Shown here: positions 1 to 64,000 of the stretch, piece by piece | Layout: each line of letters starts with the position of its first letter | Position numbering within the stretch: the first letter of the stretch is position 1 | From: Candidatus Poseidoniales archaeon | Lineage (GTDB): Archaea > Thermoplasmatota > Poseidoniia > Poseidoniales > Poseidoniaceae | Length of the DNA: 64,000 bases | Assembly (NCBI GenBank): GCA_003602415.1 | Contig: QQSK01000010.1 | Span: 66,691 to 130,690, forward strand | Direction of reading: 5' to 3' | The notes under the pieces: generated by a model | The model's database searches: none | What the model saw: only the letters and a program-made list of their open reading frames with translations | What the model was told of the DNA's origin: nothing | Program-made: the position numbers and the translations under genes

Positions 1-810
1 AGCTGCTCCTGCTCCATGTATTGGCTCGTAAGCAAGAACATTTCCAGATAGGTCATTGCGATTATCATTCATTGCAGATAGCCACCACATCGGCTTGAAT
101 GCTACAACTTTCTTTACTCGGATTTGGTCATGAATGGTACGGCTCAATTGACCGATATCTTCGAGACGGCCTTCCGACAAGAATTCCAAAATCTTCTGAT
201 TCCATTCATCATCTTTCAAAGAATGAATTCGATCTTCTTCTGGTTTAATGGGTTCAGTGAACATTCGATTTGATAGTGACATAACGGATACTGCGACCGC
301 TTTCTTTCCTTGTGCTTTCACTACATCCATACATGCTTTTGCTAAAACCGTGGTCTCAGCACGGTTTGAATAAACATTTGTTGAACAAATTACAGCAGGG
401 ATTCTATTGCCAGGATTTAGCAATTCCAATGCAACTACAGAACCTACATCGATTGGGAAGCCTTGGTATGATACAGTTCGAGATTCCAGCCCTCTAGCGA
501 TATTTGCTTCATTCCAAGCATTTGCGAATTCCGTATCTATTTTCAGAGAATAATGGATACTTCCTAAATCATGGAAATCAGCATCCACCATCACCCACTC
601 AGGATTGGGGTCCGCTTGAATTTGATGTCCAATAACACTCGGCCAAAGAGTAGAATAAATGATGATTAAATCTGCATCGGTTTCTTCAATTTGCTTGCGT
701 GCTTCATCGAAAGCATCTCGAACGCGTTGCCATCCTTCATTTTTCTCAGGACATAACACTGGATGTGGGTGTGCTGGAACGATTAGTGACTTGATTATCT
801 CTCCAGACAT
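1..810 (-). CDS. amnA: 2-aminophenol 1,6-dioxygenase alpha-like subunit, C-terminus cut by window edge
   Basis: I translated 270 codons from the ATG at 810 to the window edge. The protein belongs to the LigB-type class III extradiol dioxygenases and resembles the non-catalytic alpha subunit of 2-aminophenol 1,6-dioxygenase. Family-like stretches are IIIYSTLWPSVIG (about 47-59), YQGFPIDVGS near 122 and EEDRIHSLKDDEWNQ near 192. It ends at the edge in ...EPIHGAGAA, so only a few residues should be missing, since alpha subunits are about 270-280 residues. Its ATG overlaps the TGA of the beta-subunit gene by one base (TGATG), so the two are probably translationally coupled and form one heteromeric enzyme. 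The iron-binding histidines of the beta subunit are not all present, as expected for alpha. Confidence 0.8.
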   Translation of the reverse strand, partial: MSGEIIKSLIVPAHPHPVLCPEKNEGWQRVRDAFDEARKQIEETDADLIIIYSTLWPSVIGHQIQADPNPEWVMVDADFHDLGSIHYSLKIDTEFANAWNEANIARGLESRTVSYQGFPIDVGSVVALELLNPGNRIPAVICSTNVYSNRAETTVLAKACMDVVKAQGKKAVAVSVMSLSNRMFTEPIKPEEDRIHSLKDDEWNQKILEFLSEGRLEDIGQLSRTIHDQIRVKKVVAFKPMWWLSAMNDNRNDLSGNVLAYEPIHGAGAA

Positions 811-1706
811 CATTCATCACCCCAAGTTCTACATGGCCATTCCATAATTGCATTACCTGTACCAATAATCGTCCCATAACCGTGTAGAATAGCAGGTTCA
901 CTAGGGACTCCCATAGCCGATAAAATCCATGTCAATGCTCCACCATCGGTTTCTGCAATCGCCTGTTCACAAAATTCTGGCATTTCATCGATGATTTGCT
1001 GTGATTTTCCTTGACGCATTAATTCGATCATACGCATATCCCACAAATGCATAGCATGGCTGGTAATGTGCTCTTTACTCATATCCTCTGGAGGATTAGT
1101 TTCTGTGACAAAATGGCGGTGAGACAGAGAATTGCTAGCAATAAGTAGGCATTTCTTACCGCTTTCCTCAATTGCTTTTGCAGTAGAACGCCCAAGTTCT
1201 AACATCATTTCTTGCATGACTTCAACCGAGTAATACGATAGGCTTCGGTTCGAAGAAATTGAAACGATTGGTTTGTCCCATTCAGGACGTACCATATGAC
1301 AAGAAACCAGTGTTCCATAATCTACTCTAAAATCAGGATTCTCCATCATTTTCACTGACATTCCTTCGGATTTGGCTTGGTCGTGAATGGCTTTAGCCAA
1401 TTCAACATCTATGGTCAAGTCGTAATTGAAACGGAATAGGTTAGGGAAAACCGGGTCGACACTCTTTGAGACACATTTCTCGACACCGATGAAATGGGTG
1501 CCGATGTAAGTCTGCCAATGGGGGGAGAGTATTACGATGACATCATAATCGACGTCTTTAAGCGATTCCCTCAGCCTTTCATATCCCCAACGAAGTTGCT
1601 CCCAGCCTCCTTCTGAAACCGGCTCGTTTTGTTCAGGATTTTCTGCATAAACCAAATGAGGAGGGTGTGGAGCTAAGCAACCTGCAACAATACTACCCTT
1701 CGCCAT
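810..1706 (-). CDS. amnB: 2-aminophenol 1,6-dioxygenase beta (catalytic) subunit
   Basis: The protein is 298 aa, close to the usual AmnB length. AmnB is the Fe(II) subunit that opens the ring of 2-aminophenol to 2-aminomuconate 6-semialdehyde. All expected catalytic positions are visible: the iron ligands H14 (APHPPH), H63 (SPHW) and E252 (IAETDGGALTW), and the acid/base H196 (SLSHRHF). These match His13, His62, Glu251 and His195 of the characterised bacterial enzyme with a one-residue offset. Other family marks are FRVDYGT near 126 and RMIELMRQGK near 225. It is followed by amnA in a TGATG overlap and is divergent from the small membrane protein at 1762. Activity on a related ring such as 3-hydroxyanthranilate or protocatechuate cannot be excluded. 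Confidence 0.9.
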   Translation of the reverse strand: MAKGSIVAGCLAPHPPHLVYAENPEQNEPVSEGGWEQLRWGYERLRESLKDVDYDVIVILSPHWQTYIGTHFIGVEKCVSKSVDPVFPNLFRFNYDLTIDVELAKAIHDQAKSEGMSVKMMENPDFRVDYGTLVSCHMVRPEWDKPIVSISSNRSLSYYSVEVMQEMMLELGRSTAKAIEESGKKCLLIASNSLSHRHFVTETNPPEDMSKEHITSHAMHLWDMRMIELMRQGKSQQIIDEMPEFCEQAIAETDGGALTWILSAMGVPSEPAILHGYGTIIGTGNAIMEWPCRTWGDE

Positions 1707-1761
1707 GAATCGACCAAAAGGTTCCGCATCTTCTATTCATCGGCTACTCTTGGCCCGCAAT

Positions 1762-2169
1762 ATGGGAGAGAATGTTGATCTGAAGTATCGCCACGTAGTT
1801 TGGCCTTCGGTGTTTGCAATAGCACTAGTTGCAATATCAGTATTGACACTTGATGAGTACAAATATCCTCCAATGATGGTGGCATTATTGTCCGCAGTCA
1901 TCGTTTCACCTTTATTAGGCACATTAACTCGTTCAGGGAATCTCAAGGAACACGCTATTGGAGTAGCCATAGTTTGTATTCCAATGACCATTGTCTGGGC
2001 AATTGGTGCTAACTACTTCAACATCGCAATGCCATTTTTGGTTTGGATTTGGCAATGTGCATCTTGGTCTAAGAAAGAACATCCACCATTCAGATACGGT
2101 ATCTGGCATGGATTTGGAATCGCTGCTTGTATAGTACCTGGAGCAATGCTTGTAGCTTCATTACTCTAG
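1762..2169 (+). CDS. small multi-pass membrane protein, unknown function
   Basis: I do not recognise this protein. From the ATG at 1762 it is about 135 aa, with four hydrophobic stretches that look like membrane helices (one beginning [15 protein letters not shown]), short loops and a conserved-looking [11 protein letters not shown] segment before the last helix. An upstream ATG at 1705 would overlap the amnB start, so I prefer 1762. It is the only plus-strand gene inside the minus-strand catabolic block. It splits that block into an amnBA unit and a panB-to-hydrolase unit, and its 3' end overlaps the panB stop by 4 bases in convergent orientation. Confidence 0.6.
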
Positions 2170-2981
2170 TACGACTCTTCTTCGTTAGGGAAATCCTTGC
2201 TTCTAACATCATCGCAGTATTGCTTTACTGCACCAGTAATTTGGTTTTCCAAATCCAAATATCTTCGCAAGAAGCGAGGACTGAAATCTGTAGTAATCCC
2301 GAGCATATCGTGGAGTACGAGTACTTGGCCATCACAATCGGGTCCAGCACCAATACCAATGGTTGGAATGGAAATTGCTTCACTTACTTGCTTGGCTAAA
2401 TTGGCTGGAATCTTTTCGAATACTATTGCGAAACAACCTGCTTCTTCCAGCAACTTTGCATCCGCAATCAATTTAGCAGCCTCCTCTTCTTCCTTTGCTC
2501 TAACAGTATAGGTTCCAAATTTGTAAATCGATTGAGGAGTCAATCCCAAGTGACCCATGACTGGTATTCCAGCCGACAGTATTCTGCTGATACTCTCGAC
2601 TATTTCCGAACCTCCTTCGAGTTTCACGGCATGTCCGCCGGATTCTTTCATGATTCTAATTGCACTTTCAAGTGCAATTGCTGAATTACCTTGGTATGAA
2701 CCGAATGGCATATCCACCACTATGAGGGCTCTATCAACTGCCCTCTCTACACATTGAGCGTGGTAAATCATATGTTCAAGACTCATTGGAACAGTTGTAT
2801 CTCTTCCAGCCATTACATTTGATGCGGAATCTCCTACAAGGATTACGTCAACGCCACCACGGTCAACTAATTTTGCCAGGCTGTAATCGTATGCTGTAAG
2901 CATAGTGATTTTTTCACCAGCTCTCTTCATTTCCTGAAGAGTGTGAGTGGTCACTTTGCGAGCGTTTGCATGTACAGACAT
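2166..2981 (-). CDS. panB: 3-methyl-2-oxobutanoate hydroxymethyltransferase (ketopantoate synthesis)
   Basis: PanB transfers a hydroxymethyl group from methylene-THF to 2-oxoisovalerate to make ketopantoate for coenzyme A. The protein is 271 aa, the usual length, with the family signatures [29 protein letters not shown] (metal and substrate site), [20 protein letters not shown] and [22 protein letters not shown] chose the ATG at 2981 because a GAGG ribosome site lies 8 bases upstream; a TTG at 3005 is the longer option. It follows the aldehyde dehydrogenase closely and is probably co-transcribed. The enzyme needs methylene-THF, which fits the formate-THF ligase in this window. The link to ring catabolism next door is probably positional only. 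Confidence 0.95.
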
Positions 2982-3017
2982 GGGTGTGCCTCGCTTAGCC
3001 GACAAGTATCTCTGTCT

Positions 3018-4397
3018 TCAATCTTCCATGACGCAGATATTAACCGCTTCGCTGAAGAAACCGATTGACCACATGCCACCTTCTCGCCCAACACCACTAT
3101 CTTTGACCCCACCGAAAGGAACTCGTAAATCTCGATGCAACCATGTGTTAACCCATACCATTCCCGATTCTATTTTTTCAGCAACAGTACGACCGCGTTC
3201 TTTGGACCAGACACTGCCTGCTAATCCATATTGAGTACAATTTGCAATCTCGATGGCTTCTTCATCGGTTTCAAATTTATGAATTGTAACCACTGGTCCG
3301 AATATTTCTTCTGTTGCAGTTCTAGATTCATGAGAAAGTCCTGCAATAACAGTGGGTTCAATCCAAGCACCTTCTTTGCTAGGAACATTTCCTCCTGCCA
3401 AGATTTCTCCACCTTCTTGCTTTGCTAATTCGATGTAAGATAGGACCTTTTCACGGTGCTGCATATTTATGACAGGACCTATTTCAAAATCCTTCAATGC
3501 TTCCAGATACATACTCATGAATTCATCATAGATTGAGGAATGGACCAATACTCTAGAACCACAGAGACAGATTTGACCTGAATTGAGAAATGAAGCTCTC
3601 AAAACACCTGGAACTGCGACATCTAGATCTGCATCATCTAGTACTAATGATGCATTTTTACCACCCAATTCTAAACTCAATTTCTTGAACATTGGTGCTG
3701 CAGTAGCTGCGACTATCTTTCCTGTCGAAGTTCCGCCTGTGAAAGAAATCGCTTTAATTTCTGGATGTTCGACAATCGCCTGTCCAATTTCAGGTCCATA
3801 TCCATTGAGGATATTCAAAACACCACCAGGCAGGCCGATTTCAGTACACAACCTGCCCAAGAAATGTGCTGTAAGAGGCGTTATTTCACTGGGCTTGGCA
3901 ATTACTACATTGCCCATCAAAAGCGCAGGTGCAATCTTCCAGGACAACAGGTACAGAGGGAGATTCCATGGAGAAATTAGTCCAACGATGCCGATTGGTT
4001 TTCTCATGACATAGTTTGTAGCATCTGACATTTCGAACTTTTCTGATTTCAAGGATCTACCATATTCAGCAAAAAACCTGAAATTGTTTACCGAGCGACT
4101 TGCATCAACATTTAGCGCTACATCGAATGGTTTGCCGGTATCTAATGACTCTAAACGGGCCACTTCATCGATATTTGATTCTAAAGTATCCGCGATTTTG
4201 TCGAGCCAATCACAGCGTTGTTCAATCGTCAATTGGCTCCATTCACCAAAGGCATGTTTGGCCGCAAAAACTGCATCATCAGCGCTTTTTGTTCGAGGAA
4301 TCTTGGCGATAATCGAATTATCAAGTGGAGATATATCATCAAAAGCTTCGTCAGTTGTAACAAACTTTCCACCGACTAAATTTTCAACCACTATCAT
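3018..4397 (-). CDS. amnC: aldehyde dehydrogenase, 2-aminomuconate / 2-hydroxymuconate 6-semialdehyde type
   Basis: This NAD(P)-dependent aldehyde dehydrogenase is 459 aa from the ATG at 4397. Counting from a longer start 7 codons upstream, it has N152 (PWNLP), K175 (AKPSE), the general base E250 (LELGGKN) and the nucleophile C284 in FLNSGQICLCGSR. The GQICLCGSR form around the cysteine is typical of the ALDH8 / 2-hydroxymuconate and 2-aminomuconate semialdehyde dehydrogenase branch. Two genes for the ring-cleaving dioxygenase lie nearby, so oxidation of the ring-cleavage semialdehyde is the likely job. The ATG overlaps the asparaginase stop as ATGA, and GAGGTG sits 6 bases upstream, which decides the start. 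The gene symbol is a proposal from context. Confidence 0.85.
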   Translation of the reverse strand: MIVVENLVGGKFVTTDEAFDDISPLDNSIIAKIPRTKSADDAVFAAKHAFGEWSQLTIEQRCDWLDKIADTLESNIDEVARLESLDTGKPFDVALNVDASRSVNNFRFFAEYGRSLKSEKFEMSDATNYVMRKPIGIVGLISPWNLPLYLLSWKIAPALLMGNVVIAKPSEITPLTAHFLGRLCTEIGLPGGVLNILNGYGPEIGQAIVEHPEIKAISFTGGTSTGKIVAATAAPMFKKLSLELGGKNASLVLDDADLDVAVPGVLRASFLNSGQICLCGSRVLVHSSIYDEFMSMYLEALKDFEIGPVINMQHREKVLSYIELAKQEGGEILAGGNVPSKEGAWIEPTVIAGLSHESRTATEEIFGPVVTIHKFETDEEAIEIANCTQYGLAGSVWSKERGRTVAEKIESGMVWVNTWLHRDLRVPFGGVKDSGVGREGGMWSIGFFSEAVNICVMED

Positions 4398-5509
4398 GGT
4401 TCCACCTCGTAATGCCAACGATCACGATCTGGGTCCCATTCATCCCATGTAGGGATTGTCTCCAATATATGATTGAGAGATTGAGGTACAATTCCTGAGA
4501 CGATGAATGCTTTTTGTCTATTCAACGGATATGGATTTCTCAATTCTATTCCTAAGCATCCCAAAATTGCCCTAGCGACATACCATGTTGCTTGAGAGTT
4601 CCAGCCGTGAGCGATTTTTACAACAATCCCTAGACCCTTAGGATAGTCAGGATGTTCGATTGCCATTCCAAGAAGACCATCTGCTCCTTCTTTTGCAATG
4701 ACCTTCCCCTTACCGATTTTGAGGATTGTGGAATCTAATCTGTTAAATCCTCCAACTAAATCTGGAAATCTACACATTGCTTCCCAAATCCAATCTGAAT
4801 CCTTATCTCGGACTAACCCAGCATATATCTTGGCCAATTCTGAAACAGTATTCGACACAGTAGGCAAACCACATCCGTCTTTAGCAATTCTTAGAGGAGT
4901 CCAATCTTCACCTAAGTATATTCGCAACTGCTCCATGTAGGCCTTGAATACTTCATGAGTAGGCAACGTGTATCCCGCACGATTCCAACCTTTAGCACGA
5001 CATCCGGCTAAAATTGCTGCATGCTCTCCACTACAGGTATGATACCATCTTCTTGGCCGCCTAACCTGTCGCCCGAATTGTATCAAAGGCACATCTACAG
5101 GAGTTAGCATCAACGGCCATTCAGCTTCACTAAGCAGAGATTGTGCTGCTGCTACGTGTTCAGTGTCGCCATTGTGACTGGCAACAGAAATTGCTTTCTG
5201 TTCCCAAGTGTGATTTTCTAATTCTTTAGTGAATGCCTTGAGCATGAATGGTTTCATCATTGAACGCCCATAACAGAGAACATTTCCTCCAAATGAATGA
5301 ATCACCTCATCGCCATGACACCAAGCCACAGCCCCATGAATGGTCGTCTCAGAGACTCCATTTCTTCGATAATCAACCAAAGGTTCCCACTCGACATCAC
5401 GGCCCGTAGGAATACCTTCAACATACTCTCCTAGAGGAGAATCTGGATAAATCGCAGAACCTGGTTTTCCAGGGGCTACGGCTGAGTTTTTATCGTGCCT
5501 CAATCCCAT
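4394..5509 (-). CDS. type II (Rhizobium AnsA-like) L-asparaginase family protein
   Basis: About 371 aa, matching the Asparaginase_II family (PF06089), which is unrelated to the E. coli enzymes. Visible signatures are ASHNGDTEHVAAAQSLL near 145, YHTCSGEHAAILAGC near 190, KDGCGLPTVS near 247 and a C-terminal KIAHGWNSQATWYVA. The family hydrolyses asparagine, but several members are uncharacterised. It is packed between a flavin monooxygenase and a muconate-semialdehyde-type dehydrogenase, so hydrolytic deamination of a pathway intermediate is possible; that is inference. I start it at the ATG at 5509, four bases after the monooxygenase stop with GGGTGA just upstream. The longer ATG at 5539 would overlap the upstream gene by 26 bases. 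Confidence 0.85.
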   Translation of the reverse strand: MGLRHDKNSAVAPGKPGSAIYPDSPLGEYVEGIPTGRDVEWEPLVDYRRNGVSETTIHGAVAWCHGDEVIHSFGGNVLCYGRSMMKPFMLKAFTKELENHTWEQKAISVASHNGDTEHVAAAQSLLSEAEWPLMLTPVDVPLIQFGRQVRRPRRWYHTCSGEHAAILAGCRAKGWNRAGYTLPTHEVFKAYMEQLRIYLGEDWTPLRIAKDGCGLPTVSNTVSELAKIYAGLVRDKDSDWIWEAMCRFPDLVGGFNRLDSTILKIGKGKVIAKEGADGLLGMAIEHPDYPKGLGIVVKIAHGWNSQATWYVARAILGCLGIELRNPYPLNRQKAFIVSGIVPQSLNHILETIPTWDEWDPDRDRWHYEVEP

Positions 5510-5513
5510 AACA

Positions 5514-6728
5514 TCACCCAAGTAAAGGAACCACTTCACTCCACCACGCTTCCATATTGCGAATCACACGCTCGTTGTCGTGATTAAAGAAATCAAACCA
5601 ACACATAAGTCTATCATCAGGATCAAAACGTTGCTTGATTTGTTCAGCAACTTCCTCAGGATTTCCTATCAATGCATTATCTGCAGCTTTTTCAACCTTT
5701 GAAGGATCAAGAGTCCCTTCCAATGCTTTCCAGTATTCACCCAATGCTTGCCTTGCTTCTTCCTTAGCGGCGACTGACTGCTCTTGGGGAGATAGTCCCT
5801 CTTCAGCATTCAGGAAAACAAATGTGGTTCTTGGCATGTCTCTCCTTTGCCAATCTCCCCCATCTGGATGGAATAACTGACTCATTCTTTCATGGGTAGA
5901 ATCGATAACCTCTGGTGAAGTGATTGAAAGATTGAATACTTTGACTGGAAGAAATTGATTGACAAACTTCTGTGCTCTTGGGTCATGAGTTCCTGCAACT
6001 AATTCTAATTGCGAACGAGGCCATTCTTTTGGAAGAATTGAAATCTCTTCAAAGTTATAGCGCCTGTCAATAACTACTGAAGTTGGAGATTCCTCAGATG
6101 ATGCATCCTGTACAGCAGCCCAGTCTTCATCTGAACGGAAGTTTTCTCGAGTTAGAATCGTTTCACGAATATCGTTCGAATGGATAGTGTCACCTCTCAA
6201 TAAGCGTAAGAATATCTCACTTGCTTCCATGAAAATCTGACCGCGAAGAGCAGGCCAAGCCGCTTCTTCAACAGCATTTCGAGGAACTATACCATATGGT
6301 CTAGCCATGAATTCAAAACGGCCTGCACTGAATCCAACATGCAATTTTCTATTATCGTCCATATGTGACAAGAATTGAACTGTATTTGCTATCCTTTCGG
6401 CTTGCGCTATAGGTCCACCACTAGCAAGAATACTGACAACTGCTGAACCTACATCGATTCTTTCTGTCCTTCTGAATGATTCTAATGCTAATTGGCAAAA
6501 ATCGGTACACAAACCGATTTCTCCTTTCCAGTGAGGAACTACCGGTTTGGAGTTTTCTTGTTGCGTTTGAGTGGATAAGTGTGCCTGTGCTATCCAAGCA
6601 ACTCCAAACCCTAAACGGTCTGCTGCGACTAATTGGTCATAGTAATTAGAGAACATTTGAGTTTCAGAGGGAGTATATCCATTATGGTCTGGAGTCTGTG
6701 AAATCGAGAAGAAAATATCGAACTCCAT
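5514..6728 (-). CDS. luciferase-like flavin-dependent monooxygenase
   Basis: A 404-aa member of the bacterial luciferase-like family (PF00296). These TIM-barrel enzymes use reduced flavin and O2 to hydroxylate or otherwise oxidise small molecules. The opening MEFDIFFSISQ strand, the YDQLVAADRLGFGVAWIAQAH segment, SAVVSILASGGPIAQAERIA and HVGFSAGRFEF are family features. The C-terminal NALIGNPEEVAEQIKQ is typical of the last barrel segment. Several insertions make it longer than the common 330-350 aa. The substrate cannot be read from sequence. In this cluster an oxygenation feeding the aminophenol dioxygenase is a reasonable guess. A perfect hairpin lies directly upstream and covers the ribosome site (see 6734). 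Confidence 0.85.
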   Translation of the reverse strand: MEFDIFFSISQTPDHNGYTPSETQMFSNYYDQLVAADRLGFGVAWIAQAHLSTQTQQENSKPVVPHWKGEIGLCTDFCQLALESFRRTERIDVGSAVVSILASGGPIAQAERIANTVQFLSHMDDNRKLHVGFSAGRFEFMARPYGIVPRNAVEEAAWPALRGQIFMEASEIFLRLLRGDTIHSNDIRETILTRENFRSDEDWAAVQDASSEESPTSVVIDRRYNFEEISILPKEWPRSQLELVAGTHDPRAQKFVNQFLPVKVFNLSITSPEVIDSTHERMSQLFHPDGGDWQRRDMPRTTFVFLNAEEGLSPQEQSVAAKEEARQALGEYWKALEGTLDPSKVEKAADNALIGNPEEVAEQIKQRFDPDDRLMCWFDFFNHDNERVIRNMEAWWSEVVPLLG

Positions 6729-6733
6729 GTAAT

Positions 6734-6754
6734 CCCTCTCCCTAAGGGAGAGGG
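6734..6754 (-). promoter_or_regulatory. 9-bp perfect hairpin covering the ribosome site of the monooxygenase gene
   Basis: On the minus strand CCCTCTCCC is followed by a TTA loop and GGGAGAGGG. The 3' arm then runs into ATTAC and the ATG at 6728. The only good Shine-Dalgarno sequence (GAGGG, 5 bases before ATG) is therefore inside the stem. It could lower translation, act as an attenuator, or mark an RNA-processing point between the helical-repeat gene and the monooxygenase. The function is inferred; the palindrome is directly visible. Confidence 0.55.
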
Positions 6755-6773
6755 GCTCGATGTATCAACATCA

Positions 6774-7571
6774 CTATTCAGAAGTTAGTTTTGAAATTCG
6801 TTGCCTAACAGGTTCTGGAACGATTTCACCAGCTTCCATGAATGTAGTCATGACCTCGGATAATTGTACCATTGCTTCGTCGGGTTGACTAGAGATTTCG
6901 GCCAGATCTGCAAGTCCCCATCTGGCAACCAAAATACCTGATAACTCCTGCAATTGCGTTGCAATCTCCAATGATTCAATCAGCATGGCCTGTGCCTGTT
7001 CCAATTCACCAAGAGACGAATGTGAATGTGCTAAATCTGCCAATGCTTCCATCCTCTCAAATTGAGCAGATTCTGGAATTATGTCTAATCGCTTTTGTAA
7101 GTGCAACTGACTTTTCTCAAAATCATCTTCAGATTTTGCAATATGTGCCAAGAGAGCATGTCCGTATATCATTCCCTCAACGTCTTCAGCCTCTTCTCTC
7201 AATCTCATAGATCTATTAGCAAAAACTCCAGCATCTTCACTACCCAATGACATCAAGGACACGTGATGGAAAATACCAGCAGCCAAACCAGACAAACCTT
7301 CAGTTTCAGAGTTAATTCCTAGCCCAATCAATTCATCCTTACTTGCAGATTGATGCTTGAGTAACTCGAATTGACACCATCCTCTATCCTCTGGATTGAG
7401 AGCAACGCTTGCAGCATGGTCAAGAAGTCTACCAACTAAAGCATCTCTACCTAGATCTCTGGCCAAATCAACCAAATGAAGAGCCAGACTGGTATTTACA
7501 GATTCGATGCCTTCGCCTTCAGCGAACATTTCTAGAATTTCTTCTGCTTGTGATTGATTAATTTCAGGCAA
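6774..7571 (-). CDS. TPR-like helical repeat protein, unknown role
   Basis: A 265-aa, acidic, almost fully helical protein without signal peptide or membrane segment. The region 165-215 (ERMEALADLAHSHSSLG then ELEQAQAMLIESLEIA) fits a TPR pair, and weaker helical pairs cover most of the rest, such as GMIYGHALLAHIAKSEDDFEK near 130. TPR proteins usually hold partners together. It lies 9 bases after the SDR gene, so it is part of the same transcript, and it could be a scaffold or regulator for the catabolic enzymes. I see no catalytic motif and cannot assign a function. Confidence 0.7.
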   Translation of the reverse strand: MPEINQSQAEEILEMFAEGEGIESVNTSLALHLVDLARDLGRDALVGRLLDHAASVALNPEDRGWCQFELLKHQSASKDELIGLGINSETEGLSGLAAGIFHHVSLMSLGSEDAGVFANRSMRLREEAEDVEGMIYGHALLAHIAKSEDDFEKSQLHLQKRLDIIPESAQFERMEALADLAHSHSSLGELEQAQAMLIESLEIATQLQELSGILVARWGLADLAEISSQPDEAMVQLSEVMTTFMEAGEIVPEPVRQRISKLTSE

Positions 7572-7580
7572 TTTTTCACC

Positions 7581-8402
7581 TCAAATTGAGCGCATTCGGC
7601 CGCCATCTACAGCCAAAGACACACCTCTGATACCACCAGAAATTGGCATGCAAAGGTATGCTATGGCAGCACCGGTTTCAAGTGGGTCGATTAAACGACC
7701 GATAGGCACTTGTGACATCCAACCACCATGAATCTCATCAATGCTCTTACCAGTTTTCTGATTGATTGATGCTGCAAGTGAGCCCAATCTATCAGTGTCA
7801 GTAAATCCTGGAAGTACGTTGTTGATTGTAATACATTCAGGTAATTCTCTTGAAAGGGATTTAGCCCATGATGCCATCGCTCCTCTCAAAGTATTTGACA
7901 AACCGATATTTGGGATTGGCTCCCTTACCGATGTTGAAATAATATTCACAATTCTACCTGAACCTGATTCTTCCATCTTTGGGACAACTCCTCTTACCAA
8001 TGTATGGGCTGCATGTAAATGGCGTTTGAATGGGGCTTCGAAGTCTTCGATGGTATTGTCAAGTAGTGGACCTCCAGGAGGACCTGCCGCATTGTTAATC
8101 AATATGTGGCATTCTTCAATTGAAGAAATGAATTTGGCAATTGAACCTTGGTCTTCCAAATCTAGGCTAATTGCGGTGTGTCCATCTCCATCCAATGATG
8201 CCACAAGTTGCTGTGGATTCCTACTGACTGCGGTTACTTTGGCGCCTGCTTTAGCAAGCATTTTTGCGGTCGCTGCCCCAATTCCTTTGGAAGCACCACA
8301 TACAATTGCATGCTTTCCAGAGAGAGCTGAAGTTGAGAACGGGAAGTCTTCTCCTAGCCAGTCCATGTACACGCCATGGGCAGCAGGGATTTGAACCTTC
8401 AC
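7581..8402 (-). CDS. short-chain dehydrogenase/reductase
   Basis: Classical SDR with a Rossmann fold. It has the nucleotide-binding GASKGIGAATA, the NNAAGPPGG segment (usually NNAG), a catalytic serine region IVNIISTSVREP and the C-terminal GIRGVSLAVDGG cofactor/substrate lid. At the YxxxK position it reads IGLSNTLRGAMASWAKSL, so the usual tyrosine is not evident (LSNTLRGA), while K of SWAKSLS is present. That is a divergent active site. The start is probably GTG at 8402, which overlaps the stop of the upstream hydrolase as GTGA; TTG at 8408 also fits. It is about 273 aa. A role in the same catabolic operon is inferred from tight packing; the substrate is unknown. Confidence 0.85.
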   Translation of the reverse strand: MKVQIPAAHGVYMDWLGEDFPFSTSALSGKHAIVCGASKGIGAATAKMLAKAGAKVTAVSRNPQQLVASLDGDGHTAISLDLEDQGSIAKFISSIEECHILINNAAGPPGGPLLDNTIEDFEAPFKRHLHAAHTLVRGVVPKMEESGSGRIVNIISTSVREPIPNIGLSNTLRGAMASWAKSLSRELPECITINNVLPGFTDTDRLGSLAASINQKTGKSIDEIHGGWMSQVPIGRLIDPLETGAAIAYLCMPISGGIRGVSLAVDGGRMRSI

Positions 8403-9130
8403 AGCCAATCCCGAATTGTTTCACACTGGCTAAGCCAATCATCGCTTGCAACATCGATGATAGAATAATGGTCTCCAGGCAGCCACAGTTTCTGAACCTC
8501 AATACCCTTGGCCTTCATAGCCCTTACATAGGATTCGGATTGAATCCAAGGCACATCCTCGTCGCTTTTGCCATGAATAATTAGAACAGCCGATTTTGGA
8601 GGATTGTCGACAGGGTTCACTCTCCGCCAGACCTCTTCATTGTCTTCAGGAACGCAACCCATCCATTTTCTAACAGCATCTCCATCATCTGATAATTTAG
8701 CATGATCTGCTGCAACCAAGTCTGCAATTGGAGCTTGCGCAATAGTTAGCCAAGGTTTTCTCTCAGCAACCGAAGACATCAGTAAGGCGAGATGACCGCC
8801 AGCAGAATGACCCATTATCATTGAGCGAACAATATCGATTCCAGGTAAGAGTGCCAGTTGGCCCCATGCTCTCATCACGTCCGAAAGAGTATCCATCCAA
8901 ACTCCTTCATCATCAGGTGACCAGCGCTTGAATTCAATATTCCAGGCCGCAATCCCTTGTTCTGCAAGGTCTTCAGCGATTGGAGCCATCAATTCTAATG
9001 AGTATTCTTCTTTCCAAAAACCACCATGAATCAGCATCACGCATGGTACACCCTCGTCCTTTTGGTAAGGCGATGGTTCATCAGGCATGTACAAGTCTGC
9101 AAACTGCCAATCTTCAGCACCCCATTGCAT
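8399..9130 (-). CDS. alpha/beta hydrolase, kynurenine formamidase-like
   Basis: About 243 aa from the ATG at 9130 (TTG at 9145 is a longer choice). It has an oxyanion motif IHGGFW, close to the HGGYW of kynurenine formamidases, the nucleophile elbow GHSAGGH, an acid region IHGKSDEDVPW and the histidine in PGDHYSII. That is a full Ser-Asp-His triad. Kynurenine formamidase turns N-formylkynurenine into kynurenine in tryptophan breakdown. Because the cluster also has an aminophenol-type ring dioxygenase, this assignment fits a tryptophan or aminobenzoate route, but related esterases share the motifs. It is the first gene after aspS and overlaps the SDR start. Confidence 0.75.
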   Translation of the reverse strand: MQWGAEDWQFADLYMPDEPSPYQKDEGVPCVMLIHGGFWKEEYSLELMAPIAEDLAEQGIAAWNIEFKRWSPDDEGVWMDTLSDVMRAWGQLALLPGIDIVRSMIMGHSAGGHLALLMSSVAERKPWLTIAQAPIADLVAADHAKLSDDGDAVRKWMGCVPEDNEEVWRRVNPVDNPPKSAVLIIHGKSDEDVPWIQSESYVRAMKAKGIEVQKLWLPGDHYSIIDVASDDWLSQCETIRDWL

Positions 9131-9155
9131 GCGGTCTACTGGCAACTAAATCAAC

Positions 9156-10565
9156 TCAAGGAGTAACTCGACTTCTATCTCTTGGGAAGAGTACTGTCTC
9201 TCTAACATTCTTTGAACCTGTAAGAACCATCAACAAACGTGCTACTCCCAATCCCCATCCTGCGTGAGGAGGTGCACCATAGCGGAAACCATCGGTATAG
9301 AATGCGAAATCTGCAGGATCTAGTCCCTTATTTCGAAGATTTTGCTCGAGAATATCCACATTGTGTTCTCTTTGACCACCGCTTGTCATTTCATCACGGC
9401 CATAGTTCAAATCGAAACCTCGAGACAATTGTTCTCCAGTTGCACCAACATCACCTGGTATATGATGGATGTAGAATGGTTTCATCTCCATAGGCCAGCG
9501 CGGTAAGAAGTGGAAGCCTGGATATTTTGCTGCGATAATGTCACAGTGAGATGAATCTATATCATCTCCCCAAGCAATATCTTCTCCAGCATCCTGAATC
9601 ATTTTTATTGCATCACAATATTCGATTCTTGGGAATGGAAGGCTAGGCACTTCAACAGTAATTGGTTCATCGCCTTGGCTTGCTCGGTATTCATTGATGA
9701 TATCAATCTGGTCTTGGTCGTTTTCTGCAACCATTTTCCAAATATGATGAATCATTCTTTCTTGGACACACATCACGTCATCATCATTCATCCAAGCACC
9801 TTCAATATCGAAGGAAATAAACTCGTTTAGATGTCGATAAGTGTCGTGGTTTTCAGCTCTGAATGCTGGCCCTATCTCAAACACTCTTTCCATACCACCC
9901 AAAATTGTGAGTTGTTTGTATAATTGTGGACTTTGTGAGAGGAAAGCTGGTGTATCGAAATACATCATTGGGAACAAATTGGTGCCCCCTTCAGATGCAG
10001 AAGCAATAATTTTTGGAGAATTGATTTCTTTGAATCCTTCAGTGATTAGATGCTCTCTTCCGTATTGAAGAACTTTCGACCTTAGAGTAAACATTGCGTT
10101 AACATGCGCTCTTCTCAAATCTAAGAATCTGTTATCCAGTCGAGTATCTAGACCAATTGAAACCGTGTCTGTAACACCTAACGGTAGAGGAGTTGCTGCT
10201 TTTGCTAGGACTGTGAATTTAGTAGCAACCACTTCGTAAGTTGGAGGAGGAACTGGTTCTCCTTCAGCCACCTTAGGAGGTCGCTTTTGGGCAACTTCTC
10301 CAATGATTTGGACTGTTGATTCTCTAGATAATCCCTGAGCAATTTCTAACTCGTCATCGCTCACTCCACCTTGCTTCAAGAAAATTTGAACTCTTCCAGT
10401 TCCATCTCTAACATCCATGAAACAGATTTTACCCTTACCACGATTTGCTTCCATGAATCCGCAAATAGTCACTTCAGTGCCAACTAAAGATTCACCGTCA
10501 GACTGAATTTGTCCAATAGTATGAGTTCGAAATGAGGTCGGATGCCAAACTGTGTCGCTCGCCAT
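9156..10565 (-). CDS. aspS: aspartyl-tRNA synthetase (archaeal type)
   Basis: Class IIb synthetase that charges tRNA(Asp), and in many archaea also tRNA(Asn). The 469-aa protein has an N-terminal OB fold (TVTICGFMEANRGKG type region) and the catalytic core with motif 2 around FRAENHDTYRHLNEF and motif 3 GWGLGVARLLMVL near the end. The length fits the short archaeal form without the bacterial GAD insert. The start is the ATG at 10565; the longer reading frame upstream does not look like family sequence. It is divergent from metK. Whether it is discriminating cannot be told here; GatD at 33.9 kb handles Gln-tRNA only. Confidence 0.96.
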   Translation of the reverse strand: MASDTVWHPTSFRTHTIGQIQSDGESLVGTEVTICGFMEANRGKGKICFMDVRDGTGRVQIFLKQGGVSDDELEIAQGLSRESTVQIIGEVAQKRPPKVAEGEPVPPPTYEVVATKFTVLAKAATPLPLGVTDTVSIGLDTRLDNRFLDLRRAHVNAMFTLRSKVLQYGREHLITEGFKEINSPKIIASASEGGTNLFPMMYFDTPAFLSQSPQLYKQLTILGGMERVFEIGPAFRAENHDTYRHLNEFISFDIEGAWMNDDDVMCVQERMIHHIWKMVAENDQDQIDIINEYRASQGDEPITVEVPSLPFPRIEYCDAIKMIQDAGEDIAWGDDIDSSHCDIIAAKYPGFHFLPRWPMEMKPFYIHHIPGDVGATGEQLSRGFDLNYGRDEMTSGGQREHNVDILEQNLRNKGLDPADFAFYTDGFRYGAPPHAGWGLGVARLLMVLTGSKNVRETVLFPRDRSRVTP

Positions 10566-10649
10566 GCTTAGGGGCGTGACACTTTTGGCCAAGAAGTCAT
10601 CGCTGCAAAAAACACATAATTCATAGAGGATAATCTTGCCCGAATAGAT

Positions 10650-11879
10650 ATGGCAGAGGAACTTTTCACTTCGGAGAGTGTTTCCTCTGGCCATCCTGAT
10701 AAATTGTGCGATGCAATCAGTGACGCAATCGTAGATGCATGCATTGCAGTTGATTGTAATGCACGAGTTGCTGTTGAAACCAGTGTAAAGGGCGGCACCA
10801 AGAAGGGCATCATCCTACTCGCAGGAGAAGTTACGCTTGAAGGAGAACACCCTGATTATGAGTTGATTGCTCGAAATACTGCCGCCCAAATTGGTTATGA
10901 TAATCACGGAATAGGGTTTGATTCTACCTCTGAGGAAAGGTGTGAAGTGATTCAGAAAATCACAGCTCAAGCAGCAAACATCAGCCAAGGGGTCAATACT
11001 TCTGAACAAGGGGCTGGCGATCAGGGAATTATGTTCGGTTTCGCTTGTACCGAAACTGAGGACTATCGGGAATTACAAGGCAGATTCTTCCCTCTTGCTG
11101 CCGCATTATCTCAAAGACTAACTCGCAGGATGACAAATGCCAGAAAAGATGGCACTTTACCATGGGCTAGACCTGATGCAAAAAGTCAGGTTACCATTCA
11201 ATACGAAAATGGCAAGCCATCTCATGTTCATACAGTAGTTATCGCAATACAGCATGACAAGAATCTGAAGGATAAGTTTGGTGGGTCTGAAGAAGAAGAA
11301 TTGGATTATGTTCGAAATGAAATCATCAAGCATGTCGTCGAACACGCAATTCCAGAAGAATTACTACAAGAACCGTACAATCTCATCGTCAATGGCACTG
11401 GAAGGTTCGCAGACCCTGGAGGGCCATATGCAGATGCTGGTTTGACTGGAAGAAAAATCATAGTCGATACTTATGGAGGAATGGGCAGACATGGCGGTGG
11501 TGCATTTTCTGGAAAGGACCCGTCCAAGGTCGACCGTTCAGCAGCTTATGCTGCAAGATGGGCTGCAAAACATGTAGTCGCTTCGGGGCTAGCATCTAAG
11601 TGTGAAATTCAACTTTCGTACGTCATAGGAGTTGCTGAACCTGTTAGTATTCGTGCTGAATCTTATGGAACTTCATCGTTGAGTGATACCGATTTGACAT
11701 CTAAGGTCAAATCTGTGTTTGATTTTACACCAAAATCAATTGCAAATGAATTAGATTTACTTCGCCCAATTTACTCATCAACTGCCGCAGGTGGCCACTT
11801 TGGTAGAACTCCGGGTATTGACGGAGAATTCCCTTGGGAAAAACTCGATGAGCAAAAGATTAGTGCTCTGAAGAACTGA
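10650..11879 (+). CDS. metK: S-adenosylmethionine synthetase, bacterial type
   Basis: Makes SAM from methionine and ATP. The 409-aa protein is the bacterial/eukaryotic MetK family, not the unrelated-looking archaeal MAT. It shows SSGHPDKLCDAISDA near the start, GAGDQGIMFGFA (about 121-132), LPWARPDAKSQVT, LTGRKIIVDTYGG, the phosphate-binding GGGAFSGKDPSKVDRS and HFGRTPG near the end, all with the catalytic His, Lys and Asp residues in place. It is somewhat longer than E. coli MetK (384 aa). Presence in an archaeon points to gene transfer from bacteria at some time. A hairpin follows the stop. Confidence 0.96.
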   Translation: MAEELFTSESVSSGHPDKLCDAISDAIVDACIAVDCNARVAVETSVKGGTKKGIILLAGEVTLEGEHPDYELIARNTAAQIGYDNHGIGFDSTSEERCEVIQKITAQAANISQGVNTSEQGAGDQGIMFGFACTETEDYRELQGRFFPLAAALSQRLTRRMTNARKDGTLPWARPDAKSQVTIQYENGKPSHVHTVVIAIQHDKNLKDKFGGSEEEELDYVRNEIIKHVVEHAIPEELLQEPYNLIVNGTGRFADPGGPYADAGLTGRKIIVDTYGGMGRHGGGAFSGKDPSKVDRSAAYAARWAAKHVVASGLASKCEIQLSYVIGVAEPVSIRAESYGTSSLSDTDLTSKVKSVFDFTPKSIANELDLLRPIYSSTAAGGHFGRTPGIDGEFPWEKLDEQKISALKN

Positions 11880-11885
11880 TTATCC

Positions 11886-11902
11886 TCGGCCCTTAGGGCC
11901 GA
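11886..11902 (+). terminator. 7-bp hairpin after metK
   Basis: TCGGCCC, loop TTA, GGGCCGA, starting 6 bases after the metK stop. There is no clear downstream T tract, so it may be a 3'-end stabiliser rather than a classical terminator. Its sequence style (CCC-loop-GGG with T/A in the loop) recurs at other gene ends in the window. Confidence 0.5.
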
Positions 11903-11936
11903 TTGGATGAAATGTCAGCAATAAGTCGCAAACACC

Positions 11937-14900
11937 ATGTCGCACCGAGTGAATGCACTCATCTTGGTTATGTTAATGGCAATTGCACCACTGGTTCCAC
12001 TGGCTAGTGCAGATGCCAGTATCGGTCTTTCAACCGATGTAAATCATGTGATACTTTCTCCAGGAGAAACAACAAATATCACACTCACTGTTGACAATAA
12101 TGGTTCATCAATCGAATCATATTCGATTTCAGTTTCCGGTTATGATTCGGTTTGGGAAATCATACCAAGTGACACAAATATCAGCAATGTAATCCCTACA
12201 TTCAGTGCATCGACGACAATTGCTGTCAGATTATCAACAACTGCGCTACCAAGTGATTCAGGAACTTTAACCATCACAGTTACTGAACCAGACAACAATA
12301 TCTCTAGTCAAATCGATGTTCTTTTGTCCGTTCAACCTCAGTACTTACCCGCTATTGATGCAAGTATGGTCGGCGATAATGGATTGGTTAGTATGGCGCC
12401 GGGAGATGATCTGAATCTTACTGTGATGGTAACCAACAATGGCAATGTTAACGACACAATTCTTCTATCTGTTGACCAATCACCAGACTTGGTAGGATTT
12501 TGGGCCAACTGGTCATCGGGCGCATCGAATAACTCAGGCAATAATACTTCAGGAAACAATACCGGAGGGAACAATACTGGTGGAAATAACACCGGAGGTA
12601 ACAATACCGGAGGTAACAACACTGGTGGGAATCTCTCTCAAGTATGGAGCACCCCGGTCACACTCGACAACAGCACAAATAACGTCGGTGAACAATCCTC
12701 ATTAGCGATTGATTCCAATAATCACCTGCACGTAACCTATCTTGACTACACCAGTTTCAATCTTGAGTATGTGACCTATGATGGCTCTTCTTGGAGCACA
12801 CCGGTCTCAATCGACAGCACAGGTGACGTAGGTTGGCAACCCTCGTTAGCGATTGATTCTAATGACAACCTGCACGTAACCTATTATGACCTCACATATG
12901 ACAATCTTGAGTACATGACCTATGACGGCTCTTCATGGAGCACACCAGTCTCAATCGACAGCACAGGTGACGTCGGTGCGATGTCCTCATTAGCGATTGA
13001 TTCCAATGATCACCTGCACGTGACCTATCTTGACAACGCCAACGGCAATCTTGAGTATATGACTCATGATGGCTCTTCTTGGAGCACACCGGTCACACTC
13101 GACAACGGAATTAACGTCGGCTATGATTCTTCATTAGCGATTGATTCCAATGACAAACTGCACGTGACCTATCAAGACGAAGTCTATGACAATCTTGAGT
13201 ATGTGACCTATGATGGCTCTTCCTGGAGTTCACCTGTCACCCTCGACAGTACAGATGACCTAGGCTATCATTCCTCATTAGCGATTGATTCCAATGACAA
13301 CCTGCACGTGACCTATCTTGACTACACCAATTACAATCTTGAGTACATGACCTATGATGGCTCTTCTTGGAGCACACCGGTCTCACTGGACAGCACTGAT
13401 GACGTCGGCTGGCAATCCTCATTAGCGATTGATTCTAATGACAACCTGCACGTGACCTATCTTGACAACACCAATGACAATCTTGAGTATATGACCCATG
13501 ATGGCTCTTCTTGGAGCACACCGGTCTCGCTCGACAGCACTGATGACGTCGGCTCTGATTCCTCATTAGCGATTGATTCCAATGACAATCTGCACGTGAC
13601 ATATTATGATTATACTAATGAAAATCTTGAGTACATGTTCTCCAGCAATAGCGCAGGTGGCAACAATACTGGTGGAAATAGCACAGGCAATTCTACAAAC
13701 GGAATCCAGAGATCTGCGCCTCAGGGCTGGGAAGTAAGGTTCCTCGATGATTCAATGGACATTATGAACCCATCAGAGCAGAGAAATGCGGTGTTAAGAA
13801 TCTCAATTCCTACCGATGAAGATCCAGGGTATTATGGATTCGATTTATTCGCAGCTAGTGTTTATGGTAACTTCTCGGTGTCTACGACAATCATCGTTAA
13901 TATTACAGCAACACACAACCTATCATTTGCCCACAATGCTGGACAAATGTTACTTCCTGGAGAAAACACAACTTCCACTGTAGACATAACTAGTCTGTCC
14001 ACATCCGACGGAAATTGGACTTGGCAAACTATGGTGGACTCTGGAGATTGTTCCGCTCAGTTAATGGAATATCAAACAATGATTATGGCAGATTCAAATT
14101 ATGAATTAGACATTCTAATCACTGCAGGAGTAAATACTCATGTCAACGATGAATGCCATATTTCCCTACACGGCCAGTTAGACAGTGATACCTCGATTTC
14201 TGAAAATTACGAATTCACTGTATCTGTTGGTGAAATGTGGGGATTGTCCATGGTATTGCCGACCTCAATCAAATTAGATGTTGACCAAATTGAAACATTC
14301 AATGTTGTAGTCAATAATGATGGTACCGAGGAAGACACAATTTCACTTATAGGAATAGATGATGAAGGGGTTACTTTCACCAACCCCGCACCTGTTACAC
14401 TAGATAGAGGAAGTTCAGTCTATGTTGTAATGGAAGTTTTAATCGAATCTTCATTAGTCGGCAATATTACACTGGATTTCACTATCTCATCTACGAATAG
14501 TGGCACTGGAAGCGTCAACGATAGTGGCATCTTCGAAGTTAAGGAATTTGCAGAATTATCGATGACTGGGCCTTCTGATAATAGAATGGTAATCATCCCA
14601 GGTCAGAACTCATCAATCACTCTCAATATCTCAAATGATGGAACCAAGGACCTCGATCTATCAGCCTCGATAAGTGGTCTGCCGAATGGGATTTCTGTAG
14701 TAAAGGGGCTAGAAAATGTCATGTTAACTGCTGGCGAATCGACTGATGTTGAACTAGAATTGATGGCATCATCTGGAATGCAGCCGAGTAGTAATCTGTT
14801 CACAATCGCTTTCGATGGAGGATGGGATTCAACCGATTTGACAATTGAATTACAAATTACAGACCGAAATGAGGTCCTGATAGACTCTAGCGGAGATAGT

Positions 14901-16190
14901 ATCATTGCATCACCATTAGGCGATTCCAACCTAACGATCATGGTCACTAATTTGGGTACATCATCGGGTACGTTTGTTGCAGACATCAATAACTCAATGG
15001 TTAGCGATTGGTTTACTATAAGTGTTGACAAATTATCTCTGACTTTAGAATCTGGAGAATCTGGAAGTATAACCATATCAGCCAGAGAAGTTGCTACAGG
15101 AGCATCACTTACTGGCGAAGATTTGACCGTTACCGTTACGAGTACTGCTGACTCATCGGTTTCTGATATGATGACTATTGCAATCATCCCTCAAGTTGCC
15201 GATGGTATGATCACTGTGCTAAGCGATAATGACGAAGCACAACCAGGCCAAACAATTCATGGAAACGTAATTGTCACAAACTTAGGAACTGCTACTGATA
15301 CGATGAGGATTAACACTGTTGAGATGGATTGTAATCTTGACGATGTGGTTGTCGAACTGTCACCTAGTATGTCTTCCAGCCCTATTCCTTGGTCCTGCAC
15401 AATAGGGGATGAAGAGAATGCAGGAACTAAAGCCCTGACATTCAGATTGACTTCAGCCGCTCGTTCAAATATGGTAGTTACTGCAAGTGAATCATATACT
15501 GTTGAACCAATTTGGAGAGATGAAGTAATATCGTTCACTTTAGATCAAAACGATTTGAAATTCGATGAAAGCAATGAGCAACAAACCGTTTCACTAACTA
15601 TCTGTAATACAGCGAATACCTACGTTGAAGGTCAACTTGAGTTAGTTGGTAAAAATGAGCCACAAATGGATGGTGTTTTCTACCGTGCTGGAGAAACTGG
15701 AATAAATTCCACATACAGCCTTTCCAGCAACGGATGCCAAGATTTCAGACTGATGTTAACACCATTAAATCTAGATGGGTTTGAAGCTGTAATTATCATT
15801 CACTCGGTCAGCCAAGTTGAAGGTCAAACAGTGCGAGACGAATCTCCTGAATTACGGGCTGATGTCGCAGGACCTCACATGCCTCCAGATGGAATGAATC
15901 TTGGACTACTGGAATTGACAAACAAGAATTCAATTATTCTTTTATCAACAGGATGGGTATTATCCATACTACTTCTAGCATACATTAGATTGTTTAGAAA
16001 AACAGTTGAAGCCGAAGAGGAAGAGGAAGAAGAAGAAATCCCTCTAGGTCCAAACGAAGTAAGAATTGACGAATACAACAAGGTAACATGTTGCTCTTGT
16101 GAAGCAAGACTTGGAGTCCCTGAAGGCAGTGAACCTCCATTCAGATTTACATGCCCTAAATGTGACACTCGAATCAGAGTTGTAGAATGA
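11937..16190 (+). CDS. large secreted surface protein with seven-unit beta-propeller cassette and cytoplasmic zinc ribbon
   Basis: A 1417-aa type I membrane protein. A signal peptide (about 1-25) is followed by Ig-like/CARDB-type repeats. An Asn/Gly linker made of GGNNT units runs from about 200 to 232. Then come seven near-identical 48-residue units (about 236-570), each with a core SLAIDSNDNLHVTY and ending YDGSSW. A second short GGNNTGGN linker follows, then more beta-sandwich domains. A membrane helix (about 1332-1352) leads to an acidic run and a C-terminal zinc ribbon (CCSCEARLG ... FTCPKCDTRI) in the cytoplasm. Seven such units fit a seven-bladed propeller, usually a binding surface for glycans or proteins. 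Binding or degradation of particulate polymers is a guess. It is convergent with trmI with no gap. Confidence 0.85.
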   Translation: MSHRVNALILVMLMAIAPLVPLASADASIGLSTDVNHVILSPGETTNITLTVDNNGSSIESYSISVSGYDSVWEIIPSDTNISNVIPTFSASTTIAVRLSTTALPSDSGTLTITVTEPDNNISSQIDVLLSVQPQYLPAIDASMVGDNGLVSMAPGDDLNLTVMVTNNGNVNDTILLSVDQSPDLVGFWANWSSGASNNSGNNTSGNNTGGNNTGGNNTGGNNTGGNNTGGNLSQVWSTPVTLDNSTNNVGEQSSLAIDSNNHLHVTYLDYTSFNLEYVTYDGSSWSTPVSIDSTGDVGWQPSLAIDSNDNLHVTYYDLTYDNLEYMTYDGSSWSTPVSIDSTGDVGAMSSLAIDSNDHLHVTYLDNANGNLEYMTHDGSSWSTPVTLDNGINVGYDSSLAIDSNDKLHVTYQDEVYDNLEYVTYDGSSWSSPVTLDSTDDLGYHSSLAIDSNDNLHVTYLDYTNYNLEYMTYDGSSWSTPVSLDSTDDVGWQSSLAIDSNDNLHVTYLDNTNDNLEYMTHDGSSWSTPVSLDSTDDVGSDSSLAIDSNDNLHVTYYDYTNENLEYMFSSNSAGGNNTGGNSTGNSTNGIQRSAPQGWEVRFLDDSMDIMNPSEQRNAVLRISIPTDEDPGYYGFDLFAASVYGNFSVSTTIIVNITATHNLSFAHNAGQMLLPGENTTSTVDITSLSTSDGNWTWQTMVDSGDCSAQLMEYQTMIMADSNYELDILITAGVNTHVNDECHISLHGQLDSDTSISENYEFTVSVGEMWGLSMVLPTSIKLDVDQIETFNVVVNNDGTEEDTISLIGIDDEGVTFTNPAPVTLDRGSSVYVVMEVLIESSLVGNITLDFTISSTNSGTGSVNDSGIFEVKEFAELSMTGPSDNRMVIIPGQNSSITLNISNDGTKDLDLSASISGLPNGISVVKGLENVMLTAGESTDVELELMASSGMQPSSNLFTIAFDGGWDSTDLTIELQITDRNEVLIDSSGDSIIASPLGDSNLTIMVTNLGTSSGTFVADINNSMVSDWFTISVDKLSLTLESGESGSITISAREVATGASLTGEDLTVTVTSTADSSVSDMMTIAIIPQVADGMITVLSDNDEAQPGQTIHGNVIVTNLGTATDTMRINTVEMDCNLDDVVVELSPSMSSSPIPWSCTIGDEENAGTKALTFRLTSAARSNMVVTASESYTVEPIWRDEVISFTLDQNDLKFDESNEQQTVSLTICNTANTYVEGQLELVGKNEPQMDGVFYRAGETGINSTYSLSSNGCQDFRLMLTPLNLDGFEAVIIIHSVSQVEGQTVRDESPELRADVAGPHMPPDGMNLGLLELTNKNSIILLSTGWVLSILLLAYIRLFRKTVEAEEEEEEEEIPLGPNEVRIDEYNKVTCCSCEARLGVPEGSEPPFRFTCPKCDTRIRVVE
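12536..12630 (+). repeat. short tandem repeat coding an Asn-Thr-Gly-Gly linker
   Basis: About seven imperfect 12-15-base units of the type GGNAAYAAYACYGGW, translated as (G)GNNTGGNNT. The N-x-T sequons would be strong N-glycosylation sites in an archaeon. It directly precedes the 144-base repeat array, and a two-unit copy at 13655-13700 follows that array. Confidence 0.8.
12641..13640 (+). repeat. seven tandem 144-base coding repeats (propeller blades)
   Basis: Seven in-frame units, the first 147 bases and the others 144 bases. Each carries the almost invariant segment TTAGCGATTGATTCYAATGA, then CTGCACGTGACCTAT a few bases on. DNA identity between units is high even at silent positions, which suggests recent duplication or gene conversion. 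The array is flanked on both sides by GGNNT linker repeats. Confidence 0.9.
13655..13700 (+). repeat. downstream copy of the Asn-Thr-Gly-Gly linker
   Basis: Short GGTGGCAACAATACTGGTGG-type sequence followed by serine variants (NSTGNSTNG). It is a direct-repeat partner of the linker at 12536 and closes the propeller cassette. Confidence 0.7.
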
Positions 16191-16955
16191 TTATCGCTTC
16201 TGAGCAAATAGTAGGAAAGCGGTATGGCCAAACGGCCCATTTACAGGTCGCATTCCTCCTTTAGAGGTTAATCCCCATTGCCTTTCCATCAATTCTCCTG
16301 CCCATTCCACTGTTAATCCTGATTCTTCACATGTTTTCCAGCAATTCTCAAGTTGTGACGTTGTAGGAGCGTAACAAGCGATCCTTCCACCGAATTTTAA
16401 CTTAGGCGCACAGGCCTTAATAGCAGGAGAATGAACCGGCATATCCAAAATTATGGCATCAAAATCCAAGTCGGGAACTACATCTTCAACCATACCTTCC
16501 AAATGGGTATGTTTGGGGAATTCAGGAAAACATTCTGTGGCTCTTTCGAGGTTGACCAAACCCACCTTGGCATGCTCATTCCTAGGTTCAGCCGTGACAA
16601 GGTGACCAGAATTGCCCAAAACTCTTGCCAAATGTAAGGAAAGGCCGCCCGAACCTAAGCCTGCTTCAAGAACAACATCGCCCGAACCTATTCCTAATTT
16701 GGTGATGAAAGTACCTGCATCTTTTGGAGAGATGGTTTGTGCTCTTCTAGCCATTCCTGCTATTAATTCAGGAAGTCTTGAAGGCATTACTGTGAGATAT
16801 TTTTGCCCAACTAGAATTTCATCTCCGATTTGAGATTCTGCAAGTAAATCAGCAGTATTCAACACACCCAAACCCTTGTGCTTGACCATCTCATTTGTCA
16901 CTTCGACAACATGTATTTTGCCTTCTTTTTCCATCAGAACAGAATATTCGGCCAT
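16191..16955 (-). CDS. trmI: tRNA (adenine-N1)-methyltransferase, TrmI family
   Basis: A SAM-dependent enzyme that makes m1A at position 57/58 of archaeal tRNA. From the ATG at 16955 it is 254 aa. It has the N-terminal small beta domain of the family, the SAM-binding motif I VVLEAGLGSGGLSLHLA, an acidic end of strand 2 (VTAEPRNEHAK), and the catalytic loop IILDMPVHSP in place of the more common DLP. YAPTTSQLENCWKTC is a typical later motif. An in-frame extension to 17003 exists but does not look like family sequence. The stop directly abuts the stop of the surface-protein gene in convergent orientation. Confidence 0.9.
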   Translation of the reverse strand: MAEYSVLMEKEGKIHVVEVTNEMVKHKGLGVLNTADLLAESQIGDEILVGQKYLTVMPSRLPELIAGMARRAQTISPKDAGTFITKLGIGSGDVVLEAGLGSGGLSLHLARVLGNSGHLVTAEPRNEHAKVGLVNLERATECFPEFPKHTHLEGMVEDVVPDLDFDAIILDMPVHSPAIKACAPKLKFGGRIACYAPTTSQLENCWKTCEESGLTVEWAGELMERQWGLTSKGGMRPVNGPFGHTAFLLFAQKR

Positions 16956-17006
16956 ACATGTCCGAGGTGAAAGTAGACAAGAACAATTCGCATCAAAATA
17001 CAAACC

Positions 17007-17021
17007 ACCCCCGTAGGGGGT
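17007..17021. other. small G/C hairpin in the trmI / surface-protein gap
   Basis: ACCCCC, loop GTA, GGGGGT. It sits in the 116-base divergent gap between trmI and the plus-strand surface-protein gene, about 50 bases before that ATG. Too short to assign a role; it might shape the 5' leader of either transcript. Confidence 0.35.
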
Positions 17022-17071
17022 ACTGACGAGGATAGCGTACGTTCAAATACCACTTAGTAAAACACAAGAGC

Positions 17072-20000
17072 ATGAAGACCGTACGTTACACCGCATTTTC
17101 GATAGTTGCTTTGATGCTTCTCAGCATTCTTGCCTCTTTTGGTGGACTAATTGCAGAAGATAATAACTCCACAATTGAACTTGAAGATGAACCAATTCAA
17201 TTTGAAGCAACAAGCCCTGGGCACCCTGTTTTTGCAGAATATATGGGAGCACATTGGTGTGGACCTTGTATTACAGCTACAAATAATTTGAAGAATTTGT
17301 ACAGCACTAACGGAGGAGGAGGAAGCCAATCCGCAGATTTCACTTTCGTATCATTTTGGGAATCTCAAACTACAGGATGGCCATCTGATTCCCCTATCAA
17401 TCGCAGATCCCACATTCAAAACGCTCCAGGATACACCGGCGGAATCCCAGTTACGGTCTTTGGTGATGCACCGTCCGGTACATACTACACAGTAGGTGGG
17501 CAGTCATACGACAGTTACTACCAGAATGGCGGAAACATGCAAAACGCAAACGATTACGCATTATCTGTAATTCAATCCGAAAACGGCAATAACATGGATA
17601 TCGAAATAACCGCTGTATACAGTGGTTCAGGAACAAAGAACGTGTACCTTTACGCAGCAGTAACTGAAGAAAAGGGATACGAGCCATACACAGCAGGTAG
17701 TGGCTCAGACCACCCACCAAATTTGTGGAAAAAGTGGCTACTCAACAGCGGAAATAGCGGATTCGAGACATTCACACTAACTGCAGGTACACCAGTGACC
17801 AAAACTTGGACTGTGCCAACTTCAACCGCAAGAGCGGTGAGCGGAATTAGTTCAGCTGACAACTTCCTAACAGTTGCAGCACTATTGGATGGAGACCACA
17901 CTTCTCATCGCAATGTGCTATCTGCCGGCGATTCTAACATGGCTCCAACAATCGATGTTGGTGTCCAGACCTTCACTACAAACAATCCATCCGCTCCAAA
18001 TGGTGGATACGTAAATGGAGATGTAATCAGTGTTGAAGCAACCATTGTCAACAATGGTGTTGACGCTTACAGTGATGGAGGAGATGTCAGATTCTTCTAC
18101 AAAGCAAATAACATGAAGACTTACGTAGGTTCTACACAATCTCTATCCAACTTTGCAAACAATGGTGATACTCAAACCTTCACAGGACAGATTGATACTT
18201 CGTCATTGCCAAGCAACGCTTATCAGTCTACATTTGGAGTTGAGATTTCTAACCTAGTTGCAGACAAGTCTGGAACTAACAATGAAGCTACAAATATCAT
18301 TCCTCATGACTTAGTGCCTGTTGCAAGAAAGGCTCAAGTCATTGGTAACAATGAGATTGAGAGAGGCACTAACTTCCTAATCGAAGCAAAGACCACTTTC
18401 AATGATGCGGTTGATATCAACACCTCTTTCTTCACATTCGATGTTGAGGTTTCACCTGCTGGAATGGGCCAGTGGATAAGTGGTGATTTGATTGTTGGAG
18501 GAGATCAAGTCTTCCAAGAAGGAACTTCCAACGAGCACCGCCAATACTTGGTCAAGCCAAGTATGAGCATGGGTGCAGGAGACTATGACATCCGTGTTCG
18601 CTCAATCGATTCAAGAGCACAAACAAGTGATTGGCAAATCACTCAAAATGGATTCGAGTTGAAGAACGCACTACCAACAATTACCTCTGAACCTGTACCT
18701 ACCGTAAAGGTTCAAACAAACACAATGGTATCTATTGCAAGCAATGTTGGCGACGCTGAAACTGATTTAGATCAACTAACAATCACTAGTAGCAGCCCTA
18801 ATTTCATCGATTGGCACCCTGCTACTGAAGAAATCGAAGTTTACTTCGAGAATATTAGATTCGTAAATGGTCAAGCAACAGCTTCTGGAATTGAAATTGC
18901 AGTTAATGATGGAACAGATACCGCATTCGGAACATTGCTATTCAACGTGATTGAAAATGGTCAACCACGTTGGGCTGGTGTTGAAAAGCAGTATGTTGAT
19001 GAGAATTCAATCTCATCCCTGTATCTTCTACCATATCTTTCCGATACTGACGAAAATGGAAATGTCGTCTCTTCTGAAGATCTGATGTTGGCTATTGTAG
19101 ACAACACCAATCCAGAATTGCTTGATATCTCTCTAAACGGATTTACACTGAACATGGAAACAATGGATGAAGATATCAACGGAGAAACTACAATCACTGT
19201 ACGTGCAAGCGATGGTGACCAATACTCCGACCAATTGATTACAATTGCAATCAACCCAATCAACGATGCTCCTCGTCTAGACTTGTCTGAACTTGAAGGA
19301 CTACGTTTGAAGGTTGGAACTCAGAAGGTTGTTTTCCTTAACGAGATTCTATCCGATGTTGATGGAGATGTTAGTCAAGTTACTGTAACTGCTAGCAACC
19401 CAGTGCCAGGCGCTGCTCGTGTAAACTTCCTAGACAATACACTGACAATGATTTGGGATACTGCTGGTTTGCAGACTGTCACAATCCAAGTTGAAGACCG
19501 CTATGATTCTAACATCTACACATTGGTAGTAGATGTTTATGACAGCATGCCTCTACTCGTAGGAGAAGGACCTGATGCTGATGTTTCAGTTAGCGTTTCT
19601 AACGTATACATTGGAGAGATTCCTGAAGTAACTATGTTCCTAAACAAGAACGACGTAACTATCACTTCTCTAACTACTCAATGGCAAATTTGTAACCTCG
19701 AAGTTTGTATGATTAATGAATTCCATGAGCACGACATTACAATGAAGAGCATTGGTTGGACATTCGATCCTTCAAATGGAGCGCTTCTAGAAGAAGGTAG
19801 AGATGGAATGGGAACTTTGTGGTATGTCAAACTGATGAAGATTTCTGCAATTGCATCAAATGGTGACAAGTTCGAATACAAGGAGCCTGCTTTGAAATGG
19901 ACCGCTAACGATATGCCACCAGGACCAGATTCTATGACTGAAGAAGAAGTCAAGGTATTGGTTGCTGAACTGGATGATGCTATCGCTACAATGAAGGCTC

Positions 20001-20464
20001 AAATCGAAGAACTTGAGAAAGGCACTGATGCTTACGATGAGGCTGTTTCAGAACTTGATGAGTTAGAAGCAGATAGAACCGAAGCTTGTGGTTACACCAC
20101 ATGTGTCGAACTAAACGCTAACGGAAATGGCCCTGTCGATGATGATGGACTAGACTTGACCGTTATCGCAATTGTAATCGGTGTTGTAATCATTGCATTG
20201 CTAGCAGGACTAATGTTCATGCGTGGAGGCAATGGTGGACAACCTGAGCAAATGGTCGATTGGGCTAATCAACTTCCAGCAAATGATGCTGTTGCAAATT
20301 CAATGTATGGAGGAGCTCAAGAGATTTTCCAGCAACCTGTCGCAGCACCTGCGCCTGTTGTAGCTCAAGTACCACCTGGCGCTCCACCACTTCCTGAAGG
20401 CGGACTTCCTGCCGGATGGACTATGGAGCAGTGGGCTTATTACGGCCACCAATACCAACAGTGA
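17072..20464 (+). CDS. surface protein with thioredoxin-like CGPC domain, cadherin-like repeats and GWTMEQW tail
   Basis: A 1130-aa type I membrane protein. After a signal peptide (about 1-28) comes a thioredoxin-like domain of the Omp28/redoxin kind with AHWCGPC at about 60-67 and GIPVTVFGD near 125. CARDB- and cadherin-like beta domains follow (for example INPINDAPRLDLSELEG near 730). A helical coiled segment (about 955-1000) leads to one membrane helix (LTVIAIVIGVVIIALLAGLMF, about 1029-1049). A Pro-rich cytoplasmic tail ends GGLPAGWTMEQWAYYGHQYQ. A thiol-disulfide role at the cell surface is likely from CGPC. The tail motif could be a protein-interaction tag. It is followed by lonB, which may handle membrane protein quality. 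Confidence 0.85.
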   Translation: MKTVRYTAFSIVALMLLSILASFGGLIAEDNNSTIELEDEPIQFEATSPGHPVFAEYMGAHWCGPCITATNNLKNLYSTNGGGGSQSADFTFVSFWESQTTGWPSDSPINRRSHIQNAPGYTGGIPVTVFGDAPSGTYYTVGGQSYDSYYQNGGNMQNANDYALSVIQSENGNNMDIEITAVYSGSGTKNVYLYAAVTEEKGYEPYTAGSGSDHPPNLWKKWLLNSGNSGFETFTLTAGTPVTKTWTVPTSTARAVSGISSADNFLTVAALLDGDHTSHRNVLSAGDSNMAPTIDVGVQTFTTNNPSAPNGGYVNGDVISVEATIVNNGVDAYSDGGDVRFFYKANNMKTYVGSTQSLSNFANNGDTQTFTGQIDTSSLPSNAYQSTFGVEISNLVADKSGTNNEATNIIPHDLVPVARKAQVIGNNEIERGTNFLIEAKTTFNDAVDINTSFFTFDVEVSPAGMGQWISGDLIVGGDQVFQEGTSNEHRQYLVKPSMSMGAGDYDIRVRSIDSRAQTSDWQITQNGFELKNALPTITSEPVPTVKVQTNTMVSIASNVGDAETDLDQLTITSSSPNFIDWHPATEEIEVYFENIRFVNGQATASGIEIAVNDGTDTAFGTLLFNVIENGQPRWAGVEKQYVDENSISSLYLLPYLSDTDENGNVVSSEDLMLAIVDNTNPELLDISLNGFTLNMETMDEDINGETTITVRASDGDQYSDQLITIAINPINDAPRLDLSELEGLRLKVGTQKVVFLNEILSDVDGDVSQVTVTASNPVPGAARVNFLDNTLTMIWDTAGLQTVTIQVEDRYDSNIYTLVVDVYDSMPLLVGEGPDADVSVSVSNVYIGEIPEVTMFLNKNDVTITSLTTQWQICNLEVCMINEFHEHDITMKSIGWTFDPSNGALLEEGRDGMGTLWYVKLMKISAIASNGDKFEYKEPALKWTANDMPPGPDSMTEEEVKVLVAELDDAIATMKAQIEELEKGTDAYDEAVSELDELEADRTEACGYTTCVELNANGNGPVDDDGLDLTVIAIVIGVVIIALLAGLMFMRGGNGGQPEQMVDWANQLPANDAVANSMYGGAQEIFQQPVAAPAPVVAQVPPGAPPLPEGGLPAGWTMEQWAYYGHQYQQ

Positions 20465-20539
20465 TTGGAAAAACAAATCCATTTTAGAATCTATGGTGCT
20501 TGCCAAACGGCTAAAACGGACTGTGTTAGAGGGGATAAT

Positions 20540-22591
20540 GTGACCGAAGAGGAAGTTACCGAATCGACCGAGTCTGAAGAGCAAATTACTGCTCCAGATT
20601 TAGAGGAAGAAATGGTAACTATTTGGAGTCCAGAATCAGGTGACAACCTCGAGATAAACAACGTTCCAATCGATGAGTGGGTTAGAAGCGTTGATTTCAC
20701 TTCAACTGAAGATGTACCTATTCCTGAGAGATTGGTAGACCAAGTCATTGGACAAGAGGCTGGTTCTATCGTTATCAAAAAGGCTGCAGAACAACGCAGA
20801 CACATGATGATGATTGGAGACCCTGGCACAGGGAAGTCCATGCTTGCAAGATCAATGACTGAATTGTTACCTCAGGATAAATTGGAAGATATCCTATGCT
20901 ACCCTAACGAGGATGATGAAAACGAACCTAGAGTTAGAACCGTTCCAGCAGGCAGAGGAGACAGGATTGTCAAGAGCCAAAAAGAAGTTATCAAAATCCA
21001 ACGAGAAAAGAGTCAGAAGATGTTGATGATTGGTTTCGTTGCTATCGCTTTCCTTCTTGCAGTAGTTGCCATTCAAAGCGGAGATATTCTCACCCTTTTG
21101 TTTGGAATGCTTCTGTTGATGTTTGGATACATGTTCCTGAGATCTAGAATGGGAGGTGCCGATGAAGCACGTATTCCCAAGGTACTGGTCAAGCATCAAG
21201 GACAAGACCCTCCTCCATTTGTAGATGCTACTGGAACACTATCTGGAAGTTTGTTAGGGGACGTAAGACACGACCCTTTCCAAAGTGGAGGAATGGAAAC
21301 TCCTGCCCACGAGAGAGTTGAACCAGGTGCTATCCATCGTGCTCATGGTGGCGTTCTTTACATCGATGAAATTAATCTTCTAAGACTTGAAGAGCAACAG
21401 GCTCTCCTTACTGCAATGCAAGAGCGAGCATTCCCAATCTCTGGTAGGTCCGAGCGCTCGAGTGGTGCATTGACCAAAACCGAAGCAGTACCTTGTGACT
21501 TCATTTTGATTGCTGCAGGCAACTTGGATGCTATCCAAGGAATGCACCCTGCATTGAGAAGTCGTATCAGAGGATATGGTTACGAGGTGTACGTAAATTC
21601 TCATATGCCAGACACTACGGCAAATCGACGCCGTTTGATTAGGTTCATCGCACAAGAAGTACGAAGAGATATTGGTACATCTAGAGAAATACCTCACTTT
21701 GACCGCTCAGGAGTATCAGTCATTCTTCGTGAAGCGCAAAGAAGAGCAGGAAGAAGAGGTAAACTATCTCTAAGACTACGTGAACTTGGAGGACTTGTTC
21801 GTATCGCAGGAGATTTAGCATGCGAAGAAGGAGCAGAACTCACTACATCCAGACATGTTCTTGCAGCAAGAAAGATTGCAAAACCTCTGGAACAACAAGT
21901 TGCAGACCGAATGATTGAGAGAAGACAGGAATACTCATTGGTAGTTAACTCTGGAAATCGTATTGGAAGAGTCAATGGCTTAGCAGTATTGGGTGCAGAC
22001 TCAGGATTATCCGATTACAGTGGAATCATGTTACCTGTTGAGGCATTGGTTACCCCTTCACTATCCAGTGGTGGTAAAGTGTATGCAACTGGTGGTCTTT
22101 CAGACCTTGCTAAAGAAAGCGTAACCAACGTCAGTGCTGTAATCAAGAAACTAACTGGAAAAGATGTTTCGGATTATGACATCCATATCCAATTCGTTGA
22201 CACACACGGTGTTGATGGAGACTCAGCATCCATTACAATCGCTACGGCAATAATCTCAGCTTTGGAAAATATCCCAATTCGTCAAGATCTAGCAATGACC
22301 GGTAGTCTATCTGTTCGTGGAGAAGTTCTTCCAATTGGAGGAGTTACTGCGAAGATTGAATCTGCTGCTAAATCTGGAATCAAGACAGTAGTCATCCCTA
22401 GAGCAAATGCTCAAGATGTATTGTTGGACAGGCAATTCGAAGATATCGAAGTAATAGCCGTCGATACGCTAGATGAAGTCATGCAACATGCTTTGATTAT
22501 TGGTGACAAGAAAACAAGTCTTGTAGAGCGTCTTTCTGCTGTTATCGATAGATTGACGCCTGAGGTTTCTGCAAATAGCCAGTTATCCTGA
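20540..22591 (+). CDS. lonB: archaeal membrane-bound ATP-dependent Lon protease
   Basis: LonB degrades misfolded membrane and soluble proteins in archaea. I start it at GTG 20540, with AGAGGGGA about 7 bases upstream, giving 683 aa. Domains in order: Walker A GDPGTGKS (93-100); two membrane helices inserted in the AAA+ domain (about 160-200), the hallmark of LonB; Walker B VLYIDEIN near 273; and a C-terminal Lon protease domain with catalytic Ser562 (GDSAS) and Lys605 (GGVTAKIE). The usual GPSAG around the serine is GDSAS here, as often seen in archaeal Lon. A longer frame back to 20465 would need a TTG and adds non-family sequence. Confidence 0.95.
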
Positions 22592-22663
22592 TGCAACTTG
22601 TTGCCGATTTTAATCACCAATTTAGGTGAATAACTCAAGTATTGGTAATTTCTGTAGTAAAAT

Positions 22664-24085
22664 ATGGGAGAACAAGTCGAGTTGTCTAACAGCCGTTCTT
22701 TTCAACGTAGAATTGCTACAATTTCTCATTCAGCAATCTTGCTAACTATATTTTGTTTAGCAATGATTCACCTAGAAAGTGTACTCAAACCATTCTTCAT
22801 AGCATTAGGAATCTACTTTGTCCTAAAGCCAGGAGCAGATTGGTTATCCAAAAACAGTTTTCCTGTTCTTTTATCCTATCTAACAATGCTACTACTGTTC
22901 ATTCTAATCATTACTTCAGCAGCCTTCTTTGCATGGTCTCAAGCTCAAGGACTAATCGAAGATGATGATCGTCAGCAAGAATATAATGATAAATTAGATC
23001 AAAAGTGGAAGAAACTCAAGAATGTACCAGTAATTGGTCCGGCATTGAAAGAAGCTGTGAGCGGTGACGGAGAAAGTTTGGGTAGTGATTTGCAAAGCTT
23101 GGGAATTGGTTCGGGAGGTTCGGCAACAGACCTTATCGCCTCTGTGCTAAGTGAAGTAGGAGCCATGTTAACTACAAGCATCACAGTTTTGTTTTTCTTA
23201 ATCTTCATAATTTTCGAAGCCCACTTACTACCTGGAAGAATTGAACGTGCATGGCCAGGAAGTGCTACTGAAAGAGTTGAAATTATACAAAGTCAAATCG
23301 AGGAAGGAATCAACACTTACATCATTGTGAAAACTGGTTGTGGAATAGGTAGTGCGATTATTGCTGCGTTGGTGATGTTCATGTTTGGCATCGATTTGTG
23401 GTTCGTATGGGCTGTTATGACGTTTATTTTGAACTATGTACCATACATCGGTTCACTCATTGCTACTATTCCACCACTGATATTAGGAGTAATTCTGTTA
23501 ACTCCAACTATGTTGATTATCATGACACTATTACTATTAGTAAATCAGCAATTGTGGGGTAATTACATCGAAACAAAATGGGCGGGTAGAGCCTTAGATT
23601 TGTCTCCAGTAGTTCTGTTGTTGATCACAGCATTCTCTTTCTGGCTATGGGGGGTACTTGGAATGATTTTGGCAGTTCCATTGTTCGCTATTGTGAAGAT
23701 TGTTTTGGAGAACATCGAAGAAACAAGACCGATAGCAATTCTGCTTTCTGAAAGGGCGCCTACTTTAGAAGAAGCGTGGCAAGATGCATTGAAGGATGGC
23801 AATTTGTCATCTGGAGAATTCCACAAACTGTCTAAGTTACAAGAAACTCTAGGAGTTTCTGATGACGAAGTTATGCGTATATCTGGACGTTCTGCAGCAC
23901 AAACCATCCTAAAGCGTGGACGGGCACGCGCTGATGAAATAGAATTCATCATCAGTTCATGTGTTGAACGCAAAGAGTTCTCTGATTTGTTGGCCGATTT
24001 ACAACCTGGAAAAATCAGTAAAGACACTAGAAATATGTTGGAAGAACTAGTGGAAACACTAGAAAACGAATCTGAAGAAGAATAA
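22664..24085 (+). CDS. AI-2E family transporter with cytoplasmic extension
   Basis: A 473-aa multi-pass membrane protein of PF01594. This family exports or antiports small molecules (AI-2, Na+/H+, others). About seven or eight hydrophobic segments cover residues 20-360. Family landmarks are ALGIYFVLKPGADWLS, NYVPYIGSLIATIPP near 260, NQQLWGNYIETKWAGRALDLSP and LWGVLGMILAVPLFAIVKIV. After about 365 there is a soluble, charged, helical tail of about 110 aa (LEEAWQDAL ... ENESEEE) not typical of the family. It may regulate or anchor the transporter. No ribosome site is visible, so the gene may be leaderless. The transported compound is unknown. Confidence 0.9.
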   Translation: MGEQVELSNSRSFQRRIATISHSAILLTIFCLAMIHLESVLKPFFIALGIYFVLKPGADWLSKNSFPVLLSYLTMLLLFILIITSAAFFAWSQAQGLIEDDDRQQEYNDKLDQKWKKLKNVPVIGPALKEAVSGDGESLGSDLQSLGIGSGGSATDLIASVLSEVGAMLTTSITVLFFLIFIIFEAHLLPGRIERAWPGSATERVEIIQSQIEEGINTYIIVKTGCGIGSAIIAALVMFMFGIDLWFVWAVMTFILNYVPYIGSLIATIPPLILGVILLTPTMLIIMTLLLLVNQQLWGNYIETKWAGRALDLSPVVLLLITAFSFWLWGVLGMILAVPLFAIVKIVLENIEETRPIAILLSERAPTLEEAWQDALKDGNLSSGEFHKLSKLQETLGVSDDEVMRISGRSAAQTILKRGRARADEIEFIISSCVERKEFSDLLADLQPGKISKDTRNMLEELVETLENESEEE

Positions 24086-24355
24086 TCACAGAGTTTCTCT
24101 GAGTAACTTCTCTAATTCGGTATTAATCATTAGAATGAGTGTACCAAATTCAGGAGGAATGTTTGGGTCCTCGTATAATTCCTCAAGTTTAGCTTGAGTA
24201 ATTGCAATTCTGACATCCATTTGTTTTGACTTGTTGAGCAACCATTGTTCACATGCTTCCTTAGCTCCCTTACGGATATTCCTTGGGACTTTAGGATCAT
24301 CAATTTGATTGATGACGGTTGCAATCTGACCTAATTTTGTCTCGATGTCGGACAT
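24086..24355 (-). CDS. UPF0147 family protein
   Basis: An 89-aa conserved archaeal protein of unknown function. It is helical and matches the family through IDDPKVPRNIRKGAKEACEQ and the C-terminal DPNIPPEFGTLI. The start is the ATG at 24355, which has AGGTGAT 6 bases upstream. Its stop is immediately adjacent to the AI-2E transporter stop, in convergent orientation. It is divergent from the prepilin peptidase gene. Confidence 0.92.
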   Translation of the reverse strand: MSDIETKLGQIATVINQIDDPKVPRNIRKGAKEACEQWLLNKSKQMDVRIAITQAKLEELYEDPNIPPEFGTLILMINTELEKLLRETL

Positions 24356-24404
24356 CACTATCACCTGCACAAAGACTCGTGCTATACATCCTCAAGAGTG
24401 GCGG

Positions 24405-24412
24405 CTTTAAGG
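24405..24412 (+). promoter_or_regulatory. putative TATA box of the prepilin peptidase gene
   Basis: CTTTAAGG is centred about 27 bases before the ATG at 24435, the distance expected for a leaderless archaeal transcript. The gene has no ribosome site, in line with that. Confidence 0.35.
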
Positions 24413-24434
24413 TGATTGCCACCATCCGTCCAAC

Positions 24435-25415
24435 ATGGATTCAGCGGAAATCGTCTCTTGGACCCGACTGATAGTGCTACTACTGGCTTTGGGAATAGCA
24501 GCATGGCTGGACCACAAAGAACGCAGAGTGCCAAATGAATTTTGGATTACATGGTCAAAACCTGCAATTTTTCTTTGGACTCTAGATCTATTATTGGTTG
24601 AAGCCGAGTGGTATGTATTTGCAACCGCAGCAGGAATGGTTGCTTATGCTTCAATTGCAGTAATTGGAAGACCGTCGCTCAAGGATATCAAATCAGGTAA
24701 CCCGCTTGACATCGCTGTTAGCGCTTGGTATATTGTTGGAATCACTGGAGTCGTTCAAGGATTGATGATGCACACCGATGAATCATTGCTCTCAGTAATA
24801 TCAGGAGATGCTAGTGAGGCTGCAACATTATGGTGGTCAACATTTGCTGTCTTTATTCCAATCTTCTTAGTCGACATGGCATGGAGAATGAGATTGATTC
24901 ATGGAGGAGCTGATTGTAAAGGACTTATGTGGGTTTCAATCTTGGTTCCTTCGTGGTCCAGTATTCCATTAATTTATCCAGAAAGTATGGAGACCGCAGC
25001 TATTGCAATGCCTCCTGCAATCGCACTTTTGGTGTGGGGAGGTTTAGCATTCCTCATACTTCCAATCATCATGATAATCAAGAATTTGAAAGATGGAAAG
25101 ACCAACTTGAAATTAATTTGGCATGCCGAGAGAATGCACGTCGACAAAGTTCTACAGAGTCATGTTTGGTTACTTTCTACAATCGCAGATATGCCAAATG
25201 GTGACAAAAAAATTGTTCACAGAACAAGGGCTCCTGCCAAAACACCATCACTTGACAAACTCAAAACAGAGATTAACATCCTAAAAGAGAATGGTGTCGA
25301 AGTAGTATGGATTACCAGAAAATATCCACTATTGGTATTTTTATGGCCTGCAATAATACCGATGTTCCTATTTGGAGGACCGATGGCATACATGATGCCA
25401 TTACTTGGTTTATGA
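24435..25415 (+). CDS. archaeal prepilin peptidase, FlaK/PibD-like (A24 family)
   Basis: A membrane aspartyl protease that cuts class III signal peptides from archaeal pilins and archaellins on the cytoplasmic side. The two catalytic aspartates are visible: D26 in LDHKERRVPN and D160 in HGGADCKGL (the GGAD-x-K motif). About six membrane helices surround them. At 326 aa it is longer than most FlaK proteins (about 230 aa), with a cytoplasmic helical stretch around 225-290 before the last two helices. It matters here because the giant protein at 49.3-63.4 kb carries an internal pilin signal that such an enzyme could cut. eL40 lies convergent on the other strand, directly adjacent. Confidence 0.85.
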   Translation: MDSAEIVSWTRLIVLLLALGIAAWLDHKERRVPNEFWITWSKPAIFLWTLDLLLVEAEWYVFATAAGMVAYASIAVIGRPSLKDIKSGNPLDIAVSAWYIVGITGVVQGLMMHTDESLLSVISGDASEAATLWWSTFAVFIPIFLVDMAWRMRLIHGGADCKGLMWVSILVPSWSSIPLIYPESMETAAIAMPPAIALLVWGGLAFLILPIIMIIKNLKDGKTNLKLIWHAERMHVDKVLQSHVWLLSTIADMPNGDKKIVHRTRAPAKTPSLDKLKTEINILKENGVEVVWITRKYPLLVFLWPAIIPMFLFGGPMAYMMPLLGL

Positions 25416-25565
25416 TCAAGCGCCCTTGCGCTCAACATTCTTAGGACGTAGACCCTTGTATCCACACTTGCGGCAAGCAGCAGCGCGGACTGCATTACGT
25501 GCATTGCACTTCATGCAGATTTTCTTGTGAAGCAAGCGTGCTTCTGCTTCAGGGAATCGAGCCAT
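25416..25565 (-). CDS. rpl40e: 50S ribosomal protein eL40
   Basis: A 49-aa zinc-binding ribosomal protein. It starts [20 protein letters not shown] and has four zinc cysteines as C-x2-C ... C-x2-C (ICMKC and ACRKCGY), followed by [11 protein letters not shown]. The ATG at 25565 gives exactly the family length; the frame extends upstream to 25631 but that part is not conserved. It probably has a leaderless transcript because a TATA-like box lies 26 bases upstream. Confidence 0.95.
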
Positions 25566-25587
25566 GTGTCCGCCGACCAACTTCCGG

Positions 25588-25594
25588 TATTTAA
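25588..25594 (-). promoter_or_regulatory. putative TATA box for eL40
   Basis: TTAAATA on the minus strand, centred 26 bases upstream of the eL40 ATG. This is the best TATA match I see in the window and fits a leaderless mRNA. Confidence 0.45.
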
Positions 25595-25652
25595 CCCAAA
25601 CCATGTATGAATTACCCACTGTTTGAAGCACAGAGGCCTCGTGGAGTAGGTT

Positions 25653-26426
25653 GTGCGAATTATTCGGTTACCCGGAATTCACCATGATGCCAATGCGGTC
25701 ATCTTCTCCGGAAGTGAGACCAACATTCTGGTTGATGCTGGAACAACTTGGTATCAAATGCTTCAGGTCGAGCGAATTACTGGTCATCTAAAGGAACAAA
25801 AACTAGACCGAATTCTTCTAACTTCCAGAAGATATCCTTTTGCAGGAGCTGCTAAACATATTTCAGAATCATTTGACAACATTCCCATACACATTCACAA
25901 TGATGCAATTTCGGTATTGGAGACTGGTGATTTTTATTCAACATGGGCTAATCGATATGATTCCGATATGCCTAGCACAAAATGCGAACCTATCGGCCAA
26001 GGAGATGTATTTCCCATGGGGGATGGTGAATTGTTTGCATTGTCATTACCAGGGCATTGCAGTGATGGGATGGGTTATTTCGAAAAACAACGAGGAGTCT
26101 TAGTTACTGGTGCTATTATTCCAAGAGCAGATACTCCATGTAGATGGGATATGCCAGGAGGAAGCCTTCCTGAATTGATAACCTCGCTCAAAACCATTCA
26201 TGATTTGAGCCCTAGTAGTTTAGTTCCAGCCAGAGGCCCTGCAATTAGGGGAGATGATAGAATCGAACAAGTTCTAAATCAGCATCTCAATTTCCTTGAA
26301 AATTGTCTAGAAAATGATGGCGAGGTTCCTAGGAGTTGGCCAAGGCCAGCTAGAACTGCATATTTCCTGGTATCTGAGCCGCCTTGGCCGTTACTGGAGA
26401 AGGAATCCTCAGGCCAAGAGAAGTGA
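25653..26426 (+). CDS. metallo-beta-lactamase-fold protein with degraded metal site
   Basis: A 257-aa protein with the beta-lactamase fold layout: NILVDAGTT (about 25-33), [18 protein letters not shown] (about 53-70), [16 protein letters not shown] (about 130-145), [13 protein letters not shown] and a late [10 protein letters not shown]. In active members the second motif is THxHxDH; here it reads TSRRYPFAG, with no metal-binding His or Asp. The third-motif histidine (PGHC) is kept. The last usually reads PGHGP and is also changed. It is thus probably a non-hydrolytic or differently metalled homologue. It starts with GTG at 25653 after GGAGTAGG. It overlaps the next convergent gene by 18 bases. 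Confidence 0.75.
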
Positions 26427-26906
26427 TGGTTTTCCAGTCCAGGAAACGATTTTTCGTTCCCATCCTTGTTGGATATGTAGATCTTGTCCAACCACTCTCA
26501 AAGCAGAAGCTGGACCATCTAATTCAAACAAGTCCACTACCCTATTAGGTACGTTTTGTCCAACCATATGTACCGAACCATTTTCGCAACCAACAAGAAT
26601 ACTTTCACCACTTATCGAAGAGACGCATAAGGATCTAACTTTGGATTTGCCAACAACAAATCTGTCAATCACTTCCATGTTTGCTAATGAAATTAGATTG
26701 ACTCCACCGTATTCATCTCCAGCCACAATACGGTCAACCATACCTCTGGGACCTATCAGTCCTAGTAAGACGCTAGCTGGTGCCTCAATCCTTACTCGTT
26801 TATTTCTTCCAACCTTGGGCTTCCACACAATAGTTGCATCATCCATTGCTACAATGCTTCCTTCAGAGGTAAGCATCGAGCGTATCACTGTTCTCAATTG
26901 TCTCAT
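26409..26906 (-). CDS. small WD40/PQQ-like beta-repeat protein, unknown function
   Basis: A 165-aa soluble protein with no signal peptide. It contains about three or four repeated strands of the type GSIVAMDDATIVWKP, GGVNLISLANMEVIDRF, GSVHMVGQNVPNRVVDLF and LHIQQGWERKIVSW. That looks like part of a WD40- or PQQ-type propeller. Alone it is too short for a closed propeller, so it may dimerise or be a remnant. The ATG at 26906 is clear. It overlaps the convergent metallo-beta-lactamase-fold gene by 18 bases. I cannot name a function. Confidence 0.6.
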   Translation of the reverse strand: MRQLRTVIRSMLTSEGSIVAMDDATIVWKPKVGRNKRVRIEAPASVLLGLIGPRGMVDRIVAGDEYGGVNLISLANMEVIDRFVVGKSKVRSLCVSSISGESILVGCENGSVHMVGQNVPNRVVDLFELDGPASALRVVGQDLHIQQGWERKIVSWTGKPSLLLA

Positions 26907-26972
26907 GACAACTGAAATGCTAGGCTTCGGTCTACTTTCATTTCGTAGACCCTTAGAGTGAAAGTGAAAGTG

Positions 26973-27263
26973 TTAGTAGTGTGATGATGTATCATCCTTG
27001 TTGTCTTTCTTCCAGGCCTTGTAACAAGATTTGCAAACACGTACACGGTTTTTGCGAACTTCGAACCCGCCTTCACCCCATGTTTCTATTGCATTTTCTT
27101 GACTCAATGAACGTCCGCCTTTGTGCTTGTCGGCAAATCCATCACAACTAGAGATACAACAAGGGATCTCTCCTGGCTTTTCTTCTTTCTTTGAATTCGA
27201 CTTCTTACGCTTACTAGAAGGGATTCTAACTTTACGTTGTACACGGTCAGTACGACGGCTCAT
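26973..27263 (-). CDS. small basic zinc-binding protein downstream of TFB
   Basis: A 96-aa protein starting MSRRTDRVQRKVRIPSS, with a very Lys/Arg/Ser-rich N-terminal half and a cysteine-rich part. The cysteines are IPCCISSCDGF and RVCKSCYKAW, which suggests one zinc site, with KGGRSLSQENAIETWG between. It is probably a nucleic-acid-binding protein. The gene starts 37 bases after the tfb stop on the same strand, so the two may be co-transcribed. I do not recognise the family. Confidence 0.65.
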   Translation of the reverse strand: MSRRTDRVQRKVRIPSSKRKKSNSKKEEKPGEIPCCISSCDGFADKHKGGRSLSQENAIETWGEGGFEVRKNRVRVCKSCYKAWKKDNKDDTSSHY

Positions 27264-27300
27264 GTTGCAATGGGGAAGACTAGTACAAATGAACATTACT

Positions 27301-28323
27301 TCAATTCTTACCAGATTCGCCCATACTCTTGAAGACACCCTCAACCAAGCGGTTGAGGCCGCGGAGGGTTACTTCGGAGACATTGGCAACCTTGCAAATC
27401 TCAGCTTGCGTTCTCTTGTTACCTGATTCAACCGCCGCTTTGTAGATTAGCGCAGCTGCTACACCCATCGGCTTCTTTCCTTGCCAAACATCAACATGTG
27501 GCTTCAGTTTGGACCATAGTCTGTCCACATGTAGTACAGTATTCGGAGGCAGTTCCAAGTCGCTGATGAACTTGGAAAAATAAACGTCCGGCGAAGAAAC
27601 CTTCTGAAGGCGACATTCTCTAGCGATTCTTCGAATCATTCTGGACAATTCCTTCTCGCTCACTTCAAACGCCTCTGCTACGTCCGCTATTTGGCGTGGA
27701 ACATCTGCATTTCTGGCGACCAGATAGGTGCAGGCTGCAGTAACCCCAGCAATTGAACGACCGACGACGTAACCCTTTCTGGAAAGAATACCGTACAAGC
27801 GGCAGGCTTCTTCCTGCAAAGACCTAGGGAGCCCAGATTTATCACGAATCATCATGATTGGCTTAACCAAGTTACGAGTCTGCCCTGTGTTCTTAGAACG
27901 CTCATCGATGACTCGGCGTCTTCGCCAATCACTTCTGGATTTGGATGAGATGCCATGACGGCCAGCAGCTCCAGATGAAAGGTCGGACACGGAGATAGTG
28001 GTGTTGAGCCCTCTATCAGCTAAAGTAAACGTTGACGGAGCTCCAACTCTTGAGCGGTCAGTGGTACTGTCGTGGTTTGTCCACTCAGCACCAGGATCAA
28101 TGCTATTCTCTTCAACGACCAATCCACAACTGCCACAAGAAACCTCTCCACGGGATGTATCGGTCTTCCAATCTACAACGCCACATTCAACGCATGGCTG
28201 AGTGTGACCATCGGTGATTCTGCGCTGAGGACGGTTTGCGCCAAGTCCTCCGCGTGCACGGTCGTTTCTTTGTAGGTTGTCTGTTCTGTCTGCTTGTCGG
28301 CGGATATTTTCGTCGTGTTCCAT
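27301..28323 (-). CDS. tfb: transcription initiation factor TFB
   Basis: The archaeal TFIIB homologue that binds BRE/TBP-DNA and recruits RNA polymerase. The 340-aa protein has a basic N-terminal tail, a zinc ribbon with C44, C47, C63 and C66, a B-finger/linker region (AEWTNHDSTTDRSRVGAP), and two cyclin-like repeats starting near 150 (ERSKNTGQTRNLVKPIMM region) and 245 (SPDVYFSKFISDLEL). The extra ~35-residue N-terminal tail (MEHDENIRRQADRTDN) is longer than in most TFBs. It is transcribed away from purA over a 306-base gap. Confidence 0.95.
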   Translation of the reverse strand: MEHDENIRRQADRTDNLQRNDRARGGLGANRPQRRITDGHTQPCVECGVVDWKTDTSRGEVSCGSCGLVVEENSIDPGAEWTNHDSTTDRSRVGAPSTFTLADRGLNTTISVSDLSSGAAGRHGISSKSRSDWRRRRVIDERSKNTGQTRNLVKPIMMIRDKSGLPRSLQEEACRLYGILSRKGYVVGRSIAGVTAACTYLVARNADVPRQIADVAEAFEVSEKELSRMIRRIARECRLQKVSSPDVYFSKFISDLELPPNTVLHVDRLWSKLKPHVDVWQGKKPMGVAAALIYKAAVESGNKRTQAEICKVANVSEVTLRGLNRLVEGVFKSMGESGKN

Positions 28324-28629
28324 GTCTTCTCAACTCCAGGTTACGTAGTTAGGGCAACCGTTCTTAAAGATATCGGAGGCAATCCCACTTTGTGGTCGCC
28401 TGACTACGGCATCTTAGTCGCCCTTCTTCGAGTAACAATAGTTATGCGACGGCGTAGTACTTAAACCCGTGGTTTTCTTGCATCAAAACCTAGTTTCCAC
28501 CTACTAGAAACAAACAATACATTTGGTTTCAGTTTAAGGTACAAAAATGCAGAAAATAGCAGTTTTCTAGAAAAATCAACTAGCGCATAGTTCAAGCACT
28601 CCTTTCTATGCGCAAGGAATGGGAATACT
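28324..28629. other. divergent intergenic region tfb / purA
   Basis: A 306-base gap with no convincing gene. It holds TATA-like words on the minus strand (CTTTAAGA around 28365, about 42 bases before the tfb ATG, and GTTTAAGT around 28458). On the plus strand GTTTAAGG lies around 28530, about 100 bases before purA. The second half (28490-28600) is A/T-rich. The length suggests controlled promoters in both directions, but I cannot define operators. Confidence 0.35.
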
Positions 28630-29916
28630 ATGCCAGCAACGGTTGTACTCGGCGCTCAATGGGGAGATGAAGGCAAGGGTAAACTTGTCGATAGATTAGC
28701 AGAAGATGCAACATGGGTTGCTAGATTCCAAGGCGGCAACAATGCAGGGCACACTGTAGTGCTTGGCGATAGAGTACTCAAATTCCACCTATTACCTTCA
28801 GGAATAACTCGTGAAGAGTGTAACCTTATTCTTGGTGATGGGATGGTTATCGACCCTTGGGTATTGGATAGAGAACTCAATGATTGGGTTGCAGGAGGAG
28901 GAAATGATCCTGCTGGAAAGAGATTATTCATTTCAAACAGAGCACACATTATCCTACCATATCACACCTATATTGATGGCCTAGACAAGAAGATTGGAAC
29001 CACAGGTAGAGGTATAGGACCAACATATGCTGACAAGATTAACAGAATAGGTCTAAGATTCGCCGATCTTAAGCACTGCAATTTCCAAGAGATGGCTGAC
29101 CGTCAAAACCAGGCATTAGAAAATGCAGGATGTCGCCAAAGAGTGAATTCTGGAGAGCTGGAAGAACAAATTGGTTGGATTCTAGAGAGATTTGGTTCTG
29201 CGATAACCGATACAGGTATTCTACTGGACAACGCCTTGAAAATGGGTGAACGAGTTATTCTAGAGGGTGCGCAAGGTTGTCTTCTAGACATTGACCAAGG
29301 AACATTCCCTTATGTCACATCATCTGTTACTTCAAGAGGAAACGCAACCCATGGTGCAGGAATTCATCCAGGACATGTAGACACCGTGATTGGAATTACT
29401 AAAGCCTACATCACAAGAGTTGGTAATGGCCATATGCCTACAGAATTGTTCGATGAAGACGGCGACCATTTAGGGACCGTAGGTCATGAATTTGGAACCA
29501 CCACTGGAAGAAAGAGAAGATGTGGTTGGTTTGATGCAGTAGTAATGAGACATGCAAACAGAATTAATGGTTTCACCGAGATTGCTCTAACAAAACTGGA
29601 TGTATTGGGAGGACTTGATGAAATCAAGATTTGTATAGGATACAAGATGGGTGATGTGGAACTCAACGAAATGCCCGCTAGTGCGATTGCGTTAGAGGAT
29701 TGTGAACCGATTTATGTCACTATGCCAGGATTTGCATCTCATTCGCTTGAAGAATGGCTAGGTATTGCTCAAAAATGTAATTCTGAAGGACTCGGATTTA
29801 CGGGATTACCAGCAGCTGCTCAAAATTATATCACTAAATTAGAATCAATTCTTGGTGTAACTATCTCCTCGGTAGGGCTTGGTCCAGACCGTGATGCAAC
29901 TGTCGACCGCGTGTGA
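28630..29916 (+). CDS. purA: adenylosuccinate synthetase
   Basis: Joins IMP and aspartate, using GTP, in AMP synthesis. The 428-aa protein has the P-loop GDEGKGK (12-18), the GGNNAGHTVV segment with the catalytic His, GTTGRGIGPTYADK near 125, EGAQGCLLDIDQGTFPYVTSS near 215 and RKRRCGWFDA near 297. Length and motifs are those of the common bacterial-type enzyme rather than the short archaeal form. The ATG at 28630 begins the conserved MPATVVLGAQWGDEG. A tRNA-Ala follows after 35 bases. Confidence 0.96.
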   Translation: MPATVVLGAQWGDEGKGKLVDRLAEDATWVARFQGGNNAGHTVVLGDRVLKFHLLPSGITREECNLILGDGMVIDPWVLDRELNDWVAGGGNDPAGKRLFISNRAHIILPYHTYIDGLDKKIGTTGRGIGPTYADKINRIGLRFADLKHCNFQEMADRQNQALENAGCRQRVNSGELEEQIGWILERFGSAITDTGILLDNALKMGERVILEGAQGCLLDIDQGTFPYVTSSVTSRGNATHGAGIHPGHVDTVIGITKAYITRVGNGHMPTELFDEDGDHLGTVGHEFGTTTGRKRRCGWFDAVVMRHANRINGFTEIALTKLDVLGGLDEIKICIGYKMGDVELNEMPASAIALEDCEPIYVTMPGFASHSLEEWLGIAQKCNSEGLGFTGLPAAAQNYITKLESILGVTISSVGLGPDRDATVDRV

Positions 29917-29951
29917 ATCCTCAAAAGGGAGAAGCGTGCCGCAGGGAATAA

Positions 29952-30027
29952 GGGCGCTTAGCTCAGCTGGAAGAGCGCTTGGTTTGCAACCAAGCGGCCG
30001 GGGGTTCAAATCCCCCAGCGTCCACCA
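29952..30027 (+). tRNA. tRNA-Ala (anticodon TGC), CCA encoded
   Basis: A full cloverleaf: acceptor GGGCGCT / AGCGTCC with one G-U pair, D arm GCTC...GAGC, anticodon stem CTTGG / CCAAG with loop TTTGCAA (anticodon TGC), T arm GGGGG TTCAAAT CCCCC, discriminator A and a genomically encoded CCA at 30025-30027. It has no intron. Confidence 0.97.
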
Positions 30028-30132
30028 TTCAATCGACTGGTTTCGTGTGTATCAAACTTTGACAACCAATAATGAGATTGAGAACGTGTTCTTCCAAAAC
30101 TTACAAAGACACACCAACATTAGTAACTCACG

Positions 30133-30612
30133 ATGGACATAGAAACAGCGGCCAACATTGGTGAGGCCGTAAGTGGAATTGCTATCTTGTTCACGCTATT
30201 ATTCAGCCTGCGTCAAATCAAGTTTTGGAACGAAAATAGACGTTACGAAATTGGGAGAGATCTTGCTAACCACCTTTCTGACCCTTTGATTCATAGAGGT
30301 TTTTCAGTCAGCATGACCAAACTTCATGATGACATCACAATCCAAGATATTGCAGGACTCGACCGAGAAGAAAAAAATGCAATGAATGCTATGATGATTG
30401 GAATTAACAACATAGGATTACTGGCAAAGCATGGACATCTATCTATGGATTTAGTAGATGCATTTTATGGACGCTATGTGAGAGTTTTCGGAAGCCGATG
30501 GAGACGAGCAATCGATGTTTTCACATCCGCTAATCAAGGAGATGTTTCAGAGGATGAAACCGATGTCTGGGATGGTATGCTTTGGCTGATGCACGCATTA
30601 AAGAAGGATTGA
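30133..30612 (+). CDS. small membrane-anchored protein, unknown function
   Basis: A 159-aa protein with one N-terminal membrane helix (IGEAVSGIAILFTLLFSL, about 8-26) followed by a soluble helical domain. Features such as LRQIKFWNENRRYEIGRDLA and DREEKNAMNAMMIGINNIGLLAKHG resemble DUF4760-like proteins, which also have an N-terminal helix and a FxxxR helical core. That likeness is by eye only. It is convergent with the subtilisin gene 24 bases away. Confidence 0.6.
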   Translation: MDIETAANIGEAVSGIAILFTLLFSLRQIKFWNENRRYEIGRDLANHLSDPLIHRGFSVSMTKLHDDITIQDIAGLDREEKNAMNAMMIGINNIGLLAKHGHLSMDLVDAFYGRYVRVFGSRWRRAIDVFTSANQGDVSEDETDVWDGMLWLMHALKKD

Positions 30613-30636
30613 GCGGAACGGTGCTGTGAATACTGT

Positions 30637-33153
30637 TCATACTTCGTCTTCAGATTCATCTGCTAGTGTAGCCATCTGAATTTCTTCTTTTTCGTTACGC
30701 ATAGAATATCCTGCTCCACCTGCTGCCAAAAGAATTAGCACTAGAATGAAGAACATAGTCACTGGATTATCCGAAAACAATTGTGCAATTGACGAAAACA
30801 ACCCCTCGTCGCTATCACCATTGTTTGATGCCTTAGGCTTGATCAGAGAAATTACTCCCGCTTGGTCGTATGCTGGTTTAGTGAATGTCAACATACCATC
30901 CATTGAACTGTCATACATGTCTGATGGTGTGGCAGGATTCAAATCTGAATAGAAATCTGGCCTTTGGTCAAATTGGATATCCACTGGCTGTGATAGATCT
31001 AAGGTAAGCATTACATCTACAGTATATGGTATTCTAGATTCAAAGAATTCGATATCTTCAATGAAACCGAATACTGTAATGGCCTGTCCTGAAATATCGA
31101 ACTCGGCCCACTTACCCCATGCAGATTCGTCCACATCAAGGTCATAATACCATGAATCTGCTTGTCTAATACCTGCTCCTTGAGCATCATTACTTCCATC
31201 CTCTGCAAGGTCGATAGATAGTTGTAAAGCGCCAGCTTGAGCAGTATCACTGTCAAATTCAGTTGCTGTGAATGTTGCTTCTAGACGAGTTGTACCATTT
31301 GGAATCCAAACATAATGTGCGTCTTCAGTATAGTAAACCGCCCCTGTTGCACCATTGTTGAAATGGTTCCAATCTCCCTTCCAGGAATGGCGTACTCGGT
31401 CAGTATTTACTGGAATTGTAGTATCTACCATCATGTTCTCATAAATTTCGTAAGCATCCCATACATTGTATTCAGGATGATCTACAATTCCATCATTGTC
31501 TTGGTCTCTCATCAATTGAAGAGTTCTAGCTAATGCAACTGCAGCATCAGTGTCTGTCAATCCATGTCCAACTCTCCAATCATGACATTTGCCAGTCGTA
31601 CTACGATAGCATTCTGCAGGAATATCAGCACATGCGTCTTCGTCATTTCCTGCCTCACAAGAGTTGGCCATACCTTCGTATCTAGCAGTTAATTCAAGAA
31701 TTAGTTCAATCTCATGAACTCGGCTGTAATTTGCTTGGTTCCAGTCTTCATATTGTGCATAAGCTGCTGTTCCATCTCCACCTACAATACTCGAGCCGAA
31801 ATCATGGTCGTCTCTATGATAATCAGCGACTCCCAAAGATGGTGCGACATCTAGCAATACACCAGCCATTCCGCCCACGTGAGGAGTTGCCATCGAAGTG
31901 CCAGAGATGGACATGTAGTACAGGTCACCTTGTGCTCTTGTGGAGGCATCAATTGCAGTAGCTCTTGGCGCAGTAGCCCATATGTCTCGCCCAGGCGCAC
32001 CTACGTCAGGCCATGTATGCTGCTGATTCATACAACCTCTAGAGGAGAATGATGTTACCGCTGTTCCATCATGAGTTAATGCAGCAACAGAAATTGCCGA
32101 AGGAGTGTTTGCATATACATTGGTTCGCAAATCACCTGAGCATTCACCACCAGAACCTCCAGAGTTAGATGCTGCAAATATTACTGCAACGCTATTGTCA
32201 AAGGTCAACATATCTGTCAATTGTGCAATGACTCCATTGGGGTCGTAATCTCCATCGGTACCCCAAGAGTTTGAAACAACACGAACATGATACGGGTTCT
32301 GTCCAGGAATCGAATGAGCATATGTCCATTCCAATCCTTGCTCAGCAGCGAAAATAGATGCTCCATCTCCAGTTCCTAATGCTACTAATTGACCACCCTT
32401 TGCAACTCCAGCCCTTCTTCCTCCAGAAGCATCGCCATTACCCGCAATAGTTCCACCAACGTGAGTGCCGTGTCCTGAGGATGTGTCGGAGTTTCTTGTT
32501 TCCGACCAAGTGACTCCGTTGAACTTAGCAGAATAAATCACCTTTTCACCAGTCCATGGCTCTAGATAATCAAAATCAGGATGGCCTGCATCAACACCTG
32601 TGTCCAAATCTACGATTGCTGTTCCATCACCATCCCATTCGGAGAACGAAAGGTCGACTTCTCTCTGGACTTCACCAGAAGGCAAAATGATGGCTCTATC
32701 CCATACATCTGTTGCTCTTACAACATGGGTAGTTTCGTGCATCATAATCCCTGGCCCTGTCGGGTCTCCTCCCCATTCAGGAGGTAGGTAGAAGAAATCT
32801 AGTGGCTTGTCCAATTCGAGATATTCAATACGTTCCCATGTAGAAAGTCTACGAATATCAGATGCTGTTCCTTCAATCAAACCACCGTCGACAAGAGGAG
32901 CATGTCCTAAAATTTCGAAGCCTGATTCAGTCATGTACAATTCATCACTTTCTTCGACTGGCGAATTCAGTTGGAAAATTACTGGAAGGATTGTGTTCTG
33001 GTCAACAGTATCTAGTTTGTCTACAAGATCTTTGTTCATTTTCGACATATCGCCATAAGGATTCACAGAATCCGCTAAAGGTGATGCTATTGCACCAAAC
33101 ATAAGCAATTGAAGCACGATTGCGCAAATCGACACACTTCGTATAGATGTCAT
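30637..33153 (-). CDS. secreted subtilisin-like serine protease, membrane anchored
   Basis: An 838-aa S8 family protease. It has a signal peptide (about 1-24), a pro-region (about 30-125), then the catalytic domain with D184 (DLDTGVD), H228 (SSGHGTHVGG), the oxyanion N330 (AASNSGG) and S420 (GTSMATPHVGG). After about 560 there are beta domains (PPC or CBM-like), then one membrane helix (MFFILVLILLAAGGAGY, about 805-821) and a short cytoplasmic tail. The protease is therefore probably displayed on the cell surface to digest external protein, which suits a protein-eating marine archaeon. The triad and oxyanion hole are all intact. Confidence 0.93.
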   Translation of the reverse strand: MTSIRSVSICAIVLQLLMFGAIASPLADSVNPYGDMSKMNKDLVDKLDTVDQNTILPVIFQLNSPVEESDELYMTESGFEILGHAPLVDGGLIEGTASDIRRLSTWERIEYLELDKPLDFFYLPPEWGGDPTGPGIMMHETTHVVRATDVWDRAIILPSGEVQREVDLSFSEWDGDGTAIVDLDTGVDAGHPDFDYLEPWTGEKVIYSAKFNGVTWSETRNSDTSSGHGTHVGGTIAGNGDASGGRRAGVAKGGQLVALGTGDGASIFAAEQGLEWTYAHSIPGQNPYHVRVVSNSWGTDGDYDPNGVIAQLTDMLTFDNSVAVIFAASNSGGSGGECSGDLRTNVYANTPSAISVAALTHDGTAVTSFSSRGCMNQQHTWPDVGAPGRDIWATAPRATAIDASTRAQGDLYYMSISGTSMATPHVGGMAGVLLDVAPSLGVADYHRDDHDFGSSIVGGDGTAAYAQYEDWNQANYSRVHEIELILELTARYEGMANSCEAGNDEDACADIPAECYRSTTGKCHDWRVGHGLTDTDAAVALARTLQLMRDQDNDGIVDHPEYNVWDAYEIYENMMVDTTIPVNTDRVRHSWKGDWNHFNNGATGAVYYTEDAHYVWIPNGTTRLEATFTATEFDSDTAQAGALQLSIDLAEDGSNDAQGAGIRQADSWYYDLDVDESAWGKWAEFDISGQAITVFGFIEDIEFFESRIPYTVDVMLTLDLSQPVDIQFDQRPDFYSDLNPATPSDMYDSSMDGMLTFTKPAYDQAGVISLIKPKASNNGDSDEGLFSSIAQLFSDNPVTMFFILVLILLAAGGAGYSMRNEKEEIQMATLADESEDEV

Positions 33154-33293
33154 GATAATTTCCGCTTCGATTCTTCATATAATGATGATGGAGGTTTGGG
33201 CAATACTGAAAATTGGGTCGATGTGGAGATTTTATTATCGCTCAGTGAACAATTACGGTAACAACAAAATGCTACCTATCATGCCTTCAAATC

Positions 33294-33797
33294 ATGTCAA
33301 ACTCCGAACTGGTCAATTCACTCGGCCTTCAAAACCAGTCTTACGCCTCTTCTTTCGATGGCCAAGGAGTTATTGGACAGGCTGGGAAAGGACTGTTGAT
33401 TCTCACTTGCATGGATTCAAGAATAATTCCACACCAAATCTTCAACTTAGATATTGGCGATGTTAAAGTCGTAAGGAATGCAGGAGGGCAATTAAATCCT
33501 GAAGTCGAGAAAGATATAGTCTTGGCAAGCCATCTTCTGAACTGCCACACAATTCTGATAATGCCTCATACCAAATGCGCAATGGCAAGTATGCCACTTG
33601 CAGATGTTCGAACTCGATTAGAAGATTTATCGGGTAAAGATTTCTCACAATTTAATCCTCGAATGATTGACGATAGAGAATCAAAATTGAGAGCAGATGT
33701 AAAGTCATTACAAGAGAATGAGTTGATCAAAGATGATGTGAGCATCATAGGTGCTGTATTTGATGTTGATACTGGTTTGGTAAATTGGCTTGATTAA
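33294..33797 (+). CDS. beta-carbonic anhydrase
   Basis: Interconverts CO2 and bicarbonate with zinc. The 167-aa protein has the full beta-class set: C39, D41 and R43 in LTCMDSR, and H92 and C95 in PHTKCAM, plus VVRNAGGQLNPEV between. The length is near that of the short, cab-type archaeal/bacterial enzymes. It lies in the gap behind the divergent protease gene and before gatD. The bicarbonate could feed the acyl-CoA carboxylase encoded 1.4 kb downstream; that link is inference. Confidence 0.9.
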   Translation: MSNSELVNSLGLQNQSYASSFDGQGVIGQAGKGLLILTCMDSRIIPHQIFNLDIGDVKVVRNAGGQLNPEVEKDIVLASHLLNCHTILIMPHTKCAMASMPLADVRTRLEDLSGKDFSQFNPRMIDDRESKLRADVKSLQENELIKDDVSIIGAVFDVDTGLVNWLD

Positions 33798-33880
33798 CTT
33801 ACTACGCAAAATAGTGCATGGCACAAATAACATTCAATTCAGATTAGGGTGTTTGAATTATTTGAATCACTAACATTCAA

Positions 33881-35218
33881 GTGGCATCAGAACTAGGCTA
33901 CCTCATGGTAGAGATGCCCACTATTGGAAAGCGAGTCAGAATGGTGGCGGAGGGGCCTGCTGGAAGTACCGCTCATGAAGGAGTGGTTTTACCAGGTGCA
34001 GCCCAAGACCATATCACAGTCAAACTGGTTAATGGATACAATGTTAGCTACCCAATAGATTGCATAAAATCAATTGATGAAATTAGCGATAAAGAGCAAA
34101 AGGAAAGTGTTGTAGAAGGTATTCAACAAAATGAACAATTGCCTAAAGTTACAATTATTCACACCGGAGGAACAATCGCCTCAAAGGTAGATTACGAAAC
34201 TGGAGCAGTTATTGCAAGATTTGAGCCCCAAGAATTGCTTTCCAGTGTACCAGAGATAATGGAAATCGCCAATATCGATGCTGTAAAATTAGGAAATATG
34301 TGGTCGGATGACATTCGTCCACAACACTGGAATCAGATGATCGATGCTTGTGTAGAAGCCTTTGATTCCGGTTCGAAAGGGGTGGTAATAACTCATGGAA
34401 CTGACACTCTACATGTCAGCGCCTCTGCTCTATCATTCGCTTTTGCAGGAGAAGGAGGCCGGCCAGCTGGAAGAATTGTGTTCACCGGTTCTCAGCGATC
34501 TTCGGATAGGGCTTCATCGGATGCAACTGAAAACCTTCTATCCGCTGTATACTGGGCGGCAAACGGTCCAGAAGTCACTGGCGAAGGAGATACTGCTGTC
34601 ACGATTATGCATGCTGGTTCAGGAGATGGCATTTGTGCGGTAAGCCCAGGGGTTGGAGTTCGAAAGATGCATTCAACTCGAAGAGATGCCTTCCAAATGG
34701 TCAATGGTGAGAGAATCGGCGAGATTACCATCTCGAGGCAGGGGTTGACTCACACGACAACTGTAGGACAACAAACCCGTTCGGTAATGGCGCCTACAAA
34801 ATACAATACAGAAGTGAAAATTGCTCAATTTATCGCAGGCCCTCATCTTCATTCGGATTTGTTAGAGGCGGCGGTTAATGCCGGCTATTCTGCAATACTA
34901 ATTCATGGCACAGGTCTAGGTCACCTTCCTATTGAAAATCCAAATGGCGATGCACCTGAAAACGACAAACTTGCAAAATATATCGCAACTTGTCCGGTAC
35001 CAGTAGTAGTTGCAAACCAGTGTATCAATGGACCTATCGACTTGAACGTATATTCTAAAGGCAGACATCAGCAGGAAATTGGAGTATTAGGGCATGGCTC
35101 AACCAGTTCACCTGAAGCATTGTTAGCGAAAATTCACTGGGCGATTTCCAATGAAAAGAATTTGGAAGTTTTATCTCAAAACCTATGTGGAGAGAATCAA
35201 AAGTCGTTGATGAATTGA
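33881..35218 (+). CDS. gatD: Glu-tRNA(Gln) amidotransferase subunit D
   Basis: GatD is the asparaginase-like, ammonia-releasing subunit of the archaeal GatDE enzyme, which turns Glu-tRNA(Gln) into Gln-tRNA(Gln). The protein has an N-terminal beta-barrel part (GKRVRMVAEGPAGSTAHEG), then the amidase with VTIIHTGGTIASKVDYETGAV, THGTDTLH, TGSQRSSDRASSDATEN and VGVRKMHSTRRDAF. The reactive threonines, aspartate and lysine of asparaginases are all there. The first codon is GTG at 33881, or ATG at 33905. No gatE is seen beside it, so the partner must be elsewhere. Confidence 0.94.
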   Translation: MASELGYLMVEMPTIGKRVRMVAEGPAGSTAHEGVVLPGAAQDHITVKLVNGYNVSYPIDCIKSIDEISDKEQKESVVEGIQQNEQLPKVTIIHTGGTIASKVDYETGAVIARFEPQELLSSVPEIMEIANIDAVKLGNMWSDDIRPQHWNQMIDACVEAFDSGSKGVVITHGTDTLHVSASALSFAFAGEGGRPAGRIVFTGSQRSSDRASSDATENLLSAVYWAANGPEVTGEGDTAVTIMHAGSGDGICAVSPGVGVRKMHSTRRDAFQMVNGERIGEITISRQGLTHTTTVGQQTRSVMAPTKYNTEVKIAQFIAGPHLHSDLLEAAVNAGYSAILIHGTGLGHLPIENPNGDAPENDKLAKYIATCPVPVVVANQCINGPIDLNVYSKGRHQQEIGVLGHGSTSSPEALLAKIHWAISNEKNLEVLSQNLCGENQKSLMN

Positions 35219-35256
35219 CCGCTTTAATGAAGAACCGCAAAGGAGTGGAAGGTGAT

Positions 35257-36819
35257 ATGTCGAAAGATTCGAGCGACGCGCTCGAGGATTTGAGATACCG
35301 TCGCGAGCAAGCTCGTTTAGGTGGTGGATTGAAGCGCCAGGAGAGCATTCGAATCTCTGGAAGAGGCACTGCAAGAGACCGTGTACGCAACCTTTTGGAC
35401 GAAGACTCATTTGTTGAAGTCGACACATTCCTTACTCACAGAACCTCAGACCACGGCATGTTCATGCATGAAACACTGGGTGATGGAGTAATATGCGGCC
35501 ATGGGACAATAGATGGAAGAAGAGTTTACTGTTTTGCTCAAGATTTCTCAGTTCATGGAGGCTCAATGGGTGAAATGCACGCCAAAAAAATCGCTAAGGT
35601 CGTTGAAATGGCTGAACGAACAAAGGTGCCTCTAATTGGAATCTGGGATGGAGGAGGTCAGCGTGCTCAGGACGGAGTGGCTGCTTTAGGAGGCACTGGG
35701 GAACTTCTTGATAGGTTAGTTCAATGCTCAGGCAGAATCCCAATGATTTCACTGGTTTTAGGACCGGTAGTAGGAGTCTCAGCACTGGGTGCAAGCCTTG
35801 CAGACTTCACAATATTAGGTAATGAGCATGGTCAGTTATTCATGTCATCTCCACTAGAAACTCCAGAATGTATCAGTGGAGAAGTTGATGCTGCAGGATT
35901 GGGTGGCGCTACATTACACGCAAGCCGATCAGGTATTGCATGTTTAATCGCTGATGATGAAGAGGAGGCATGTGCTCTTGCAGCAGATATTCTTGGTTTC
36001 TTACCAGACAATAACGCATCCAGCCCTCCGGTTGAACCAACTGCAGATGACCCTATGCGATTGAATCCAGAACTTACCACTCTAGTTCCAGACAATCCTA
36101 ACCGGCCATATGACATGGTCAAGGTCATAGAAGAAATCGTGGATGATGGGATATTCATGGAATTATTCAATTCATATGCAGAGAATATCGTTATCGGTTT
36201 CGCCAGACTAGATGGCAAAACCGTTGGGGTCGTGGCAAATCAACCAAAGGTCTTGGCAGGATGTTTAGATATTGATGCATCCATCAAGGCAGCGAGATTC
36301 ATTCGAACCTGTGATGCATTCAACATCCCATTGGTTACATTCGAAGACGTTCCTGGATTCTTGCCTGGAGTTGTGCAAGAATGGGGTGGTATCATCCGTC
36401 ACGGAGCAAAATTACTGTTTGCTTATGCTGAAGCAACAGTGCCCAAGATGACACTTGTGACAAGAAAGGCGTATGGAGGGGCATATCTTGCCATGAGTTG
36501 TAAGCACCTCCAATCGGATTACAATATTGCTTGGCCAACTGCAGAATTAGCAGTAATGGGAGCAGAGGGTGCGGTAAATATCATCCATCGTAGAGAAATA
36601 GCGGCTGCTGAAGAGGGTAAGAAAGAAGAAACTCGATTGCAGCTAGTTGATGAATACAAATCCAAATTTGGCGACCCATATGTTGCAGCGAGAAATGGGT
36701 GGCTAGATGATGTAATCGAGCCTGAAGAGAGCCGTGTAAGATTAATTCGAGCACTTAGAATTCTTTCTTCAAAGAGAGAATGGTCACCACCAAAGAAGCA
36801 CGGCAATATTCCGTTGTGA
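35257..36819 (+). CDS. acyl-CoA carboxylase carboxyltransferase (beta) subunit
   Basis: The biotin-dependent carboxyltransferase of propionyl-/acetyl-CoA carboxylase. From the ATG at 35257 it is 520 aa. It has two crotonase-like halves: the N-terminal half with FAQDFSVHGGSMGEMHAKKI and IWDGGGQRAQDGVAALGG, and the C-terminal half with VGVVANQPKVLAGCLDIDAS, PGFLPGVVQEWGGIIRHGAK and RKAYGGAYLAMSCKHL. Length and order match PccB/MmdA. The biotin carboxylase and biotin carrier are not in the window. The frame opens earlier inside gatD, but the region before 35257 is not family-like. Confidence 0.93.
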   Translation: MSKDSSDALEDLRYRREQARLGGGLKRQESIRISGRGTARDRVRNLLDEDSFVEVDTFLTHRTSDHGMFMHETLGDGVICGHGTIDGRRVYCFAQDFSVHGGSMGEMHAKKIAKVVEMAERTKVPLIGIWDGGGQRAQDGVAALGGTGELLDRLVQCSGRIPMISLVLGPVVGVSALGASLADFTILGNEHGQLFMSSPLETPECISGEVDAAGLGGATLHASRSGIACLIADDEEEACALAADILGFLPDNNASSPPVEPTADDPMRLNPELTTLVPDNPNRPYDMVKVIEEIVDDGIFMELFNSYAENIVIGFARLDGKTVGVVANQPKVLAGCLDIDASIKAARFIRTCDAFNIPLVTFEDVPGFLPGVVQEWGGIIRHGAKLLFAYAEATVPKMTLVTRKAYGGAYLAMSCKHLQSDYNIAWPTAELAVMGAEGAVNIIHRREIAAAEEGKKEETRLQLVDEYKSKFGDPYVAARNGWLDDVIEPEESRVRLIRALRILSSKREWSPPKKHGNIPL

Positions 36820-39264
36820 TCAATCTTTTCTAGATTGAATCATGTAACCTACTAGCAGAAGTACAACCAGCCCAAGACCAATTGGTAAAACCCAGTCGCT
36901 AATCTCAACCTCACTTTCGGAATCATCTTGAGTAGATACCTTGGCCTTAACTTCAATCTCTTGAGTCACAGTATTCGACCATTGTTGGGCATTACCATCC
37001 CAAACTTTGACTTCTACCGTGTAGACTCCATCTGGCCCTGTGCTTGCATATGTAGCACAGGTCATCAAAGTGGAACCAGTACATTCAGTGCCTGTCTCTA
37101 TCGATTCGTCAGAAAGCATGACTGAATTCAATAGACTAACTGCGCCATCTGCATCAGATATAGTCCACAATATCGAAATTGTATTGCCATCTACCTCTAT
37201 TGAAGAAATTGCCACTGTAGGTAAATCGGGAACTGATTTAGTGTCGACATCGATTGTCATTAAACTGAAATTAGAACCATCCGAAACATTGACCTCAAAC
37301 TGACTTGCACCAAACATATCTGGATTCCCTGCGATAACAAGTTCACTACCAGATAACGAGATTCCAACAATATCTGATTGCCCAGTTACTTGGTAGACTA
37401 AATCATCGTCATCGACATCTATTGTGTAATTTTGTAAATCTAGAATCAAAACTTCGTCTTCATTCATTTCAACATCAATACTTGAATCTGTGAATTGAAT
37501 CAAATCATCAACTGCCTCAATTGAAATTGGAACCGTTAATTGAATAGGTTCAGTTACTCCATCAGATACCAAAAACTCGACTAATTCAGCACCATTCCAA
37601 TGAGGCTGAGGGTCGATTAGGACTGAACTTGCGGATGTGGAATTGATTCTTAGGCCAGAATATTCTCTAGCTAATTCAACCACTAATGGTTGGTTCTCTG
37701 GGTCACTGACATAGGATGTGACATCCAGAATGATACTTTCTCCATCTTCTATCGATTGTTGCTGAGGCACATTATCGGTTTGGAATACTGGGTCGTCTAC
37801 AGGCAGGACTGTTACATTCACAACTATATCTGCCATATCTTGTCCTGCTGCTAAAGTTAAATTCATTTGAACTGTACCATCCCATTCTTGATCATTTGCA
37901 TGCCAAATCGACAATTCGAATAGAGTATTATTGACCATCAACCGATTGTTTTCATCATCAACGATTTGAGCATCTAAGAAGATTATTTCTTCATTGTCAG
38001 GGTCTTGCGCAAAAGCATCTGGGTAAACTGTAACTGAGGAATGTTGGTCGAGGACGATTTCAGGTAATGGACTGGTAATCTGTAAAGGCATACCAACTCT
38101 CATGATGATTAAATCTAGCCAATCAGAAAATGAATGGTCGGCGACTCTCAATTCAATATTTGCTGGACCTGGAGCCAGTTCTGAACCATTAATGGTGCAA
38201 GAGGCCACAGCATTTTGTAAAATGCCTTCAATTATATTCCCATTCGGCAAAAGACAGGACACATTGCCCATTGCAGGACTGCCATCTCTCATCGTTACAT
38301 CTGAAGAAAGTGTGAATGATTCATTAAGCATCACCTCAAGTAATGATGATGTTATGTTCTCCATTTTGAACAATCGAGAACGAGATAAGTCCTCATCAAT
38401 GTATGAGTCATCATCAACTGAAACAGATTTGTCTTCTCTGTTGAATGCTTTTTGATAGGCTGAATCATCGCCTCTCAATGAAAGATTGAGGTAAGGTAAA
38501 ATGTGTTCTAACGCATGACTTTGTTGACCATCCCGGCCCATGGTTGAATCGCCATCTGCTAATCTTTCAAAGAAGGTATCACTCTCTTGGTACCCAACAT
38601 GGTTTGCACCAAGAGGGTACATTACTTGCCATGCTCCAGGCCAATCTTGAAGATAATTGATCACATTCTCTCCAGCTGGAGCAATATCGTCAGTAGTACC
38701 TGTGAGGAATAGAGCCGCTGATGGCCTAGAAAGTATCATTGCTTGTGTGTATTGTGTGGATGCGCCATCTAATCCTAATCCGAACAATCCGTCAATTTCA
38801 TACATACCGCTTTTGACTATCTCAGCAGCAGTATGCGCTCCAGTGCCATGACCACCTAATGAAATGTAACTGAGTGCAAACATTCCTTGAGCATCGGGAA
38901 CCAATGGGTCAACGCCATTATTCCAGTCAACCAATTGCGATTCTATCAAATCCCATTTAGCACCATCTTCGACTACTAAAGTGATGTAACCCCATTTTGC
39001 TAAACCATCTTGAAGCCAAATATACTGGTCTATGTCTTCGCCATCATCCGTCATAAACACAACAATTGCAAATGGTCCATTTTGGGCCATATTGATTTCC
39101 TCACCATCTGCAACTGATGGATAAGAGACCCTATATTCGCCAATTTTCTCATTCGATTCGATTTGCCAACCAACGAATCCAGAATTCAAGTTTTGATTTG
39201 GAAATTGTTCAGCAATTACACATGGTAAGAGCAAAATTGCTACCAAAACTATTGCTCGTTTCAA
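36820..39264 (-). CDS. secreted, membrane-anchored alpha/beta-hydrolase-like protein lacking the nucleophile
   Basis: An 814-aa protein. The TTG start at 39264 overlaps the aroE stop (TTGA), has GAGGTG 8 bases upstream and is needed for a clear signal peptide (KRAIVLVAILLLPCVIA). Residues about 60-270 look like a dienelactone/chlorophyllase-type hydrolase: an elbow GGHGTGAH at 137-144, TGTTDDIAP near 188-196, and the histidine H222 in GANHVG. At the nucleophile position of G-x-S-x-G stands G140, so the serine is missing. The C-terminal two thirds are cadherin-like beta domains, then a membrane helix at the end (VLPIGLGLVVLLLVGYMI). A binding role is likely. Confidence 0.8.
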   Translation of the reverse strand: MKRAIVLVAILLLPCVIAEQFPNQNLNSGFVGWQIESNEKIGEYRVSYPSVADGEEINMAQNGPFAIVVFMTDDGEDIDQYIWLQDGLAKWGYITLVVEDGAKWDLIESQLVDWNNGVDPLVPDAQGMFALSYISLGGHGTGAHTAAEIVKSGMYEIDGLFGLGLDGASTQYTQAMILSRPSAALFLTGTTDDIAPAGENVINYLQDWPGAWQVMYPLGANHVGYQESDTFFERLADGDSTMGRDGQQSHALEHILPYLNLSLRGDDSAYQKAFNREDKSVSVDDDSYIDEDLSRSRLFKMENITSSLLEVMLNESFTLSSDVTMRDGSPAMGNVSCLLPNGNIIEGILQNAVASCTINGSELAPGPANIELRVADHSFSDWLDLIIMRVGMPLQITSPLPEIVLDQHSSVTVYPDAFAQDPDNEEIIFLDAQIVDDENNRLMVNNTLFELSIWHANDQEWDGTVQMNLTLAAGQDMADIVVNVTVLPVDDPVFQTDNVPQQQSIEDGESIILDVTSYVSDPENQPLVVELAREYSGLRINSTSASSVLIDPQPHWNGAELVEFLVSDGVTEPIQLTVPISIEAVDDLIQFTDSSIDVEMNEDEVLILDLQNYTIDVDDDDLVYQVTGQSDIVGISLSGSELVIAGNPDMFGASQFEVNVSDGSNFSLMTIDVDTKSVPDLPTVAISSIEVDGNTISILWTISDADGAVSLLNSVMLSDESIETGTECTGSTLMTCATYASTGPDGVYTVEVKVWDGNAQQWSNTVTQEIEVKAKVSTQDDSESEVEISDWVLPIGLGLVVLLLVGYMIQSRKD

Positions 39265-40190
39265 CTCAAATGCACCTCGACTGCGATTAATCTAGTCATT
39301 AGTAAGGATAGGGAAGGTAGATGCTCGGCATATTCGGGTGCCCAAAGACTAGCCCATGACATCAAATGCTGAGCACATAACAACCACCTTCCATCTGCAT
39401 TTGCTGAAAGAGATTCAACCCTTGAATCAAAATCTCCATCCATTTTCTCATAACGTACAGAAATATCTCCTCCGTCATCATCAAAATTCACGACAAAATC
39501 AGGAGTATCGTCACATAATGACCATGGCCCTTCTTCCAGCAATCTGTTACCACCTAGTTGTTTCACAGAACCACCTTTTGATGACCAAGCAGAAGCCACA
39601 GATCTAGCAGTTCCTCCACCACCAGTTATCCCAATCACTCCGTCGGTTGAATATCCGAAGGCTTGAGCAACTAAACACAAACCTTCGCCATCGGTAGAAG
39701 CAGCCCACCATGAACGGCCATCCCATCTAAGAGAATTAACCGACCGAATCTCCATGGCGTTATCGATGCACCTTACTGCAGCGGCGGATAGTTGATGCTT
39801 CAAAGGAGATGTCAAAGAAACCCATACTTCATCGTCATGGTAACGGTGAGGTTCAAAATCTAACTTCGGCAGGTCAATATTTGGCAATCGTGAATCTGCC
39901 TCAACATACTCCATGCTGGCATTGACGGCCCTGTCCAGCAATGCGTTTGCTCTGAATTTACCCAATGGAGAATCAACCAATTCCCAATTAGGAGGAGAGG
40001 GTAATGCTCCCGCATACCCCCATGCAAGAGCATTTTCAACTCCGTCGGTAGGAATTACTACCACTCCTTTCAATCCAGGAAGTTTCACTCCCTCAATACG
40101 TGAAAGGTGCGCATGCACCAAAGCAGTAAGGACTGGAGAAAGCGAATGGGTAATGGGATTACCCGCAACTCCATGACGCACCTTCGCCAT
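39261..40190 (-). CDS. aroE: shikimate dehydrogenase (divergent)
   Basis: Reduces 3-dehydroshikimate to shikimate with NADPH. The 309-aa protein has the substrate motif GNPITHSLSP at 10-19, the catalytic lysine in SLTSPLKHQ, the SVNSLRWDG and STDGEGL substrate loop, and the cofactor loop GITGGGGTARSVA. It is divergent from textbook AroE in the middle, with an insertion of about 40 residues before TSPLKH. Key Lys and Asp (STDGEGL) are kept. The downstream secreted protein gene overlaps it by 4 bases, so they share a transcript although their jobs seem unrelated. Confidence 0.85.
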   Translation of the reverse strand: MAKVRHGVAGNPITHSLSPVLTALVHAHLSRIEGVKLPGLKGVVVIPTDGVENALAWGYAGALPSPPNWELVDSPLGKFRANALLDRAVNASMEYVEADSRLPNIDLPKLDFEPHRYHDDEVWVSLTSPLKHQLSAAAVRCIDNAMEIRSVNSLRWDGRSWWAASTDGEGLCLVAQAFGYSTDGVIGITGGGGTARSVASAWSSKGGSVKQLGGNRLLEEGPWSLCDDTPDFVVNFDDDGGDISVRYEKMDGDFDSRVESLSANADGRWLLCAQHLMSWASLWAPEYAEHLPSLSLLMTRLIAVEVHLS

Positions 40191-40322
40191 GAAATCGAAC
40201 TAAAAGCGCAAGTACTTGAATAAGCCTACTAAACGAGTGATTCTTTCAAACAAAACCGGGTAAGAATGAATTAATAGGCAGCTCTGCGGTTGTACATGGC
40301 AGCAGCTGAAAGGGGGTCGTTC

Positions 40323-40601
40323 ATGTGGATGATGATTGCGGTTACTCAGATTTGGCTCTCAATAAAATTGCTTGCTGAAGCAGAAGAGGCAATTGCTACG
40401 CTTTTCGGCGGAGGTGCCGCTGCGTGTTTCGTTCTGGCACTAATCGTATTCCGTCAAGAACAACGTGATTTACTGATTAATCCATTGAAGGACATACAGA
40501 GAGAAGTTCACCAAGATGCAATAAACAAACAAGGCAAAGGGGTTTGGTTTGGAGTTGGATTGTGGATATTCACTCTTGTTCTTGGTAGTGTAATGATCTG
40601 A
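40323..40601 (+). CDS. small two-helix membrane protein, first gene of the flotillin cluster
   Basis: A 92-aa protein from the ATG at 40323, which has AGGGGGT 5 bases upstream; ATG at 40296 is an alternative. Two or three hydrophobic segments (around EAIATLFGGGAAACFVLALIV and VWFGVGLWIFTLVLGSVMI) flank a charged loop with FRQEQRDLLINPLKDIQRE. I do not recognise it. It lies directly before another small membrane protein, an NfeD-like protein and a flotillin, so it may be part of that membrane-domain complex. Confidence 0.65.
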   Translation: MWMMIAVTQIWLSIKLLAEAEEAIATLFGGGAAACFVLALIVFRQEQRDLLINPLKDIQREVHQDAINKQGKGVWFGVGLWIFTLVLGSVMI

Positions 40602-40610
40602 GATGATCTA

Positions 40611-40844
40611 ATGCTAGACGATGGTTCCGTTGATTTATTCGGTGGCATTTGGCCATTTCTTCGTAGATTTCTAATCGTATTCATTCCTCTTTGGGTTTTT
40701 CTGATTGTTTATACTCTTGGAGTGAATGTAATTATTGCTTCAATTGTGGCAGGTGCATCTGCATCTACAGTTGTAATATTTGAAAAATTCAAACTTAAAC
40801 AAGAAAATCCAAATTCTGATGACGGCAATAATGTCATTAAGTAA
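40611..40844 (+). CDS. small membrane protein, second gene of the flotillin cluster
   Basis: A 77-aa protein with two membrane helices (FLIVFIPLWVFLIVYTLG, then NVIIASIVAGASASTVVIF) and a Lys/Asp/Asn-rich C-terminal tail. It starts 10 bases after the preceding gene and its end is 26 bases before the ATG of the NfeD-like gene. I cannot assign a family. Context suggests a partner of the flotillin/NfeD pair. Confidence 0.65.
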   Translation: MLDDGSVDLFGGIWPFLRRFLIVFIPLWVFLIVYTLGVNVIIASIVAGASASTVVIFEKFKLKQENPNSDDGNNVIK

Positions 40845-40869
40845 AGAGACAAGGGAAGGATGGGTCGCA

Positions 40870-41496
40870 ATGGGTCTTTTAGATTGGATAGCAGACGTGT
40901 TGGGGATAACTGCTCCTTCAGCAGTGGAGTTTTTATTCATTGGATGTGCATTTTTTGGTGCCATATTCTTCATTGTGATGATGGCAATTATGCTGGTTGG
41001 AGATATTCTTGGCGGCGTAGCAGACACCGTATTTGATGGAGATTTTAGTTTAGATTCTGATTTGTCATTTGAGTTATTCAGTTTGCAAGGTATTGCTGCT
41101 GCTGTAATGATGTTTGGATTAACTGGAATGTTCACTATTTCCGCTACTGGTCAAGAAGTGATTGCAGTCTTCGCAGGTGGAGCTGCTGCAGGTGGCTCTC
41201 TGTATGGTGTAAGGTCGATGATGAAAGGAATCATGAACTTGCAGGCAGATGGAACTATGAAACATTCAGATGCTATTGGTCAAACTGGCCAGGTATATTC
41301 TCGTGTTAGGCCTAATCAAACTGGAGAAGTCCAGGTTGATGTCGATGGCACATTAAGAACACTTATCGCAAGAGCGAAAGACAAAACATTACTAATTCCT
41401 ACTGGCGAACTAATCAAAGTAGTTGACGTGATTGGGGCTACATTAGTAGTCGAGCCACTAGATAGTGGCAATGAAATAACAACAGAAGAAGAATGA
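40870..41496 (+). CDS. NfeD-like membrane protein
   Basis: A 208-aa protein. The N-terminal part has two or more membrane helices (SAVEFLFIGCAFFGAIFFIVMM type; then IAAAVMMFGLTGMFTISATG). The C-terminal part (about 130-205) is a small beta domain typical of NfeD proteins, with AIGQTGQVYSRVRPNQTG, GEVQVDVDGTLRTLIARAK and KVVDVIGATLVVEP. NfeD proteins work with flotillins in membrane domain organisation, and the next gene is a flotillin, 10 bases on. The ATG at 40870 is preferred; an ATG at 40831 is possible. Confidence 0.82.
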   Translation: MGLLDWIADVLGITAPSAVEFLFIGCAFFGAIFFIVMMAIMLVGDILGGVADTVFDGDFSLDSDLSFELFSLQGIAAAVMMFGLTGMFTISATGQEVIAVFAGGAAAGGSLYGVRSMMKGIMNLQADGTMKHSDAIGQTGQVYSRVRPNQTGEVQVDVDGTLRTLIARAKDKTLLIPTGELIKVVDVIGATLVVEPLDSGNEITTEEE

Positions 41497-41506
41497 GGTG
41501 ATATGT

Positions 41507-42895
41507 ATGGATAGTGGATTTTGGCTAACAATGCTATTTTTTGGTGGATTATTGGTTTTTGCATTTGGATTTATTTTGCTTGTAACTCGTTACAAAAGAT
41601 GTGCATCTGATGAAATATTGGTAGTATATGGACGTGTTAGTGGTGGCAGAGCATCACGCTGTATCCATGGTGGTGCAACTTTAGTTTGGCCTTTGATTCA
41701 GGATTACAAGAAGTTGAGTCTTATTCCAATGACAATCAACATTCCATTGACTAATGCTCTTTCACAAGAGAACATCAGAATCAACGTACCTTCTACATTC
41801 ACAGTAGGTATCAGCACTGACCCTACTATCATGAACAATGCTGCTGAACGTCTTCTACATCTGAAGCCTGAACAGATTGAATCTATGGCTTCTGAGATTA
41901 TCTTCGGTCAACTACGTTTGACCGTTGCATCTCTAACAATTAGACAGATCAACGCTGACCGTGACCAATTCTTTGAGTCCATTCGTGACAACGTCGGTCA
42001 TGAACTAAACAAGTTGGGACTGAACCTAATCAACGTTAACATCACAGATATTACTGACGATTCTGACTTCATTGAGAGTATTGGACAGAAGGCTGCTGCA
42101 GGTGCGGTTAACGCTGCAAAGGCAGACGTTGCTGCTGCTAACCGTGATGGTGACATCGGACAAGCGGAAGCAAACCGTACTCGTGACATTCAGGTTGCTG
42201 AGAACCAAGCTCAGGCAGAAATTGGAAAGAAAGGTGCTGACGCTGCTCAACGTAAGGAAGTTGCAGTACTCGAAGCAACAGCGATTGAAGGAGAAAACAC
42301 CTCTAGAGCAAGTATCGCTGAATATAACGCAACACTTGCTGAAAAGGAAGCAGAAGCAATGCAGAGATCAGAAGTTGCTCGCAGAACTGCGGAAATGGAA
42401 GTTCAAAAGGCTCAGTATATGCTTGAACAAGAGAGACTTAGAGCTGAAGAAATCGTTCGTGAAGAAATCGCAAAGACTCAAATCGAAATCGCTGCAGAAG
42501 CAGAAGCAGAACGCCAGCGCCGTGTCGCTAGTGGTGAAGCAGATGCTATCCTTGCAAGATACCGTGCTGAAGCGGAAGGTGTACAAGCTGTTCTAGAAGC
42601 AAAGGCGGCTGGTTATTCCAACCTAGTTGCTAGTGCTGGTGGCGATGCAAAGGCTGCTGCAACTCTACTAATGGTCGAGAAGATCGAAGGTATCGTTGCT
42701 CGCCAGGTTGAGGCTATCTCTAACTTGAAGATTGACAAGATCACAGTTTGGGATTCAGCAGGTGGCGGCAGCGGAGAAGGCTCCACTGCTAACTTCGTGT
42801 CCAGCCTAATTCACTCACTACCGCCAGTCCACGATGTGGCAAAGATGGCGGGAGTTGACCTACCGGACTACTTGGGTAGCATGAAAGACGATTGA
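41507..42895 (+). CDS. flotillin-like SPFH/Band 7 protein
   Basis: A 462-aa protein with an N-terminal membrane helix (GFWLTMLFFGGLLVFAFGFIL), an SPFH domain (about 30-200, with ISTDPTIMNNAAERLLHL and GHELNKLGLNLINVNITDI) and a long Ala/Glu-rich coiled coil (about 200-390) with EA-repeat segments such as AEAEAERQRRVASGEADAIL, typical of flotillins. The C-terminus is short (PPVHDVAKMAGVDLPDYL). Flotillins form membrane microdomain scaffolds. The ATG at 41507 follows GAGGTGAT at a good distance. It follows the NfeD-like gene, which is the classic pairing. Confidence 0.93.
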   Translation: MDSGFWLTMLFFGGLLVFAFGFILLVTRYKRCASDEILVVYGRVSGGRASRCIHGGATLVWPLIQDYKKLSLIPMTINIPLTNALSQENIRINVPSTFTVGISTDPTIMNNAAERLLHLKPEQIESMASEIIFGQLRLTVASLTIRQINADRDQFFESIRDNVGHELNKLGLNLINVNITDITDDSDFIESIGQKAAAGAVNAAKADVAAANRDGDIGQAEANRTRDIQVAENQAQAEIGKKGADAAQRKEVAVLEATAIEGENTSRASIAEYNATLAEKEAEAMQRSEVARRTAEMEVQKAQYMLEQERLRAEEIVREEIAKTQIEIAAEAEAERQRRVASGEADAILARYRAEAEGVQAVLEAKAAGYSNLVASAGGDAKAAATLLMVEKIEGIVARQVEAISNLKIDKITVWDSAGGGSGEGSTANFVSSLIHSLPPVHDVAKMAGVDLPDYLGSMKDD

Positions 42896-42907
42896 AACCG
42901 CCTTCAC

Positions 42908-42925
42908 CGGTCCCTAAAGGGACCG
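42908..42925 (+). terminator. 7-bp hairpin after the flotillin gene
   Basis: CGGTCCC, loop TAAA, GGGACCG, 12 bases after the flotillin stop and before a T-containing stretch (TGGTTTCTAT). It lies between two plus-strand genes and may separate their transcripts. Confidence 0.5.
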
Positions 42926-42959
42926 TGGTTTCTATAACCCTCTAATGCGCCATGGGTGC

Positions 42960-44675
42960 ATGCAGAGTGACCTTGAGATAGCAAGAGCAGCAGAAATGGA
43001 AGACATTTCTGCAATTGCTTGGAAACTAGGAATCGGCGATGGAGAAATCATGCCGATGGGCAGCGGTAAAGCGAAAATTAAGTGGGAAGCACTGAAAGGT
43101 AGGCTATCTAAGCCCCAAGGTTCACTGATCCTTGTTACAAGTGTCAATCCAACTCCATTCGGAGAAGGCAAGACTGTAACCACAATTGGACTAACCCAAG
43201 CACTGAACCGTATTGGTAAGCGAGCAACCTGTGTGATTCGAGAGCCTTCAATGGGACCCGTATTCGGAATTAAAGGAGGTGCAGCAGGTGGTGGAATGTC
43301 ACAAGTGTTGCCAATGGAGGACATCAACCTACATTTCACAGGAGACCTACATGCAGTCACCAGTGCCCACAACCTACTCTCATCAATGATTGACAATCAC
43401 TTGAAGCATGGAAATCAACAGAATATCGATTCTACCAGAATCATCTGGCCAAGGGTTGTTGACCTGAATGATAGAGCGGTAAGAAACATCACAGTAGGTC
43501 TTGGGGGACCTGCTAATGGAGTTGTTCGAGAGGACCGATACGACATTACTGCAGCTAGTGAAGTGATGGCAATTCTGGTATTAGCATCTGATTATGCTGA
43601 TTTGAGAAAGCGCCTAGGTTCAATTGTAATCGGACAGAGAAATGATGGCTCACCAGTGAAGGCAGATGACATTGAGGCTGCAGGTGCTATGGCATTGTTG
43701 CTAAGAGATGCATTCTTGCCTAACCTTGTTCAGACACTAGAAGGAGACCCTGCGTTCATTCATGGAGGACCGTTTGCAAATATTGCTCACGGAAACTCAT
43801 CTATTATTGCTGACAAATTAGCACTAGGTGCTGCGGATTATGTGGTAACCGAGGCTGGATTCGGTTCGGACATGGGTGCTGAAAAGTTCATGCATATCAA
43901 AGCAGCAAATTCAGGAAAATCACCAGATTGTGTTGTCATGAATGTAACTGTACGCTCAATGAAATTACATGGTGGAGCATTCGGAGAAAGAGCCGCAAGA
44001 AGACCTTCCAAAGAAGAGATCGAGAAAGAAGATGTTGAAGCTGTAAGAACCGGTGCTGAGAGTAATCTGGACAGGCATATCAAGAATATGTCACAATTCG
44101 GTATGCCTGTAGTGGTTTCAGTCAATCGTTTTGCGAGTGACACCGATGCAGAATTAGATTGTCTTGTCAAATGTGCCAGAGCATCGGGTGCAGCCGAAGT
44201 ATGTATGACTGAAGTTCATGCTAAAGGTGGTGCAGGTGGAGCAGCATTAGCCAAAGCAGTCGTTTCATCTTGCCAAGACCACATCGCTGCAGGAAGACCA
44301 TTTACACCATTATTCAACCAAAGTACTCCAATAGAAGAAAAGGCGTTGAGGGTTGCGACTAGAATTTATGGTGCTGATGGAATAAACATCCTTGCTAAAG
44401 CAGATAGACAACTCAAACAAATTAAGGAATGGGGATATGGAAATTTGCCGGTTTGTATGGCTAAAACACAGTACTCATTCAGTCATGATGCCAACCTTTT
44501 GGGTGCTCCAACTGGTTTTGAAGTACCGATTAGAGAATTCAGGCTAAACTCAGGAGCAGGATTCGTAGTCGCTGTACTTGGTGAAATCATGACAATGCCA
44601 GGTCTTCCAAAACGCCCTGCTGCAGCAGACATGGATATGGATGAAGACGGGAATCTCCTCGGTGTATTCGGGTGA
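42960..44675 (+). CDS. fhs: formate-tetrahydrofolate ligase
   Basis: Links formate to THF with ATP, giving 10-formyl-THF for purine and one-carbon metabolism. The protein is 571 aa from ATG 42960 (42945 is also possible). It shows the P-loop TPFGEGKT (65-72), REPSMGPVFGIKGGAAGGG, the metal/folate region HFTGDLHAVTSAHNLLSSMIDN and EAGFGSDMGAEKFMHIK, all as in bacterial Fhs. THF-linked one-carbon chemistry is typical of a few archaeal groups only, because most use tetrahydromethanopterin. It fits with PanB in this window, which needs methylene-THF. pelA follows 6 bases later. Confidence 0.95.
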   Translation: MQSDLEIARAAEMEDISAIAWKLGIGDGEIMPMGSGKAKIKWEALKGRLSKPQGSLILVTSVNPTPFGEGKTVTTIGLTQALNRIGKRATCVIREPSMGPVFGIKGGAAGGGMSQVLPMEDINLHFTGDLHAVTSAHNLLSSMIDNHLKHGNQQNIDSTRIIWPRVVDLNDRAVRNITVGLGGPANGVVREDRYDITAASEVMAILVLASDYADLRKRLGSIVIGQRNDGSPVKADDIEAAGAMALLLRDAFLPNLVQTLEGDPAFIHGGPFANIAHGNSSIIADKLALGAADYVVTEAGFGSDMGAEKFMHIKAANSGKSPDCVVMNVTVRSMKLHGGAFGERAARRPSKEEIEKEDVEAVRTGAESNLDRHIKNMSQFGMPVVVSVNRFASDTDAELDCLVKCARASGAAEVCMTEVHAKGGAGGAALAKAVVSSCQDHIAAGRPFTPLFNQSTPIEEKALRVATRIYGADGINILAKADRQLKQIKEWGYGNLPVCMAKTQYSFSHDANLLGAPTGFEVPIREFRLNSGAGFVVAVLGEIMTMPGLPKRPAAADMDMDEDGNLLGVFG

Positions 44676-44681
44676 AGCGTA

Positions 44682-45710
44682 ATGCAGGTCATTAAACGCG
44701 AGTTCGACCATTATCGAATTAGAATCGATTCTGAAGATGACTTGTGGGCGCTAGCTAGACTTTGCATCAAAGGACGAAGCCTAGGAATGTTGGGTGAAAG
44801 ACGTGACCAAACAACCGCTGGCCAAGAAGGTGGAAGAGCAAAATCTGCCGAGAGAAAGAAAATGTGGATCAAGTTGGCAATAGAGTCCAATGAGTTCCAT
44901 ACATTTGCAGATACACTGAGGGTCCATGGCATCATAGAGGAAGCCAAGTTTGACTTAGGTAGCCACCACACTCACATTATTGAAGTGCGAGATGAGGTCG
45001 AATTAACATCTGCCAAAGGTTTTCCAGATGTTGATAAGGAATTGATTCAGCAAGCATGCAAAGATAGTGGCAAGGCTAAGGTCGTAATTTTGGTAGTAGA
45101 ATCTGATGAAGCGATTCTGTATGAAGTTAGCAGCAGGGGTGTACGAGAAGTATCGACATGGACAATGCGTGGAGGAGGAAAGTACACCGGAGCCAAAATC
45201 AGCGAAGGTGTCTCGAAATCATTCTTTGAAAAAATCGCAAATGAGGCAAACGAATCGATTCATGAAGGAACACCAATCGTGATTTGTGGACCCGGACATG
45301 CTCGAGAAAGATTGGCACCTCTAATCAATGGAGCAAAGAAATTGATTGCCACCAGTATGGGTGGAAGAGGTGCTGCTAATGAGGTAATCTCTGAAGGTTT
45401 AGCGGGAGACATTCTATCAGAACACGCCGTTGTTCAGGAGACTGCACTATTGGAAGAGGTGTGGAAAAGAATCTCAACAAATGGTGCTGTTGCATACGGT
45501 CGAGAAATGATTGAGAAAGCACTGGCAGAAGGTGCGATTGAAACACTGCTTGTCAGCGCTGACCTGCTTAGAGAATCGGATTGGGAATCAATTGTAGCAG
45601 GATTGGGCGACATAGGTGCTAAGTTAGTTCAATGCTCCACAGATCATGATGCCGGAGAACAATTGCTTGGAATGGGCGGTGCCGTTGCATTATTGCGTTT
45701 CAAGGTGTAA
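44682..45710 (+). CDS. pelA: archaeal Pelota (ribosome rescue)
   Basis: aPelota recognises stalled ribosomes and works with EF-1alpha and ABCE1. The 342-aa protein begins MQVIKREFDHYRIRIDSEDD and has the three eRF1-like domains: an N-terminal Sm-like domain with WALARLCIKGRSLGMLGERR, a central domain with VVILVVESDEAILYEVSSRG, and a C-terminal domain with TLLVSADLLRESD and the closing GGAVALLRFKV. No GGQ motif is present, as expected for Pelota. It is 6 bases after fhs, so probably in one transcript with it. Confidence 0.95.
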   Translation: MQVIKREFDHYRIRIDSEDDLWALARLCIKGRSLGMLGERRDQTTAGQEGGRAKSAERKKMWIKLAIESNEFHTFADTLRVHGIIEEAKFDLGSHHTHIIEVRDEVELTSAKGFPDVDKELIQQACKDSGKAKVVILVVESDEAILYEVSSRGVREVSTWTMRGGGKYTGAKISEGVSKSFFEKIANEANESIHEGTPIVICGPGHARERLAPLINGAKKLIATSMGGRGAANEVISEGLAGDILSEHAVVQETALLEEVWKRISTNGAVAYGREMIEKALAEGAIETLLVSADLLRESDWESIVAGLGDIGAKLVQCSTDHDAGEQLLGMGGAVALLRFKV

Positions 45711-45712
45711 TT

Positions 45713-45994
45713 ATGTATTCAAGATGGTTCCACGAAATTGATGGTGACTTACGTCAAGAAATGAAAGGACTGCGTTGGCTATTGATTAGAAAACAAGACC
45801 TTTCTAAAGCCACATCGGCTTGGATGTTTGCTGAACTGGATGGCACTCTTATCGGTGTGGACCACAGAGGTTCTGCATTTCAATCAGGAATACATAACCG
45901 AGCGATTCATCTGTTACTAGTTGATGATGCAGATGGAATAAATGGAATTACAAAAGTCGTTACAGATGGTGAACTTGAAGACCACATCTGGTAA
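45713..45994 (+). CDS. small hypothetical protein after Pelota
   Basis: A 93-aa soluble protein starting 2 bases after the pelA stop, so most likely co-translated with it. It starts MYSRWFHEIDGDLRQEMKG and includes SAWMFAELDGTLIGVDHRGS and HNRAIHLLLVDDADGINGI. No motif is familiar. Its stop directly touches the stop of the convergent DNA polymerase subunit gene. Function unknown; a role next to Pelota in ribosome rescue would be only a guess. Confidence 0.6.
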   Translation: MYSRWFHEIDGDLRQEMKGLRWLLIRKQDLSKATSAWMFAELDGTLIGVDHRGSAFQSGIHNRAIHLLLVDDADGINGITKVVTDGELEDHIW

Positions 45995-47521
45995 TCAAGC
46001 AAACGGAATAGAAATTGATTTGTGAGTCCCTAAATTGACGATAGTCAACATACAGGGCTTTGGCTGGAAACCTAACATCCTCTGGTATGATGTCTGGTCT
46101 TGCCAAGTCGAAGAACAAACTAGGGTAGTGCCGCGGAAATCAACACATGCGTGACCATGCACGTGACCTGTAACAAATATGTCAGGCACTTCCCTGATAA
46201 CCAAACCATCCTCTGGTTCTGGAGAAAGAGGAGTTTTTCCTCCCCATTGAGGGGCTAGATGTCTACGGCGTAACATTTGACGCATAGCTTCGACTGGGTC
46301 ACGATATGTTACAGTCCTCAAACCTGCTACGAAATCGTCAATCGATTTACCGTGGTATGAAAGCAATCTCACTCCATCAAGACTGAAATCACAGGGGTTA
46401 CCAACAAATGTAGTAGTGTTGAAATCTTGCTGAATATCAGGTTCAAGGGTAGGTTGAGGTTCTGCTGGCCTTACAGCATCATGGTTTCCTGGAAGCATTA
46501 TGCATTCAACCCATTCAGGAAGTAATTCTAGTAATTCTGCAAATCTAGAGTATTGACCATAGAGGTCTTTGATTGCTAATTCCTTATCCTGTCCAGGATA
46601 AATTCCTACGCCATCAACACAATCTCCTGACAAAACCAGATACTTGATTGTTCGAGCCAAAGGGTCATTGTTGAACCAATGAACCATTTTGTGCCATTGG
46701 GCCTCTAGGAAGGTTTTGCTCCCTACGTGTATATCGGACAAAAAGGCGACAGATACGCCTTGTTCGGCGAATGTTTTGTCGTGTTTATCTTGCATTGGGA
46801 AATGTAAATCATCGATGTAGAACATATCTCCATTTTGTGAAAATGTACCTGACACACCGATTACATCATCCGGCATTAAGCCAGATTCTACAACTTGCGC
46901 ATGTTCAATAACCCTGTCTTCTCCTTTACGATTCATCAATAGACAAGTCATTTCTCCACTCGCATCTTCAAGCGAGAACATCAAATGACCATTCTTTGTA
47001 TGTCGAGGTTCATTGACTAATCCTATTGCAACAGCAATATTCTCTCTGCCTTGAAATCTACTTTTCTCAGCCTGTAATCTTGCGATCTCCATCGGCCTTC
47101 TTGGTAGGTTAGAATTGGTAATAATCAGTTTACGTAACTTCTCTAAACGGTCATTGAACGCATTGTTTATGTCACCCATCTTACCTTCAGTAATGCTATT
47201 TCCAGTAATGTCATAATGCACTTTGATATCGATCATTGCATCGATTGCATCCATTGGAAAATCTTCACGCTTCCAATCTGGCATATTGTTACGCATCGAT
47301 ATATCTTCAATCGTTGATTCAGAGATTGGGGCGATGATTCTACCTGGGTTTGAAGTTGGAATCATATCCACTGTCAATTGTCCTTTTACACCCTGAGAGC
47401 GTAGTTTTGCAATAACTCCCAATGGGTCATCGTGTTGTTCTAGGCGTTCTTTGACACCACGTGATGCGAGCAATCCTGCACCCATAAGGTGCTGGAAAAT
47501 CTCGCCCCATGCCGTTGCCAT
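45995..47521 (-). CDS. polB: DNA polymerase D small subunit DP1 (3'-5' exonuclease)
   Basis: DP1 is the proofreading subunit of the euryarchaeal replicative polymerase PolD. The 508-aa protein has an N-terminal helical region, an OB-fold part (about 155-245, with NIAVAIGLVNEPRHTKNGHL) and a calcineurin-like phosphoesterase domain with FLSDIHVGS (261-269), LVLSGDCVDG near 296, PGNHDAVRP near 345, LLSYHGKS and VTGHVHGH. All Mn-binding Asp/His/Asn residues are present, so it should be an active exonuclease. The large subunit gene is not in the window. It is convergent with the small gene after pelA. Confidence 0.96.
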   Translation of the reverse strand: MATAWGEIFQHLMGAGLLASRGVKERLEQHDDPLGVIAKLRSQGVKGQLTVDMIPTSNPGRIIAPISESTIEDISMRNNMPDWKREDFPMDAIDAMIDIKVHYDITGNSITEGKMGDINNAFNDRLEKLRKLIITNSNLPRRPMEIARLQAEKSRFQGRENIAVAIGLVNEPRHTKNGHLMFSLEDASGEMTCLLMNRKGEDRVIEHAQVVESGLMPDDVIGVSGTFSQNGDMFYIDDLHFPMQDKHDKTFAEQGVSVAFLSDIHVGSKTFLEAQWHKMVHWFNNDPLARTIKYLVLSGDCVDGVGIYPGQDKELAIKDLYGQYSRFAELLELLPEWVECIMLPGNHDAVRPAEPQPTLEPDIQQDFNTTTFVGNPCDFSLDGVRLLSYHGKSIDDFVAGLRTVTYRDPVEAMRQMLRRRHLAPQWGGKTPLSPEPEDGLVIREVPDIFVTGHVHGHACVDFRGTTLVCSSTWQDQTSYQRMLGFQPKPCMLTIVNLGTHKSISIPFA

Positions 47522-47581
47522 GAATACGATACATAATCGGATGTTCTTGAGGTGTTCGGATGATTATCCAATATCGGATAT

Positions 47582-48265
47582 TCATTCCTTTTGCCATTCA
47601 ACATCAGTATCATCGCCAATAGCTTTGCCTTGGTTCTGCCAAGATTCGTCCTGCCAGGGCGATCCTGCTGCGGCTTCTGCTGCTTTTCTGGCTTTGGCAG
47701 CTTCCGATTTTGCAGACTCAACAGCGGCTTCTGCTGCCGCTTTTTCCTTTTCAGCAATTGCATATTCGTGTCGAACCTTTGCCTTATCCCAACAATCGAT
47801 AGCAGTTTTTAGTGCAAAATGAACAAATGAGATTTTGTTTTCAAGACGACTGCCACCCATCTGTACAGATTCTGCATTTGCCCAATGGGCTGATGCTATT
47901 CCAACATATACTAGACCTACTGGCTTTTTCGAATTAAGAGCAACTGGTCCAGCAATACCTGTTATCGAAATAGCAAGGTCAGCACCTGAACGTTCTCTAG
48001 CACCTTCAGCCATTTGAATGGCTACAGTAGCATTAACAGCTCCTTTAGATTCAAGTAAATCTCTTTGAACATCTAACTCATTAATCTTAGAATCATATGA
48101 ATAACATACCCAACTCTGACCAAACCAATCACTTGCACCTGATATATCGGTTAATGTACTTGCCAATAGGCCACCAGTACATGATTCTGCGATAGTAATG
48201 GTCGCTTTGACTTCCTTTAGGCGGCGGACCAAGCGGGCCGCTAATGCCTGGACTTCCTCATCCAT
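47582..48265 (-). CDS. pncC: nicotinamide-nucleotide amidase (CinA C-terminal domain) with coiled-coil tail
   Basis: The first 150 residues match the CinA/PncC domain, which hydrolyses NMN to nicotinate mononucleotide: TITIAESCTGGLLASTLTD near 20, GAVNATVAIQMAEGAR, SITGIAGP and PVGLVYVGIA. After that there is an added Ala/Glu/Lys-rich helix (about 175-205, AEKEKAAAEAAVESAKSEAA) and a charged tail with WQDESWQNQGKAI, which are unusual for this family. I start at the ATG 48265; an ATG at 48316 is upstream but outside the conserved part. A tRNA-Val lies divergent on the other side. Confidence 0.85.
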   Translation of the reverse strand: MDEEVQALAARLVRRLKEVKATITIAESCTGGLLASTLTDISGASDWFGQSWVCYSYDSKINELDVQRDLLESKGAVNATVAIQMAEGARERSGADLAISITGIAGPVALNSKKPVGLVYVGIASAHWANAESVQMGGSRLENKISFVHFALKTAIDCWDKAKVRHEYAIAEKEKAAAEAAVESAKSEAAKARKAAEAAAGSPWQDESWQNQGKAIGDDTDVEWQKE

Positions 48266-48341
48266 CAGGTACCTGTGAGAGCCCGTACTTCTTGAAGTTA
48301 GAGGGGTGTTATTCAAAAAGAGGTGCCAAGTAGGCTCGGTT

Positions 48342-48414
48342 GGGCCCGTGGTCTAGCGGTTATGACACCTCGCTTACACCGAGTTGATCGTGGGTTCGAT
48401 TCCCACCGGGCCCA
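48342..48414 (+). tRNA. tRNA-Val (anticodon TAC)
   Basis: Acceptor GGGCCCG / CGGGCCC, anticodon loop CTTACAC between CTCG and CGAG (anticodon TAC), T arm GTGGG TTCGATT CCCAC, discriminator A. The CCA end is not encoded (CTC follows), in contrast to the tRNA-Ala at 29952. It has no intron. Confidence 0.95.
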
Positions 48415-48460
48415 CTCACTGAAACAACCACTCAGTCCAGCGTTTAGCATAGATTTAATT

Positions 48461-49120
48461 TTACAATCCTAGGTAAGGACGTAAGTCATTAAGGTCTTTT
48501 GAATTGATTACGGTTATACCCGCCTCAGCAAAAGCGGATTTTGCTGCTTCTCTCTGGGGGTTGAAGCCGATAAATGTCGAACCTTCAACATGCATCGACA
48601 AATCCATACTTGAATCACCGACTGAAATTAGCCTTTCAGGAGGGCAATCTAAAATCTTCAACAACTTTTCAATCGAAGTGTATTTCTGCATAGATGGAAC
48701 TCTAACAATTCCTTCATCCAACAACCAACCATCATCATCGAACTGGAAACCATTCGCAATCCAGTCATCTGCTTTTACCATAGCAGCAATCGATTGAACA
48801 TACATATCAACACCTGCGGAAACAATCGCAACGTGGATGCCTGCGGCTTTCAAATCAGCAACTATCTCCTTAGCTCCCTTCATCAATTTGCATCCAGAAT
48901 ATGCTCTGAAGATATCATCTCTGTGGATCTTTGGAGATACATCTTTCCAGAGTGCTATGTCTGCAGCCATGAATTCAGAATCGGTTAATTCTCCTGCCAT
49001 GAACTTCTGTAACAGATCTTTCGAATCTGTTCCAAAGTGTTCGTGGATGGTTCTCCAGGATGAGATGGAATCTGCTAATACGCCATCGCAATCGAAAGCA
49101 ACGCAAAGTGGCTTGTCCAT
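48461..49120 (-). CDS. HAD-superfamily phosphatase, SerB-like
   Basis: A 219-aa HAD hydrolase with the nucleophile motif FDCDGVLAD near 9, the motif II serine in VAIVSAGVDM near 97, a lysine in VPSMQKYTS near 146 and motif IV ISVGDSSMDLSM near 166. The helical cap is of the C1 type (HEHFGTDSKDLLQKFMAGEL), as in phosphoserine phosphatase, so SerB activity is possible but not proved. All catalytic residues are present. It is transcribed in the same direction as the giant gene and starts 218 bases after it. Confidence 0.85.
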   Translation of the reverse strand: MDKPLCVAFDCDGVLADSISSWRTIHEHFGTDSKDLLQKFMAGELTDSEFMAADIALWKDVSPKIHRDDIFRAYSGCKLMKGAKEIVADLKAAGIHVAIVSAGVDMYVQSIAAMVKADDWIANGFQFDDDGWLLDEGIVRVPSMQKYTSIEKLLKILDCPPERLISVGDSSMDLSMHVEGSTFIGFNPQREAAKSAFAEAGITVINSKDLNDLRPYLGL

Positions 49121-49202
49121 ACTCGTCCCCGTTTAGTGGGGCAGGGCTGACGCTATTGGACTTGTTGAAAGAAAAAGGAAAGAATTGAGGTACAGAGGGG
49201 AG

Positions 49203-49228
49203 GGCCCCAGGACCGAAGTCCTGGGGCC
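49203..49228 (-). terminator. 11-bp hairpin with cUUCGg tetraloop
   Basis: On the minus strand GGCCCCAGGAC, loop TTCG, GTCCTGGGGCC. The closing pair is C-G, so the RNA has the very stable C(UUCG)G tetraloop. It is between the end of the giant gene and the HAD gene. It could be a terminator or a 3'-end block, but lies close upstream of the HAD start (about 85 bases). Confidence 0.6.
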
Positions 49229-49249
49229 ACACTCCTTTGTGGGGCTTCC

Positions 49250-49267
49250 CCCATCCCTAAGGATGGG
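49250..49267 (-). terminator. 7-bp hairpin in the giant-gene 3' region
   Basis: On the plus strand CCCATCC, loop CTAA, GGATGGG. It is the second of three stacked hairpins after the giant gene. The giant transcript would meet it after the one at 49291. After the 3' arm on the minus strand there is no T tract. Confidence 0.5.
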
Positions 49268-49290
49268 TATTTTCTGCTACAACAGAGACT

Positions 49291-49316
49291 CTCACCCTCC
49301 CCGAAAGGAGGGTGAG
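49291..49316 (-). terminator. 10-bp hairpin directly after the giant gene
   Basis: On the minus strand CTCACCCTCC, loop TTTCGG, GGAGGGTGAG, 23 bases after the giant gene's stop. It is the first of three stacked hairpins in this 218-base gap. A terminator or RNA stabiliser for the 14-kb transcript is likely. Confidence 0.6.
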
Positions 49317-49338
49317 GTGTGCTCAGTAATCAACCGTA

Positions 49339-49875
49339 TCAAAGACCAGTCCAGGTTCGGAGAACCGCACCTGCACCGGATGATGGTACGTAGCTAACAG
49401 AGACGTACAAGTCTGTTACTGGGTTGCCATCAGCATCCGTAGTACGGATGTAAATGGTGTCTCCTGTATCGAAACTTGACTTCACAGCTCCACCTTCGCT
49501 TCCAACAGAGTCGGTGAAGGTCACCATACTGTCAGAGTTTCCTGGGTAGAATCCGTAAACGGTTGTTTCTGCTAGGTTGTATTGATTATTGATGATCTGT
49601 CCACTTGCATCAGTGTATTCCATTGTCACTTCAATAGCCTGAGTTGCTAATTCAACTTGGCTACCGGTTACAGTGATTCGATGGAACGGGTTATCTCCAC
49701 CAGCGGCTTGACTCGAATCGACATCGAATGTCATACGAGGTACACCCTTGGCAGATGTATCTGCAAGGCTAGATGCCCAGACGTAGATAACACCGGATAG
49801 TACCACAGTAATTGCAACCATTAGGATAGTTGCAATAACTGGGCTCACCGCTTGCTCATCTGCTTCTAGAATCAT
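49339..49875 (-). other. C-terminal pilin module of the giant protein (possible internal start)
   Basis: Codons 4509-4686 of the giant gene look like a complete archaeal prepilin of 178 aa. It begins MILEADEQ, then AVSPVIATILMVAITVVLSG, which fits Pilin_N (DUF1628) proteins that start with a few charged residues before AVSPVIGxxLMVAITV. The pilin head domain follows (about 4545-4686). It is either released by prepilin peptidase cleavage near Q4516/A4517 or made by translation from the in-frame ATG at 49875. No ribosome site better than GAAGAG is near that ATG. Confidence 0.6.
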
Positions 49876-52800
49876 CTCTTCAAGAGACTCTTCTTCTTCG
49901 TCACGGCGGCTCTGTAGAACCAATGCACTGACGAATAGTCCAGCAGCGCTGATTGCAATAATTGTAGGTGCGAACGATGGTACGTCAGCAGTTCCAATCA
50001 AGCGTACAACGACCGGTAATTCTTGTCCTGAAGCGGATGTAGTCTTACCGAATGTGCGTGGTTGTGCACAGTCTGTACCGTTGTCATCGGTGCTCATTAG
50101 GTTGTTACACCAATCTTGGTCTTCTAGCATTGGTCGGCGCTTGTTCTCAAGAGTGACTGCAGATGGGTTACCATCTTCGTCAACACTGGATGAACCAGAT
50201 TCACCAGGACAGCTCCATGCTTCTCCTTGCTCGCCGTTGCTGTCAATACATGCGTGGGCGTATGGGAAGGAGTAACCGAAGTAGCGGTCTGCTGGTGATG
50301 CGGACATGTCACAGTTCTCGTTAACACAAGTTAGGACATCGACCTCAACCCAGATTCTGTTGCTTGTAGAAGTAATGTAGACATAGTCTGTTACTTCGAT
50401 TGTCTCACCGTATGCAGGTGGTACAACGTACTGTGTTCCCAGAGATACATACTCTTCACCGTTAGGATCATCGCTGTTGTATCCGTTGCTGTGGAAGGTA
50501 ACTTCCAGCATGTGGTCGTAGTTGTACGGTCCTTCATCTCCACCGTGTCCGATAGTTACTGTTGTCGGAACGAAGGTCTTCGGCATAATGTTCGAAACTT
50601 CGTTGTAGTCGAATCCAGTTACATCGTCTAGGAAGTAGTCAGGGACATTCTCTGCGACGTTGTCAACACGTACGTACAGTGTAACACTGTCTTCACCTTG
50701 CTGATAGTTAGCAGTGCTCATACCGTAGTTTGGTATGTAGCTAGGTGCAGTAGCTGTGTCGTGTAGGTACAGTGTGATTGGACAGAATTCACCAGATAGA
50801 GGGTTCTTCTGGTGGATACCACCGTTGTTGAGGTAGTCAACTTCCCACTCAGGAGCGTTTGTTGTTGCATCCTTGATTAGGTCGAATGAAATCTCATCAT
50901 CGGTGATTGTTGCTGCGAAGTAATCTTCGTAGTCACATGTATCTGCCTTGACAATTGTCCAGACCAAGTCATTGTCCTCGTGATCGTTGTCATGCTTCAT
51001 AGCAGACAGATCGTAGGTCAAGTTGTCTACGTTCTCATCGTCCTCAGTTAGAGTGACCTTCCATGGGAAGTTTGGAACTTCTCCATTTCCGTCAGAGATA
51101 ACAACGCCTGCTTGGCGATCCCACTCTAGAACTTCAGGTGCATCGTTTACTGGAGTAACTGAGAAGTTAACTTCGTAATCCATTGCATCTGTGTTCTCTC
51201 CAATCCATGAGTATGCTAGACAGATGTCTTCTGTCATTCCAGAAGGCACACCTGGTGCTAGATATTCAGGGATGAAGGACGCAAGTCCTAGGTATAGGTT
51301 GTAACATCCGGTAACGGTCATTGGTCCGTACAATGGGTGAACAACATCGTAGTTGATCAACCATGTGTATGAGACACAGCTAGACTTGGAGTCTGTTGTG
51401 CGACCTAGGTAGGTGTTTGCACAGTATCCACCATCGTCATTCAGAGTCAATACAATAGTACACTCGCCACCAAGTTCGTTAGCAGCGTTCTCTGTGATTG
51501 TCAACTCATTGTTGGTCACAGTTACTGAGTATGCAGGACATGGGTCGTATCCACCAGTTGTGGTGTATCCGTTAGGGAAGATTTCGTCCCAGGTAGTATC
51601 GAATGATTCGACATCTACTCCATATGCTACAGACCAGAAGTCAGTGTAGTTCATGCTGTTGTAAACAACTGCATTTGCATCGATTGTACTGTCACAGCCA
51701 TCGTCTGAGCGAACTGCGGTAACCTTGTTTCCGCTAGAGTCCATGTACTCTTGGTACCAAACAGTACCACAGCCATTTTGTGCTAGTAGGTATGTTAGTA
51801 GAGTAACATCGTTCAGAGTTGGTAGCGTGTAAGAACCGTTAGGCGAAACTGCTCCAGGGTCACCAGTCATTGGTATGTCCTGGAATCCACCGTTAGCTGT
51901 TACTGCATCTCCTGCATCAGCGAATAGTGCTGCAACGCTTGAGTACTTCTTCTGTACCCAGTATGGTTCAACAGATACTTCATCACTCTTGATTGATGCT
52001 CCCCAAGTGTAAACTTGAGGTTGCTCGTTTGCCATGTCGTTACTTGCCATGTCAATGATGTAAGAGCCAGTAGCGTTAGCAGCAGATCCTAGGACCTTGC
52101 TGACACTTCCGAATCCTTCGTCAAGAACATTCAGGTTACCTGCACCATCATCAGCGAAGACTGGCATACAGTCTGCACGCTCGGTGTTACAGATAATCGG
52201 TGCATCGTTAACATTCACTACAGTGAATGTAATCGTTGTACTGTCAGTCAATCCATGACTGTCTTCAACTGCGAAGTGGAAGACATAGGAACCGAACTGG
52301 TCATTATCTGGTGTGATGGTCATTGTCTGAGTTGACAGACTGCTATCTAGAAGCATTGTTGGGCTTAGAGATGGGTCTGTGTCATCAGCAACGGTCCAGG
52401 TCAGAGTGTTCTCCTCATCCTGTACATCGTCAGCCTTGTCAGTTAGTGTTAGTGTGTAAGCACCACTGTCTTCGTTAACTGTGATGTCGATCAAGTTCTG
52501 GATAACTGGGCACGCACGCTTGATGTCAATTGACTCAGCAACGTTTGTGCTCATGTCTACAGATGTGATGGTTCCCCAGTCTTCTGCACATGCTGCGTCG
52601 ACCTTGACAGAGATGTCGTAGGTCTTAGCATCGCTTGGAGTGTTGGAACCAACGTAGCTGCGGTAGATTAGCAAGTGGTTGCGTAGGTCATCGCCTTCAG
52701 CAAGGTCGCTGTGTCCCATCAATAGGGTCAACTCGTCTGTGAAGGTTTGGCCGGTTGCACCAGTTGCAACAGTCTGGTCAGGGTGAACAGATTCTACTGC

Positions 52801-55800
52801 GCCAGTGGACTCGTCTTGAACGATTACAATCATTCTAACAGTGCTAGATGGTTCACCGATACAATTCCATGGAATTGAGATTTCAGTGTCTGTGTCTCCA
52901 GAGTGTCCGATGAAGGAAGATAATCCTCCACAGGAGTTGGTGACGTCAGACCATCCGGTGAATCCGTTGACCTTTAGTCCGGAGTTACCGTTGCCTCCAT
53001 CCTCTGCCCAGAAGACATAGTCTGCTGCGAATGGCAGAGAGTGAGAGACATACCAGCTTTGTCCGGTAGTGTCTCCACCAGTACTCGAATCGATGTAAAT
53101 CTGCAAGTCAGCAGATCCCATGTCAACGCCTGTTAGAGCCATGTATAGGTTGTTAGCATCCCATGTAGCAAGGAAGTCCTCGCCAGCATCGTCGCTTGAC
53201 ATTACACCAGGCATAGCATCATCTGAAGGATTCTTCATGTTTCCATACCACTCTTCCATGTCGCCATCAGCGTTCATGTAAGGAGCACGGTATGCAGGTG
53301 AAACATATGCTGCTTGTGCACCGTCAGTAGACTGGATTAGCAGTCCAATGTCAGTTGCTGCAGCGCCCTTATGGGTGATGTCTAAGTCTAGCAAGTTTCC
53401 TTCATGGATAACTGCAGTTGCATCTACTACTAGTTTAGAAGCATCAACTGTGTTTCCAACAGAGGTTACTGTTACGTAAGAACCAGCGTTGATTTGAGTT
53501 GTTGAGTCTGCCCATGTGACGTTCTCAACAGATCCTTCTGCACCACCATCTGCCATTAGAGCAGTTGTTGCGTCAGAATCTCCACCGTTCCAGCGGAAGT
53601 CTACAGCATCTGTGTTCAATCCGTACATACCAGATGTATCCATATCAGTTGCATCGAAAGTTGATGCTCCTGTTACGTACATTGCGGAACCTGCACTGTC
53701 AGCGATTAGTTCAGCACCGTCGACGACAACATCTGTGTCTTCAGCGTATGCAGCGTAATCGCCACCAGATAGGATTGCTCCACCAGATAGTGTCATTTCT
53801 CCACCATACTGTTCGATAGAGGTACCGAATCCGGAGACAGATGTTCCATCAAGTGTGATTTCATCATTTGTACCGACTACGTTAACACCAACAGATGAGA
53901 ATCCAGAACTGCTTCCTGTGGAAACAGTTACTGTACCGTACATCCAAGAGTGGATACTACAGTGGTAATCGTATGTACCTGCTGTAGTGAATGTCTTGGT
54001 GTATGTAGATCCAAGGTTCATTGTTCCGCCAGATCCCCATGAGGAATCGTTAGCAGTAACATCGTGAGCCTCTCCTACACCACTGTTGTTGTAGTACTCG
54101 TTAGCTCTCCAGCGAATTGTGTCGCCTTCGTTGATGTTGACGTTTTGTGGTGCGAATGCGTTAGCATTGATTTGAACTGAGGATACAGCTCCACCACTAC
54201 CGCCTACTGCTGTTAGAGTAGAACCAGAGTCTACCAGGTCACAGCCATCGGTTACGATTGCATTCTCCATTACACTGATTGAGTTTCCACCAGCGTTAAC
54301 TGCTGAGGAACCACAGTCTTCAGCCCATAGACCAATTGCTGCTGGAGCATTGCGGCCTGCGGATTGAGAGATATCGTTGTTGGTAACGTTAGCATTGTAT
54401 CCGAACTGAACTCCATCAATCAGAATTCCACCATCTGCATCGACTAGTGTGTTACCGTCGATTACACCGTATCCATCCTTTACATAGATACCAGCCTTGG
54501 AAGAGTCTCCTCCTCCATTGATGACGTTGTTCATGATGTTCCAATCTAGTGCACCACGCATGTAGATAGCTTCTTGTGAATTGCTGAAGGTGTTTCCATC
54601 AATCAATAGATCAGAAGTTGTTCTATCTTGTGTGTAGATACCATAAGATGGGTTAGAGGAACCTTTGAACTCGTTGTTCTTGATTTCCACACCATCTGAG
54701 TATGAGTTCAAGGAGAACCATACATCGATTGTCTCGGAATTGATGAACTCGTTGTTCTCAATAATTGCATCATCAGCACCCCAGAAGGACTGGTTGTATG
54801 AATAATAGAATCCAGTTCTTGTCAGGTAAACACCAACACCACAGTTCTTCATGACGTTGTTAATGATGGTAGTGTTAGCACCACCAGCATTCAAACACAT
54901 GTCTTGGAAAGCAACCGATCCAGTGTTAGGCATTGTTCTGAAGTGAGTGAATGTGTTGTTTTGGATATCGAAGAAATCCGCTTCCCAAACATATGCACTC
55001 CATGAGGACTTGTAACCGAATGTTGTAACAATGGTTGCTAGTCCAGCAATTGTTGAGTTCTGAACATCAGGTACGACATCGTTCCATCCGTTGTATCCAA
55101 TCTTGATACCTTGTGCATCTTCACCGTCTACTGCAGTTGAAACCCACTCTGTGTTGTGAGCATACAAGCGAGCACCGTATGGGTATGTAGACCAGATGTT
55201 CATTGAATCATAGTACTTGTAAGATCCAGTAGATAGAATTGTACTTCCATTCAGAGAAACATCAGTGTTTCCATCGATGTACCAGTAACCTACGTCGAGC
55301 ATTACAACCTTGTTCTCCATATTGGTTGGTGTAGCACCGTAGTATCCGTACTCTTTCATACCAGAGGAATATTGTCTTCCAGTAGAACTAGATGTACTCA
55401 ATCCAGGACAGTTCTGAACGTAAGCGAACGAACTTGAACTGAAACTGTAACAGACACGAACTTCAACAGCGTTTGTTAGAGCCATGTTGTGAGAGTTACC
55501 GCTAGCATCAGATAGAGACAGACTGTCAAATGCATATCTGAAGTCTGCTGCGTTATCGCTAGCTGAATTGTAGTAATACGATCCAACCTTAGCAACGGTT
55601 ACAGCTTCATATCCAGATAGGCTCATTGTAGACAATCCAGATAGATCTACTCTTTGAGTTACGAAAGTCATGTCCAAAGCATCACCAGATGAGTCGGTTA
55701 CGGCAGAGCCTGTAACTTCTCCATCAGCGTTCTTCAATACAACGTTTGCACCGGAAACTGGGTTAGAGTCAGCCAGAACATTGACATCAAGATGACGCAT

Positions 55801-58800
55801 TCTGTTGAATATTCCATTTCCTGTTACCTGAACAGATGTTGAGTCGACTGTTCCTTCAATGAAGTCTACATTTGCAGAGCCAGAGATTACGAAATCCTTA
55901 GTGTTTGCAAATGTGCTGTCAATCAGTGTTAGTGCACCAGAACCTGCTGTATCAATACCAACTGCGTTGGTTCCAAGTGTCATTCCACTCCAAGAAATAT
56001 CCTTAGATGTAGAAGAACCGAACTTGATACCTGCTCCAGAAGAGCTTGCAATTGAACCGGTTAGGTCACCTGCAAGGTCCTTGATGTAGTATACACCAGC
56101 AGTAGAAGTACCTGAAATGTCAACATTTTCCAATGCTACGTTTCCAGATGCACCTGCTCCTGCTAGAACACCATATGTTCCACCAGTGACTGCTAGGTCA
56201 GTTACTGTTGCAGCGGATGAACCTGTGATTTCCAAACCAGATGTTACTGGGCTTGTTACTGTGACATCATCGAATTCAACTGCAGCGAAACTACCACCGA
56301 TTTCGATACCATTGTCAGCACCGGTAATTGTACCGGAGCTGAACGAAGGAGTACCGGATTCACGAGCGTAAACACCCATGTCAGATGGATCGTTTCCAGT
56401 CCTTGCAACAACTTCCAATCTATCTTGGTAGTTGTCAGCACGGTTGTGAAGTACGTCAACATACATGGTTGCACCAGTAATGTTGCTTCCTGAAACATCA
56501 ACTGCAGGGTATGCTAGACGAGCTTCGTCTCCTGGACTGTTGTAGTAGGAGTAAGCGTAGTCAAGACATACGTTGTAGTATCCCCATAGACCGTTGCGGC
56601 CTTCTGGTGGCTCGTAAACACCATTAAACATTGAACTTGGAGAGTAGTATCCCCAGTAGTGCATTGGATAGTAGGTGTTTGGTGTGTTATCTGTGTCTTC
56701 CCAGCGGAAACCGAAGTTTGCTGGATAGTCGTAATTAGAACCGCCACTTGTGTAACCGCCGTAGGCGATTAGGTAGTACATGTATTGGTAATCATACCAC
56801 TGTGTGTATGAGTAACCATAGTAGTTACAATGCCATGATGGAGCACCTGCTGCACCACCCATTGAACCGTCATAGTATCCATCATCAGTAGACTTGGTGA
56901 CGTTCCAGGTGTTACCTAGGTCGTCTGTCAACTCGATGTTCATACGGTCGTAGATCATGTAGTACTTCGAAGTAGCGTAATTGTATCTTGGGTGAGCGTT
57001 ACCACCTGCGTAGATGGAGTTGAATCCAACTTGTAGGTAGTCATCTCCACCAGCCAAGTAAGGGCTCATGTCGATTGCGTAAGTAGTCCAACCAGTGCTT
57101 TCACCAGACAGTCTTGTACTGCGGTAAATTGTTGGTAGGCTCATACCACCGTATACATCCACACCAACATCGTTGTCGGTTAGAGTAAATCCGTTCACGT
57201 TAGGAGCTGCGTTCTTTGAGAACATACCAACTGCTGCATTCTTGACAACGATGTTGTCAATGGTTGCTGCCGCTGAATTCTCGAACATAATTCCAATACC
57301 TGTTTGTGCTGCATTCATGATTGTGGAATCATCCCAATCTAGAGTGCCGCCGTTAACGTATACTGTTGCTTCGTTAGCAGCAGCGCCAGCGTTACCGTAG
57401 ATCATTGCACCGTTTGAAACGGTCATTGTACCAGAATCAAGATTGATTCCGCCAGCAACGTCACGGATAACTCCGTCGTTAACAATTAGGTTTCCTCCAT
57501 CCATATCCAAGTCAAGTGGGTATGTGCTAGAAGACGCCTTCAGTGTACCAGTATCGGTTGATGTAGATTCAAGAGTCAAAGAACCACCGTTAGAGATAGT
57601 TAGCTTTGGACTGTTGGTTGCGTCAGATGCGACACGGAATACGTTACGCATTACAACGTTACAATCATCGATGTTTAGATCACCAGTCATTGTTACCTTA
57701 CCTTCCCATGTGAAGGTGTTAGTACCACCAGATGCAACTGTACCATCATATCCTAGTGCTGCTTCTGTGTTTGTCAGAAGGTATGCACAGTCCATGTTAG
57801 TACCGTTTAGGGATACCGGAGCAGGCTCAAGACGTAACTCGATTGAGTCACCGACACCGAAGCTACCTGGATACCAGGAGTCGGTGGTCATTGTCTCGTT
57901 TTGTCCAGATGGACCCCATGCTGCAAGGTTGTGGTCGGTGTAAGAATCACCAGCGTCGTTTCCAGACAATACCCATGCGCTTGCTTCACCATTTGCATCG
58001 GTCTTGTGTGTACCAACTGTGAAGAGTGCAGCACCTGCGTCCACTGTGGTCGCTTGTACTGTGTGCCCTTCCTTGTAATCCTTAGTACCGTCACCAAGCA
58101 GCTTGAACACCTTTACGGTTGCTAGTCCACCGAAGTAGATAGCACCAGATGAACTGGATGAAACATCACAGTCGCTTGCTTGTAGACAATCTGTACCATC
58201 TTGGTCGACATCGATTAGAACGATGCGTCCGTTGGTAGATGCCTTGGACATCTTGTCGTATGAAGATGGCATAGAAATGCTTCCTTCACCGATTGTTACA
58301 GCGGAGTTACGTGCATAAACTGCGTTCATAGTTCCAGTGTAAGTTGCGTCAACGTTAGACAATACGATGTTGTTTGGTGATGCAGAGTTGGAACAAGAAC
58401 CAGAAATATAGTCGCTTGTTACTGTGTCTGCAACTACCTTGTAGCCACATCCAGATACTGCAATTCCGTCAGTATCCCAGTTTGCACCCATGATTCCATC
58501 GCTGCTCGGTGAGTTACCTAGGATGGTCAATGCACCGATAGTGATGTCATCCAAAGTTGGAGCAGTTCTTGTCATAGTCAAATCGCCAGCAGTTAGCGTA
58601 TCGATTGATGCGCTAGTTCCGGATGGACCTGCTGCAGTGGAAGATGTTCCACCAGGAGCGATTGATACGTCTGCACTTCCCCAGTCTACATCTTCAAGTT
58701 CTAGAGAATCTAGAGCCATCAGTGATGCATCAGAGTATCCGTCAGCATCCATGTTGTAGACATAGATTGTTGAACCAGTTCCTGAGCCATCTGCTCCCAA

Positions 58801-61800
58801 AACAGTTCCAGTCTGAGTGGAAGTTGTGGTTGCAGTAACGTTGCTGATCCACACGTTTGCGAAGTCAACATTCACTAGGTTAACAAGTGACTCGTCGATG
58901 TCAACGTTCTCCATGATTAGAGAACCTGTTGAACTACCTGGGTAGTTGATGACTGCGCCACCCCAACTGTTACCGTCGGAGTTACAATCATTCATTTCAC
59001 CATCACGTAGTGTTACATCTGAATCTTCAGCAAGATCGAAACAAGCATCGCTTGCATCATTAATCTCGAAGTCGGACATGGTCATGATTGTACCTTGTCC
59101 AGAGCCGTGCTTGAATGCGGTTCCAACATTGCTGAATGTCACGTGGTCCATTGTGAAGTTACCAACGTTAGCATTGCTTGAAGGAGAGGAGCCGTGGCGG
59201 CTTCCTGCTGCAATCGCTGCATCGCTTGTGTTAGCGAAGTTCACGTAAGACATCTCGTGGCGGTCATCTGTTCCAGTGCTGCACGCAGCAGTGAATGCTA
59301 GACCCTTCCATGTTGCACCTTGCTGACCCTCGAAGAGAATCGGGTTGGTTGAGTTACCTGTTGCGGTAAACTCACTGCAACTTCCATCGAAAGATAGACC
59401 CTTTCCACTTGCGACTTGAATCACGACACCTGGTTCGATAGTTAGATCGTCACCAATCGACAAGTATCCGCTTGCGGAACTTGGATTGATTCTAATCGGT
59501 GAATCGATTAGGGACCATGTTGTTGGTTGCGTAATATCTGCTGAAACATCAGTACCCTTTCCTTCGAATGGAATGACACGTGTACGCACTGAACAATCTA
59601 GAGCGCTGTTGTCATAGCAGTAGTAGCTAGAGTAGTAACCCCACCATGGAGCAATGTTACCTGGCTTGCTGTATGAGCTGCTGCTGTATGGCAAGTTTGG
59701 CATATTGCTGTACCAAGATGTGATGGAACGCTCCAGAGAGGTAGAACCATCAGCCTTCAGGTACATGTTACCCATTCTACCGATGTGGACACGGTTCTTA
59801 GAATCTGAACCGTTGTATTCAGTACCGAAGTAGTCGAATACGAATCCGTCTGGTAGATCGATGTTAGCGTTACATCCAGACTTGTAGCTGTTCCAGTAGT
59901 AGGAAGAGACACAGTAGTATCCGTATGGTCTACCGTTGCTTGCGCCTGCAATTGCAGTGTCGTAAGTTGGTAGTTCAGATACACCTAGGTCGAATGTTTC
60001 CCAAGAGTGTCCACTGCTATCAGTACCGATACGGTAGTTGACAGAGTGAGGGTTAGCACCATTGATGTAACCTTGGTCAGTACGTAGGGTAGCACCCTTA
60101 GTTCTGGTTTGGTCTTGGTATCCAACTGTTGCGTAATCGTAAGTTGCCTCACAATTAGAATCGTATTGGAACTCAATCTCATTGGTTACGTCATACATTA
60201 TTACTTGGAATGTACATACATCGTAACTGGAGTAACCTAAGTCGTGCCACTCGACGACGAACATCTTGTTCGGGTCACCAACTTCGAAAGAGTTGGTTGA
60301 AGTGGTGTTAGTGTTGACTCCGGTTGCTGCAGTACTGATATCAGTAACTGTCACGTAGTACTCAACAGTTGAACCTCTTTCAAGGTCTTCTAGAGTAGTA
60401 GACCAGTCACAAGACGCTGAAACACAAGCAGCACGTGTGCTTGAAGGCGACAGAACTGCGCTATTCCAGTTGTTCACAGTACCATCTGCATCAGTGATAC
60501 GATAGTACATTGTTGGACCAACGCCAGCAGAAGTGCTTACGTTGATTCCGGATGGAGGTTCTCCACCATCAGCAATTGTGAACTTGAATGTGCGGTCTCT
60601 TGAGTGAGAGTCGCGCATTGCAGAGTGATCAACTTCTGGCGCAGTGGTATCTGGTTCAGGAGCAACCTTTGCTACCTTGTAGACCACATCACCGCTCGAT
60701 GCTTGAGGTCCGTAGTAACCTCCACCTAGAGAGAATCCTGACCAGCGGTAGGATGCACTGTAGATGTAGAAGTAACCAGAGGTACAGGTTGGGTTAGAAC
60801 TTGTTGAACGGAAGAAATAGTACCATCCGTTTGTTCCAACACACATCCAGTTAGCCTTGGAACTGCTGTAAGTAGCGTTCCAATCGAACTTACCCATTGT
60901 TCCAGTAATGTCACCTGGGATATCAATAAGGAAAGCCTTAGTGTATCCATAGGTAGATCTCTGGTTCGCAGTTGTACCGGAAGTCAATGGTTCTTCGATA
61001 CCGGTTTCGGTACCTAGACCAACCATTGCCCAAGCGTTCTTTGAACTATCATATAGGTAAATCAAGTTCATTCCTGGACCGTCATCAGCTGACATTGCTA
61101 GATATCCACCAGTGTCATCCTTGTGCATGTTCATTGTACCAGACAAGGTTCCACCCAATCCATTGTATCCGGAGGATGGGGTTGTTGTCCACTTCATCTT
61201 CCACTGAGAGTAGAAGTAGTAGCTGGTGGTGTAGAAACAAGAGTTGCTTCCAGTTCCACAGTCAGATGTGTCAAATTCGAAGACATACTCGTCAGAATCC
61301 TCGTAGTAAGTCATCTGTCGATCGAATGTCTTTGCAGTGCTTGTTGTTGTGTAAGCACGGACATCTGTCATTGAAATGGTCATCTTCTTGTCGTCTCCAG
61401 CGTTGTCTACATCATCAACGAAGAACCAGTATGGGCTGGTTGGAGCTGTTGCAGTACTTGGACTGCCAGATCCACCAGATGGGCTCGTTGCCATGTTGGG
61501 AGTAGAGGCAGCGTCCTGATATGCCCAGAAGTACTTGACATAGTCACCTGTTGAAATGCTTCCAGTTGTTGCACGGAATGAACAATCGGTAGCACTAGAT
61601 CCGCAGGTACCGATTGAGGTAGCCTTTACAGCGGTGTATGAACCATTGTTAATCGAGTAGTGCAAGTGTGGAGCACCAGATGAAGTTGTATCAATTCCTC
61701 CGTTATCCTTTAGGTTGGTGAAGAATGTTCTTTCGCCTTCCTTGTAGGATGTTATTCCTGTGTATGGAACGAATCCATCAATAGGAGGAGTTGTATCACT

Positions 61801-63399
61801 ACCACCAGAGTAAGTTACCTGGATGTAACTGTTTGTACTTCCAGAACTGTACGTGTAGTAGTAAATTGTAGTAGCAGTGGTGTACCTTGCACTCATACCA
61901 ACTGTTCCACCGTTAGATAGAGCGTTGATGATGTAGTTGTGGCTACCAGTAGTAGAGGAACATGCTGTTCCGCTGCTGCTACATAGGTTTGCAGTCTTCC
62001 AACCAGTACCTGTAGAGTAGGTACCTGCAGATGCTGAGTTCCATGCGGAACTGATCATCTTTCTTTGCGTGGTTCCACCATATCCGTAGGATAGTGAACT
62101 CAGTAAAGAGTTGGAACAGGATGCTGAAGCAATAGTCCAACTGTATCTAGCCGCTGTTCCACAAGTCTCCATTACGACTGCAGTGATTGCGTTAGAAGAG
62201 TAAGAGTAGCCGTAGCGTACATACTGCTTCCAATCGATTGCGTCGACTGTAGCTCCAGTAGGTAGAGCGTTAGAACTTGTGAAAGTGTACTTGTTCCATG
62301 GTAGGTAGTAGATACGTGTGCTTGTTCTGCGCATGTCACCATATGCAGAGTTGTAACAGTATCCATAGTAGGTATAACAATACCCACCACCGCTTCTCAT
62401 GACCTTAATTGATGGGTCGATAGCCAATGGGAACTGGCGTTCTTCGTCCATCAACCAATCTGCATCAACTGCAGTGGTCAGAATTACTGTGGTTCCGAAA
62501 ACCTGTACGAAGTAAGTTGCGTGGTATGGCTCATCTGCATCCCTCTCAATTACAACAGGTACTGGAATAGTTGCTAGCAACTCTCCAGTTTCCAAGTTTC
62601 GGATTGTCAACTCGTCTTGAGTTTGAGTCATTTCCTCACGTAGAACATCGTCCCCTAGGAATAATCCATATCCTGCTGGAAGGCGCATTTGCTCGGTTAC
62701 ACCGAAGAATGCTACGTTCTCATCAAGAACTGGGCGATCTCTAATCACAAGGTTTTGCTTCAATTCGGTTTCACCAACGGTGTAATCCAAATCGAATCCT
62801 TCTGCAAGAGGATAACGTAGAACGTTACCACCAACAGAAATTCCATCTTGTGATGGAGAGGTCATGTACGGCATTGGCATGGTGCCAGTCTCGTCAAGCG
62901 TCATTACCATTGGATTCATTCCAGTGACGATTGGGTCCACATTCGGGTGGACCATTACCGAGACACCGTTGGCAGCTTCAGCAGCAAAGGAAACCTCGTA
63001 GAGGCTTTCTGTTACTTCCCAACCATCAACGGTTGCCTTGATGTTAAGATCAATCTCCTCCCAGGAGCCGATACTGCTCATGTAGTGCAGTGGCTCGGAA
63101 GCAGTGATCAGAGTGGTCTTTCCGTCATCTGTACGGAAGGCCTTCTGATTCATTGACCTCATTCCCTCTAATTCAGAGGTTTCATCGTATTCATATTGTG
63201 CAGGCTCGTAGACTTCTGGTAGAGCGAAGTAGTCATCGCTTTCTTCGTTCGCAATTGCGAGCTCAGATTCTACCTGAGGGGCGTCGTTCTGTACGAAGTT
63301 GGTCATTGTCATGCCAACCATTAGTGCACAGAGCAATAGGGCAATTCCTACGCCACCCATTACTGTCTTTTTATTCGTGTTTTTGTTTCCCAACATCAC
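49339..63399 (-). CDS. giant secreted parallel beta-helix protein with cupredoxin domain and a C-terminal type IV pilin module
   Basis: A 4686-aa protein. An N-terminal membrane anchor/signal (about 12-34) leads to a pro-like domain, Tyr/Ser-rich beta domains (about 330-1280) and a long right-handed parallel beta-helix region (about 1285-3070 and beyond). Inserted in it is a cupredoxin domain (about 3072-3157) with the ligands H3112, C3147, H3150 and M3153 (YHCSIHSWM). Next come a CBM9/DOMON-like domain (about 3365-3517, MNADGDMEEWYG) and cadherin-like domains (INDAPI- and VNDAPE-type). Near the end a membrane helix (about 4476-4495) is followed by SRRDEEEESLEEM, then a pilin N-terminal segment EQAVSPVIATILMVAITVV from 4515 and a pilin-like beta domain to the end. 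The start is GTG 63399 (AAGGAG 8 bases upstream) or ATG 63396. Confidence 0.85.
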   Translation of the reverse strand: MMLGNKNTNKKTVMGGVGIALLLCALMVGMTMTNFVQNDAPQVESELAIANEESDDYFALPEVYEPAQYEYDETSELEGMRSMNQKAFRTDDGKTTLITASEPLHYMSSIGSWEEIDLNIKATVDGWEVTESLYEVSFAAEAANGVSVMVHPNVDPIVTGMNPMVMTLDETGTMPMPYMTSPSQDGISVGGNVLRYPLAEGFDLDYTVGETELKQNLVIRDRPVLDENVAFFGVTEQMRLPAGYGLFLGDDVLREEMTQTQDELTIRNLETGELLATIPVPVVIERDADEPYHATYFVQVFGTTVILTTAVDADWLMDEERQFPLAIDPSIKVMRSGGGYCYTYYGYCYNSAYGDMRRTSTRIYYLPWNKYTFTSSNALPTGATVDAIDWKQYVRYGYSYSSNAITAVVMETCGTAARYSWTIASASCSNSLLSSLSYGYGGTTQRKMISSAWNSASAGTYSTGTGWKTANLCSSSGTACSSTTGSHNYIINALSNGGTVGMSARYTTATTIYYYTYSSGSTNSYIQVTYSGGSDTTPPIDGFVPYTGITSYKEGERTFFTNLKDNGGIDTTSSGAPHLHYSINNGSYTAVKATSIGTCGSSATDCSFRATTGSISTGDYVKYFWAYQDAASTPNMATSPSGGSGSPSTATAPTSPYWFFVDDVDNAGDDKKMTISMTDVRAYTTTSTAKTFDRQMTYYEDSDEYVFEFDTSDCGTGSNSCFYTTSYYFYSQWKMKWTTTPSSGYNGLGGTLSGTMNMHKDDTGGYLAMSADDGPGMNLIYLYDSSKNAWAMVGLGTETGIEEPLTSGTTANQRSTYGYTKAFLIDIPGDITGTMGKFDWNATYSSSKANWMCVGTNGWYYFFRSTSSNPTCTSGYFYIYSASYRWSGFSLGGGYYGPQASSGDVVYKVAKVAPEPDTTAPEVDHSAMRDSHSRDRTFKFTIADGGEPPSGINVSTSAGVGPTMYYRITDADGTVNNWNSAVLSPSSTRAACVSASCDWSTTLEDLERGSTVEYYVTVTDISTAATGVNTNTTSTNSFEVGDPNKMFVVEWHDLGYSSYDVCTFQVIMYDVTNEIEFQYDSNCEATYDYATVGYQDQTRTKGATLRTDQGYINGANPHSVNYRIGTDSSGHSWETFDLGVSELPTYDTAIAGASNGRPYGYYCVSSYYWNSYKSGCNANIDLPDGFVFDYFGTEYNGSDSKNRVHIGRMGNMYLKADGSTSLERSITSWYSNMPNLPYSSSSYSKPGNIAPWWGYYSSYYCYDNSALDCSVRTRVIPFEGKGTDVSADITQPTTWSLIDSPIRINPSSASGYLSIGDDLTIEPGVVIQVASGKGLSFDGSCSEFTATGNSTNPILFEGQQGATWKGLAFTAACSTGTDDRHEMSYVNFANTSDAAIAAGSRHGSSPSSNANVGNFTMDHVTFSNVGTAFKHGSGQGTIMTMSDFEINDASDACFDLAEDSDVTLRDGEMNDCNSDGNSWGGAVINYPGSSTGSLIMENVDIDESLVNLVNVDFANVWISNVTATTTSTQTGTVLGADGSGTGSTIYVYNMDADGYSDASLMALDSLELEDVDWGSADVSIAPGGTSSTAAGPSGTSASIDTLTAGDLTMTRTAPTLDDITIGALTILGNSPSSDGIMGANWDTDGIAVSGCGYKVVADTVTSDYISGSCSNSASPNNIVLSNVDATYTGTMNAVYARNSAVTIGEGSISMPSSYDKMSKASTNGRIVLIDVDQDGTDCLQASDCDVSSSSSGAIYFGGLATVKVFKLLGDGTKDYKEGHTVQATTVDAGAALFTVGTHKTDANGEASAWVLSGNDAGDSYTDHNLAAWGPSGQNETMTTDSWYPGSFGVGDSIELRLEPAPVSLNGTNMDCAYLLTNTEAALGYDGTVASGGTNTFTWEGKVTMTGDLNIDDCNVVMRNVFRVASDATNSPKLTISNGGSLTLESTSTDTGTLKASSSTYPLDLDMDGGNLIVNDGVIRDVAGGINLDSGTMTVSNGAMIYGNAGAAANEATVYVNGGTLDWDDSTIMNAAQTGIGIMFENSAAATIDNIVVKNAAVGMFSKNAAPNVNGFTLTDNDVGVDVYGGMSLPTIYRSTRLSGESTGWTTYAIDMSPYLAGGDDYLQVGFNSIYAGGNAHPRYNYATSKYYMIYDRMNIELTDDLGNTWNVTKSTDDGYYDGSMGGAAGAPSWHCNYYGYSYTQWYDYQYMYYLIAYGGYTSGGSNYDYPANFGFRWEDTDNTPNTYYPMHYWGYYSPSSMFNGVYEPPEGRNGLWGYYNVCLDYAYSYYNSPGDEARLAYPAVDVSGSNITGATMYVDVLHNRADNYQDRLEVVARTGNDPSDMGVYARESGTPSFSSGTITGADNGIEIGGSFAAVEFDDVTVTSPVTSGLEITGSSAATVTDLAVTGGTYGVLAGAGASGNVALENVDISGTSTAGVYYIKDLAGDLTGSIASSSGAGIKFGSSTSKDISWSGMTLGTNAVGIDTAGSGALTLIDSTFANTKDFVISGSANVDFIEGTVDSTSVQVTGNGIFNRMRHLDVNVLADSNPVSGANVVLKNADGEVTGSAVTDSSGDALDMTFVTQRVDLSGLSTMSLSGYEAVTVAKVGSYYYNSASDNAADFRYAFDSLSLSDASGNSHNMALTNAVEVRVCYSFSSSSFAYVQNCPGLSTSSSTGRQYSSGMKEYGYYGATPTNMENKVVMLDVGYWYIDGNTDVSLNGSTILSTGSYKYYDSMNIWSTYPYGARLYAHNTEWVSTAVDGEDAQGIKIGYNGWNDVVPDVQNSTIAGLATIVTTFGYKSSWSAYVWEADFFDIQNNTFTHFRTMPNTGSVAFQDMCLNAGGANTTIINNVMKNCGVGVYLTRTGFYYSYNQSFWGADDAIIENNEFINSETIDVWFSLNSYSDGVEIKNNEFKGSSNPSYGIYTQDRTTSDLLIDGNTFSNSQEAIYMRGALDWNIMNNVINGGGDSSKAGIYVKDGYGVIDGNTLVDADGGILIDGVQFGYNANVTNNDISQSAGRNAPAAIGLWAEDCGSSAVNAGGNSISVMENAIVTDGCDLVDSGSTLTAVGGSGGAVSSVQINANAFAPQNVNINEGDTIRWRANEYYNNSGVGEAHDVTANDSSWGSGGTMNLGSTYTKTFTTAGTYDYHCSIHSWMYGTVTVSTGSSSGFSSVGVNVVGTNDEITLDGTSVSGFGTSIEQYGGEMTLSGGAILSGGDYAAYAEDTDVVVDGAELIADSAGSAMYVTGASTFDATDMDTSGMYGLNTDAVDFRWNGGDSDATTALMADGGAEGSVENVTWADSTTQINAGSYVTVTSVGNTVDASKLVVDATAVIHEGNLLDLDITHKGAAATDIGLLIQSTDGAQAAYVSPAYRAPYMNADGDMEEWYGNMKNPSDDAMPGVMSSDDAGEDFLATWDANNLYMALTGVDMGSADLQIYIDSSTGGDTTGQSWYVSHSLPFAADYVFWAEDGGNGNSGLKVNGFTGWSDVTNSCGGLSSFIGHSGDTDTEISIPWNCIGEPSSTVRMIVIVQDESTGAVESVHPDQTVATGATGQTFTDELTLLMGHSDLAEGDDLRNHLLIYRSYVGSNTPSDAKTYDISVKVDAACAEDWGTITSVDMSTNVAESIDIKRACPVIQNLIDITVNEDSGAYTLTLTDKADDVQDEENTLTWTVADDTDPSLSPTMLLDSSLSTQTMTITPDNDQFGSYVFHFAVEDSHGLTDSTTITFTVVNVNDAPIICNTERADCMPVFADDGAGNLNVLDEGFGSVSKVLGSAANATGSYIIDMASNDMANEQPQVYTWGASIKSDEVSVEPYWVQKKYSSVAALFADAGDAVTANGGFQDIPMTGDPGAVSPNGSYTLPTLNDVTLLTYLLAQNGCGTVWYQEYMDSSGNKVTAVRSDDGCDSTIDANAVVYNSMNYTDFWSVAYGVDVESFDTTWDEIFPNGYTTTGGYDPCPAYSVTVTNNELTITENAANELGGECTIVLTLNDDGGYCANTYLGRTTDSKSSCVSYTWLINYDVVHPLYGPMTVTGCYNLYLGLASFIPEYLAPGVPSGMTEDICLAYSWIGENTDAMDYEVNFSVTPVNDAPEVLEWDRQAGVVISDGNGEVPNFPWKVTLTEDDENVDNLTYDLSAMKHDNDHEDNDLVWTIVKADTCDYEDYFAATITDDEISFDLIKDATTNAPEWEVDYLNNGGIHQKNPLSGEFCPITLYLHDTATAPSYIPNYGMSTANYQQGEDSVTLYVRVDNVAENVPDYFLDDVTGFDYNEVSNIMPKTFVPTTVTIGHGGDEGPYNYDHMLEVTFHSNGYNSDDPNGEEYVSLGTQYVVPPAYGETIEVTDYVYITSTSNRIWVEVDVLTCVNENCDMSASPADRYFGYSFPYAHACIDSNGEQGEAWSCPGESGSSSVDEDGNPSAVTLENKRRPMLEDQDWCNNLMSTDDNGTDCAQPRTFGKTTSASGQELPVVVRLIGTADVPSFAPTIIAISAAGLFVSALVLQSRRDEEEESLEEMILEADEQAVSPVIATILMVAITVVLSGVIYVWASSLADTSAKGVPRMTFDVDSSQAAGGDNPFHRITVTGSQVELATQAIEVTMEYTDASGQIINNQYNLAETTVYGFYPGNSDSMVTFTDSVGSEGGAVKSSFDTGDTIYIRTTDADGNPVTDLYVSVSYVPSSGAGAVLRTWTGL

Positions 63400-63946
63400 G
63401 TCATCATCTCCTTACGGACTGTATGCAGAGCACCTCACGCATTGTATCCCTTATGAGCATTGGGGTACATGCGCTTTTACAGAGTCATGGAAAACCAGTG
63501 ATTATGTAACCAATAATTTCACACTTTATCACATGTTTGGAGGAATTTAGATTTTTGATAAAATGGCACTTAGTATTCATTCTGGATACTGTAAATCGAG
63601 GCATAAACGCAACACTACAAAGCATTCAATCTACACATCCAATATCGCACAAGATCTGGCCAACCATGAAAATATAACATTTGATTATATTTTTGAAATC
63701 AAATTATAACAAAAGTTTACTCGATGAAAGCTACAATTTGTTGGAATGTAGTGTAAAAATGAAAGTGTGTAAAATCCACGCCGAATGTTGAGCTGATTTT
63801 ATCAAGTAATTCTACACAGATTCACTATGAACTAATCGTGAAGATTGTAGAATTAGAAAGGAAAGGGGGGAGCCATGGTGGGCGGCGAACCGCCCACCAT
63901 GGCAGCCTCGGTGTCAAGCACCGTTATTCTTCAGGCATCTCTGAGA
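63400..63946. other. 547-base A/T-rich gap upstream of the giant gene
   Basis: I see no gene. Near 63660-63720 it is very A/T-rich and holds an inverted repeat (ATTTGATT / AATCAAAT, 63679-63704). Just before the giant gene is a ribosome site AAGGAG. There are several weak TATA-like words on the minus strand, none decisive. The end near 63872 is a strong hairpin (listed separately). Confidence 0.4.
63872..63903 (-). terminator. 14-bp perfect hairpin with UUCG loop
   Basis: On the minus strand GCCATGGTGGGCGG, loop TTCG, CCGCCCACCATGGC. It lies about 44 bases after the stop of the partial minus-strand gene at the window end. It is the strongest hairpin in the window. It has the same design as the hairpin at 49203 (long perfect stem, UUCG loop on the transcript). 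Confidence 0.6.
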
Positions 63947-64000
63947 TCAGTAATCCCAGTCTTTGCCGTCATCACCATCTCCGCCACGGGAGAGGATGAA
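63947..64000 (-). CDS. C-terminal end of a minus-strand protein, cut by window edge
   Basis: The last 17 codons and TGA of a gene that enters from the right. The end reads SRGGDGDDGKDWDY. The acidic, Asp/Gly-rich end with a closing aromatic is in keeping with a cytoplasmic tail, but identification is not possible. A second frame is also open to 63931, so the frame choice is uncertain. The hairpin just downstream supports a gene ending here. Confidence 0.4.
   Translation of the reverse strand, partial: FILSRGGDGDDGKDWDY

Follow-up and report, generated by a model that had tools for sequence, protein, structure and literature searches.

Does the long gene in this stretch really run from a giant secreted protein into a type IV pilin and, if it does, would the pilin be cut free? 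The window, by which we mean the whole 64,000-nucleotide stretch analysed, comes from the Poseidoniales, uncultured archaea more abundant than any others in the plankton of the ocean surface (PMC6461757). The gene occupies the reverse strand as a single frame (Table 1), which opens at a GTG and probably has its true start at the next codon, the ATG at 63396, behind AAGGAG. A 19-residue hydropathy scan detects an N-terminal hydrophobic segment, a helix near the C-terminus (TM1) and a further helix at residues 4517–4543, and no others. The C-terminal order is a TM helix, an RR-acidic linker, AVSPVIATILMVAITVV, a second TM helix and a beta-rich head. An earlier note on this DNA had described a single uninterrupted frame of 4686 aa with this domain order and an in-frame pilin, and all three are borne out by the open reading frame, the profiles and the homologues.

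Table 1. Positions in the window of the giant gene, its segments and the candidate peptidase gene; the short paralogues are given by locus.
Feature	Position	Strand	Basis or remarks
Giant fusion gene	49339..63399	(-)	4686 codons; GTG start; 0 internal stops
N-terminal hydrophobic segment, residues 12–31	63307..63366	(-)	Hydropathy; lysines precede; signal peptide or signal anchor
Beta-solenoid stretch, residues 1385–1700	58300..59247	(-)	AlphaFold pLDDT 91, pTM 0.89; Foldseek
Cupredoxin domain, residues 3075–3159	53923..54177	(-)	PF00127, 31.7 bits (cut-off 21.2)
Ig-like domain Big_9, residues 3631–3726	52222..52509	(-)	PF17963, 29.3 bits (cut-off 23.6)
TM1, residues 4476–4495	49915..49974	(-)	Hydropathy; homologue alignment; AlphaFold helix (low confidence); out-to-in
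Cytoplasmic linker, R4498–Q4516	49852..49908	(-)	RR, then acidic; 17–21 aa among homologues
Predicted prepilin-peptidase site, A4517|V4518	49846..49851	(-)	Invariant A; filament starts; −1 rule
Type IV pilin H-domain, residues 4517–4546	49762..49851	(-)	PF07790, TIGR02537; 98% pairwise identity (n = 29)
Pilin head domain, residues 4547–4686	49342..49761	(-)	Beta-rich; AlphaFold; Foldseek
Archaeal prepilin peptidase homologue (FlaK/PibD type), 326 aa	24435..25415	(+)	D26, GGAD160; profiles
Short paralogue, 632 aa	L063 3-1898	(-)	
Short paralogue, 554 aa	L064 277-1938	(+)	C-terminal TM anchor

The label of beta-helix protein, originally applied to the giant as a whole, is fair for residues 1385–1700, which AlphaFold models with high confidence as an all-beta solenoid. 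The best Foldseek matches of this stretch are weak (E 0.06 or worse) and nearly all are parallel beta-helix proteins, including polygalacturonases, the PfbA adhesin and tailspikes. Elsewhere the protein has cupredoxin and Ig-like domains. The cupredoxin domain carries amicyanin-like C-x2-H-x2-M ligands, C3147 among them; it is weak in a relative from the other family (L057) and gave no Pfam detection in L056.

Both relevant profiles match the C-terminus above their curated cut-offs, namely Pilin_N (PF07790; residues 4516–4578, 35 bits against 25.2) and arch_flag_Nterm (TIGR02537; residues 4514–4545, 39.3 bits against 20). These profile matches put it in the archaeal type IV pilin family. The pilin head in this family is defined as an Ig-like beta-sandwich behind a helix of about 35 residues. 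An AlphaFold model of the last 245 aa, of moderate confidence (mean pLDDT 63), contains TM1, a helix of 32 residues and, behind it, a beta-rich head of about nine strands. Archaeal T4-type filaments are the top Foldseek matches of the head and helix, the first being the Cuniculiplasma filament 8rey, followed by archaella (best E 4e-4, with TM-scores of only 0.23–0.36). The pilin start falls at residue 4517 of 4686, behind another TM helix, and there is no short N-terminal class III leader. Judged from its sequence, then, the whole giant falls outside the conventional prepilins, since a giant secreted protein takes the place of the leader.

We searched 61 genomes, including that of the window, with the last 247 aa of the giant as query. 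The fusion is present without a stop in 35 of them, which are independent assemblies from two families of Ca. Poseidoniales (22 from the same genus as the window, nine from further genera within that family and four from the second family), and one of which is a single-contig genome of 2.06 Mb (G036). Matching records that carry a name are MAGs or single-cell genomes assigned to Ca. Poseidoniaceae. The earlier note had reasoned that the fusion would be an artefact if relatives carried a stop between the helix at 4495 and M4509; no stop occurs there in any of the 35 fusion genomes, and the fusion recurs in other Poseidoniales genomes, including those of the second family. Full-length giants of 4513–4710 aa, drawn from both families, align colinearly from end to end. 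An ectodomain query (residues 3700–4440) matches exactly the same 35 genomes as the pilin query, and a giant without a pilin, sought among the 61 genomes as an ancestral state, was not found. By these comparisons the fusion is genuine, of long standing and subject to selection. An internal start at Met4509, which would yield a separate pilin, is unsupported because this residue is not conserved (Leu in L017 and L024, with others varying). A second family of giants, of 5146–5478 aa (L091, L092, L093 and L094), has the same TM1-linker-pilin ending.

The proposed topology, in which TM1 leads through a cytoplasmic linker to a second TM helix, gains support from two directions. An RR pair immediately follows TM1 in nearly all homologues and the acidic loop is short (17–21 residues), which fits an out-in-out hairpin. 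Furthermore, paralogues of 554–632 aa, found in three of the 61 genomes, all from the genus of the window, lack the hairpin and join the pre-TM1 domain straight to the pilin head, suggesting that these two domains lie on the same side of the membrane. In the short paralogues the head is followed by an acidic stretch and then, in L064, by a C-terminal TM anchor. They support the view that the pre-TM1 domain and the head form a workable pair without membrane segments between them, and they hint, short of proof, that the two may bind each other after cutting.

Constraint on the fused region is concentrated in the H-domain. Among 29 homologues the mean pairwise identity is 98% over its 30 residues, compared with 72% for TM1, 61% for the linker and 56% for the head. 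Third codon positions within the H-domain vary at most sites, and the conservation therefore reflects selection at the protein level as opposed to recent ancestry. The H-domain of the fusion is 92% identical to class A of the free pilins encoded in the same genomes and 55% identical to class B. A genome of the same family (G030) encodes free pilins of 622 and 701 aa with large extra regions after the H-domain (L065 700-3570 (-) and L066 875-2740 (-)), one of which adjoins a normal pilin.

The cut had been placed at Q4516|A4517, but it probably lies one residue later, and A4517|V4518 is the best-supported predicted site. In the Iho670 (5kyh, 3j1r) and Cuniculiplasma (8rey) filaments the mature chain starts at the residue aligned with V4518, archaeal prepilin sites need G, A or S at −1, and A4517 is invariant; processing sites in Haloferax read RA|VS (PMC4371748). 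On the assumption of an A|V cut, the −1 Ala is invariant in 36 homologues, a set found through a motif that includes this Ala, although the alignment also shows Ala. The −3 position in the same 36 is always D or E. A charged residue at −2 has been called critical in archaea (PMC4371748); the giant has Q there, and its homologues are neutral in 33 of 36 cases (Q18, S6, A4, T3, M2, R2, E1). Free pilins of the order mostly carry the −3 acid too and some have Q or N at −2, so the rule is not strict within the order and the idea that Q at −2 breaks the site is weakened. The neutral −2 residue weakens the case for cutting and is still compatible with it.

A candidate for the cutting enzyme is encoded 24 kb from the giant within the window. 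This membrane protein is matched in order by Peptidase_A24 (PF01478) and Arc_PepC_II (PF06847), both just below their cut-offs (24.7 bits against 26.5 and 28.1 against 29.9, respectively). The PF01478 cut-off is exceeded in two relatives, in one of them through an orthologue. The window protein has the motifs AAWLD26HKERRVPN and GGAD160CK, with the second Asp in a GxHyD-type motif, and both Asp residues are invariant in nine aligned true homologues from the two families, a count that leaves out L041 and L046 (wrong ORF). No solved FlaK/PibD chain was matched by sequence to the window protein. All 35 fusion genomes have the peptidase, as do nine that lack the fusion; the remaining 17 have neither (Fisher p 6e-9, relatedness ignored). 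This co-occurrence is permissive rather than proof, since an enzyme acting on pilins at large would be expected to give this pattern. In several genera the giant and the peptidase share a contig, with about 20–65 kb between them, in a neighbourhood of housekeeping genes (HAD, CinA, DNA polymerase small subunit). Near the peptidase gene are also genes for a 1417-aa protein with NEW3/Ig-like matches (11937-16190 (+)) and a 1130-aa protein with no Pfam match (17072-20464 (+)). The giant gene itself sits among housekeeping genes and not beside pilus genes; elsewhere in the genome, contigs C5 and C12 carry two T2SSE-type ATPases accompanied by split PilC-like proteins, and contig C20 has an archaellum cluster. 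Archaellum genes of Poseidoniales have been proposed to serve adhesion.

Processing by a FlaK/PibD-type peptidase is, on the sequence evidence, the most likely mechanism, and we give a probability of roughly 0.55 to the reading in which the peptidase separates giant and pilin and the pilin is then used as a subunit. The giant gene would be a two-product precursor. Sec would very probably insert its parts in order: the N-terminal signal, the outer domain of about 4,450 residues, TM1 as a stop-transfer segment, the loop, the H-domain TM helix and the outer head. The acidic cytoplasmic loop of 17–21 residues would present A4517|V4518 to the peptidase, which would cut there as it does in ordinary pilins. 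The giant would remain anchored in the membrane through TM1, and the released pilin, equimolar with it, would be able to join a filament of free pilins whose H-domain is nearly identical. More speculatively, the paralogues suggest that the head might bind the pre-TM1 domain non-covalently, thereby coupling giant and pilus. In favour of cutting and use are the conservation of the fusion, the identity of the H-domain, the invariant −1 Ala, the filament starts, the hairpin-less paralogues and the presence of the peptidase and of T4P-type ATPase and PilC-like genes; in the model, the head and long alpha1 helix also appear to resemble archaeal T4 filaments. Against it stand the neutral −2 residue and the lack of adjoining pilus genes. 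In addition, selection may preserve the fusion because its parts stay joined, and the co-occurrence of the peptidase may merely reflect the needs of free pilins and archaellins.

The main rival is that the hairpin stays uncut, the pilin helix and TM1 forming a two-helix anchor with the flanking domains outside and the pilin part either kept out of filaments or only binding pilus-assembly components in the membrane. The conserved length (17–21) and acidity of the linker fit this, as do the mostly neutral −2 residues, contrary to the charged-residue rule (PMC4371748), the retention of the fusion in every ectodomain-bearing genome and the occurrence of the head outside a pilin context in the short paralogues. 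Nevertheless, a plain anchor should drift as TM1 has, yet the H-domain shows 98% conservation and matches a class of free pilins at 92% identity; the −1 Ala does not vary and the modelled head seems to resemble filament subunits. We rate the uncut hairpin as rather unlikely. A variant put forward in the earlier note, in which the uncut pilin tethers the ectodomain to a pilus, is improbable as written: the mature N-terminal helices of pilins pack on each other within the filament (PMC7347861), and an attached TM helix with 4,500 residues should not fit among them. Less probable than the uncut hairpin is that the domain is cut and not polymerised, remaining membrane-bound and acting for the giant as a minor pilin-like partner or assembly primer. 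Archaeal genomes do have numerous genes for predicted peptidase substrates whose role is not known (PMC4371748), and the gene lies among housekeeping genes, outside a pilus locus, but the near identity of its H-domain with the one in a class of free pilins points to a shared packing environment. Finally, an assembly or frameshift error joining the giant to a neighbouring pilin gene can be dismissed. Nothing was found in its favour, and it is ruled out by 34 relatives and by colinear full-length homologues: the same junction, free of stops, occurs in 35 genomes from two families, among them independently assembled MAGs and the single-contig genome.

If the pilin is cut off as predicted, its precursor would have a leader hundreds of times the usual length, and a prepilin peptidase would split a protein with two membrane spans into two functional products. 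A fuller version, which we offer tentatively, has the peptidase acting as a polyprotein processor that yields an anchored giant and a 1:1 pilin; this pilin would polymerise with free pilins while its head is bound to the last outer domain of the giant, so that an adhesin of 4,500 residues is coupled to the pilus or sheathes it. The conserved giant-pilin gene is a concrete and testable candidate for particle attachment in Poseidoniales.

The end of the giant is like known archaeal type IV pilins and adhesion filaments (Haloferax PilA, Iho670 5kyh, Cuniculiplasma 8rey) in its AVSPVIA-type start, its −1 Ala and, in the model, its long N-terminal helix and beta-rich head. In known archaeal precursors, however, the pilin lies near the N-terminus behind a short leader, whereas the 'leader' of the giant is a secreted protein of 4,517 residues that includes a TM helix of its own. 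Bacterial modular pilins such as PilB and PilC of Streptococcus sanguinis also combine a pilin and an adhesion-type domain in one gene (PMC10191384), but known grafts are on the mature pilin side, while the giant has its large domain on the side of the leader, where cutting would remove it. PilY1/PilC and DUF2341 pilus-tip adhesins are likewise large surface proteins functionally tied to a T4 pilus (PMC4858521, PMC10191384); these are separate, non-pilin proteins, in contrast to a covalent fusion at the level of the gene and away from pilus loci. In agreement with the original remark that no protein of this kind had been described, we found no description of a C-terminal pilin fusion in the open-access literature.

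The closest likeness within the phylum is to large Thermoplasmatota Pilin_N proteins (frames of 574–2376 aa), which share an H-domain on a very large protein. Considered as further C-terminal fusions, these long frames from other lineages of the phylum were rejected, the H-domain being N-terminal in 16 of 16 examined (in L148 an open frame extends 450 codons upstream, and the start was judged from sequence); only the Poseidoniales giants showed a C-terminal H-domain. The very large N-terminal Pilin_N proteins are likely to be large minor pilins or adhesins. They are numerous in Thermoplasmatota outside Poseidoniales (L141-L156), with H-domains such as GVSEVVGTILL and frames of up to 2376 aa.
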